Translations under genes and position numbers: made by a program | Assembly (NCBI RefSeq): GCF_900129125.1 | Contig: NZ_FQVJ01000036.1 | Location: forward strand, 1 to 38,043 | DNA: 38,043 nt | Direction of reading: 5' to 3' | Source: Acidocella aminolytica 101 = DSM 11237 | Lineage (GTDB): Bacteria; Pseudomonadota; Alphaproteobacteria; Acetobacterales; Acetobacteraceae | The notes under the pieces: generated by a model | Databases searched by the model: none | Told to the model about the DNA's origin: nothing | The model's input: only the letters and a program-made list of their open reading frames with translations | Shown: positions 1-38,043 of the stretch, piece after piece | Layout: every line of letters starts with the position of its first letter | How positions within the stretch are numbered: position 1 is the stretch's first letter

Positions 1-2
1 AT

Positions 3-449
3 TTCGTGCGGGAGACCCCGTTCCTCGCGGATTTCTTCCGCTCCGCGATCAACTGTACCCTGCTTTCTTTCGCGCTGAATACCGGCGCCTACACCACGGA
101 AATTTTCTACGGCGCCATCCGTGACACCTCGAATGGCGAAGTTGAGGCCGGGCGCGCCTATGGCATGTCGCGCTTCACGCTCTACCGCCGCATCATCATC
201 CCCTCAGCGCTGCGCCGCGCCTTGCCAATGTACAGCAACGAGGTGATCTTAATGTTGCACGCCACCACACTGGCCTTCACCGCCACAGTGCCCGATATCC
301 TGAAAATCACCAACGACGCCTACATCGCCACCTATGCCCCGTTTGATGCGTTCGGCATCGCAGCGCTGCTGTATCTTTGCATATCCTTTACGTTGATCTT
401 TCTCTTCCGGCGGGCGGAAAAGCGGTTTCTCGCACATCTCGGGCTCTGA
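3..449 (+). CDS. Polar amino-acid ABC transporter permease, C-terminal part (5' end outside window)
   Basis: Inner-membrane permease subunit of a HisM/ArtM/GlnP-type amino-acid importer. The reading frame is open to the window edge, so the GTG at 6 is internal and about 148 residues of a protein normally near 230 are seen. The visible part carries the EAA loop that docks the ATPase (EVEAGRAYGMSRFTLYRR, followed by IIIPSALRRALP) and two hydrophobic segments around residues 80-95 and 118-134. It ends with a charged tail typical of the family. Its ATPase and binding protein must lie upstream. An amino-acid or amine substrate would fit the amine-oxidase genes at 4100-6975, but the substrate cannot be read from the sequence. 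The call as a permease is firm; histidine/lysine/arginine-type specificity is only a guess. Confidence 0.88.
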   Translation, partial: FVRETPFLADFFRSAINCTLLSFALNTGAYTTEIFYGAIRDTSNGEVEAGRAYGMSRFTLYRRIIIPSALRRALPMYSNEVILMLHATTLAFTATVPDILKITNDAYIATYAPFDAFGIAALLYLCISFTLIFLFRRAEKRFLAHLGL

Positions 450-576
450 ATGAAAAAGACAACTGAAGGATTTCAGTTTGTTATGATTCTATTGGTTTAC
501 GAAAACTGATGGGCTCACGATGGACTGGACCGAAATACAACCAGCGCCATAAGTTCTAAATGCCGATTGGTCTCAA
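450..576. other. Intergenic gap before the IS630 fragment
   Basis: No gene is visible. The stretch separates the permease stop codon from the point at 577 where similarity to the right-hand IS630 copy begins. Confidence 0.5.
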
Positions 577-756
577 TGTCCTGACCGACAAATAGTCTAC
601 ATTATGACAGAGCCCTGAATTTTGGTAGGCTGGGATGGCAAAAGGGTGTGCGATTGCTGTCATATTGGATGATGGTGAGAAAGCTGCCCTGACGACGCTG
701 GCCCAAAAGCATGGAGCGCTTCAGTCACTGGCGTTGCAGGCGCAACGTTTTTGTGA
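577..756 (+). mobile_element. IS630-family insertion sequence, left-end fragment
   Basis: The first 170 bases match the start of the IS630-type element at 37746-38043 position by position: in both copies TGTCCTGA is followed 58 bases later by the transposase ATG (635 here, 37804 there). The encoded N-terminus (MAKGCAIAVILDDGEKAALT...) aligns with MSKGRAVAVMLDDAEEAALT of the right copy. Similarity stops around position 745, and from 757 on the frame encodes a tyrosine recombinase instead, so the element has lost everything except its 5' end. The remnant cannot transpose. Either a deletion joined the two sequences or the element inserted and then decayed. Confidence 0.8.
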
Positions 757-1453
757 ACCGCGCCGACTGCCAAGCAACGCCCGGCGGCGGTACGGCATTT
801 GTTCGACTGGCTGGTGACGGGTCAAGTGGTACCGGTGAGTCCGGCCGCGTCGGTGCGCGCCCCCCGCCACATCGTGAAATCCGGAAAGAAACTGGTGCTG
901 GAGCTGGATGAGGCCCGCATGCTATTCGACAGCATCGAAGTCTCGACACCAGCGGGACTGCATGACCGGGCATTGGTCGGGCTGATGGTGCGTTCGTTCG
1001 CACGGATCGGCGCGGCGCTGGCCATAACGGTTGAGGACGTGTTCGTGCAGCGGCGGCGGCTCTGGGGACGGCTATGGAAAAAAGGGGGCAAGCAGCATGA
1101 GATGCCATGCCACCATAATCTGGAAACCTATCTGCATGCCTATATAGACGGGGCCGGGCTGGCCTCGGACTCAAAATCCGCACTATTGGCCGGGGCGCTA
1201 GCCAACTCACGCGCCCCCTGCCCCAGGCTAATGCTTACGCCATAATCTGGCGGCGTGCTGCAGCGGCTGGGATTGCGACCAAGGTCGGCAACCACAGTTT
1301 TAAGGCCACGGGGATCACGGCGTATTTGAAGTACGGGGGACGTTGGAGAATGCCGCCGTCATGGCCAATCATGCCTGCACACGAACCACCCAGCTTTATG
1401 ACAGGCGGCACGACGAAATCAGCCTCGACGAGGCCGAGCGGATCAAGGTATAA
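757..1453 (+). pseudogene. Tyrosine recombinase/integrase (XerC/D-like), truncated and frameshifted
   Basis: Site-specific recombinase remnant. In-frame text from 757 reads as the end of the SAM-like core-binding domain (AAVRHLFDWLVTGQVVPVSP) and the start of the catalytic domain (LDEARMLFDSIEVSTPAGLHDRALVGLM). The frame shifts once near 1200-1225, continues as WRRAAAAGIATKVGNHSFKA, and shifts again near 1338 where one G is missing, then ends as TLENAAVMANHACTRTTQLYDRRHDE and a TAA at 1451. The H-x-x-R box that should supply a catalytic arginine reads H-S-F-K, so even the repaired protein would lack it. The catalytic tyrosine context (TTQLYD) is kept. About 80 N-terminal residues are missing at the IS630 junction. 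Clearly dead; the family assignment is good. Confidence 0.85.
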
Positions 1454-1498
1454 AGAATGGCGGCTGAATATACACCACAATGGCGTATATTGGGCGCT

Positions 1499-1814
1499 GT
1501 GGAAAAGCGAAAGCCGACCTACGACGCTTGAAGCGTTCAAGGCGGCCTTTGACGCGGGAGATAAGCTGAAAGCTACAGGTACCGCCCTACGTGGGGCGGC
1601 GGCATTGGAGTTTGGACGCTCCAAGATTGTTGCGATGCTCCAAAGCATGCAGCGATCATAGTTCTATAAGTCGATGACGGCCCACGCAGACCATCAGCAG
1701 TGGCAGGATGTTTACCATGTGCCCTCTGCGGCCGGTGAGCTCTACGTCAAGTTCACGGTGGATGTCGTGATCGAATTTTTGTTGTTGTCATTCAAGGAGA
1801 AAGTCTTTGACTAG
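1499..1814 (+). pseudogene. mqsR: MqsR-family mRNA interferase toxin, disrupted
   Basis: Remnant of the toxin of a type II toxin-antitoxin pair; the family cuts mRNA on translating ribosomes. The text starts GTG with VEKRKPTYD, has one extra base at 1526, continues as LEAFKAAFDAGDKLKATGTA and GRSKIVAMLQSMQRS, meets an in-frame TAG at 1659 where relatives have histidine, and resumes with FYKSMTAHADHQQWQDVYHV and ends VIEFLLLSFKEKVFD with TAG at 1812. The family length of about 100 residues is preserved. It overlaps the antitoxin start by a few bases, the usual toxin-first mqsRA order. Two separate lesions mean no active toxin is expected. Confidence 0.82.
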
Positions 1815-2248
1815 CCCTGTTTGCCCCGAAACCGGGGCGCCGATGGACCGCGCGGTGCGCCCGATGACCATCGTCTATAAAGGGGGAGAGTCTGACGATT
1901 GATATGCCAGGCTGGTACTGTGATGCCTCTGACGACAGCATCCAAACGGGGGAAGACATGAAGGTGTCTGACCGGGCGTTGAACCTGCTTAAGGCCAGGG
2001 TGAAAGGACTGTTGGAGCCGGCTGACATCAAACGCATCCGCAAAAAGCTGCGGCTCACCCAGAAGGTAGCAGGGGAACTGATCGGTGGTGGACCGCGGGT
2101 TTTTCAGAAATATGAGACCGGCGATTTGCTGCCGAGGAGGGCCGTGAGCAGCGCCCTGCTGTTGCTCGATCGCGAACCCCCAGCTCTTGCGGCGCTGTCC
2201 TCCCGGAAAAAAAAGAAGATGGAAGACGCGCATCACGCCGCGGTGTGA
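1807..2248 (+). pseudogene. mqsA: MqsA-type antitoxin, frameshifted; C-terminal HTH half intact
   Basis: Partner of the broken toxin just upstream. The N-terminal text (from a TTG at 1807: TSPVCPETGAPMDRAVRPMT and then IVYKGG) reads into a stop, because a run of five G at about 1885 has one G too many; removing it joins the text to ESLTIDMPGWYCDAS. The Cys pairs (PVCP, WYCD) belong to the zinc-binding N-terminal domain. From 1904 an open frame gives the linker and an Xre-type helix-turn-helix (IRKKLRLTQKVAGELIGGG, FQKYETGDLLPRRAV), which could in principle still be made as a DNA-binding fragment. A homopolymer sequencing error is the main alternative to a genuine frameshift. Confidence 0.8.
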
Positions 2249-2452
2249 CAGATCAAGCCATTGGTCCCGGCGACTTATCGCGTAAATCCTGCAGACTGTT
2301 TGAAAACGTGTGGCCGTAATGAAAATGGTGAACTGTTTTCCATACCCCGGAGCCTTTCCCCTCGAGAATGCCGCTTTTCTATCGTCATATGAGATCTGTG
2401 CGCGGGTAGGCTCGCTAGGGCTCGGATTTATCTGCTTTGTTATGGTAACGAA
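2249..2452. other. Non-coding stretch after mqsA remnant
   Basis: No convincing gene. An open frame starting at 2310 crosses it but has no family resemblance and biased composition. Confidence 0.4.
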
Positions 2453-2680
2453 TTGGAGGTGGAGATGCCACGTCGCCGGATTGGACGGGAAGTATTGCCT
2501 TTTCCTGATAGCGGGCGTGGCAGAAACGAAAAAATCTCTAGAACCAGGAAACGAAGCTACGGACTACGACGAATGCGATGGTGTGGTCTTGCTAAAGCCT
2601 CGGTTCAGGTCCGTCTCACAGCCATCGCTTATAACCTCAAACGCACTCTTAACCTCGACACTCATCCGGCCTGATAGCCA
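2453..2680 (+). pseudogene. C-terminal tail of a DDE transposase (IS4/IS5-like superfamily)
   Basis: The frame from 2453 ends with KRSYGLRRMRWCGLAKASVQ followed by VRLTAIAYNLKRTLNL, which is the typical final helix region of IS4/IS5/IS1182-type DDE transposases (the 'R-x-R-G-L-x-K...N-L-K-R' ending). Nothing recognisable of the catalytic domain precedes it, so only the 3' end of the gene survives. The exact IS family cannot be fixed from so short a piece. Confidence 0.55.
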
Positions 2681-2773
2681 TCAAGGGTAGCCTCACGCTC
2701 ATTTACAAAAAACAAAGAAAATTCTCAATCTTGTCCCCTAAATTCAGATCAAAACCCTACCCGCGCACAGGTC

Positions 2774-2890
2774 TCAGAAGTCGTGTCCCAGCTTGTAGCG
2801 CACTTGTGCATCATGCGTTGTTGGCAGGCGAAGTGCCAGCCTGGTCGTCGTAAGAGTGGGAATACGATATTCTGGTTCAAGTTGTACCAT
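2774..2890 (-). pseudogene. Possible C-terminal fragment of an outer-membrane beta-barrel protein
   Basis: On the minus strand a 38-residue frame ends with RLALRLPTTHDAQVRYKLGH followed by DF and stop. Alternating polar/apolar residues and a final phenylalanine are the signature of the last strands of outer-membrane barrels (the C-terminal signal recognised by BamA). No upstream barrel or signal peptide remains in frame. It may be the tail of a porin or transporter that once belonged to the AraC/amine-oxidase unit. Weak, because the match rests on one strand pair. Confidence 0.35.
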
Positions 2891-3015
2891 AGCTGCGCAC
2901 ACATCTTGTGATTTCTGCAATGGCACTCTTACTGAGACTAAGAACACGAGCGATTAAGCGGTGGCTACGTTCTTCGGCTACAAGCGCCAAGTGTCCCATT
3001 GCAATGCAAACCAAT

Positions 3016-3034
3016 TTTCCGATAATATACGCCA
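3016..3034 (+). promoter_or_regulatory. Candidate AraC operator, copy 1 (upstream of the AraC gene)
   Basis: TTTCCGATAATATACGCCA occurs here and, with 18 of 19 bases the same, at 7054-7072 upstream of the amine-oxidase operon. It lies 23 bases before the chosen GTG start of the AraC gene. Two near-identical copies placed at the starts of a regulator and its adjacent operon suggest a shared operator and autoregulation. Confidence 0.5.
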
Positions 3035-3057
3035 GAACTGGCAAGCTGGATGGAGAA

Positions 3058-4092
3058 GTGAGCAAAGCTGAACCGCGCACCGTCTCGCTGCCAAAAGACG
3101 GATCAATCCGTGCAAGTGTCATCCGCCCGATCCTCAATTACTTCGCCCAAGAAAAGAGCGATTTGGCGCGGCTGCTCCGGCAAAGCGGGCTGTCCCCCCT
3201 GGTGGCGGAGGATCCTTACGCGCCGATACCACTGCCAGCCTATCTGACATTGTTCGAAGGCGCCGCAGCGATGACCGGCGACCCCTTGCTTGGCGCCAAG
3301 CTCGGCCACGCCATCCACCCGGCGGATCTTGGCCCGCTTGGCATGCTCGTGGCCCAGGCCGGCAGCGTGCGGCGCTGTATCAATGTCTTCACCCGCTTCA
3401 CCAATGCGCTGCAAACCGCAACCGCCGTTTCGCTGCTGGATTCAGCCGAGACATTGCTGCTCGCTTACCGGATCGAGGGCGCGCCGCTATCCCTCCGGCG
3501 CCAGGATAATGAGTTCACTCTCGCCTGCATTTGCGGGCTGATCCGCAGCAGCTTCGATGCGCGCTGGCGGCCGCTGGAGGTTCACTTCGAACACGAGGCC
3601 AACGCCCAGGCGACGGCCCTGCAGCGCCTGTTCGGCGCGCCCATCCGCTTCTCGCAATCAGTCAGCCGGTTGCTGGTGAATGCCAGCGATGCCGATCTTA
3701 TCCGCAAGTCCGAGGATACGGCGCTGGTCGAACTCATCGAAACGCATCTGCGTGATTTGCTCGCCCATACGGGCGAACCAGCGAACCTCTCCGAGCAGGT
3801 GCATACGCTCATCCGCTTGCAGATGAGCGTGCAGAGATCCAATCTCGAGACGCTGGCCGCCGGCCTTGGTATACCTCCGCGCAGCCTGCAGCGTAGGCTG
3901 GCGGCAGAGGGAACCTCTGTGCGCGCCTTGCTCCAACAATGCCGGATGCAAATGGCACAAACCATGTTGGCGGAAGGCCAGGTGAGTATCGAGCACGTGG
4001 CCAATGCGCTAGGCTATGCTGACGGCACAGCCTTCTGGCGTGCTTATAAAAGCTGGACTGGGCGTGCGCCCAGCCATCGACGGTACGCCTAG
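3058..4092 (+). CDS. AraC-family transcriptional regulator (OruR/ArgR-like, PF12625 N-domain)
   Basis: Transcription factor of about 344 residues. The N-terminal 'arabinose-binding' type domain (PF12625 class, roughly residues 20-215: IRASVIRPILNYFAQ, DPYAPIPLPAYLTLFE, HPADLGPLGML) senses an effector; the C-terminal AraC domain (about 250-340) shows LETLAAGLGIPPRSLQRRLA and VSIEHVANALGYADGTAFWR, the two helix-turn-helices. The frame is open upstream to 2908, but homology to the second AraC of this window begins near residue 15 after the GTG at 3058, and the conserved motif at 3016 would fall inside the gene with any earlier start. Convergent with the FAD oxidase, only 7 bases between stops. 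Likely activator of the amine-oxidase operon at 4100-6975; relatives act on ornithine/arginine or other amines. Confidence 0.85.
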   Translation: MSKAEPRTVSLPKDGSIRASVIRPILNYFAQEKSDLARLLRQSGLSPLVAEDPYAPIPLPAYLTLFEGAAAMTGDPLLGAKLGHAIHPADLGPLGMLVAQAGSVRRCINVFTRFTNALQTATAVSLLDSAETLLLAYRIEGAPLSLRRQDNEFTLACICGLIRSSFDARWRPLEVHFEHEANAQATALQRLFGAPIRFSQSVSRLLVNASDADLIRKSEDTALVELIETHLRDLLAHTGEPANLSEQVHTLIRLQMSVQRSNLETLAAGLGIPPRSLQRRLAAEGTSVRALLQQCRMQMAQTMLAEGQVSIEHVANALGYADGTAFWRAYKSWTGRAPSHRRYA

Positions 4093-4099
4093 GGTCGGA

Positions 4100-5392
4100 T
4101 TAGAACCGCTCCAGTCGGTAGGGCGTGGGGTCGAGCAACGGGGGCTCACCCATCACCATATCGGCGGCGAGTTGGCCGGCCGCAGGCGCGGTACCAAAGC
4201 CATGGCCAGAAAAGCCCGTGGCCAAGGTCAGGCCGGGCAACTGCCCCACCGGTCCGATAACCGGCAGGGAGTCCGGCGTGATATCCATCATCCCCGCCCA
4301 AACCTCGGCAATCCTGGCCTGTGCGAAGGCAGGCCAGGCGGCGGCGAGATTGCGCATTGCCTCTTCATTTATACCGGCATCTACTGACGGATCCATGGTA
4401 CGCACCTGCTCGAAGGGCGAGACCACCCCTGGCCTCCAGCGCCGCGCCAACCGCAGATCTTGCCAAGAGGCGGCTCCCAGGCGCAGGCGCAGATGCTGGC
4501 GCTGGGTGCGCAGTACTGGCAGATAACGATGGCCGATCAGAAGGTGGTCCAGCAGCAGCGGCGCGGTGAGGGCGCCGCGCTGGGTAATGGTGTAACCGCC
4601 ATCCAGCCGCTTGCGGAAAGAGAAGTCTGGAGCGCCGACGGCGATCTCGCCCGGCCCCTCCATGGGAGCAGTGCGGATGACGTGGCAGACCAAGGGCAAG
4701 GTGGGCAGCGCCACGCCATGGTTGCCCAGGAACCGGCGCGACCACAGCGCCCCAGCCAGTAGCACATGCTCGCAGCGTATCTCACCGCGCTCGGTCACCA
4801 CCCCGCTCACCCGCCCGGCAGTGAATGCCAGCGTGCGGGCGGCGCATTGCTCTACTACGACCGCGCCTTTGGCGATGGCGGCGTTGGCGATGGCACTGGC
4901 TGCCAGCGTCGGCTCGGCGCGTCCGTCAGAGGGGGTGTAGATGCCCCCCGCCCATTGTCCCTGCCCCCCCGGCAGCATTTGCGCCAGCTCCGCCGAGCTC
5001 AGCATTCGGGAATCCAACTCCAGCGCGCGGACCTTGGTCAGCCAGTCCTCATGCATGGCCATTTCCACCTGGGCTCTGCAGATATACATGATACCAGCCT
5101 GTCGGTAACCGACATCGGTGCCCACACGCTGCGGCATTCCCGCCCATAGCGCATCCGCCGCCACAGACATCGGTACGTCCGGCACGGCACGGCCCATTTT
5201 GCGGATCCATCCGAGATTGCGCGAGGATTGCTCTCCAACCAGCCGCCCCTTCTCCAGCACCACCACGGATACCCCGCGCTCAGCTAAGCATAGGGCAGCG
5301 CTGAGACCGACGATACCGCCGCCGATCACCACCACGCGGGCGCTGGCCGGCAAACCGGCTTGTGTTTGCACAGGGCTGATCACGGGCGCCAT
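4100..5392 (-). CDS. FAD-dependent amine/amino-acid oxidoreductase (DadA/DAO family)
   Basis: 430-residue flavoprotein of the D-amino-acid oxidase fold. The FAD dinucleotide motif is at residues 21-40 (VVVIGGGIVGLSAALCLAER) with the acidic end of strand 2 (VVVLEKG). The SSRNLGW segment after it is typical of a subgroup that acts with RidA and OCD-like partners, and GFSGHGFGTAPAAGQLAAD near the C-terminus is the second FAD contact. It would oxidise an amine or amino acid to an imine, which hydrolyses to an aldehyde or keto acid. Last gene of a three-gene operon; RBS AAAGGAG sits 7 bases before the ATG. Homologues next to an OCD-like 'tyramine oxidase subunit B' suggest an aromatic amine substrate, but that is inference. 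Confidence 0.85.
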   Translation of the reverse strand: MAPVISPVQTQAGLPASARVVVIGGGIVGLSAALCLAERGVSVVVLEKGRLVGEQSSRNLGWIRKMGRAVPDVPMSVAADALWAGMPQRVGTDVGYRQAGIMYICRAQVEMAMHEDWLTKVRALELDSRMLSSAELAQMLPGGQGQWAGGIYTPSDGRAEPTLAASAIANAAIAKGAVVVEQCAARTLAFTAGRVSGVVTERGEIRCEHVLLAGALWSRRFLGNHGVALPTLPLVCHVIRTAPMEGPGEIAVGAPDFSFRKRLDGGYTITQRGALTAPLLLDHLLIGHRYLPVLRTQRQHLRLRLGAASWQDLRLARRWRPGVVSPFEQVRTMDPSVDAGINEEAMRNLAAAWPAFAQARIAEVWAGMMDITPDSLPVIGPVGQLPGLTLATGFSGHGFGTAPAAGQLAADMVMGEPPLLDPTPYRLERF

Positions 5393-5403
5393 AAGCTGCT
5401 CCT

Positions 5404-5826
5404 TTAAAGGGAAATGAGGCGTTGCTCGGTTTGCGCACCCGCCGCGTTGCGGTAAGCGGTAACCTCGATCTCCACCTTGTATGCCGTGCCGCCAAGCGGC
5501 GGGCAGGTGATGGTCGCCGCCGGGTCGATACCGCGATAGCGCGCGCCGACAATCTCCATCACCGCTGGAGTATCCGCTGGGTCCTGGATGAACACCCGCG
5601 AGACAACCACATCCGCTAGGCTCGCCCCCAACGCCGCCAGCGCTCCCTCGATATTAGCAAAGACCTGCTCGGCCTGTTCGCGCACGTCATCGGGGATCTG
5701 CCCGGTACGCGGGTTACGCCCGGCGGTATTGGAAACAAAGATCCATGGCCCCACGGCCACAGCGCGCGAATAGCTGCCCAGGGTCTCGAATTTATTGCCG
5801 GTCTTGATTTTGGTGATCTTGTCCAT
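5404..5826 (-). CDS. RidA/YjgF-family protein (enamine/imine deaminase)
   Basis: 140-residue RidA-fold protein. The family hydrolyses reactive enamine/imine intermediates released by PLP or flavin enzymes. Visible landmarks are GSYSRAVAVGPWIFVSNTAG at the N-terminus, FANIEGALAALGASLADVVV (the helix after the substrate pocket) and the C-terminal P-x-x-E-I-E-V-T box seen as AYKVEIEVTAYR. The position where canonical RidA has the substrate-binding arginine (VSRVFIQD) is present. It starts 12 bases after the OCD-like gene and ends 11 bases before the FAD oxidase, so it is made together with both and probably detoxifies or hydrolyses the imine that the oxidase forms. Confidence 0.9.
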   Translation of the reverse strand: MDKITKIKTGNKFETLGSYSRAVAVGPWIFVSNTAGRNPRTGQIPDDVREQAEQVFANIEGALAALGASLADVVVSRVFIQDPADTPAVMEIVGARYRGIDPAATITCPPLGGTAYKVEIEVTAYRNAAGAQTEQRLISL

Positions 5827-5838
5827 GATCCATATCCC

Positions 5839-6975
5839 TCAGCGCAGCACCGGCACGTCCCAGAGATTGAGCTTCACGCCAATCCCCTCGGCCAGCGCCC
5901 GTCGATAGATCACCGTGCCCCAGGCGACATCCTCCACCGGCATGCCGCCTACGGACATGATGATGATCTCCTCCGCGCCGCTCCGCCCCGGCGTAGCACC
6001 GGCGACGATAGCGCCCAGATCCTCAAGCTGCGCACGCTCCATTTTGCCCTCGGCCAACATGTCCATGAAGCGCACTCCAACCAGCGGGATAACGTTATGC
6101 GCCGGCTTGGGCACCTCATGGTACCAAGCTTCGTAGAGCCTGGTATTGTCCAGTACCTTGCGCACGCCGGCGGCTTCCATGCCGGCGTCCATGCTGCAGG
6201 CGGCAGGCATGGCCAGGAAGGCGCCGGGCTGGACCCAAGCGCGCTCAACGCGCGGATACTCAGCCGGGTTGCCGACAGACGTGGAAGTGCAGAAGGTCAC
6301 CAGATCCGACCCGCGTACCACCTCCTCAATCGTCTCCACAATCTGCAGCGTGGTGATCTGCGGATAGGTCTCGCGGACCCACGCGGTAAAGCTCTCAATG
6401 CTCTTTCTCCCGCGCCCCTTCACCTTCACTGTATCGATCAGCGGACAGGCGGCGATGAAGGCGGCCAGCGTGGTTTTGGCCATCACCCCCGGCCCTAGAA
6501 TGCCGACCACGCGAGAGTCCTTGCGCGCCAAATGCCGCGCCCCCACGCCCGGCACCGCGCCGGTGCGGTAGGCAGAGAGCAGGTTGGCGGACATGAAGGC
6601 CAACGGCGCACCAGTCTCGGCGTCGTTGAGGTTAAAGGTGAGGATGGAGCGCGGCAGTCCCTTCTCGCGGTTGGCGATGTTGGAGCCGTACCATTTCATT
6701 CCCGCCGTATGGAAACGCCCGCCCAAATAGGCCGGCATCGCCATCAGGCGGCGGTCGGCAGTCGGCTTGGGCATGTTGGGGAAGGGTGAGTTTTCCGGGA
6801 ACACAACCATGGCGCCATGGGAATCATTGTTCGGTCCGGCCATCCGGTAATCGCCCTGGTGGAGCAGCACAAACATCTCCTCCATTGTATCTACGCAGGT
6901 CGGCATGTCGGTCACACCGGCACGGATCATGTCTGGTTCGGAAAGATAGAGGAAATCGATTTTCGTATCGAACAC
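5839..6975 (-). CDS. Ornithine cyclodeaminase-fold protein, 'tyramine oxidase subunit B'-like
   Basis: Member of the OCD/mu-crystallin NAD(P)-binding family. Motifs: KWYGSNIANREKGLPRSILT (substrate-pocket lysine and loop), LLSAYRTGAVPGVGARHLA (arginine of the OCD signature), VGILGPGVMAKTTLAAF (dinucleotide-binding Gly-rich loop) and LVTFCTSTS. The very similar proteins annotated as tyramine oxidase subunit B share the start IDFLYLSEPDMI. I place the start at the GTG at 6975 (VFDTKIDFLYLSE), which has GGAG nine bases upstream; the frame remains open to a GTG at 7047, which would add about 24 unrelated residues. First gene of the operon with RidA and the FAD oxidase; the 19-bp motif at 7054 lies about 80 bases upstream. 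True substrate uncertain. Confidence 0.82.
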   Translation of the reverse strand: MFDTKIDFLYLSEPDMIRAGVTDMPTCVDTMEEMFVLLHQGDYRMAGPNNDSHGAMVVFPENSPFPNMPKPTADRRLMAMPAYLGGRFHTAGMKWYGSNIANREKGLPRSILTFNLNDAETGAPLAFMSANLLSAYRTGAVPGVGARHLARKDSRVVGILGPGVMAKTTLAAFIAACPLIDTVKVKGRGRKSIESFTAWVRETYPQITTLQIVETIEEVVRGSDLVTFCTSTSVGNPAEYPRVERAWVQPGAFLAMPAACSMDAGMEAAGVRKVLDNTRLYEAWYHEVPKPAHNVIPLVGVRFMDMLAEGKMERAQLEDLGAIVAGATPGRSGAEEIIIMSVGGMPVEDVAWGTVIYRRALAEGIGVKLNLWDVPVLR

Positions 6976-7053
6976 GGTGGTAGGCTCCAGCAACTTCACA
7001 AAGGCTGTTTTTTGGCAGAAGTCGCAGAAACCACCATTGTAGAACACACCATA

Positions 7054-7072
7054 TTTCCGATAATTTACGCCA
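7054..7072 (+). promoter_or_regulatory. Candidate AraC operator, copy 2 (upstream of the amine-oxidase operon)
   Basis: TTTCCGATAATTTACGCCA differs in one base from the copy at 3016-3034. It is placed about 80 bases before the start of the OCD-like gene, a suitable activator position for the neighbouring AraC protein. Confidence 0.5.
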
Positions 7073-7571
7073 ACAGTTCAAATGAAGAAAAAAACAGCAG
7101 GACGCTCTGACCCTTCATCACGCACCCAGGTCTTTTCGCGCTGCGATGACTGTAATGGCCACATCAGTCCGATTTTTCATCAAGCTTGTGAAGCAACTCG
7201 CCAAATTTCCTGAGGTCTACAACACTTGGCTCATCGAACGGCACCGATTCCAGCCGCCGGCCGTGGTCCGAGATTGTTATCCTGCCGTGGCTTCACTCGC
7301 CGCATACGTTTCAACCAAGTGTCTCAAGAAATCGGGTACGGTACAGATCACCCGGCGAACACCGGGTCATCAGCTGATCCGGAAGGTCTTTGTCGATGCT
7401 CATACGTGGTTCTCCTATTCAAGTAATTACCACGTCAGCGCGAAAAATTCCGGATATTCCAACGTCAAACGGAAAGCAAAAGCGATACCAGCATTACCTT
7501 TAACTGTGCTCCATGCCGAAGAATGGCGGGATCCATAGCATCGAAGGAAAATCTTTTAGAAATTGGCCACA
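7073..7571. other. About 500 bases without a recognisable gene
   Basis: An open plus-strand frame (7146-7538, 130 codons) crosses it, but its text resembles no family and it lacks a good ribosome binding site. I see no RNA gene or hairpin. Probably promoter region plus decayed sequence. Confidence 0.4.
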
Positions 7572-8033
7572 GATCTGCCCGTTCAAACCCGTAAGCACGC
7601 TATCGAAAAGCTCAAGTTTTATGAAATGCGCAGGTAAATCAGGGTCTTTCATAAGATTCTCAAATCTGGTTCTAAAGCGGAGGAATCAATGCTTCGAACT
7701 GCGCAGCCTTTGACAAATGTCATCGTAATTTTCTGTATCATCAGTTGGCGCATATTCTTGATGCCAAAGCGGAACCACTCAGCCCCGGCAGCTGAGCCAA
7801 CACTCGCTTTGGATAAGACAGAGACCGGTTTGCTGGACCGCCTTGTGCAGGAGAAAATCCAGCCTCAAAGAAAAACACTTCGGGAATACTTGACCAAAAT
7901 TGCCTAACTCGGCTGTTACCTCGCGTGTGCAACCGATCCGCCTCCTGATAATACGGCCATGTGACGAGAGCTCCCGCGGCTGGCAGATATCAAACTCGGC
8001 GCAATGATCGGCATGCAATTTGTGGGTAATTGA
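7572..8033 (+). pseudogene. IS4-family (Tn5-type) transposase, C-terminal third, with in-frame stops
   Basis: In one frame the text reads DLPVQTRKHAIEKLKFYEMR, stop, IRVFHKILKSGSKAEESMLR, then TLALDKTETGLLDRLVQEK and REYLTKIA, stop, LGCYLACATDPPPDNTAM, stop, and ends ADIKLGAMIGMQFVGN. This is the E-containing catalytic region and C-terminal domain of Tn5/IS50-like IS4 transposases (the Y-(2)-R-(3)-E-(6)-K signature region is seen degenerate around FYEMR...IRVFHKILK). Three stop codons in frame show it is dead. The N-terminal two thirds are absent. The same frame is kept from end to end, so decay was by point mutation. Confidence 0.75.
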
Positions 8034-8086
8034 AAGTCGATTGACACGACCTTTCTGAAGTTGGCTGGCGAACTAAACGCTACGAG

Positions 8087-8254
8087 ATGGAACGCGAGAT
8101 ATTCGGTCAGCCTGCCGAAATCCGTCGGGCAGAGCGACAACAGCATACCTGTCTCAACGTCGAGGCGTTCACTATTTGCGCCGAGGCGCAGCCGCCCCGC
8201 ATTCCCAGCAAGGATGATCTGGCGAAGAGGCACGATCAGGCCACCGTCGCATAG
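8087..8254 (+). pseudogene. IS66-family transposase fragment
   Basis: A 55-residue open text begins MEREIFGQPAEIRRAERQQH and includes VEAFTICAEAQPPRIPSKDD. IS66 TnpC proteins carry this pattern (E-R-E-I-x-G-x-x-x-x-x-R-R-x-x-R-Q ... I-V-E-A-F-x-x-W) between the catalytic aspartates and the glutamate. Neither end of the element is visible. Confidence 0.6.
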
Positions 8255-8379
8255 CACCGGGCATCAATCGCGCGGTTACTCCGTCCCAGCGGTGCAGCAT
8301 GAACCGCGATCGCTCGCGCCTGCATCCTCGAGCGTGGCCTTCCAAGATGCTTTGAGCGTCTACTCCTATCGGTCCGTTC

Positions 8380-9489
8380 TCAAAGGTTCAGATCTTGCGC
8401 CATTTCTTCAAGTATCTGGAACTGAAGCACGTTGAACCGTTCCTCGGGCTGCCACAAGAGAGCCATGGACATCAGTGGGTCCTTGACATCGCTTGTTTCA
8501 CCCGACAATGCCTCGATGACCGCATGTCCGCAAAACGGCACATAGGTCTCGGAATATCCGCCTTCGTGCACAATCACAAGCCTCCCCCCACACAACCTAT
8601 CCGCCGCCTCCACCATGAAAGATGTCATGGCACGGAAGCTGTCGCTATGGAGGTTCATACGCGCAAGCGGGTCGACCGCAGAGGCATCAAGCCCGCTTGC
8701 AACCACGATCAGCTCAGGCTTGAAGGCGTCCAAAGCAGGCATGACGATGCGTTCAAAAGCGCGTAGGTACACCTTGTGTCCGCCGCCGGGCAGAAGCGGA
8801 ATGTTTATGTTGGCGCCCATACCCTGGCCAGCGCCACGATCGCGAGTTCCCGAATATCCGGGCGGAAAGCACCGGTCCTGATGTAACGATATCGTTAGCG
8901 TATCGGGATCCTCGTAATAGATGTCTTGTGTTCCATTGCCATGGTGGACGTCCCAGTCGACGATAGCAATACGTTCAACACCGTGCTTGGCGCGTGCTGC
9001 CTGAACCGCGATCGGTATGTTGGCCAACAGGCAGAACCCCATCGGTGTATCCGGCAGACAATGATGTCCTGGCGGGCGGGACAGCGAAAAGGCATTCTGC
9101 ATGGAGCCTACCAGGACTGCATCGATTGCTGCCTTGGCAAGACCGGCCGATAAAACGGCAATCTCGAAGCTTCCGATCCCGAAGGGCGCGCTGACACCGA
9201 GGTCGCCACCGATGGTGTCGCTCATGCCTTTAAACTTCTCGAGATAGCTCGCCGGATGGATCCTCTGAAGATCCTCAAGGCTGGCCGGCTCTGCTGATCG
9301 GATATCGAGCTTCGCCGCAAGTCCTGAAACGTGCAATAGCGAGAGAAACCGCCGTTTGGATTCGGGGGATTCCGCAAAGCCCACGGAGGAAGGCGGCTGA
9401 ACCCAGCCCCTCACGGGCAGAACAAGAGACTGGACTCCGCCCGTGTGCCAAAACGTTCTTTCGTCCGTGAAAAAACCGCTCCTTTTCAT
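8380..9489 (-). CDS. Class II histone-deacetylase-family amidohydrolase (acetylpolyamine amidohydrolase-like)
   Basis: 369-residue zinc hydrolase of the HDAC/AphA/AcuC fold. The family removes acetyl groups from amines such as acetylated polyamines. Catalytic features are complete: tandem histidines at about 142-143 (RPPGHHCLPD), the D-x-D-x-H zinc motif at 178-182 (VDWDVHHGNGTQDIYYED), the third zinc ligand Asp268 (ASGLDASAVDP) and the transition-state tyrosine in VHEGGYSETYVP. I start at the ATG at 9489 because GAGGAG lies 8 bases upstream; the open frame runs to 9564. No operon partner is directly adjacent. With amine-oxidase, aminotransferase and permease genes nearby, it may release free amines from acetylated or otherwise amidated substrates. 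Confidence 0.88.
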   Translation of the reverse strand: MKRSGFFTDERTFWHTGGVQSLVLPVRGWVQPPSSVGFAESPESKRRFLSLLHVSGLAAKLDIRSAEPASLEDLQRIHPASYLEKFKGMSDTIGGDLGVSAPFGIGSFEIAVLSAGLAKAAIDAVLVGSMQNAFSLSRPPGHHCLPDTPMGFCLLANIPIAVQAARAKHGVERIAIVDWDVHHGNGTQDIYYEDPDTLTISLHQDRCFPPGYSGTRDRGAGQGMGANINIPLLPGGGHKVYLRAFERIVMPALDAFKPELIVVASGLDASAVDPLARMNLHSDSFRAMTSFMVEAADRLCGGRLVIVHEGGYSETYVPFCGHAVIEALSGETSDVKDPLMSMALLWQPEERFNVLQFQILEEMAQDLNL

Positions 9490-9725
9490 AGTTAACACTC
9501 CTCGAACATCATGGCGCCCACTATTTCGATCCGGTCTTGGTCCTGGCGGGTCCGGAAACAGCATCTTTCCCCGCTATACAACACGGGTCGGTGAAATCTT
9601 GAGCGGCCGCGCGTTTTAATCCCGCATTAAACGCCATTGTTGGTTCCGCGGCCTCTATACTATTAGCAGCTCGCCACTTTCCCGAAGCAAGTCAACTCCC
9701 AGCTTGTGGCCATTTTGCCGAAAGG
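9490..9725. other. Intergenic region between HDAC-like gene and porin terminator
   Basis: No gene seen. It should hold the promoter for the HDAC-like gene. Confidence 0.4.
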
Positions 9726-9755
9726 GGATATGGCAAGGGTAACCTCGCCATATCC
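9726..9755 (-). terminator. Strong stem-loop downstream of the porin gene
   Basis: GGATATGGC pairs perfectly with GCCATATCC, and AGG/CCT extends the stem inside across one mismatch, leaving a GTAA loop. It begins 32 bases after the porin stop codon. There is no long U tract (only CCTTT on the minus strand), so it may be a terminator or an mRNA-stabilising 3' hairpin. Confidence 0.6.
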
Positions 9756-9787
9756 TATATCGTGCAATTCACGAGGGGCAAATTTTA

Positions 9788-10963
9788 CTAGAAAAGAACC
9801 CCCGCCTCCAAGGTCCCCACAAACTGACCACGCGCGGTACCAGAGCTGCCATAGCCGTACTTCACTCCACCGAATGAATTATGGAGTAGATAGAAATACC
9901 CTGCGTTAGCGCGCGCAAACACATCCTTATACTGCCAAGTTGGTGATACAGCGAGGCCAACCCCTTCTGACTTCGGGCCAACAAACCAAGCATCAGGACC
10001 AATACTATCCTCATACTCGACCCAGCCACCAATCGAGTACGGCGTGTTGGCAAAGCTGTAATCGCCAAAAAGGGCCAGTCCCAAATTAGATGAGAACTGG
10101 TTTAGACCAAGCTGGTGATCCTCCTTCGCATAAACATATTGAACTTCCGGCACTATATTCAGGTTGCCGGTGGTATAGCTATAATACGCACCGAACATTT
10201 GCGAGTTTGCAAAATATGGGCCGTATGTGCCAACGGTGGCATTACAGCTTGCTTTCCCATAGCCGCACACATTTCCGTAAGTCTTTGCATTGAGGCCGGT
10301 TCGACCAAGATTGCCGCCATAATAAACGCTCAAGACATTGGATGAATTGAACGTGTAGGTAACAAGCGCTTGCAGAAAATTGAACACTCCGGTGTTATAA
10401 CCATCTCCAAACGAGATCGTCGCAGATGCGGGCCCGTGATTATATGCGAACTCCACGGCTGTGTTTTGGCTGTTTTCGACAGCCCATATGTCCGTGGTAA
10501 ACTGGGAGGCGTTATACCAATCGATGCCAGCCTCATAGCCCTCAAGTGACGACATTTGTCCAGCGGAAATAGTAAACGGCATATCCGGCGGAGCAATCGT
10601 GACGTAACCAGCAAAAAGCGGTCCCGTGGAAAATTGATTGATCGAGGTTTGCGGCGGCTTACCTGTTCCCACCGGAATCGCCCCACCGTTGGAGCCCACC
10701 TCGATAGTAAACTGCAATATACCGCTGGTCTTTTGCAATTGAACGAGCGCATTGCCAACATTAAATCCGTTCAATGGCCCTTTTGGCACGTTATTCACGA
10801 GATAACCGTAGCCATCGACACCACCACTTAGGTTCAGCGAGCCAAGCGGACCACCATCGATTGACATTCCCTGAGGACCATTCATGGCCTTGGCGGAGTG
10901 CCCGGCCAATACAAATGCTCCAAATGCGGCAAACCATGTGAATCGATTTAACTTTTTTCTCAC
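9788..10963 (-). CDS. Outer-membrane porin-like beta-barrel protein
   Basis: 391-residue protein with an N-terminal signal peptide (MRKKLNRFTWFAAFGAFVLA then GHSAKA, cleavage about residue 26) and a mature part made of alternating strands rich in Gly, Tyr, Phe, Asn and Ser. It ends VGTLEAGVLF, with the C-terminal phenylalanine needed for barrel insertion. Features such as LFAGYVTIAPPDMPFTISAG and ENSQNTAVEFAYNHGP resemble the BBP2/'outer membrane beta-barrel' porin group of Proteobacteria. It probably lets small solutes into the periplasm for the permeases here. Two cysteines (about residues 234 and 240) within an extracellular-loop-like segment could form a disulfide. Single gene with its own hairpin downstream. 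Confidence 0.8.
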   Translation of the reverse strand: MRKKLNRFTWFAAFGAFVLAGHSAKAMNGPQGMSIDGGPLGSLNLSGGVDGYGYLVNNVPKGPLNGFNVGNALVQLQKTSGILQFTIEVGSNGGAIPVGTGKPPQTSINQFSTGPLFAGYVTIAPPDMPFTISAGQMSSLEGYEAGIDWYNASQFTTDIWAVENSQNTAVEFAYNHGPASATISFGDGYNTGVFNFLQALVTYTFNSSNVLSVYYGGNLGRTGLNAKTYGNVCGYGKASCNATVGTYGPYFANSQMFGAYYSYTTGNLNIVPEVQYVYAKEDHQLGLNQFSSNLGLALFGDYSFANTPYSIGGWVEYEDSIGPDAWFVGPKSEGVGLAVSPTWQYKDVFARANAGYFYLLHNSFGGVKYGYGSSGTARGQFVGTLEAGVLF

Positions 10964-11190
10964 CGTATTACTCCCTTTTACTTATTTTCTTTACTCTGTC
11001 TCGCTTTGAGACTTGATCCGAAAGTGTTTGGATTATTCACGTCGCGCGCCAAAAGTGCCCCCCCTCCTTCTTCCTGTCCGGATGCACCACGTGGATTGAA
11101 GTCAGATTATATGCTTATATGAAACGATGACGCAGATACTGTCCGACGTCATTCATGACGCCCGAAAGATTCAGCTGACTACGTTTGCCT

Positions 11191-11606
11191 TCAGGCAGCG
11201 AGCGCCTGCTCCACAGTCTTGAGGTTCAGGCCAAGGGCCGCCCGCCCCAACGGCCGGGCGGGTAATGGCACCGTCCTGCACGTTCAAGCCATCGCGCAGA
11301 CGCTTGTCGTCAGCCAAAGCCAGCTTCCACCCCTTATCCGCCAACGCTGCAATATAAGGCAGGGTGGCATCATTGAGGGCAAAGGTGGAGGTGCGAACCA
11401 TGCCGCCCGGCAGCATACCGGGGCCGCATCCGGGACGATCTTGGCACCAGCGGCAACATAATCCTCGTTCGTCAGGCCGATATTCTTACCAGCATCATGC
11501 TGCACGAGTACTTCACGGCCTTTGCTGACCAACTCATGCACGGCGCCGGGTACCATGCCAACGCGGTCTTCATGATCCTTGCTTTCCTTGGCACACCAAT
11601 ACGCAA
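11191..11606 (-). pseudogene. ald: Alanine dehydrogenase with a large internal deletion
   Basis: Reads as the first 60 or so residues of alanine dehydrogenase (RIGVP, one base lost at about 11590, then DHEDRVGMVPGAVHELVSKG and GLTNEDYVAAGAKIVPDA) joined near 11430 directly to the C-terminal part (LPGGMVRTSTFALNDATLPY, IAALADKGWKLALADDKRLR, DGLNVQDGAITRPAV). A second shift near 11230 precedes a last segment LGLNLKTVEQALAA with TGA at 11191. The NAD domain and catalytic His/Asp, about 230 residues, are missing. The would-be start at 11606 is TTG where ATG is expected. Clearly non-functional. Confidence 0.85.
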
Positions 11607-11671
11607 TCTTTATATCCTCCGATTATAGCTGGATCCTCCTCGGCCAAAAATTTGCCACTATTTCGGTCGGC

Positions 11672-13042
11672 TTACAAATCCTTCTCATTGCGTACGAACG
11701 CGACGCGCAGGGCATTGACGAGTTTTGCGACCTCCTCCTCGTTAATGACAAGCGGCGGCGACAGGATGATCGTCGAGCCGGCAGGCCGCACGATGGCTCC
11801 TTCTTCTCGGGCGTAGTAGGCCACACGCTCGGCGATACCGTTGGCTGGATCGAGCGGCGTGCGCTTTGCCTTGTCGGAAACCAAATCGATGCCGACCATC
11901 AACCCCTTGCCCCGCACCTCGCCAACGATCGAAGACGATGCCTCAAGTGGCTTCAGCCCCTCGAGAAGCGTCTTTCCCTGTTTCGCAGCGTTACCAGGCA
12001 AATCTTCGCGTTCCACGATGTCGAGCGCCGCGAGCGCTGCTGCGCAACCCAAGGCATGGCCCGTTGCAGTATAGCCATGCATGATGAACCCTGTTGGATT
12101 GACCTCTTTGTACCAAGCGGATGCGACGCGTTTGTTGAAAACGGTAGCACCCATCGGCACATAGCCAGCAGAGATTCCTTTCGCAAGACACATGATATCG
12201 GGTTTCACGCCCCACCCGCGAGCACCGAACATAGCGCCGGAGCGACCAAAGCCGGTTACGACCTCATCCGAAATAAGCAACACGCCATATTTGTCGCAGA
12301 CCTCACGGACCTTGGGCCAAAATGAAGCAGGAGGAACAATAACACCGCCAGCTCCTTGCACCGGCTCTGCGATGAAAGCCGCAACAGTGTTTGGGCCCTG
12401 ATGATAGATTTCACGATCGAGAAGTGTGGCGATCATATCAGCCAGCTTTTCCGGGTCTTCCGTGTAGGGGTTACGGTACGTCCAGGGCGTATCGATTTGC
12501 GTACAGCCGGGTAGAAGCGGTTCATAAGAACTACGGTAATACGACGAACCATTCACTGAAAGGCCGCCAAAGTGTACGCCATGATAGCCGTTCTTGAGCG
12601 AGATGAATTTGAAACGGCCGGGTTCACCAACAAGATGCCAATATTGGCGGGCGAATTTCAGCGCCGTCTCAACAGCGTCTGATCCGTTAGCGGAGAACAA
12701 CACCTTGTCGGCATCTTCTTCAGCGGCCATAGCGCACAGCTTGGCTGACAGTTCGATCGAAGGCGCAGTCGTGGTACCGGCAAAAGACGAATAGTAAGCA
12801 ATCTTGTCCAACTGCGCGATGATCGCTTCCTTCACCTCGCGCCGATTATGACCGACGTTGACGTTCCACAGCCCACCGAACCCATCAACATAACGCTTGC
12901 CATCGAGATCAGTGACATAGCAACCGTCTCCTGAGACAATGATCTGTGGTGGATTCGCTTGCGAGAGCAACGGGTGAATCATCGGATGAAACTGATGGCG
13001 CCCATTGTGTTCGCGCAGGAAATTGGATTTGAATTCAGTCAT
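11672..13042 (-). CDS. Class III omega-aminotransferase (PLP-dependent)
   Basis: 457-residue fold-type I transaminase of the group that includes beta-alanine:pyruvate and putrescine/aromatic amine aminotransferases. Phosphate loop SANGSDAVETALKF (118-131), Asp259 of SDEVVTGFGRSG contacts the pyridine nitrogen, and Lys288 in CLAKGISAGYVPMGA forms the Schiff base. ATG at 13042 is preceded by AGGAAAA. It follows the APC permease by 38 bases and is thus its operon partner: import of an amine or omega-amino acid followed by deamination. The open frame extends upstream beyond 13042 but has no family likeness there. Substrate not determinable; nothing ties it to a particular amine except the setting. 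Confidence 0.87.
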   Translation of the reverse strand: MTEFKSNFLREHNGRHQFHPMIHPLLSQANPPQIIVSGDGCYVTDLDGKRYVDGFGGLWNVNVGHNRREVKEAIIAQLDKIAYYSSFAGTTTAPSIELSAKLCAMAAEEDADKVLFSANGSDAVETALKFARQYWHLVGEPGRFKFISLKNGYHGVHFGGLSVNGSSYYRSSYEPLLPGCTQIDTPWTYRNPYTEDPEKLADMIATLLDREIYHQGPNTVAAFIAEPVQGAGGVIVPPASFWPKVREVCDKYGVLLISDEVVTGFGRSGAMFGARGWGVKPDIMCLAKGISAGYVPMGATVFNKRVASAWYKEVNPTGFIMHGYTATGHALGCAAALAALDIVEREDLPGNAAKQGKTLLEGLKPLEASSSIVGEVRGKGLMVGIDLVSDKAKRTPLDPANGIAERVAYYAREEGAIVRPAGSTIILSPPLVINEEEVAKLVNALRVAFVRNEKDL

Positions 13043-13080
13043 ATCACTTTTCCTATATATTTTGATCGAAGCCGTCACAG

Positions 13081-14529
13081 TCACTCAAAAACACGGCCCA
13101 AACCCTCGTACTTCTCAGGCCGGCTTGATTTCAGCCAATAGGCCAAGCCAATTCCAGCCAACCCGACCACAAGGACGTCCCAGGGGAAGCTACGTACAAT
13201 TAGACTGTTGCTACCCGAAAGCAGAGTAAGATTAGAGGAAACCAGCCAAATGAAACCAGCCAAACCGATGAATGCTATAATAGGCAGGATCAAAGTCACA
13301 AGCATGCTATGTTCATGTTCGTGCTCACGACGGAAATACATCACCACGGCCACGCAAACCATGCACTGAACCGCAAGAATACCAATAACTCCGAGAGAAG
13401 ACATCCACGGGAACACCACGGCATAGGGATCAACACGCCCTAAAACAAAGGCGACAATAATGCCTGCAGCAATCAAAACTTGTGCCAATCCTGCCACATG
13501 AGGAGAGCCATGGTCTTTATGCACCCGCGCCATGATATCCCAAGTGACCCCCTCACGAGCCAGAGCAAAGACATAGCGGTTAAGCGTATTATGCAACGAG
13601 AGAATGCAGGCAAACAGCGAGATAATGAGTAGAGTATTCATCACTGTTACGGCCCACGAACCCAATATTTGTTTGGCGGCATCGAAGTATAACGTCTGGA
13701 GAGCACCATTCGCTACATGCTGAATCTGCGACGGACCGTAATATTGCTCAATCGCCCATGTGGAGAATGCGTAAAAAGCCGTGATCAGGAGGACAGCAAC
13801 GTAAGTTGCCATTGGAATGGTACGATCTGGATTGCGTGCCTCCTCGCCAAAAATTGCTGTTGCCTCAAAACCAACATAAGAGCCTACAACAAACACCAGA
13901 GCGATACCAACACCATGCGAAAATACTGCGGGAATTGAAAATGCCGTTACAGTTAGTCCCTGTGGACCACCACCCTTTATAACGATCCCAACATCGAGCA
14001 GGAAAAGGATAACGATCTCGGCGAGCATGCATACGCCCAGCAGTTTACCCGAGAAAGAGATATTACGCCGCCCGGCGAAAAATGAGATGGTCAGCGCCGC
14101 AAGTGCATAAACCCACCAAGGAATATTGACACCCACCCCTACGAGTGCGCCCGAAAGAAACACGCCGAACAACGCCAATATTGCAACCTGAATGGAAGTA
14201 TATGTAAGCATCGCTATAAAAGCGCCGCCCACTCCAAAGGGCCTCCCTATACCCTGTGCGATATAAGTGTAAAATGCACCCGCCCCCCCTACGTGCCTTC
14301 CCATCGCAGTAAAGCCGGCCGCAAAAATGACATACATCAGCCCAGTGAGCACGAACGTACCAGGCACTCCGGCGCCATTACCAAAGGCAAAAGCTGGAGG
14401 CGTAGCGCCAACGACGGCAGTGAGCGGCGCCGCAGCAGCAACAACAAAGAAGACGATATGAGCTAGCCCAACAGAATTTGCGGCCAATCGCTTATCCTTA
14501 GGGACTTGCGCGGTGACGTCCAAAGTCAT
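13081..14529 (-). CDS. APC-family amino-acid/amine permease
   Basis: 482-residue inner-membrane transporter of the amino acid-polyamine-organocation superfamily. About 12 hydrophobic segments can be counted, beginning with VGLAHIVFFVVAAAAPLTAV; the Gly-rich unwound helix 1 region and GGAGAFYTYIAQGIGRPFGV (helix 3 region) and VVGSYVGFEATAIFGEEARN (helix 6 region, substrate site) are conserved family parts. Start at the ATG 14529, because AGGAGG stands 6 bases upstream; the longer frame to 14646 overlaps the divergent promoter. First gene of a unit with the aminotransferase, divergent from the second AraC gene. Substrate probably a small amine or amino acid. Confidence 0.9.
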   Translation of the reverse strand: MTLDVTAQVPKDKRLAANSVGLAHIVFFVVAAAAPLTAVVGATPPAFAFGNGAGVPGTFVLTGLMYVIFAAGFTAMGRHVGGAGAFYTYIAQGIGRPFGVGGAFIAMLTYTSIQVAILALFGVFLSGALVGVGVNIPWWVYALAALTISFFAGRRNISFSGKLLGVCMLAEIVILFLLDVGIVIKGGGPQGLTVTAFSIPAVFSHGVGIALVFVVGSYVGFEATAIFGEEARNPDRTIPMATYVAVLLITAFYAFSTWAIEQYYGPSQIQHVANGALQTLYFDAAKQILGSWAVTVMNTLLIISLFACILSLHNTLNRYVFALAREGVTWDIMARVHKDHGSPHVAGLAQVLIAAGIIVAFVLGRVDPYAVVFPWMSSLGVIGILAVQCMVCVAVVMYFRREHEHEHSMLVTLILPIIAFIGLAGFIWLVSSNLTLLSGSNSLIVRSFPWDVLVVGLAGIGLAYWLKSSRPEKYEGLGRVFE

Positions 14530-14621
14530 GCGATTCCTCCTGATTGATTTTTTGTTTACTGAAACCTGAAGAAATATCTCACGTAATCCTTGCTGAGAGG
14601 TATTGCTAATTGTGCCAAACA

Positions 14622-14638
14622 TTCGATAGAATACGACA
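14622..14638 (+). promoter_or_regulatory. Weaker match to the AraC operator motif in the APC/AraC divergent promoter
   Basis: TTCGATAGAATACGACA resembles the core of TTTCCGATAATATACGCCA (one base shorter in the middle, about three differences). It stands 35 bases before the second AraC start, the same kind of position as the copy at 3016. Confidence 0.3.
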
Positions 14639-14673
14639 CAAGCCAAATAATTATATAAAATGGATTCGTCTTA

Positions 14674-15705
14674 ATGACCAAGCGCGAGCATATCGACAGG
14701 ATGCCGAAGGCCGCCATGATCCGTGCATCTGTATTGACGCCTTTACGTCAGCATATCTTGGAAAACGGAATATGCTATGAGAATTTTCTACTGCAGCGCG
14801 GCATGCATGCCGAAGACTTTATCGATCCCTATGCAGTGCTACCGTTGGCGCGTTATATCGCGCTGTTCGAAGATGCTGCACAAGCACTGGACGATCCGTC
14901 CTTGGGACTTCGGATCGGCATGCGCCTCCAGCCCGCAGATATAGGACCAATGGGCGCGCTCTTCTCTCTTTCTGCGACTTTGCAGGCGGCGTTCGAACGG
15001 CTATCAGTATGCGTTAGGTCCTTACAAGGGGCGACATTATCGGCCATGATGCCCTTGGACCATGATTTCGTTTGGAGCTATAGAATTACGGCTCCCAATC
15101 TTTGGCCGCGGCGTCAGGAAACTGAGTACACACTTGCAGCGTGCTGTCAGCTCGTGCGCGCTTGTTTCGCAGCCAACTGGCGCCCATTGGAAGTACATTT
15201 CGAGCACCCGAATGAGGGCGACACCACATTGCTTCAGAAGATTTTCCGCGCCCCCATTCATTTCAATCAGTCAGGCAACAGACTGATCGTCGATGGTACT
15301 GAGGCACGGCATAGTTTCCGAATCGAAGATACTGGGTTGACGCGGATTCTTGAGCGCCACGTTGCAGACTTGTCCAGCAACAGTATTGGAGACGGAACAC
15401 TAGGAGAACAAGTACAGGCACTTATCGAATTGCATGTCGGGGAGCAGCAAGTGACTTTGGAGACAGTCGCACATGAACTTGCGCTGAACCCAAGAACTCT
15501 GCAGCGCCGACTGAGTGCTGAAGGACTATCATTCCGAATCATGCTCCAGAGCTATCTCAACGCCCTAGCACGAGAGCGACTGTCAAACGGAAGCGCCCGG
15601 ATGTCGGATGTAGCCCAAACTCTGGGCTACGCAGATGGAACTGTATTATGGCGCGCCTATAAGCGTTGGGAAGGTAAGGCACCTAGCAAATATAAGCGGC
15701 GTTAA
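14674..15705 (+). CDS. AraC-family transcriptional regulator, paralogue of the one at 3058
   Basis: 343-residue regulator with the same architecture as the AraC protein at 3058-4092 and clear sequence identity throughout (for example WRPLEVHFEH, MIRASV, LGYADGTVLWRAYKRWEGKA). N-terminal effector domain about residues 10-215, C-terminal double helix-turn-helix about 250-340 (VTLETVAHELALNPRTLQRR). Divergently transcribed from the APC permease/aminotransferase unit across 144 bases, so that unit is its likely target. ATG at 14674 chosen; a later ATG at 14701 is also possible. Base composition looks more AT-rich than its paralogue, so it is not a recent local duplication. Confidence 0.87.
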   Translation: MTKREHIDRMPKAAMIRASVLTPLRQHILENGICYENFLLQRGMHAEDFIDPYAVLPLARYIALFEDAAQALDDPSLGLRIGMRLQPADIGPMGALFSLSATLQAAFERLSVCVRSLQGATLSAMMPLDHDFVWSYRITAPNLWPRRQETEYTLAACCQLVRACFAANWRPLEVHFEHPNEGDTTLLQKIFRAPIHFNQSGNRLIVDGTEARHSFRIEDTGLTRILERHVADLSSNSIGDGTLGEQVQALIELHVGEQQVTLETVAHELALNPRTLQRRLSAEGLSFRIMLQSYLNALARERLSNGSARMSDVAQTLGYADGTVLWRAYKRWEGKAPSKYKRR

Positions 15706-15867
15706 AAATATACGTTGTAAAAATATTCAGAACCCTGAACCTGTTTACTGAAACGCTCGAGGCTTCCTGGCCTTCATAGTAGTCATCGTGGCTGTAGTAC
15801 AGCCGAACGGCTCGCCATTTACTTACGGCAACATGTTCAACTTACGCATGATGTGACTTGCCCGATT
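15706..15867. other. Convergent intergenic region with small inverted repeats
   Basis: Between the AraC stop and the hydroxyquinol dioxygenase stop. TTCAGAACCCTGAA and GGCTGTAGTACAGCC form short perfect stems (5 and 7 pairs) and might serve as weak terminators for the two converging transcripts. Confidence 0.35.
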
Positions 15868-16707
15868 TCAATTTTTAGCAAGGACGAAATCGAACGGCGC
15901 GCGCCAAAGAGTAGGGCCTTCGCAGATAGGCTCGAAGGGCGCGATCAACGTCTCCTTTACGCCAAAAACGGCGTCGGACTCGATATAAGGATCGTTACCC
16001 ACGAAGATATGCGTCACCAACTTTTGGTAACCATCGGCCGTAACGAGGTAGTGCATGTGTGCAGGGCGGTACGGATGGCGGCCAAGATGGCCTAGCATCT
16101 GCCCAACAGGCCCATCATTTGGAATCGGGTAGGAGACCGGTATGATGCCAGTAAATCGATAAACGCCATTTGCGCCGGTGACGAATACGCCACGATTATT
16201 CCATTTGGGTTGAATGTCGGGCTGCTGCACATCGTAAAACCCCTCGGCATTGTCCGACCAAACATCCACGAAGGCGCCTTGGATAGGATTGCCATCGAGA
16301 TCAATAACTCTCCCCTCGAAAAGGCAGCTTTCCCCTCTTCCATCAAGGTTTATATTATCACCCATCTGTCGAACCGGGGCGCCAGCGACATGGAACGGGC
16401 CGAAGACGGTGTTCTCCGTCGCACCCTGAGGACGACAGTTATTGATGGCATCAACCAACATGGAGAAGCCAAGCGTATCGGAGAGGAGAATGAACTCCTG
16501 CCGCTCCGCGCTGCAAATCTGTCCTGTCTTAGTTAGAAAATCAATGCCATATTCCCACTCTTCCTGGGTCAGGCGCGTTTTTTTGGCGAAGGCATGTAAG
16601 TGCTTGATTAGGCAGATCATCACCTCGGCCAGCCGAGGGTTGACGTCCTTGCTCATGCGGCCAATGACGGCCTCGGCCGAGCTTTCTTCGCTAAAATAGC
16701 TTATCAT
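15868..16707 (-). CDS. Hydroxyquinol 1,2-dioxygenase (intradiol)
   Basis: 279-residue Fe(III) intradiol dioxygenase that cleaves 1,2,4-trihydroxybenzene to maleylacetate. The helical N-terminal dimerisation domain (1-90) is followed by the beta-sandwich. Iron ligands are visible as Tyr158 (EGFYDVQ), Tyr193 (IPVSYPIPNDGP), His217 and His219 (YRPAHMHYLV). The phrases GATENTVFGPFHVAGAP and SYPIPNDGPVGQML separate the hydroxyquinol group from catechol dioxygenases; compare CatA at 27097, which has PSGYAVPPEG at that site. Third gene of an operon after maleylacetate reductase (32-base gap), which uses its product. Very likely correct. Confidence 0.92.
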   Translation of the reverse strand: MISYFSEESSAEAVIGRMSKDVNPRLAEVMICLIKHLHAFAKKTRLTQEEWEYGIDFLTKTGQICSAERQEFILLSDTLGFSMLVDAINNCRPQGATENTVFGPFHVAGAPVRQMGDNINLDGRGESCLFEGRVIDLDGNPIQGAFVDVWSDNAEGFYDVQQPDIQPKWNNRGVFVTGANGVYRFTGIIPVSYPIPNDGPVGQMLGHLGRHPYRPAHMHYLVTADGYQKLVTHIFVGNDPYIESDAVFGVKETLIAPFEPICEGPTLWRAPFDFVLAKN

Positions 16708-16739
16708 ATTTGTTCACTCTGTTCTCTTACTTTTGCGCT

Positions 16740-17798
16740 CTATTGCGGACGGATACCAGCCCATGCGTTTTGCAACAGCATGCGGATAGCACTCCGCTCG
16801 ATGGGGCGAGGATTCCAATAGGGATTTTGAACGGCAAGATCGGTGGCCTGTTCGAGATCGGTCTCGGTCAGTCCGAAATCTTTCAGCGCCGATGGAGCAC
16901 CAATCGAAACCGCGAAATCATAAAGCCCGCCCCCAGCGGAGCTACCGAAAAGTTCGACCACGGGCGCCAGCTCTTCCGCCGACGCTTTGGCATTATAGGC
17001 TACCGAATGTGGCAAGATAACTGCGTGAGTTTCGGCATGCGGCAGGTCGAAGCTACCCCCTAGCGTATGGCAAAGTTTGTGGTGCAAAGCCATTCCAACC
17101 GTACCAAGGACTGTGCCGCAGAGCCACGAGCCATAAAGAGCGCAAGAGCGCGCGTCAATGTCAGTTGGTGACTCAACGATACGCGGCAATGCAATTTTGA
17201 GCGCCCTGATACCCTCGATCGCCTGGAGCGAAGAGATGGGATTGCGGTCCTGCGCATAAAGCGCTTCGACCGCATGTGCCATCGCATTCAGACCGCTGAC
17301 AACGCTCATCGCTATGGGTAGGCCAATCGTCAATTCCGGGTCGTAAATCACCGTCTCCGGCAGGATGCGCCGGTCACGCTTCGTGGTCTTCAACCCATCT
17401 TCGGTCTCACCAAGAATTGGTGTCACCTCCGATCCGGCATAAGTCGTAGCCACCACGACCTGCGGCACATCATTGCGCCAGGCAATCGCTTTGCCTAAGC
17501 CGATCGTTGAACCACCACCGAAGGATACCACGCAATCGGCATCGCAATTTATAAATGCAGCAAGCGCGTCCTTCGTAACGCCAACCGGCGTATGCATCAC
17601 CGCGCCGGCAAATATGCCTGCCGCCGCCATACCAATCTGCTCGGCAAGTCGCGCGGCTTCAATCTTCTGAAATGGCGTTGCCAAAATCAACGCCCGTTTG
17701 CGACCAAGCCGGGCTATTTCGTCTGCAACGTGTGTGACCGCCCCTCTACCGAAGACGATACGGCTTGGATTTACGTCATAACAAAAAGAGCGGATCAT
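16740..17798 (-). CDS. Maleylacetate reductase (iron-type alcohol dehydrogenase family)
   Basis: 352-residue NAD(P)H-dependent enzyme that reduces maleylacetate to 3-oxoadipate, the step after hydroxyquinol cleavage. The dinucleotide loop is VVSFGGGSTIGLGKAIA (91-106); the family phrase VATTYAGSEVTPILGET and the C-terminal GMALHHKLCHTLGGSFDLPH followed by AETHAVILPH are typical of the maleylacetate reductase group. Start at ATG 17798 with GGAAGAC upstream rather than the longer frame to 17816. It is 48 bases after the aldehyde dehydrogenase and 32 before the dioxygenase, so the three are one transcript. Confidence 0.93.
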   Translation of the reverse strand: MIRSFCYDVNPSRIVFGRGAVTHVADEIARLGRKRALILATPFQKIEAARLAEQIGMAAAGIFAGAVMHTPVGVTKDALAAFINCDADCVVSFGGGSTIGLGKAIAWRNDVPQVVVATTYAGSEVTPILGETEDGLKTTKRDRRILPETVIYDPELTIGLPIAMSVVSGLNAMAHAVEALYAQDRNPISSLQAIEGIRALKIALPRIVESPTDIDARSCALYGSWLCGTVLGTVGMALHHKLCHTLGGSFDLPHAETHAVILPHSVAYNAKASAEELAPVVELFGSSAGGGLYDFAVSIGAPSALKDFGLTETDLEQATDLAVQNPYWNPRPIERSAIRMLLQNAWAGIRPQ

Positions 17799-17846
17799 AC
17801 TGTCTTCCAACAACACTCTTGCAATCTGGACTCTCTAAGACTTCGC

Positions 17847-19361
17847 TTAACTATAGGCGACGCAGACTGCTTTCGTTTCAAGAAAGTTCTCGACTGCGCC
17901 TGTCCCATGTTCACGGCCGATCCCGGACTGCTTATATCCGCCAAACGGCATATTTTGGTCAGGTAGGTTATGACAATTCACCCACACAGTACCGGCTTGC
18001 AGGCGCGGGACATAGCGCATCACTTTATTGATATCGCGTGTCCAAAGAGAAGCGCTAAGGCCATAGCGCGTGTCGTTCGCCATCCGAATCGCATCCTCCG
18101 GATCTGTAAAAGGAGTGATCGTCGCGACGGGACCAAAGATCTCCTCCTGCATAATCGCCATGTCCTGCCGAACGTTGGTAAATAATTCTGGCGCGACATA
18201 AAATCCACGCCCCAGGTCCGCCTGCGAATTTCCAAGCAGAGGCGTTGCTCCTTGCTCTATGCCGCTCGCAATGCAGCCGCGCACATGCGCCTGGTGACGC
18301 GCTGAAACAACGGGATTGATCTGGTTCGCAGGATCAAGTCCAGAACCGATGCTGAGGCTCCGTGTGATATTTGCAATTATTTCAATAGCCCTGTCGTAAA
18401 TGCCTGATTGCACATAGAAACGAGCACCGGCACAACATGTTTGGCCTGAGTTGAAAAAGCTGCCAATTGCGGTGGTGACACCGAGGAGGTCAAGGTCCAT
18501 GTCATCGAATAGGATCATCGGCGCTTTCCCACCGAGTTCCAGCGTCACACGCTTCATGTCTCTCATCGCCTGCAGGCCGATCAGCTTCCCGGTCTCCGTG
18601 GACCCCGTGAAGGTGATCTTGTTCACGCCGGGATGCGCGACGAGCGGCGCCCCGGTCTTTTCGCCCAAACCAGTGACGACATTAACTACCCCGTCCGGGA
18701 AACCTGCCTCACGGCACAACTCGGCCAGACGCAGTGAGGTCAGTGGGGTCTCTTCCGCCGGTTTGAGAACGACCGTGCAACCAGCGGCGAGCGCGGGAGC
18801 GAGCTTCCATGCGGCCATGCAAAGCGGGAAGTTCCATGGCGTGATCGCAGCGACGACACCCACCGGCTCCTTTCGCGAGAAAGCCTGGTAGCTAGTGCCC
18901 GGCGGAATTGGAATCGAAACATCGAATGTCGAGCCCTCGATTTTCGTGGCCATCCCGGCCATATAGCGAAAATATTCAGCGGAAGAATTGGCCTCGATAA
19001 GGCGAGACAACATAATCGATTTGCCGTTGTTGAGCGTTTCGAGCTGGGCTAACTCCTCACCATTTTCTTCGATAAGATCGGCGAGTTTCAAGATCAGCCG
19101 CTGGCGCGCCGCTGGCAGCAGACGCGACCAGGGCCCCTCCAGCGCGGCGCGGGCGGCACACACAGCCTTGTCTATGTCGACAGCCGAACCTGCGGGAACA
19201 CGCGCCAGCATCTCGCCTGTAGCCGGGTTGAATATTTCATAATTATCCCCGTCTTCGGCTTCCACGCTTTGGCCGCCAATTAGCATTTTCGGGGCACTAA
19301 GAAAGCGGATGACCGCGTCATTCACGGTTTCAACGCGTGTATCAGGTGCTGCGATTCTCAT
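17847..19361 (-). CDS. NAD-dependent aldehyde dehydrogenase, phenylacetaldehyde-dehydrogenase-like
   Basis: 504-residue ALDH superfamily member. Asn177 (TPWNFPL), Lys200 (VVLKPAEETPL), Glu275 (RVTLELGGKAP) and nucleophile Cys309 (NSGQTCCAGAR) are all in place. The N-terminal text LSAPKMLIGGQSVEAEDGDN resembles arylacetaldehyde dehydrogenases (FeaB/StyD type), so oxidation of an arylacetaldehyde such as indole-3-acetaldehyde or 4-hydroxyphenylacetaldehyde is plausible; betaine-aldehyde-type enzymes are an alternative. Start at ATG 19361 with GGGGGA just upstream; the TTG at 19373 is less likely. First gene of the operon with maleylacetate reductase and hydroxyquinol dioxygenase, and divergent from the MarR gene. 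Confidence 0.9.
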   Translation of the reverse strand: MRIAAPDTRVETVNDAVIRFLSAPKMLIGGQSVEAEDGDNYEIFNPATGEMLARVPAGSAVDIDKAVCAARAALEGPWSRLLPAARQRLILKLADLIEENGEELAQLETLNNGKSIMLSRLIEANSSAEYFRYMAGMATKIEGSTFDVSIPIPPGTSYQAFSRKEPVGVVAAITPWNFPLCMAAWKLAPALAAGCTVVLKPAEETPLTSLRLAELCREAGFPDGVVNVVTGLGEKTGAPLVAHPGVNKITFTGSTETGKLIGLQAMRDMKRVTLELGGKAPMILFDDMDLDLLGVTTAIGSFFNSGQTCCAGARFYVQSGIYDRAIEIIANITRSLSIGSGLDPANQINPVVSARHQAHVRGCIASGIEQGATPLLGNSQADLGRGFYVAPELFTNVRQDMAIMQEEIFGPVATITPFTDPEDAIRMANDTRYGLSASLWTRDINKVMRYVPRLQAGTVWVNCHNLPDQNMPFGGYKQSGIGREHGTGAVENFLETKAVCVAYS

Positions 19362-19583
19362 AGGATCCCCCAATTTTTAGTGGCGCGGTTTGACGCCCAG
19401 CATATTGATTGTCTATTTCACGTTCTTTTTACTGTTAATGTCAACCTAATTTCTTCAGGTCAATACAGGCTATCCTTTCATAAAACATAGACTTGCCAAA
19501 GCGGCTTTGCCTGTTGGAAAAAGGGGCATAAAATTTTGAGACTCTTAACGCTACCCTCGACAGCTACAAGCCGAAAGCCCGCC
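19362..19583. promoter_or_regulatory. Divergent promoter region between aldehyde dehydrogenase and MarR regulator
   Basis: About 220 AT-rich bases. TTTCACGT at 19416-19423 repeats one half of the perfect palindrome TTTCACGTGAAA found in the iacA/iacI promoter (26067-26078), which would fit a common MarR-type operator. No gene is visible inside. Confidence 0.4.
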
Positions 19584-20072
19584 ATGCCACCTAGAAGTAC
19601 GACTCTCGCAACCATATCGAAAGAACTCCTTTCCACGCCAGTCAGATACATGAAGCGCAACTGGCCTTTCTACTGGATTTCCCAGGTCAATGGCCGCTAC
19701 GTCCAGGTGCTGGAGAGGCGTTTGAAGCCAATTGGACTGGATATGCCTCGCTGGCGGGTGCTAATGTCACTATATGAGGACGGCTATCTCAGTGTCTCCG
19801 AAATTGCCGAATTCAGCGTCCTAAAACTGAATACGACCACCAAAATCGTGCAACGCATGATTGCCGATGGCCTGGTTACAACCCGCCAGGGTGTTGCCGA
19901 TGGCCGCGTAACCGAAGTAACGCTGACCAAGGCTGGCGAGAAGCTCCGGCACCATGCTTTGGCTGAAGCAGAGAAAATCCTAACCAGCAGCTTCGTTAAC
20001 ATCACACCGGAGGAGTTGACGACACTGAACACCTTACTTGAAAAAGTATTCATTCAGCTCGCCGGTGCCTAA
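19584..20072 (+). CDS. iacR: MarR-family regulator, probable IacR
   Basis: 162-residue winged-helix repressor. Dimerisation helices at both ends (YMKRNWPFYWISQVNGRYVQ and the C-terminal TTLNTLLEKVFIQLAG) flank the DNA-binding part: LSVSEIAEFSVLKLNTTTKI (recognition helix) and the wing VADGRVTEVTLTKAGEKL. Known iac clusters are controlled by a MarR protein released by indole-3-acetate. The frame is open to a TTG at 19536; ATG at 19584 gives a family-like start. Its stop overlaps the iacG stop tail-to-tail by three bases, and it diverges from the aldehyde dehydrogenase operon, so it could control both. The name rests on neighbourhood more than sequence. Confidence 0.75.
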   Translation: MPPRSTTLATISKELLSTPVRYMKRNWPFYWISQVNGRYVQVLERRLKPIGLDMPRWRVLMSLYEDGYLSVSEIAEFSVLKLNTTTKIVQRMIADGLVTTRQGVADGRVTEVTLTKAGEKLRHHALAEAEKILTSSFVNITPEELTTLNTLLEKVFIQLAGA

Positions 20073-20563
20073 CCCGGCGGCGGCAGCCGGTGATAGGTCC
20101 TTCCAAACCAAACAAGGCCGTCGTCCGCATTGCCGTTTAACGTCACATCTACCTCGCAGATAAATACTGAATGGGTACCGCGGTTCAAGCGATCGACAAT
20201 CCGACAGTCAAAGGCGGCGAGTGCATTTGCCAGCACCGGGGCGCCTGTTATGGCGTGCTCCCAAGTACCATACGCAAAACGATCGTCCTCACTAAACCGC
20301 GCAAATCGGCCGGACAGCTCCTCGTGCTCTCCAGTGAGTACATTGACACATAGCACGCCGTTCTCGACGAACATGTCATGCGACTTAGTACGTTGATTGA
20401 CGCAAACCAGCAGCGTCGGCGGGCTATCGGTAACTGAGCAGACTGCGGTCGCGGTCATACCATGTCGCCCCGCCTGGCCATCTGTCGTAATAAGATTCAC
20501 GGCTGCGCCAAGGCGGCTCATTCCTTCCCTGAATGCAGCTTGAGCCGGGATAACTTCAGACAT
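20069..20563 (-). CDS. iacG: Flavin reductase, IacG
   Basis: 164-residue FMN/FAD reductase-domain protein (HpaC/flavin reductase-like). FREGMSRLGAAVNLITTDGQ, GMTATAVCSVTDSPPTLLVC and NVLTGEHEELSGRFA are the standard flavin-binding phrases. It would use NAD(P)H to supply reduced flavin to IacA, which lacks its own reductase. The ATG at 20563 lies inside the end of iacF (8-base overlap), a sign of translational coupling. Last gene of the iacA-G run. Confidence 0.87.
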   Translation of the reverse strand: MSEVIPAQAAFREGMSRLGAAVNLITTDGQAGRHGMTATAVCSVTDSPPTLLVCVNQRTKSHDMFVENGVLCVNVLTGEHEELSGRFARFSEDDRFAYGTWEHAITGAPVLANALAAFDCRIVDRLNRGTHSVFICEVDVTLNGNADDGLVWFGRTYHRLPPPG

Positions 20564-21530
20564 CGAGCACCAGCCTCGCGCCGATGGCGCGTGAGCAGCA
20601 GGTGCATATGTCCTCGTTGGTCTCCCGTTCCTCATCCGTGAGGAATTTATCACGGTGATCGGGAATACCCTGCAGCACAGAGGTAAGGCAGGTGCCACAC
20701 ACCCCTTCCTCGCACTTCACTGGAATTTTTACACCAACCCGTGCCAACGCCCTAGCGATGGTGTCCTTCGGGCCGACAGTAACGGTCACACCGGACTCAC
20801 GCGCCTCGACCTCAAAACTGTCGCCCGAGCTGTCAATCTTCGCTGAAAAATACTCGCGGTGAATGGTAGCCGGCGGGTAGCCGCACGCCTCAGCGCAGGA
20901 AATAACCCAATCCATGAAACCCGATGGGCCGCAGACATAGATATGCGTCGCTCCATCAGGGGGCGGCAAATCGCGCGCGAGATCGAGACGCTGCTCTTGC
21001 GGACCATCATCATGATGGAGCCGTACATGCCTGCTGAAGGGAGCGGTCTCAAGATCGGCACGGAAAGCCGTACCAGCCGCAGTGCGCGTGCAATAATGCA
21101 AGGTAAACTCCGAGCCCAAGGCGTGCAGCCTCTTTGCCATGGACAGCATGGGCGTGATGCCGATTCCACCACCAAACAGCAAGGTGTGCTCGGCTGTCTC
21201 ATCCAGCGGGAAATGGTTCCGCGGTCCTTCGGCCGTGAGCATCGTCCCGACGCGTACGCGTTCATGCAGGGCTATGGACCCGCCCCTGCTTGACGGGTCT
21301 TTTAGGATACCGATTTCATATTGCTCGGTGTCGGCAGGGTCGCTACAAAGCGAGTATTGCCGCCAAACGGCGGATTCTTCCCCTGGAACCTGAACATCGA
21401 TATGGGCGCCAGCTGCGAATTGCGGCAACGGCATACCATCTGCCGAAGCCAAGCGTAGGCGCATGATATTGCCCGCGTCGTCCTGGCGATCACGCACCAT
21501 GAGAACAATCCCCCTAGCGTCTGCGTTCAT
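20556..21530 (-). CDS. iacF: Oxygenase reductase with C-terminal [2Fe-2S] ferredoxin domain, IacF
   Basis: 325-residue phthalate-dioxygenase-reductase/VanB type protein that passes electrons from NAD(P)H to the Rieske oxygenase IacCD. Order: FMN/FAD-binding barrel (RQYSLCSDPAD at about 55-65), NAD domain (TLLFGGGIGITPMLSMAK and IYVCGPSGFMDW), then a plant-type ferredoxin with the cluster cysteines in VKCEEGVCGTCLTSVLQG and the fourth in NEDICTCCSRA. Start at ATG 21530 because GAGGAAT precedes it; the ATG at 21542 overlaps the SDR stop and lacks a site. Eight-base gap from iacE. Confidence 0.88.
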   Translation of the reverse strand: MNADARGIVLMVRDRQDDAGNIMRLRLASADGMPLPQFAAGAHIDVQVPGEESAVWRQYSLCSDPADTEQYEIGILKDPSSRGGSIALHERVRVGTMLTAEGPRNHFPLDETAEHTLLFGGGIGITPMLSMAKRLHALGSEFTLHYCTRTAAGTAFRADLETAPFSRHVRLHHDDGPQEQRLDLARDLPPPDGATHIYVCGPSGFMDWVISCAEACGYPPATIHREYFSAKIDSSGDSFEVEARESGVTVTVGPKDTIARALARVGVKIPVKCEEGVCGTCLTSVLQGIPDHRDKFLTDEERETNEDICTCCSRAIGARLVLDV

Positions 21531-21538
21531 CTCATTCC

Positions 21539-22297
21539 TCATCGCATATAAATCCCGCCATTCACGTCCCAGCATGCCCCAGTGACAAAGCCAGCTGAGG
21601 GCGCGGCGAGCATCACCACCAGGGAAGCTACAAAATCGGGATCCCCGAGATGCCCGACAGGTATGTTGGCCAGCGTGGCCGCCAGTTTGTCCCCTGTAAG
21701 AACGGAGCGCACCATGGGGGTATCCATGGGACCCGGCGCGATGGCGTTCACGGTAACCCCAAACGGGGCCAAGTCACGAGCAAAGACCTTGGTTAACGTA
21801 AGGATTGCGCCCTTGGACGCTGCATAATGCGCCCCCGTCGCCGTTCCGCCATTCTGCCCTGCAAGTGAAGCAAGGTTGATGATCCTTCCATAGCCGCGCG
21901 CTTTGAAATGCCGACCGAAAATCTGGCTACCTGCAAAGGTACCGCCAGCATTCACTGCCATGATGGCGTTGAAATCCTCCGGCGTGATTTCAAGCACTGG
22001 TTGCACAGCGGTGCGCGCGGCGTTATTCACCAGCACCTCAGCTGAGCCCCAACGGCTGATGATTCTATCCAGAACATGCTGGAAATGCTCCGGCTTGGAG
22101 ACATCCAGCGTAGCGGTTACAGCCGTTTCGCCAGAAAGATCAAGCTCGGCCGCCAACGCCTCTGCTGCGGAACTATCAATGTCGCCGACCACGACGCGGA
22201 AACCAGCCTTGTGCAATGCCCTCGCCGCCGCCGCGCCAAAACCTCCGCCGCCGCCAGTTATGACGGCTGTTTGAATCTGATCAGGTGCCGGCATCAT
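21539..22297 (-). CDS. iacE: Short-chain dehydrogenase/reductase, IacE
   Basis: 252-residue SDR. Cofactor loop AVITGGGGGFGAAAARAL (11-28), Asp39 after strand 2 (VVVGDID), VNNAA at 90-94, and the catalytic triad Ser144, Tyr158, Lys162 (NLASLAGQ...HYAASK). In characterised iac systems IacE converts 2-oxoindole-3-acetate to dioxindole-3-acetate. The Asp suggests NAD rather than NADP. Its ATG shares one base with the stop of iacD (TGATG), so translation is coupled. Identity as IacE comes from place in the cluster plus SDR family. Confidence 0.85.
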   Translation of the reverse strand: MMPAPDQIQTAVITGGGGGFGAAAARALHKAGFRVVVGDIDSSAAEALAAELDLSGETAVTATLDVSKPEHFQHVLDRIISRWGSAEVLVNNAARTAVQPVLEITPEDFNAIMAVNAGGTFAGSQIFGRHFKARGYGRIINLASLAGQNGGTATGAHYAASKGAILTLTKVFARDLAPFGVTVNAIAPGPMDTPMVRSVLTGDKLAATLANIPVGHLGDPDFVASLVVMLAAPSAGFVTGACWDVNGGIYMR

Positions 22298-22791
22298 CAG
22301 AACAAATAGCTGATCGAGGTGAGAATCCCATCGGAATTCAACAGCCGGACAATCTTATCCCGGATGAGAAACCCATCCCCCGCGCGCGAAAGAACGTAAG
22401 TGACATTTGCCGCGAAAAGCCGTTGGCGGCCAAACTTGTCCTCGACTAAATGCTGCGCGCAGCGCACCTGCACCTCTCGATCGTCCTCTGCAGAGATCAC
22501 AAAACGCGATAAAGTGCGAACAGTCTGCGCCGGCGGCGCAGACGAGATAGAGAAACCCGCCTTGAAGCGATCGATGCGCATGCGCCGCATCGCTGCATTA
22601 TCGTAGGCGAGGTTCAGAACATTCTGATAGTCCTCAATATCACCGATGGGCAGAATATAATGCCCGTCCTGCGTCCAGAGCGTCAGCCAAGCATCATAAT
22701 CCTTCCGGTCCAGTAGATCGGCCTCGACCCAGATGAATTGCGTCACGCGCTGCAACAGGGCTGTCTGTTCCAAGCTTGTCAACTTACTCAT
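22297..22791 (-). CDS. iacD: Aromatic-ring-hydroxylating dioxygenase small (beta) subunit, IacD
   Basis: 164-residue NTF2-fold beta subunit of a Rieske oxygenase, structural partner of IacC. FIWVEADLLDRKDYDAWLTL and WTQDGHYILPIGD are the typical N-terminal pattern, TVRTLSRFVISAEDDREVQV the sheet region, and it ends with the ILTSISYLF hydrophobic tail usual for this family. Start overlaps the alpha-subunit stop (ATGA). The longer frame to 22812 lies within iacC and is not used. Confidence 0.9.
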   Translation of the reverse strand: MSKLTSLEQTALLQRVTQFIWVEADLLDRKDYDAWLTLWTQDGHYILPIGDIEDYQNVLNLAYDNAAMRRMRIDRFKAGFSISSAPPAQTVRTLSRFVISAEDDREVQVRCAQHLVEDKFGRQRLFAANVTYVLSRAGDGFLIRDKIVRLLNSDGILTSISYLF

Positions 22792-24041
22792 GCGCTCATC
22801 ATCCTCTTCCACATCTTGTAGGCAGCACGCATTCCTGTTTCGGCGCTCACATGTCCGCGCGGACCGTCAGTTCCCTGCTCATCGCCCCCCCGGTTGACCA
22901 GAATCTCCTGTTGTTCCAGCCCCGCTGCGCCACGCTGGACACGCTCCCAGACTTCCGAATCATCCGGACTACCGAACCCCAGCGGGCCCTGGAAATGCTC
23001 ATGCAGCCTCAGCCGCATGCGATTGGCAGCAGCCGGGCCACCCTTCATACCGATCGCAATATGGCGAATCGCTGTCTCGTTCACGCGTACCGGACGCAAA
23101 ACCCGGAAAAACGCCATCGAACAGGCGACATTTGGAAATAGATTCAGATTGAAGCCACTCCCGCCAACGGCACGCACAATGCGACGCACTTGGTCCTCGC
23201 CATGTTCCTTGCGTAACTCCTCGGCCAATTGTTGAAACCTCTCAGGGATTGGCGCGTCGAGATTCGCTTCCAGATCAACTAATTCGGGGATCATTACCAT
23301 CACTGAGTGACCGTTACCAAGGTCTTCGACAAATCCCGCGCCATCCATAAAGGTAAAGGTCTTCTCCGCCTCCTTATCGAGCGATTGCAAGAAGGATTTA
23401 TGCACGATCGGGAAATGATAGGCATCCGTTGTATTTTCTAGCTGGATTTTCCAGTTACCAGGGAAGCTGAATTGATGCTCACCTAACGTAGTGACGGGAT
23501 ATCCCCCACCTTGCTTCATGAACAGATCAATCCACTTCTTCGCAGGCCCTAAAAAGTCGTCCAGTGGCTCGGCTGCCTCGTTGAATGTGGCGAAGATCAT
23601 GCCTCGGTAACTTTCAGACCTAAGCGACTTCATCCCGTACTTCGATTTGTCAAAATCCTCGCCATACTCTTCAGGCTGGGGCAAAGCGCGCAAACTCCCA
23701 TCCAGCGCGTATCCCCAACCGTGATAGGGGCATTGGAAAGAGGAGGTTTTCCCCTGCTTCACTTCGCATACGGTCGCAGCGCGATGGCGACAGCGATTCG
23801 CCAATACGTTGATGTCGCCCTTGCGGTCGCGCACAACGATGACCGACTGAGGACCAACCCAGGAGAGCTTGAATGAACCTTTTTCCGGGACCTCCGAATC
23901 GTGAGCAACCCACACCCAGGTCCGGGCAAAAATCTTTTCCATCTCTTCGTTGAAAATTGATTGATCTTCGTACATCGTCGACTTGATGCGGTCGCCAGAG
24001 AACAAAGTCTCCGGCGCGATTGGATGAGGATAATCAAGCAT
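22788..24041 (-). CDS. iacC: Rieske non-heme iron dioxygenase large (alpha) subunit, IacC
   Basis: 417-residue oxygenase component. Rieske [2Fe-2S] ligands Cys84, His86, Cys104, His107 (NRCRHRAATV...FQCPYHGWG). Mononuclear iron: bridging Asp206 and ligands His209 and His214 (ENTTDAYHFPIVHKSFL), with the third carboxylate probably in GSPDDSEVWERV near residue 370. With IacD and IacF it is thought to act on dioxindole-3-acetate on the way to catechol. RBS AAGGAG is 9 bases before the ATG. All metal ligands are intact. Assignment to iac rather than anthranilate or benzoate oxygenases is from the linked IacA/E/G/R set. Confidence 0.9.
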   Translation of the reverse strand: MLDYPHPIAPETLFSGDRIKSTMYEDQSIFNEEMEKIFARTWVWVAHDSEVPEKGSFKLSWVGPQSVIVVRDRKGDINVLANRCRHRAATVCEVKQGKTSSFQCPYHGWGYALDGSLRALPQPEEYGEDFDKSKYGMKSLRSESYRGMIFATFNEAAEPLDDFLGPAKKWIDLFMKQGGGYPVTTLGEHQFSFPGNWKIQLENTTDAYHFPIVHKSFLQSLDKEAEKTFTFMDGAGFVEDLGNGHSVMVMIPELVDLEANLDAPIPERFQQLAEELRKEHGEDQVRRIVRAVGGSGFNLNLFPNVACSMAFFRVLRPVRVNETAIRHIAIGMKGGPAAANRMRLRLHEHFQGPLGFGSPDDSEVWERVQRGAAGLEQQEILVNRGGDEQGTDGPRGHVSAETGMRAAYKMWKRMMSA

Positions 24042-24089
24042 GTGAGGAAACTCCTTGCGCCGCCAATGCAGCGGATGGCTTGGTGACTC

Positions 24090-24449
24090 TTACAGATTCG
24101 GGATTTCCAGAGCGCGGCCCATGCGCGCCTCAATCCGCATATAACGCCACAGCCTGTGCTCGCCGACTTCAATGGTCCGGAAGAGGTTACAGGCGGCCTT
24201 TACGGTTTCCCTATCGGGACAGTCAGCCAGCAGGTAACATGTGAACGGGAAACCTGCAGGAGAGGTTCCCACCATCGTTTCGTCGTCGTCCAGCGTGCCT
24301 AGAACCGTAACGCCGGGAAGCTTGGAAACATTCGACATGAAGCTGGCGAAACCCGTCCATACCTTGCCGATTTCTTCAAAGGGCAAATCGAAGAAATTCT
24401 GAAGGACAGCAACACAAAATAATGTCCGGATGGGTTTGACGTTTGTCAT
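24090..24449 (-). CDS. iacB: Small conserved protein of iac clusters, IacB
   Basis: 119-residue protein with no motif that I can assign to a reaction; the beta-alpha pattern (RTLFCVAVLQNFFDLPFEEI, PFTCYLLADCPDRETVKAAC, RTIEVGEHRLWRYMRIEAR) looks like a ferredoxin-like dimeric alpha/beta-barrel. In iac operons a protein of this size follows iacA; published in-vitro work with another IacB found it dispensable for the IacE step. AGGAG stands 6 bases upstream of its ATG. Gap of 36 bases from iacA and 48 to iacC, so same transcript. Function unknown. Confidence 0.75.
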   Translation of the reverse strand: MTNVKPIRTLFCVAVLQNFFDLPFEEIGKVWTGFASFMSNVSKLPGVTVLGTLDDDETMVGTSPAGFPFTCYLLADCPDRETVKAACNLFRTIEVGEHRLWRYMRIEARMGRALEIPNL

Positions 24450-24485
24450 TTTTAACTCCTAATTCATAAGCTGGCTGTGCTGTGA

Positions 24486-25631
24486 TTAAGGGTATCCTGG
24501 AGGCGTCGGCTGCTGGAACAATCCCGCACCAGCGAACGTCCAAGTACCAGTGCCAAGGAATGCGTGCTGCGCCACTGCGGCGGCATCAATCATACAGCGG
24601 TTCAGCACATGGCCTCGGCGAAGCGCATCGGTTCCACCAAGTTCGAAAGCCGTACGGGCCGCTGCTGCCCCGCTATGCGCCGCCCGCGTCGCCGCCAAGC
24701 GAAGCTTGACATTCATCTCTGCCTGCACCTTACCACCATGCAGCACCTGCTCCCAAGCAGCTTCCATCGTGTCGTAAAAATAGGCCCGCGCGGCGGAAAG
24801 CTCAGCCTCGGCCTGCGCAAATCCCGCTTGCAGGTAAGGTCTTGTCCCTCCCGCTGGCGCACCAGTGATGGAGCTTTTAGAAGCAGTTTGGCCTTGTATA
24901 TAATCCAACGCCTCACGCGCCGTCCCAAGCCCTACGACCGCCAGCACTTGTGCCGCCAGGGCCATGGCAGGATACCTGAATATGGGTTCGGAGCGTAGCG
25001 ATGGTCCCCCACGCACAAAGGTCATCGCATGCGGCACCAGAACGTCTTCCACAACAACATCGTGACTACCCGTTGCGCCCAACCCGATTGCATCCCATGT
25101 AGGGTCGATCCTTACTTGGTGGGGGCGCATAATGGCCATACGCGGAAGCCCCCCCGTTTGATCGTCTCCTTTAGTGCCAACACCAATGATGTCTGCCCCC
25201 ATGCACCCAGAGCAGTATGGCCAGCGGCCGGACACAATGAAGCCTTCCGGCGCCTCTCGAGCCACTTGCGGAGGAAACAATGACCCAGCAAACGTAAGAT
25301 CCGGGTCCGCGCCATAGAGAGCTTCGAAAGTCTCGCGCGGAAGCGCTCCAAGGTAAACAGCGCTAACGCCAAAACTTGCAACCCATCCGGTCGAGGCATC
25401 TGCCTTGGCAATACGTTCGATCAAACGGCAAAATTCAGCGGGCGACATCTCATCACCACCAAGAGCTTTAGGCACAAAAGCGCGATAAACGCCGACTTTC
25501 TTGAGGGATTTTACCATATCCCGAGGAATGTGGCCGAGCCCTCCAAACTCTCCGCGGCGCGCACGAATCTCCGCCTCTACAGCCTCAAGCTCAGAATCCG
25601 CAGAATGCGCGGGCGCAAACATCTGGTTCAT
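24486..25631 (-). CDS. iacA: Acyl-CoA-dehydrogenase-fold flavin monooxygenase, IacA
   Basis: 381-residue group D flavin-dependent monooxygenase, the first enzyme of indole-3-acetate breakdown, forming 2-hydroxy/2-oxoindole-3-acetate with reduced flavin from IacG. The N-terminal helical domain includes VYRAFVPKALGGDEMSPAEF and ADASTGWVASFGVSAVYLGA; middle beta domain has RWPYCSGCMGADIIGVGTKG and TWDAIGLGATGSHDVVVEDV; C-terminal helices carry GGTDALRRGHVLNRCMIDAA. The lack of an acyl-CoA catalytic glutamate context and the partner reductase argue against a true acyl-CoA dehydrogenase. ATG at 25631 chosen (GAGAGG upstream). First gene of the operon. Confidence 0.88.
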   Translation of the reverse strand: MNQMFAPAHSADSELEAVEAEIRARRGEFGGLGHIPRDMVKSLKKVGVYRAFVPKALGGDEMSPAEFCRLIERIAKADASTGWVASFGVSAVYLGALPRETFEALYGADPDLTFAGSLFPPQVAREAPEGFIVSGRWPYCSGCMGADIIGVGTKGDDQTGGLPRMAIMRPHQVRIDPTWDAIGLGATGSHDVVVEDVLVPHAMTFVRGGPSLRSEPIFRYPAMALAAQVLAVVGLGTAREALDYIQGQTASKSSITGAPAGGTRPYLQAGFAQAEAELSAARAYFYDTMEAAWEQVLHGGKVQAEMNVKLRLAATRAAHSGAAAARTAFELGGTDALRRGHVLNRCMIDAAAVAQHAFLGTGTWTFAGAGLFQQPTPPGYP

Positions 25632-26020
25632 TCTCACAAAACCTCTCAATAAAACTCTGGAACATTTCCTGCCACCCGTTCCGCCACGGCAGATAGCTGA
25701 GCATCTTCCCCTTTGCAGCAGACAGGCTGTATTTCAGCGGACAGATTAATATTCGTGCACAAAAGAATAGCCAGAGACTGAAAACCACTCAGACCGGAGG
25801 GGCGAATCAGTCATAACAGCGGGAAAACTCCTCGCGGATCCCCTGCCTGTACCAGCCGCGGCAGAACAACCAGCAACGCCTGCATCACGATCACATCGGC
25901 ATCGAACGGCGCCATATTGCGCCCGATCGTTGACGGTCATGGACAACCGCTTTTCTCCCCTCATAAAATGCGGACAAAAAGACTTTAGGCTTCTTTCCAC
26001 ACCTCATTATACATGATTAT

Positions 26021-26065
26021 TACCGTATTTTTCGAGCCTGTCAAGCGCTTTCCGCTATACGGTAT
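26021..26065. promoter_or_regulatory. Inverted TACCGTA / ATACGGTAT pair
   Basis: TTACCGTAT at about 26020-26028 and its inverted relative ATACGGTAT at 26057-26065 are 28 bases apart, next to the palindrome at 26067. Possible regulator half-sites in the iac promoter. Confidence 0.35.
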
Positions 26066-26066
26066 G

Positions 26067-26078
26067 TTTCACGTGAAA
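26067..26078. promoter_or_regulatory. Perfect palindrome TTTCACGTGAAA: parS-like or MarR operator
   Basis: TGTTTCACGTGAAAAT at 26065-26080 matches the known ParB site consensus TGTTTCACGTGAAACA in 14 of 16 positions. It lies in the iacA/iacI control region about 135 bases before iacI. A 12-bp palindrome is also a normal size for a MarR operator, and half of it recurs in front of the iacR/aldehyde dehydrogenase pair. Confidence 0.45.
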
Positions 26079-26212
26079 ATGCATTGACGCATGGGTGCTT
26101 CGGAAATAACAATATCGCGACTTGGTGATTAAGTAAGTGATTGCCGGTGAGCGATGATAGCAATCACAGACAAATATACCGCAAAGCTGCCTTTTACGGG
26201 GAAACTGATATA

Positions 26213-26776
26213 ATGAACGAACCGAATTCAACAAGATATGCCGCTCTTGAACGGCGCATCCAAGTTCTTGAAGCCGAAGCCGATATTCGACGTCTGCAAG
26301 CTCGGTATATGTTTCTATGTGACACGCCTTGCCCGGAATATGGGGTACGTGATGACTCGCATCGGATAGAGTTGATCCTTGAGCTATATTCAGAAGATGC
26401 CATTTGGGAAGGCGTCGGCAGTTATTACGACAATCAGTTTGGCCGTGCCGAGGGCAAGAGTGCAATCCGCCGTCATTTCCAGAATTTCTGGGGCGAAAAG
26501 CGCGACCCTGCCCTTCTTCTTAACGCACATTATTTGACAAGCGAACAAATCCACATAAATGGTGATGAAGCGGATGGGCAGTGGATTCATATTCAGCCAT
26601 GGATTTTCGCCGATGGAAAATCGCTCGTGCGATCAAGCCGTCTGAACAACGCTTTCCGCCGAGTTGAAGGTGCTTGGAAAATTACCCGCACACGGACGGA
26701 AAATGTATTCGTTGCACCGCTTACAGCGGGCTGGGCGGAGTCATTTCCCAATCATTCAGTCTTGATGAAACCATAA
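26213..26776 (+). CDS. iacI: NTF2/SnoaL-like protein, probable IacI
   Basis: 187-residue protein with a leading coiled helix (YAALERRIQVLEAEADIRRL) and a SnoaL-like/NTF2 fold: ELILELYSEDAIWEGVGSYY, GRAEGKSAIRRHFQNFW, then strands SEQIHINGDEADGQWIHIQP and the terminal GAWKITRTRTENVF. Members of this fold are isomerases, dehydratases or binding proteins; IacI is found in iac clusters without a settled role. The frame extends back to 26141 but ATG at 26213 gives the family-like start and a purine-rich site (GGGGAAA). Transcribed away from iacA. The name depends on locus context. Confidence 0.7.
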   Translation: MNEPNSTRYAALERRIQVLEAEADIRRLQARYMFLCDTPCPEYGVRDDSHRIELILELYSEDAIWEGVGSYYDNQFGRAEGKSAIRRHFQNFWGEKRDPALLLNAHYLTSEQIHINGDEADGQWIHIQPWIFADGKSLVRSSRLNNAFRRVEGAWKITRTRTENVFVAPLTAGWAESFPNHSVLMKP

Positions 26777-26895
26777 ATCCGACTTGGATCTGTAGTCGCA
26801 GATTCTGTGCCGTACTCTGCGCGACGCCCGAGCCAGTCATGAACGCTGCAAACAGATAAGTATTGCTTGAGAGGGAGATTTCCGCCCGATCATAC
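26740..26895 (-). pseudogene. Possible C-terminal remnant of a Gram-negative porin
   Basis: On the minus strand the text YDRAEISLSSNTYLFAAFMT then GSGVAQSTAQNLRLQIQVGF looks like the last strands of a 16-stranded general porin (L-S-x-x-T-x-L-Y-A pattern, ending Q-V-G-F), overlapping the end of iacI. No upstream part and no proper stop after the final strand. Weak evidence, but it fits a lost uptake porin between iacI and catA. Confidence 0.35.
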
Positions 26896-27067
26896 TGGAC
26901 GTTTTTAAAAATCTTAAAACAACACCCAGAATATCATGGCTGAGAAGAGATCGCATTGGTTATGAATGCCGTTATCGACACAAGAAAAGGACAATCACCG
27001 TAACTTTATGTCCGTCATGATTATATTCACCAAGACACTAACGATAGCTTGAAACGCGTCAACGTAT

Positions 27068-27088
27068 TATAATCACTACAAAAGGAGG
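27068..27088 (+). promoter_or_regulatory. Likely catA -10 box and strong ribosome binding site
   Basis: TATAAT at 27068-27073 is followed by AAAGGAGG at 27081-27088, eight bases before the catA ATG. A recognisable -35 is weak (TAGCTT about 17 bases upstream), as for an activator-dependent promoter. Confidence 0.4.
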
Positions 27089-27096
27089 AAAACAAC

Positions 27097-28026
27097 ATGT
27101 CTTCATTACTGAAGACCCAACACATTCAGGAACTGATCAAGAAAGCTTCCGGTCTAACAGTCGAAGGCGGTGACGCTCGCCTGAAGAAGATCACAGAGCG
27201 CTTCCTGACTGACACTATACGCCTGATCGAGGACTTCAATGTCACGCCGAGCGAATTCTGGTACGCCGCCAATTATCTCGCCCGCGTCGGACAGTCCGGC
27301 GAGATCGGCCTCGTCGTTGCCGGGTTGGGCCTGGAGCATTTCCTCGACCTGTTACAAGACAAGGTCGAGGAGGAAGCTGGCCTTGACGTTAAGAGTGGCA
27401 CGCCGCGCACGATTGAAGGGCCTCTCTATATTGAAGGCGCACCGCTCTCTAAGGGAGAAGCCCGCCTTGACCAGCTTGCCGAGAATGGCGAAGTGCTCAT
27501 CATGGAAGGCCAGGTAAAAGACGTGGCCGGCAAGCCTGTTTCTGGCGCCATCGTAGATGTCTGGCATGCCAACACAAAGGGTAACTACTCGCATTTCGAC
27601 CAATCACAGCCTGCTTTCAATTTGCGTCGCCGAATTGAGACGGATGGCGAGGGGCGCTACAAATTTCGCAGCATTTTGCCCTCCGGCTACGCCGTGCCGC
27701 CTGAAGGCACAACCAATCAATTTCTTAAATCAATCGGCCGCCATGGCAACCGGCCAGCGCATATCCATTTCTTCGTCTCTGCCCCTGGCTACCGCAAACT
27801 GACGACGCAAATCAACATCGAGGGTGATGAATATATCTACGATGACTTTGCCTATGCCACCCGCGACGGACTGATTCCGCCGGTGGTACGACATTCGACA
27901 GCCGCAGAAATTCAGGCCAAGGGCCTTAACGAACCGTTCGTGACAATCCACTTCGACTTCACGCTACACCGAGAAGAAGCCGGCCTGCCGGCCGCCGAGG
28001 TGGAACGGCTCCACGCTCCCGCCTGA
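27097..28026 (+). CDS. catA: Catechol 1,2-dioxygenase
   Basis: 309-residue intradiol dioxygenase converting catechol to cis,cis-muconate. N-terminal helical linker domain (1-105) then the catalytic sandwich. Iron ligands Tyr164 (KGNYSHFD), Tyr198 (LPSGYAVPPEG), His222 and His224 (RPAHIHFFVSAPG) match the canonical numbering closely. The phrases TIEGPLYIEGAPL and VSGAIVDVWHANTKG are diagnostic of catechol enzymes. Head of catA-catB-catC; strong AAAGGAGG site. It takes the catechol produced by the iac pathway. No LysR-type catR lies beside it, so control differs from the textbook cat operons. Confidence 0.95.
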   Translation: MSSLLKTQHIQELIKKASGLTVEGGDARLKKITERFLTDTIRLIEDFNVTPSEFWYAANYLARVGQSGEIGLVVAGLGLEHFLDLLQDKVEEEAGLDVKSGTPRTIEGPLYIEGAPLSKGEARLDQLAENGEVLIMEGQVKDVAGKPVSGAIVDVWHANTKGNYSHFDQSQPAFNLRRRIETDGEGRYKFRSILPSGYAVPPEGTTNQFLKSIGRHGNRPAHIHFFVSAPGYRKLTTQINIEGDEYIYDDFAYATRDGLIPPVVRHSTAAEIQAKGLNEPFVTIHFDFTLHREEAGLPAAEVERLHAPA

Positions 28027-28094
28027 AACCGTTCCGCCCGTGGCCACGGCAGTGTCCACGGGCTTCCCGCCTGTCCCGTCTCAACGATTAGAGA
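28027..28094 (+). other. catA-catB spacer with hairpin
   Basis: CCCGTGG and CCACGGG pair across a 12-base loop in the 68-base spacer. It may separate or stabilise transcript segments rather than stop transcription, as no U run follows. Confidence 0.4.
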
Positions 28095-29261
28095 ATGTCC
28101 ATGTCCCAGGCTCCTTCGATCCAGCTCACCGAAACGACGAAGGATTTCGCGATCCATTCGGTCGTCAGCCTGATCGTGGATGTTCCCACGATCCGCAAGC
28201 ATAAGCTCTCGCAAACCTCAGTCACGGCGCAGAACTACGTCATTGTGCGCATTCGTCTTGTCAACGGCGTGGAGGGCATCGGAGAGGCCGCGACACTGGG
28301 TGGACCGCGCTGGAGCGAGGAAAGCGTGGAAGGCATCAAGACCGTTATCGACACCTACCTCGCTTCCGCCATCATCGGGCTAGACGCCCGCCAGATTCAA
28401 ATCGCGGCAGCGAGTATGGATCGAGCCGCCAAGCGGAATAACGCCGCGAAGGCCGCCATCGAAACCGCCTTGTGGGATGCCATGGGCAAGAGCCTTAACC
28501 TGCCCGTGCATACCTTCTTCGGCGGCGCCGTTCGAACGAAAATTCCGGTGCTGTGGACCCTGGCCTCCGGAGATCCTTGTCAGGAAATCGAAGAAGCCAA
28601 CGCCAAGCTCGAACAGCGCCTGCATAACCGTTTCAAAGTGAAAATCGGCGCGCAAACGCCGGAGCAGGACATCGCACGCCTGACCAAGCTTACCAATGCG
28701 CTAAATGGCCGCGCCGAATTGATTGTAGACGTGAACCAGGCGTGGGATGAGTCCATCTCGATCCACTATTTGCCGAGACTCGCCGACATGGGGATCAAAC
28801 TGGTGGAGCAGCCAGTCCCGGCCTGGAACATCCCCGCCCTCGCTCGCCTGCGTACCCGCCCCGGCATCCCGCCGATCCTCGCCGATGAATGCGTGTTCGA
28901 CGCGCACGACATGCTGCACGTCGCCAATGCTGGGGCAGCAGATGCTGTCTCCTTGAAGTTAGTGAAGCATGCGGGCCTAGTCGGCCTCCGCGCTGTCGCC
29001 TCTGTGGCCGAGGCCGCTGGCCTCGAGCTTTATGGCGGCTGCCTGCTGGAAAGTTCCGTCGGGGCTTCTGCGCATCTTCAGGTTTTCTCTACCTTCCGGA
29101 AACTACATTGGGGCTGCGAACATTTTGGGCCACAGATTCTTATCAGCGACATCGTTGCCGAGCCGCTGAGGTTCGCTGATTTCTGTGTGCATTTACCTAG
29201 CGGGCCAGGTATCGGCATGGTTCTGGACGAAGACAAGCTGCACCGTTTCACGCGCGCATAA
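28095..29261 (+). CDS. catB: Muconate cycloisomerase
   Basis: 388-residue enolase-superfamily enzyme turning cis,cis-muconate into muconolactone. The two-lysine motif Lys181-x-Lys183 (RFKVKIGAQTPEQD), metal ligands Asp212 (VDVNQAWDES), Glu238 (VEQPVPAWN) and Asp264 (ILADECVFDAHD) and the second acid/base Lys288 (AVSLKLVKHAG) are all present. The N-terminal capping domain covers about residues 18-140. A few residues longer at the N-terminus than usual (MSMSQAPSIQLTETTKDF); ATG at 28101 is an alternative start. Followed by catC after 17 bases. Confidence 0.95.
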   Translation: MSMSQAPSIQLTETTKDFAIHSVVSLIVDVPTIRKHKLSQTSVTAQNYVIVRIRLVNGVEGIGEAATLGGPRWSEESVEGIKTVIDTYLASAIIGLDARQIQIAAASMDRAAKRNNAAKAAIETALWDAMGKSLNLPVHTFFGGAVRTKIPVLWTLASGDPCQEIEEANAKLEQRLHNRFKVKIGAQTPEQDIARLTKLTNALNGRAELIVDVNQAWDESISIHYLPRLADMGIKLVEQPVPAWNIPALARLRTRPGIPPILADECVFDAHDMLHVANAGAADAVSLKLVKHAGLVGLRAVASVAEAAGLELYGGCLLESSVGASAHLQVFSTFRKLHWGCEHFGPQILISDIVAEPLRFADFCVHLPSGPGIGMVLDEDKLHRFTRA

Positions 29262-29278
29262 TAAGGGAAGTCTTTCAA

Positions 29279-29557
29279 ATGCTTTATGCTGTACATATGG
29301 ATGTCCAAATCCCCCATGATTCTGACCCGGCTACCATCGACAAGTTGAAGGCCGAGGAGAAGGCACGTGCGCAGGATTTACAGCGTGAGGGCAAATGGGT
29401 GCATCTATGGCGCGTAGCCGGACGCTATGCCAATATCAGCATCTTCGACGTGGCTGGCCATGACGAGCTTCACGGTGTTCTTTCTACACTACCACTGTTT
29501 CCATTCATGGAGATCAGCGTAACACCATTGGCCAAGCACCCATCTTCGATCAAGTAG
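29279..29557 (+). CDS. catC: Muconolactone delta-isomerase
   Basis: 92-residue small isomerase that moves the double bond of muconolactone to give 3-oxoadipate enol-lactone; the family forms decamers of ferredoxin-like subunits. MLYAVHMDVQIPHDSDPATI, EKARAQDLQREGKWVHLWRV, YANISIFDVAGHDELHGVLS and LPLFPFMEISVTPLAKHPSS are the expected conserved segments, including the catalytic glutamate of KAEEKARA. Preceded by AAGGGAAG. No catD/pcaD follows, so the next step is encoded elsewhere. Confidence 0.95.
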   Translation: MLYAVHMDVQIPHDSDPATIDKLKAEEKARAQDLQREGKWVHLWRVAGRYANISIFDVAGHDELHGVLSTLPLFPFMEISVTPLAKHPSSIK

Positions 29558-30346
29558 CCGAAACAAAGTAACATTTATTAGCGTAAACGACTAAATTTGC
29601 GTGCATGCATCAATAATTCCAGTTACATCTTCAGCCTTTCTATTGCTGTAATCGCTTGGTACCGCTCTACGTGTGTGGCAGGGAGAAGACGCACGCGTTC
29701 GCCAAAGCGTGCTGGCTTATATGTCTGACCTTACACAGTTGCGTGGCTTCTAATATTTATTACGATATGATGTAAATTGTTTGGTGCGGGAGGTTGTGGG
29801 CCTACTAATCCAGATCGGCATCACCGTCTATTATGGCGATGACCTTCTCATCGGCGGCATGTTCACAGAATAACCTCACTGCGCCGACCCCGGTCCGCTT
29901 TATCGCTTTCATTCTTTACGACGACGAGGTGGCGCCAGCTTTTTCCCACCCTAATCGTAGTTTGACGGCAAGCCCCATGCCCGCGTGCATGGCTTCGGCG
30001 CTATCCAGAATTCCATCATCGTCAGCAAGACGACTGCCGGCTTGGGCGAAGCACCCACTGTCATATGGTTTCTGGCGACGCCGCCGCGTACTGTAACCCG
30101 AAGGCAATGCCCTCACCTCAAAGGGCATTGCCGCCTCCAAGCGAACTAAAACTATGAAGCAAACATATGTGACAAAACTAAAGCTCGTGGGCCGCCAAGG
30201 ATGCCGCGACCTAGGTTCCCATCCGGAGCCCTGCAAGAGACTTTTGTCTGGTTCACACATGTTAGTCCCTCCAGCGATGCTGCATATCTCAACGCTGGAA
30301 AAGTCGACAGAAATGTCTTATTCGATTGAATCATTTCTAAAAATTC
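29558..30346. other. Intergenic region after catC (about 790 bases)
   Basis: No recognisable gene. Short open frames on both strands (for instance 29833-30096 plus and 29916-30260 minus) have no family likeness and overlap each other. The one clear structure is the hairpin at 30103. A short text ending GLLIQIGITVYYGDDLLIGG (about 29793-29865) looks like real protein sequence but I cannot name it. Confidence 0.45.
30103..30132. terminator. 11-base-pair perfect hairpin between cat and iacH units
   Basis: GGCAATGCCCT and AGGGCATTGCC enclose an 8-base loop. It lies between the convergent catC and iacH transcripts. There is no U tract on either side, so bidirectional termination is likely but not certain. 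Confidence 0.55.
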
Positions 30347-31621
30347 TCAATAATTTGCAACGATTTTTGGGATTTGGCGTGGCGGCAACAGGCTCTCCGC
30401 CCAAGCCGCATATTCCAGTAATTTTTCATCTGTATTTCGCGCACCGAGAAGCTGTATGCCAATTGGCAACCCATTCTCACCCACCATTCCTGGCAGAGTT
30501 ACACTAGGCAAGCGCAGCAAAGTCCAAAGTCGGCTAAATATCGGGTCACCTGTTACCTCCAGCCCCAACGGAGCCTCTCCCGGCGCAGCCGGCGCAAGCA
30601 GTACATCGTAATTTTCAAAGACTTCCGAAATTTCCCGACGAAGCTGACGAGCTTTAATTCTAGCGGCAAGATAATCGTCATACGACACAGCCGTACCAGA
30701 CCTGATCAGAGCCAAAATTTGCGGGCTCAGGAGATTGGCATGATTGTCATACTCGGAGGCAAGCACCTGCACCGCCTCATAACTCATAATAAGCTTATGC
30801 AATCCCTCTCCCTCAACAAAGCCGTCTAACGCCAACGGCTCTACTAGCGTCTCTGCACCTAATAATTCAGCCGCATTTTCAAGGGCAAGGTGCATGTCTG
30901 CCTTTCCTTGGTTCCACCAGGGAGTACGGCAAAAGCCGATCCGTGTCGGACGGACTGGATGGCCCGCCATCCCGCCCCCCAAAACTCCGTGGGCAGCGAC
31001 CAGACCGGCAACATTCGGGGCCAATACGCCGAGCGTATCAAAAGAAGGCGCCAACCCCTTTACGCCAGCGAGGCTGTAGCTACCAAAAGATGGTTTCAGC
31101 CCAGCAATACCGCAATAGGATGCAGGACGAGTGAGGGAAGCTGCCGTTTGGGACGCCAAACCAAGTCCGACCATACCCGCCGCCACGGCAGCGGCTGATC
31201 CCGAGGACGAACCGCCGGGTGTACGATTTAGGTCATGCGGATTTCGTGTTTTCCCAGGACGAAAGAAAGCAAATTCCGTTGTCACCGTCTTACCCATATT
31301 CACCGCACCGGCGCGCTCAAGAAGAGAAACGCAAGTGGCATCAGCACGAGGCCGGAAACCATCGTAAATAGGCGAACCATAGGTGGTAGGAAAATCTTTC
31401 GTCTCAATAATATCCTTGACGCCGACACCAACCCCCGAGAGCAGACCGGGACGAGGAACAAAGCCATGTATACGCGCTCGGTCAAACGCACAGAAAGCAC
31501 CGATCTGAGGCTCGACGGCCTCTATGATTTTAAGCATGCGATCGATGCCATTCTGGGTTGATGCCATAACAGGCTGTATTGAGCGTTCGGGCAAAACTTT
31601 TTTCCTTTCTATCGTCTTCAT
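30347..31621 (-). CDS. iacH: Amidase-signature hydrolase, probable IacH
   Basis: 424-residue amidase-signature enzyme. Ser-cisSer-Lys triad: Lys69 (GVGVGVKDIIET), cis-Ser138 and nucleophile Ser162 (TPGGSSSGSAAAVA ... SQTAASLTRPASYCG) with the 24-residue spacing seen in malonamidase E2. Amidases named IacH occur in indole-3-acetate clusters, where the role is not settled. The start is uncertain: ATG 31621 is used, and ATG 31567 gives MASTQNGIDRML, close to where homology begins. It is on the opposite strand to the cat genes and about 4.7 kb from iacA, unlike clusters where iacH neighbours iacA. A general amidase is the alternative. Confidence 0.78.
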   Translation of the reverse strand: MKTIERKKVLPERSIQPVMASTQNGIDRMLKIIEAVEPQIGAFCAFDRARIHGFVPRPGLLSGVGVGVKDIIETKDFPTTYGSPIYDGFRPRADATCVSLLERAGAVNMGKTVTTEFAFFRPGKTRNPHDLNRTPGGSSSGSAAAVAAGMVGLGLASQTAASLTRPASYCGIAGLKPSFGSYSLAGVKGLAPSFDTLGVLAPNVAGLVAAHGVLGGGMAGHPVRPTRIGFCRTPWWNQGKADMHLALENAAELLGAETLVEPLALDGFVEGEGLHKLIMSYEAVQVLASEYDNHANLLSPQILALIRSGTAVSYDDYLAARIKARQLRREISEVFENYDVLLAPAAPGEAPLGLEVTGDPIFSRLWTLLRLPSVTLPGMVGENGLPIGIQLLGARNTDEKLLEYAAWAESLLPPRQIPKIVANY

Positions 31622-31819
31622 ATCCCAGCGCGGTTTATTTCGGCACAACAAAGGCCGTTACAGGAGATGGTTTTCCGCAAGACAGTTAATACCGACTATC
31701 GAATCTTTTAACGAAATCAAGCAAACAGGAAAAGCTGTATAACGCAGAAATCGAAGCGATTATTTGAATAAAAACAGAAAATCAAATCACGACGCCGCTC
31801 AAGCTGCAATTGCAACAAA

Positions 31820-32114
31820 CAGAGAGGCCGAGTTCTTGCCTTATAGTTTCGGCCCCTTCTTTAATCCGCCAACGCGTTCCTTCCTCGCAGACCAGGGCAG
31901 CGATTGACCTACTGTGCCGATACCAGGTAGTGACATAGGCGCGCATGTATCGGCAATGCCGGCCCAGATCAGCAGTCCTGGCATCTATGGGCCCTGCGTA
32001 GCAGCGCGAACTCTTCGGCGTCGAGATCAGCCCGCGGACAATAAGCTCAGTCGAAGAGCCGCTTGGCCTTGGTCGCTTGCGCCGCTGACAGGCGTTGTCA
32101 TGCTCCCGCGGCAA
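31820..32114 (-). pseudogene. IS701-like transposase fragment
   Basis: Minus-strand text YVTTWYRHSRSIAALVCEEG followed by TRWRIKEGAETIRQELGL resembles the end of the catalytic region of IS701-type DDE transposases (T-R-W-x-I-E-E-x-F-x-x-x-K-x-E-x-G-L with the catalytic Glu at the place of KEG). Flanking text does not continue the family on either side. Dead fragment. Confidence 0.5.
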
Positions 32115-32157
32115 GCATCATGCGATGTCCATTGCCTCGCCGACAATGCTCAGCAAC

Positions 32158-32718
32158 TTACCTCGGGCGTTGAACCAGTGATTGGAATCCACTCCTGGCA
32201 AAAGTTTGTCTTGTCCAGGGGGAAGCTTTCTTCATTTTACTGATACCATAGACGCCGTCGGTAGCAACCCAAGTAAAGCGGACATAGGCATCAATTGCCT
32301 GATCGATCGTCGCCGATGCCAGCGCCGGTTTGGTTAAAAATGCGATCGTGTCAGCCACATATGCAGCGTGCATTCGTGCCAGATCTGACTTCCGATACAA
32401 TGCATGGCCGATAAGTGCATACTCCCTGTGCAAGAGCTACCCGGCGAACACACAAATTTAGTAGTTACTGAACATGTCCAGGGAACCCGCATATAGCCTG
32501 CCAACGCCGCTCGAATTGCCGCCCGGCGTAAGGAAAACGGCCTTTTCACGCATCAGCCTCCCGTTTTCTGCAGTGAGATGCCCGAAAACATAAGCTTGCA
32601 CGGCATCATGCACAGGATTGTTGCCGGCTTCGTCCAAACAGCGCTTGCTGCCGCCAGGGGGCCGCAAAACGTGCCGCCCAAGCTCCAATACATCTTCAAC
32701 AAGGGCGCTGTAACTTTG
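32158..32718 (-). pseudogene. Unrecognised gene interrupted by two in-frame stops
   Basis: One minus-strand frame holds about 185 codons of protein-like text with stops at about 32458 and 32440. It reads SYSALVEDVLELGRHVLRPP, HDAVQAYVFGHLTAENGRL, EKAVFLTPGGNSSGVGRLYA, stop, and goes on with REYALIGHALYRKSDLARMH and AIDAYVRFTWVATDGVYG. The frame is constant across the stops, so decay is by point mutation rather than shift. I do not recognise the family. It sits just upstream of the IS110 element. Confidence 0.45.
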
Positions 32719-32837
32719 TCAAACACTGAACCATAGTTGCCCCTTTAGACCAGATGTTCGCCTGAGATAGGGCGGTGATCCGTCTCACAATATGCAGGAT
32801 TTCGAGGGTTGCGCTGGATTGGTCTGCGCCGAACCTC

Positions 32838-33965
32838 ATGCATAGGAGACGAGTCACGGCGACGTTTATCACTTACATTGGCCTTGATGTGCACAACAAT
32901 GCGATAGCCGTTGCGGTTGCTGAGTCGGGCCTGCGGAAGGAGGTGCGTGATTACGGGACGATCGCGAACACGCCGACCGCGTTGAAGAAGCTGATTTCCA
33001 AGTTAGCCAGGAGCGGTCACGAATTACGGTTTTGCTATGAGGCGGGACCTTGCGGCTATGGTACCCAACGGCAGATCGCTGCGGCGGGGCACGAATGCAT
33101 TGTTGTGGCACCATCTTTGATTCCGAAAAAGCCTGGCGACCGGATTAAGACTGACCGGCGGGACGCAAACGATCTGGCCAAGCTGCACCGGGCCGGTGAG
33201 TTGACCGCGGTGTGGGTGCCTAACCAGGCGCACGAGGCAATTCGTGATCTGGTTCGAGCCCGTCTGGCGGCGGTGCGCACGTTGCGTAAGGCACGCCAAC
33301 GACTATCGGGGTTCCTACTGCACCAGGGCTGCCACTATGGCCAGAAGGCATGGACGCATCTACACCGGCGTTGGCTGGCCGGGCTGAAGTTTGAGCAGCC
33401 GGTGCATTATATCGTTCTTGAGGATTGTATCGAAGCGGTGGATGCGACGAGCGCCCGGCTGGATCGTCTGGAGGCGCATATCGAGGCGGCCCTGCCGGGG
33501 TGGTCTCCCGCACCGGTCGTGCAGGCACTTCAGGCATGGCGCGGCGTGGCAATGGTAGCGGCGGCAACACTGGTTGCCGAACTTGGCGATATCACCCGCT
33601 TCGCCAAACCAACTCAGCTCATGGTATTTCTTGGCTTGGTCCCGTCTGAAAACGCCAGCGGCGCCAAACGTCGCCAGGGCGGTATCACCAAGGCTGGCAA
33701 CGAGGCGGCACGGCGCATGCTGATCGAGGCCGCCTGGAGTTACCGGTTCCCGGCCCGGATCGGCCGTGCACAGTTGATCCGGCAGGAGAAGCTCACCAAG
33801 CCGGTCCGCGATATTGCACGGAAAGCGCAGGAACGACTGTGCTGGCGGTACCGCAAGTTTGCCCGTGCCGGAAAGTTGACCACGGTGATAACCACCGCGA
33901 TCGCGCGCGAACTGACAGGGTTTGTTTGGGCAATCGCCAATCAAGTGCAACCGGCAGCAGCCTGA
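32838..33965 (+). CDS. IS110-family transposase, apparently intact
   Basis: 375-residue DEDD recombinase. The RuvC-like catalytic residues appear as Asp17 (YIGLDVHNNAIAV), Glu68 (FCYEAGPCGYG), Asp106 and Asp109 (KTDRRDANDLAKLH). The C-terminal transposase_20 domain has GDITRFAKPTQLMVFLGLVP and the serine in SENASGAKRRQGGITKAGN. No stop or frameshift. ATG at 32838 is used; the open frame begins at 32775. IS110 elements lack normal terminal inverted repeats and some use a guide RNA encoded in their non-coding ends, so the flanks 32720-32837 and 33966-34140 are part of interest. Possibly active. Confidence 0.92.
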   Translation: MHRRRVTATFITYIGLDVHNNAIAVAVAESGLRKEVRDYGTIANTPTALKKLISKLARSGHELRFCYEAGPCGYGTQRQIAAAGHECIVVAPSLIPKKPGDRIKTDRRDANDLAKLHRAGELTAVWVPNQAHEAIRDLVRARLAAVRTLRKARQRLSGFLLHQGCHYGQKAWTHLHRRWLAGLKFEQPVHYIVLEDCIEAVDATSARLDRLEAHIEAALPGWSPAPVVQALQAWRGVAMVAAATLVAELGDITRFAKPTQLMVFLGLVPSENASGAKRRQGGITKAGNEAARRMLIEAAWSYRFPARIGRAQLIRQEKLTKPVRDIARKAQERLCWRYRKFARAGKLTTVITTAIARELTGFVWAIANQVQPAAA

Positions 33966-34367
33966 CACCTTCGTATTGACCCCGAACATCTCGCCAAGAA
34001 AGGAGCTCGCCACCGCAACTATATATCCAAAGCTGGGCAAGGCCGGGGGCACGATTACGGCCAGGGGAACCCTCGTAGACTCTATCAGCCGGATCTTATC
34101 CGACGCTGGATCTTAGACCGAGGAAGCTCCGCGACGCATCACAGGTCCGGCGGTAACCAACCCGCGTATCGGAGAATGATCAACCGTCGTTTCATGATCG
34201 TGCCTCCTGCCTTTCCCAGGGGCGGCCGTACCGAAAAGGCTTACAAAAGAAAGTATTTTTATCCCTGCAGCTTGAAACGACGAACATGAGAGAATCCCTT
34301 TCAAAGCCCTCCGAGTAGGGCACGCATGCATAGGAGTAAGCAGGCGATTGTAGTGAGTGCCTGATGC
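33966..34367. other. Region downstream of the IS110 transposase
   Basis: About 400 bases with no gene that I can support. The first part should include the right end of the IS110 element and, if it is of the bridge-RNA kind, the structured RNA could be here or upstream of the gene. Confidence 0.35.
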
Positions 34368-34685
34368 ATGTCGCATGCGGCGGTCGCATCGAATGGTGAA
34401 CCTCTGGAATCGGTTGTTCCAGGCAAAGCTTCATTCGATTACCCATCTGTGCCGCCAAAGCTTTTGCGAACTGTCTCGGCCTCTACGGGGTATGAGTGGC
34501 CTGATACTGCCGCGGTTGCAAGCATCGTGGCGGCGACGGTGGTCATATGCTTTATCAGCATGCAGCTAGGCCGGGCGGCGGCGCTTTCCAGCGACAGTGG
34601 GAATGGCGTCGGTCAGTTCCTAGACAGGCACGCTGTCATGGACGTTGGGTCGGTCACCGGCAATAACGGTTCGACAATTAGCTAA
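34368..34685 (+). CDS. Small hypothetical single-span membrane protein
   Basis: 105 codons. The only feature is a hydrophobic helix at about residues 48-68 (DTAAVASIVAATVVICFISM); the rest is polar with a Ser/Gly-rich end. No family recognised and no strong ribosome binding site. A hairpin four bases after the stop supports it being transcribed. Confidence 0.4.
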   Translation: MSHAAVASNGEPLESVVPGKASFDYPSVPPKLLRTVSASTGYEWPDTAAVASIVAATVVICFISMQLGRAAALSSDSGNGVGQFLDRHAVMDVGSVTGNNGSTIS

Positions 34686-34689
34686 AGTG

Positions 34690-34726
34690 CATGGGGGGAG
34701 TAGAGGTAAGGTCATCTCCCCCCATG
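34690..34726. terminator. 11-base-pair hairpin after the small membrane ORF
   Basis: CATGGGGGGAG pairs perfectly with CTCCCCCCATG around a 15-base loop. No U run follows, so its role as terminator is likely but not proved. Confidence 0.55.
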
Positions 34727-35192
34727 AATCACCCTATCCGAGCCTGGCAAGAGGTTTTGAAGGGAGATCTTAGTCCCATCTCCAATAAAATGAACGCAGG
34801 AGAGAAGCATGGCACTGTACACAAATAGACCGTTTCTTCTCAATTATGCATGGCACATCACAGATCTACTAAGAAATATTAATTAGCTGCGCTAATTGTG
34901 CTGCATTTGATTTTATCAAATTTTGATATTTATCAAGGACGGCACGCCTAGAATTTAATAGCCTCCTTTCTTAATTCGAAATCCTGCAATGCTGAACAGG
35001 TGCAAGACTATTGGCTGTGATCGGGGGGGCATTCCTGAGGAACGCGGGAGCTTGCCCTAAGATGCCTCTTAAGTATCTATCGCGACACAATAATAGGTAA
35101 AACCGAAATAGATATTAACCGTTACCCTATTTGGTAAGTACCTAATAAATAGAATTCCTGCGTTAGTGACGGCAATTTTGATCGGGCGAATC
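34727..35192. other. Intergenic region upstream of the OmpA-domain gene
   Basis: AT-rich, no gene seen. It should contain the promoter of the OmpA-domain gene; a 7-G run occurs near 35024. Confidence 0.4.
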
Positions 35193-36452
35193 ATGAAGTC
35201 TCCCCATATTGCGTCGGTTGCATGTTTTGTGTTGGCTCTTTGGCTGGCGGCTTCCGTTGGCATGGCAGCACGGGCTCAATATTTTTCTAATCGCGATGGT
35301 TATACCAGCACGGGCGCATATCGCGTACAGGTTGAAGTCGATCCCTATTTTTGGTGGCCAGGCTTCGCCGGGTCAGTGAATTATGCCACGCCAATAGCCG
35401 ACAGTCGGATGCTTAGCGCTTTCAATACCGGCTTGCTGAGTCCGATTGATATCGCTCATATTCTTCATGCCGCGTTCATTGGCGATGGCCTTGTACGGTA
35501 TGGTCCCTACTCCGCCGAAATGGATCTACAGTATATCTCTGTGAGCCAAAGCCAGGATCTACCATCCGGCCCTCTGGGCGATAATCTTAGGCTGAAATCA
35601 GCTCTGCAGTTATTGCGAATTGCTCCAGGTTTTGGCTATCAAGTTTACGCTGGCAATGTTTATGGAGTCCCCACATCCGTAGACGCACGCGCGGGCTTCA
35701 GCTTTTTTTCTGCTTCGCAGAGCTACACCGGCGAGGAGGAACTAGCTGGCCGCAGTTCAACTAACAACACCAACTTCGTACAGCCCTGGATTGGCACGCG
35801 AGCAGACTTTATCCCCGGACCACGATGGCGCATTGAGCTTGCCGCGCTGGTGCAAGGCTTCGGTGTCGATGGTGGCTCCTGGGGCTGGGGCGCATCTGGC
35901 ACGATCTCCTATGCTGTAAATGACTGGCTCAGCATAAATCTGGCGGCGCGAGCGCTAGACACCGAGCGCTTGGGGCTCAGCCGCGATACGCTTGGGGTGC
36001 GGCGGTCACTTCATATCACCACTTATGGCCCCATTTTTGGGGTCGGTTTCAGGTTCCCGCGACCTCTGTCTTCGCCTCCAGCCCCAACCGCTATGCCAAC
36101 CACCGCCCCCGCCCCCCTCCAGGCCAAGACATATCTAGTGTTCTTCGATTGGGATGAGGCCACGCTTACGCCGCGCGCAAGCAGGGTCATCGCCCAAGCC
36201 GCGGCGGACAGCCGCACAAATCAGGTCACGAGGATCGAGGTGGATGGTTACACGAATACATCCGGTAGGCCCCCCTACAATCGGAACCTTTCCATAAGCC
36301 GCGCAAAAGTTGTTGAAAAGAAATTGATTTCTTACGGTGTTCCAGCCTCTGAAATTGCCGTACGGGGTTTTGGCGACACAAAGCTTCTCGCGCATACTGG
36401 GGCCAATTTACGTGATCCACAAAACCGCCGCGTCGAAATCGTTATAAATTAG
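35193..36452 (+). CDS. Outer-membrane protein with N-terminal barrel and C-terminal OmpA domain
   Basis: 419 residues. A signal peptide (hydrophobic core CFVLALWLAASVGMAARA, cleavage about 28) is followed by a beta-rich part of about 260 residues (VEVDPYFWWPGFAGSVNYAT and similar strands), a Pro/Thr/Ala linker (PPAPTAMPTTAPAPLQ) and an OmpA-like peptidoglycan-binding domain (305-419) showing YLVFFDWDEATLTPRASRVI, VDGYTNTSGRPPYNRNLSIS and the end DPQNRRVEIVIN. The family ties the outer membrane to peptidoglycan. ATG at 35193 fits the signal peptide. No operon partner; the SYLF gene follows 119 bases later. Confidence 0.85.
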   Translation: MKSPHIASVACFVLALWLAASVGMAARAQYFSNRDGYTSTGAYRVQVEVDPYFWWPGFAGSVNYATPIADSRMLSAFNTGLLSPIDIAHILHAAFIGDGLVRYGPYSAEMDLQYISVSQSQDLPSGPLGDNLRLKSALQLLRIAPGFGYQVYAGNVYGVPTSVDARAGFSFFSASQSYTGEEELAGRSSTNNTNFVQPWIGTRADFIPGPRWRIELAALVQGFGVDGGSWGWGASGTISYAVNDWLSINLAARALDTERLGLSRDTLGVRRSLHITTYGPIFGVGFRFPRPLSSPPAPTAMPTTAPAPLQAKTYLVFFDWDEATLTPRASRVIAQAAADSRTNQVTRIEVDGYTNTSGRPPYNRNLSISRAKVVEKKLISYGVPASEIAVRGFGDTKLLAHTGANLRDPQNRRVEIVIN

Positions 36453-36571
36453 ACTAACATTATCTCGTAACTAAATCGACACGATAACGATATCAGCAGG
36501 ATTTGCGCAGCATATAAAAAACCAGATTATAGGATTATAAAAAAAAGCACTAACACAGCAGGAGTTTTCTG

Positions 36572-37135
36572 ATGAAAGTCAAACGTCGCAATTCTATCAT
36601 AAGATACGCGTCCGTATTCCTGGTAATGTTCACCTTGGCTAGTCCTGCGTCGGCTGCGTCAGCTTCAGAACTGATCCGAACATCAAATGTGGCGCTACAA
36701 AATCTTTACGATACACAGCCAAAAGCTAAGCTTCTTGGCGAACGAGCCAAGGCAATTTTAGTATTTCCTTCTATTGTAAAAGCCGGTCTCATTTTTGGTG
36801 CACAGACTGGAGATGGCGTTTTGTTCGAAGGTGGCTTACCCACGCAGTTCTATAATATCTCTGCGGCATCGTACGGATTGCAAGCTGGCGTCCAGTCTTT
36901 TAGCTATGCACTTTTCTTTATGAAAGCCTCTGCACTCTCTTATCTAAAAAAAAGTCAAGGCTGGTCGGTCGGTGTAGGACCCAGCATTGTTGTGCTTGAT
37001 AAAGGGGCGGCCTCAAGTCTAACAACCACGACGCTAACGCAGGACGTATATGCGATACCATTCGGACAGAAGGGGTTGATGGCCGGAGCAGGGATTGAAG
37101 GATCAAAAATCACGGCTATCAGCGTTGGTCCTTAG
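36572..37135 (+). CDS. SYLF-domain (YSC84/DUF500) lipid-binding protein
   Basis: 187 residues with a signal peptide (RYASVFLVMFTLASPASA, cleavage about 29). The mature part is a SYLF domain: ERAKAILVFPSIVKAGLIFG, TQFYNISAASYGLQAGVQSF and SYALFFMKASALSYLKKSQG, with WSVGVGPSIVV later. SYLF proteins bind phosphoinositides or other lipids; bacterial ones are periplasmic and poorly known. AGGAG stands 7 bases before the ATG. The stop codon lies in the palindrome at 37130. Confidence 0.88.
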   Translation: MKVKRRNSIIRYASVFLVMFTLASPASAASASELIRTSNVALQNLYDTQPKAKLLGERAKAILVFPSIVKAGLIFGAQTGDGVLFEGGLPTQFYNISAASYGLQAGVQSFSYALFFMKASALSYLKKSQGWSVGVGPSIVVLDKGAASSLTTTTLTQDVYAIPFGQKGLMAGAGIEGSKITAISVGP

Positions 37136-37153
37136 CCATGGCCATGGCTAAGG
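37130..37153. terminator. 24-bp perfect palindrome over the SYLF stop codon
   Basis: CCTTAGCCATGG is followed at once by its reverse complement CCATGGCTAAGG; the TAG stop is inside it. As RNA it can form a long stem with a minimal loop, or as DNA it may bind a dimeric protein. No U tract. Confidence 0.5.
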
Positions 37154-37745
37154 AAATCTCCGCGCTGGTATAGCCGATCTTGTCTTCAGAATGGACCGGT
37201 CTTGTTGGCTACGGCCCTAGTAGTCTGTTCCCCGCCCATCACGCGGTGACTTTCGTCTAATTGCGGTTTCAGGCCCCACCTGAAATGCCAAGTCAATGAC
37301 GGCCGTGGTTCGTGATGTGGGTATTCTGGTTATCTTAATCGAAACGATCGAAGAGGTTTGTAAGAACTATCGATTTGAGTTTTATAGTAATGATTTGTGG
37401 CGAGATCGACTCACCAGTATGCTTCAAGCTGTCATGCTACGATATCTGGCACAAGGCTTGCCAGCGGTAACCGTACTCGGCAGCGGAGAGTCGATTAGAA
37501 TGTGCTTCCCTCAGGCTGCGCATATGGCCCCTATTTTGGGCGCACTATTATAACTGCGGGGGAAAGTATTATGAAAAACTGGAAATACTTATGCACAGGT
37601 GGTTTTCGAATAATCAGAACATAATAGCGGCGGTGGCGTGTACAAGTGAGTCGGCTGATTTTCGACGTTTGCCAGAGTAGAGGCATACCGGTCATGGTTG
37701 GAGTAACTCTATCCTAAGAGCTTGTTGATCGAAGCAGATTGCTAG
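37154..37745. other. Region between the SYLF gene and the right IS630 copy
   Basis: About 590 bases. The best open frame, 37296-37553 plus strand (85 codons, VRDVGILVILIETIEEVCKN at the start), has no recognised family and no convincing ribosome binding site. Nothing else seen. Confidence 0.35.
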
Positions 37746-38043
37746 TGTCCTGATCGGAAAGTAGTCTACATTCTGGCTAAACCTTAAACTTGGGGAGGCT
37801 AGGATGTCGAAGGGTCGTGCGGTTGCTGTCATGTTGGATGATGCTGAGGAAGCTGCCCTGACGGCTCTGATCCGCAAGCATGGAGCGCCACAGTCGCTGG
37901 CATTACGTGCCCGCATCGTGCTTGCCGCGGCGGACGGTCTAACCAACAAGGATATTGCGACGAAGCTGAATGTCTGCGCCCATACCGCTGGCGTGTGGCG
38001 CAATCGGTTTGCTCGCGATGGTCTGGATGGGCTGTACGATGAG
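37746..38043 (+). mobile_element. IS630-family element, left end and transposase start (runs off window)
   Basis: Second copy of the element whose fragment lies at 577. Starts at TGTCCTGA and includes the transposase from ATG 37804. Confidence 0.75.
37804..38043 (+). CDS. IS630-family transposase, N-terminal 80 residues (partial)
   Basis: MSKGRAVAVMLDDAEEAALT at the start, then the winged HTH typical of IS630/Tc1-mariner enzymes: QSLALRARIVLAAADGLTNK and VCAHTAGVWRNRFARDGLDG with LYDE at the window end. The frame is clean. The catalytic DDE domain would lie beyond the window. Same orientation as the left fragment. Confidence 0.85.
   Translation, partial: MSKGRAVAVMLDDAEEAALTALIRKHGAPQSLALRARIVLAAADGLTNKDIATKLNVCAHTAGVWRNRFARDGLDGLYDE

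Follow-up and report, generated by a model that had tools for sequence, protein, structure and literature searches.

A candidate super-locus for indole-amine and auxin catabolism in Acidocella aminolytica joins iac and hydroxyquinol genes

A block of genes in the window, the whole 38,043-nt stretch of contig NZ_FQVJ01000036.1 from Acidocella aminolytica 101 = DSM 11237 that was analysed here, appears, with confidence a little above even, to be an indole-amine and auxin catabolic super-locus whose hydroxyquinol branch would be fed by 5-hydroxyindole-3-acetate (5-hydroxy-IAA). Gene families, linkage and phylogeny were read from the DNA, and from them we infer every substrate and direction of flow. 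In the proposed route, an APC permease would import tryptamine-type amines, and either a module of FAD oxidase, Rid protein and TynB or an amine transaminase would remove the amine to give an indole-3-acetaldehyde, which an arylacetaldehyde-type dehydrogenase would oxidise to the matching indole-3-acetate. IacA–G together with an iacI-like protein would then act on both acids: indole-3-acetate itself (IAA) would yield catechol, and 5-hydroxy-IAA would yield 4-hydroxycatechol, another name for hydroxyquinol. By ring numbering, oxygen at C5 (or C6) of the indole comes to lie at catechol position 4 if Iac treats 5-hydroxy-IAA like IAA. CatABC would open the catechol ring, hydroxyquinol 1,2-dioxygenase (HQDO) and maleylacetate reductase (MAR) would take hydroxyquinol to 3-oxoadipate, and PcaD with PcaIJF, encoded elsewhere in the genome, would finish both branches, the catechol one fed by tryptamine and auxin and the hydroxyquinol one by serotonin (5-hydroxytryptamine).

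The core of the block is the iac operon, for which identities are given relative to the window proteins in a census of 88 iac loci:
24486..25649, minus strand, iacA, flavin-dependent monooxygenase of acyl-CoA dehydrogenase fold (PF08028; alignment A1; 44–65%)
24090..24449, minus strand, iacB (49–81% in those loci that have iacB)
22788..24041, minus strand, iacC, Rieske dioxygenase large subunit (PF00355, PF00848; 58–77%)
22297..22812, minus strand, iacD, ring-hydroxylating dioxygenase small subunit (PF00866; 42–64%)
21539..22297, minus strand, iacE, short-chain dehydrogenase family (PF13561/PF00106; 47–80%)
20556..21575, minus strand, iacF, reductase with 2Fe-2S domain (PF00111, PF00175, PF00970; 42–63%)
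20069..20698, minus strand, iacG, flavin reductase (PF01613; RutF model 200 bits, cut-off 255; 25–66%)

The earlier note had described iacA–G as one co-directional minus-strand operon, and all seven ORFs were indeed present between 20069 and 25649, neighbours overlapping or lying at most 48 bp apart. Profile scans returned the expected broad Pfam families for IacA, C, D, E, F and G, and no Pfam or NCBIfam model matched IacB. The start of iacG, read from the sequence, likely lies near 20563. A closer kinship with anthranilate oxygenases, which would have spoken against the assignment, did not emerge, IacC scoring 204 bits against the anthranilate dioxygenase cut-off of 672 while reaching the identity to IacC of iac loci given above. 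Judged by gene content and homology, the auxin cluster in the window is real.

Divergent from the operon are an iacI-like gene and, beyond it, the catechol genes:
26141..26776, plus strand, iacI-like SnoaL/NTF2-fold protein (PF13577)
27097..28026, plus strand, catA, catechol 1,2-dioxygenase (TIGR02439 424.5 bits, cut-off 392)
28095..29261, plus strand, catB, muconate cycloisomerase (TIGR02534 432.5 bits, cut-off 335)
29279..29557, plus strand, catC, muconolactone isomerase (TIGR03221 146.4 bits, cut-off 130.6)

All three plus-strand cat genes, named as such before, thus exceeded NCBI curated cut-offs. The divergent iacI of the earlier note is there in position, but it belongs to a class that excludes classical IacI: the window gene is 56–75% identical to relatives within the class versus 31–40% to classical IacI, and the census held the SnoaL class in 39 of 88 loci, classical IacI in 34, both in none and neither in 15. 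No classical iacI was found in the window, and the SnoaL gene is likely its replacement, as far as sequence can tell. The view that this arrangement is unusual gained little support; 6 of the 88 loci have catA, catB and catC together no more than 10 kb from iacA, 19 of 20 mapped, hand-chosen loci have a divergent iacI-like gene, and so both cat genes near iac and a divergent iacI occur in other loci too. The iac context of Pseudomonas putida 1290 also holds catechol genes, according to the excerpt of PMC6624763.

Regulatory elements and traces of iacH complete the core:
19536..20072, plus strand, IacR-type MarR regulator, convergent with iacG
26016..26064, minus strand, candidate promoter (TTGACA-17-AATAAT, 11/12 matches), overlapping an 8-base inverted repeat as candidate operator
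about 25658..25903, minus strand, 3′-end remnant of canonical iacH (C-terminal piece, 68–80 codons), between iacA and the iacI-like gene
30347..31651, minus strand, amidase of a second iac-associated clade (PF01425)

The MarR gene sits at the end of the iac operon as had been claimed, and its three best PDB relatives, 7KUA, 7L19 and 7L1I, place it in the IacR group; the excerpt of PMC9613470 lists all three and identifies 7KUA as P. putida IacR. The promoter pattern was found at 22 sites against 12.2 expected in shuffles, and no conservation of the candidate promoter or operator repeat was evident in 17 relatives. The amidase at 30347–31651, previously taken for a nearby iacH, was rejected as such, being only 27–34% identical to canonical IacH and falling in a separate clade of the amidase tree (support 100/100). 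True iacH persists in the window as the remnant only, matched by six of six IacH queries (30–44% over 68–80 residues, E 3e-6 to 1e-11), and outside it the genome offered canonical IacH no better match than 39% over most of its length. The gene may be accessory, as the portion of PMC9613470 consulted does not name it among the genes for known steps.

Taken together, homology, the MarR type, catABC and the pcaI, pcaJ, pcaF and pcaD genes that the genome carries elsewhere make a route from IAA to catechol well supported. The earlier interpretation therefore stands in its core, while having passed over the flanking amine and hydroxyquinol genes and misidentified iacH. Like the iac clusters of P. 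putida 1290 and Acinetobacter (iacR-iacHABICDEFG), which convert IAA to catechol, the window has iacA–G in one operon, an IacR-type MarR and catABC; unlike them, it has an iacH remnant with another amidase, an iacI of the other class, the MarR gene at the operon end, and added amine, aldehyde and hydroxyquinol genes. The iad loci of Variovorax and Bradyrhizobium, which lead from IAA to anthranilate, are likewise MarR-controlled and Rieske-dependent according to the excerpt of PMC9613470, but the window MarR is of the IacR type and its A–G genes match iac loci.

Downstream lie the genes of the putative second branch, on the same strand as iac and separated from one another by gaps of 30–32 bp:
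15868..16707, minus strand, HQDO
16740..17816, minus strand, MAR (3w5s 470 bits, 3hl0 469 bits)
17847..19373, minus strand, aldehyde dehydrogenase, arylacetaldehyde type (StyD model 680 bits, below the cut-off of 850)

HQDO scored 434, 259 and 249 bits against the (chloro)hydroxyquinol dioxygenases 8r2x, 3n9t and 1tmx versus at most 144 against catechol dioxygenases, and by these sequence scores against solved structures the HQDO–MAR pair of the hydroxyquinol pathway is present in the window. The aldehyde dehydrogenase scored 548 bits against phenylacetaldehyde dehydrogenase 4o5h, and copies 69–76% identical adjoin iac in linked loci. As controls for the hydroxyquinol-forming step we used three flavin monooxygenases that accompany HQDO elsewhere, and these matched only IacA in the window and in 32 iac-linked stretches; we infer that Iac itself would be the source of hydroxyquinol.

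The genes assigned to amine import and removal occupy the far side of the block:
4100..5392, minus strand, FAD-dependent amine/amino-acid oxidase of the DAO family (PF01266), in the TynB/Rid/oxidase module
5404..5826, minus strand, Rid-family imine/enamine hydrolase (PF01042; TIGR00004 below cut-off)
5839..7047, minus strand, TynB, ornithine cyclodeaminase/mu-crystallin fold (NF004848 687.8 bits, cut-off 362)
8380..9564, minus strand, HDAC-like amidohydrolase, candidate deacylase of N-acylated amines (PF00850; propanil hydrolase 9gku 545 bits)
11672..13084, minus strand, class III amine transaminase (PRK07481 728.9 bits, cut-off 575; omega transaminase 5lh9 562.5)
13081..14646, minus strand, APC-family permease, candidate amine importer (PF13520/PF00324)
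14674..15705, plus strand, AraC-family regulator (PF12625, PF12833; nearest NCBIfam model QhpR 212 bits, cut-off 250)

The best PDB relative of the FAD oxidase is L-amino acid deaminase 5fjm (243.5 bits), and the oxidase adjoins Rid and TynB also in loci L109, L110, L111, L112 and L131–L133. Copies of the HDAC-like amidohydrolase (52–54%) lie near iac in L020, L034 and L093/L117, copies of the transaminase (76–83%) beside HQDO in Pannonibacter, Phaeobacter, Sagittula and Roseibium, and copies of the permease (55–66%) in linked loci. The same five gene kinds, TynB, Rid, FAD oxidase, APC permease and AraC-type regulator, recur in Martelella AD-3, Gemmobacter, Thioclava and a Klebsiella plasmid, the last without adjoining iac, unlike the window. 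In the plasmid module the regulator is annotated only as helix-turn-helix. The name "tyramine oxidase subunit B" for TynB comes from the database and was not met in the literature searched.

Families that would serve arylethylamine degradation (amine oxidase, transaminase, arylacetaldehyde-type dehydrogenase) are all in the window. Tyramine was set aside by reasoning as a substrate that the entire block might serve, because it would leave Iac and HQDO without a role and family scans of selected ORFs named no homoprotocatechuate gene in the window. IacA of Caballeronia glathei does not oxidise tryptamine (excerpt of PMC7225977), so the amine would have to go first. For ring-substituted substrates, 5-chloro-IAA inhibits growth on IAA of an iac-bearing Acinetobacter, the authors' hypothesis being that chlorinated catechols arise through Iac (PMC12502551).

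It is conceivable, though in our judgement unlikely, that this is a plain auxin locus in which iac and cat degrade IAA through catechol and which shares its island with hydroxyquinol, amine and transaminase genes of unrelated function, for example in resorcinol or tyramine use. The good iac–cat core, the GC mosaic of the island and the occurrence of TynB modules without iac, as on the Klebsiella plasmid, would fit such a locus. So would the trees, in which the HQDO and MAR of the window cluster with resorcylate-type genes not linked to iac (HQDO being 76–79% identical to iac-unlinked copies, including that of the gamma-resorcylate cluster of Rhizobium leguminosarum, L107), so that the pair could still serve another phenol. 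Unlike the gamma-resorcylate pathway, however, the window when searched matched no resorcylate decarboxylase and no accompanying monooxygenase except IacA, and the same exclusive match to IacA in the 32 linked stretches also argues against unrelated neighbours.

The distribution of the gene set across genomes also bears on this. Among 73 iac genomes, selected because their IacA resembles that of the window and in part related among themselves, 18 have HQDO no more than 16 kb from iacA, which is 18 of the 30 with HQDO, where random placement would give ~0.3; the other 12 HQDO-bearing genomes keep it apart from iac, and 55 of the 73 have no linked HQDO, as a plain auxin locus would allow. Of the 18 HQDO-linked genomes, 16 have an amine-removal gene (TynB or transaminase) no farther than 20 kb from iacA, versus 5 of the 55 others (Fisher p 5e-10); by genus label the counts are 10 of 12 versus 3 of 34 (p 4e-6). 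Gene order varies while the set remains constant in Sagittula, Martelella AD-3, Roseibium, Phaeobacter and Halomonas campaniensis, with no MAR beside the iac-linked HQDO of Martelella AD-3. Strains that carry the linked set include Azospirillum lipoferum 4B, Sagittula stellata E-37 and Rhizobium straminoryzae. Linkage far above random placement, in several gene orders and unrelated genera, together with the joint linkage of HQDO and amine genes, thus argues against chance neighbours. A single origin was rejected for iac-linked HQDO and for iac-linked MAR (p-AU 0.002 and 0.009), and in these trees the iac-linked hydroxyquinol genes are of more than one origin.

The Iac proteins of the linked loci have a shared history. 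IacC and IacE of all 18 linked rows tested fall in one clade, in which 12 of 30 rows lack linked HQDO. The window, Halomonas and 19 of 19 linked rows have R at residue 95 of IacE, as do 8 of 50 others, and this is not independent evidence because linked rows share ancestry; at several other top columns separating linked from unlinked Iac proteins, the window is unlike the linked rows.

A quite unlikely alternative handles the two branches separately, with an amine or alcohol (tryptamine, tryptophol) converted through IAA to catechol, the hydroxyquinol branch reserved for 5- and 6-hydroxyindole-3-acetates imported as acids, and serotonin no substrate. By ring numbering both hydroxy acids would yield hydroxyquinol. 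Thioclava, Martelella and Sagittula have TRAP transporters, which frequently carry acids, next to iac, and the GMC oxidoreductase that Martelella AD-3 and Gemmobacter have close to iac would suggest alcohol entry. The two linkages are also separable, with 4 of 73 genomes having TynB but not HQDO linked to iac and 2 of 18 having linked HQDO but no linked amine gene. Yet HQDO linkage goes with amine-gene linkage, and the simplest reading of this coincidence is a single hydroxylated amine. 

Returning to the super-locus reading, gene content and linkage predict tryptamine catabolism and, probably, serotonin catabolism. A complete food pathway for serotonin and tryptamine, in which the amine is removed, the aldehyde oxidised, 5-hydroxy-IAA turned by Iac into hydroxyquinol and the ring opened by intradiol cleavage to give 3-oxoadipate, so that the auxin loci of one lineage (Alphaproteobacteria, Halomonas) would equally be serotonin loci, is a possibility we place just short of even.

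A description of the auxin pathway being used for indole-amines was not found in the literature searched, nor was any published assay in which Iac enzymes were given 5-hydroxy-IAA. Titles and abstract openings among the matches listed, a scope outside which most subscription papers fall, did not tie iac genes to serotonin, 5-hydroxy-IAA or hydroxyquinol. The main texts of PMC9613470 and PMC11630574 contain no serotonin, hydroxyquinol, maleylacetate or 5-hydroxy, the former also no tryptamine; PMC12462448 contains no serotonin, tryptamine or hydroxyquinol, and PMC11373566 no hydroxyquinol or tyramine. A serotonin degradation product is mentioned for nodule metabolites in the excerpt of PMC9554594.

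If correct, the super-locus would provide a gene-level account of bacterial mineralisation of serotonin and 5-hydroxyindole-3-acetate, and would show that the choice of ring-cleavage branch needed by the Iac route depends on the indole-ring substituent. Gene content would then predict which strains should grow on serotonin, which offers a simple test. Tryptamine and serotonin occur in plant, algal and animal habitats, on which the finding would bear. One set of Iac enzymes would serve both a plant hormone and an amine of animals and plants, and iac genes alone would be no proof that auxin is the only substrate used.

The window comprises the complete contig C13 (38,043 bases) of a 3.96-Mb assembly of 109 contigs, given as 99% complete. 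ORF listing and family scans bore out the earlier note's reading of iacA, B, C, D, E, F and G as a single minus-strand run, with overlapping ORFs from iacC to iacG and iacB flanked by gaps of 48 and 36 bp. The MarR gene placed at the operon end was present, convergent with iacG, and its best three PDB relatives were 7KUA, 7L19 and 7L1I; PMC9613470 identifies 7KUA as the IacR of P. putida and gives 7L19 and 7L1I in its PDB list as well. The catA, catB and catC genes each scored above the NCBI cut-off. Beyond this core lie putative amine, aldehyde and hydroxyquinol genes overlooked in the earlier note. Past the MarR gene, and encoded on the same strand as iac, come genes for an aldehyde dehydrogenase, a maleylacetate reductase and a hydroxyquinol dioxygenase, with spacers of 30 and 32 bp.

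Genes of the window bearing on the argument.
24486-25649, minus strand: iacA, first gene of the iac run.
To 20069, minus strand: iacG, last gene, where the run ends.
17847-19373, iac strand: aldehyde dehydrogenase, nearest to phenylacetaldehyde dehydrogenase, below the NCBIfam cut-off.
16740-17816, iac strand: maleylacetate reductase (MAR), 470 bits against a solved structure.
15868-16707, iac strand: hydroxyquinol 1,2-dioxygenase (HQDO), by comparison with solved structures.
Further along from HQDO: AraC regulator (nearest model QhpR, score below its cut-off); APC permease (family scan); amine transaminase (562 bits to 5lh9); HDAC-like amidohydrolase (family scan); trio of TynB (687.8 bits, cut-off 362), Rid and FAD oxidase.
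30347-31651: second-clade amidase (amidase tree), as in comparison loci L018 (18029-19462), L085 (19192), L079, L095 and L100.
32775-33965, after the block: IS110-family RNA-guided transposase, 74% DNA identity to Lichenicola plasmid elements.

Two further stretches were seen nearby: 9788-10963 encodes a 391-residue protein with an apparent signal peptide and no Pfam or NCBIfam match, perhaps an outer-membrane channel, and the short overlapping ORFs at 11171-11650 resemble a decayed gene, by eye presumably a relative of alanine dehydrogenase or transhydrogenase.

The gene previously called iacI is divergent and iacI-like, of a SnoaL class that excludes classical IacI: among 88 iac loci (8 plasmid loci plus the best 80, by IacA similarity, of at least 506 relatives from one scan, with L015 and L023 being one record and some contigs short), 39 carried this class, 34 classical IacI, none both and 15 neither. 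The arrangement described as unusual proved uncommon but known elsewhere, since catA, B and C all lay within 10 kb of iacA in six of the 88 loci (L021, L052, L074, L077, L089 and L091), the iacI-like gene was divergent in 19 of 20 mapped loci (picked mostly for having HQDO within 16 kb of iacA, hereafter linked), and the iac context published for P. putida 1290 likewise has catechol genes (PMC6624763).

The supposed nearby iacH is not canonical: in a tree of 27 amidases, the amidase at 30347-31651 formed a 100/100 clade with those from three Acetobacteraceae iac loci, which also took in the second amidases of Acinetobacter SH20PTE14 and Marinobacterium, where canonical iacH is present besides. 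Canonical Azospirillum IacH found as its best match in the window's genome a 39% one over most of the query length, and one further 45% match of 161 residues. The iacA-iacI spacer (~25658-25903) was matched by all six canonical IacH proteins tried, through 68-80 residues of their C-terminal parts (identity 30-44%, E 3e-6 to 1e-11), indicating that canonical iacH was lost from the window and left a stump between iacA and the iacI-like gene. The second amidase clade recurs adjoining iac loci, sometimes alongside canonical iacH; its members are possibly hydrolases of auxin conjugates or indole-acetamide.

No IacA match above 33% identity occurred in 24 same-genus genomes, and a class-wide sample of 385 genomes gave a match at E 1e-70 or better in three, one being the genome of the window. 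GC content was 53.9% in the block core, 63.7% in the oxidase-Rid-TynB stretch and 57.5-60.8% in four other stretches of the genome. The block was likely acquired horizontally, as a mosaic.

We propose that indole-amines would be converted to indole-3-acetates, and that Iac would carry indole-3-acetate (IAA) to catechol and 5-hydroxy-IAA to hydroxyquinol, handled by HQDO and MAR. Similar gene sets recur beside iac. Sagittula stellata E-37 holds transaminase, MAR, HQDO, aldehyde dehydrogenase and iac in ~16 kb, a transporter among them; Martelella AD-3 has catBCA, pcaD, AraC, APC, TynB, Rid, FAD oxidase, HQDO, aldehyde dehydrogenase, HDAC, iac and MarR in one stretch, with MAR absent beside its iac-linked HQDO. 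Halomonas campaniensis groups iac, MAR, HQDO, oxidase, Rid and TynB in a different order, and Novosphingobium rosa (L127) groups HQDO, MAR, catBCA, MarR and iacHAB at a contig end, by a second iacA. A stand-alone module of APC permease, regulator, TynB, Rid and FAD oxidase was also seen on a Klebsiella pneumoniae plasmid typed as conjugative (L111, 5451-10879).

For 73 of the 80 scanned loci, the genome of origin was searched in full for IacA, HQDO and TynB. HQDO (E <=1e-80) occurred in 30 of the 73, and in 18 genomes it sat no more than 16 kb from an iacA, against ~0.3 genomes expected by random placement; TynB occurred in 23, of which 17 had it no more than 20 kb from iacA, and a transaminase (>=70% identity) lay within 20 kb of iacA in three, while a 53% copy ~10 kb from iacA in one further genome was scored against the proposal. 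A linked amine-removal gene was found in 16 of 18 HQ-linked genomes versus 5 of 55 others (p 5e-10), or 10/12 versus 3/34 by genus label (46 labels, p 4e-6), a collapse that removes kinship only in part among genomes picked by IacA similarity.

Against solved structures, the window's HQDO scored 434, 259 and 249 bits with hydroxyquinol enzymes and at most 144 with catechol dioxygenases. With 17 linked and 8 unlinked rows, a single clade of iac-linked rows was rejected for HQDO (p-AU 0.002) and for MAR (p-AU 0.009), in a test run when a similar tree was already known. In the MAR tree, 14 linked alphaproteobacterial rows formed their own clade, the window and Halomonas copies fell among unlinked genes, and Novosphingobium was a long branch. 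By contrast, a 53-row tree of IacC and IacE placed every one of its 18 linked rows (those of the window and Halomonas among them, Novosphingobium left out) in one 30-row clade (support 99/95), with the window outermost and the remaining 12 rows without linked HQDO. On these trees the linked Iac enzymes are one lineage, beside which hydroxyquinol genes were acquired or replaced from different sources; a need for hydroxyquinol activity would account for this better than chance neighbourhood. Residue 95 of IacE (21539-22297) is Arg in 19/19 HQ-linked rows, as it is in the window and Halomonas, and in 8/50 others, which could reflect shared ancestry.

Of eight HQDO loci that lack iac, six also carry, alongside HQDO, a gene closely homologous to one of three flavin monooxygenases used as controls; three of these six are the loci of the control queries themselves. 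In 32 iac-linked stretches the hydroxylase search, which covered these three queries, matched only IacA, at 26-33%. If Iac makes hydroxyquinol, its substrate would bear a hydroxyl on the indole ring, at C5 or C6. Deamination and oxidation convert serotonin to 5-hydroxy-IAA, and the locus holds candidate genes for both steps. Amine removal would have to come first, because IacA did not oxidise tryptamine in one study (PMC7225977). In an iac-bearing Acinetobacter, growth on IAA was blocked by 5-chloro-IAA, for which the authors hypothesise chlorocatechols made by Iac (PMC12502551); this is compatible with, but no proof of, the passage of ring-substituted IAA through Iac.

Seven records (L015/L023, L024, L025, L028, L035, L041 and L101) gave no IacC, IacD or IacF match within 10 kb; IacA, IacE and IacG were present, with IacB in five, and the IacA proteins nearest to the window's own (61-66%) come from three of the seven. 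Such loci may take IAA to dioxindole-acetate and then follow another route.

All the substrates proposed here are predictions. Since pcaI, pcaJ, pcaF, pcaD and pcaHG lie in one stretch on another contig of the window's genome, the catechol and hydroxyquinol branches can both, as predicted from gene content, finish via the 3-oxoadipate route.
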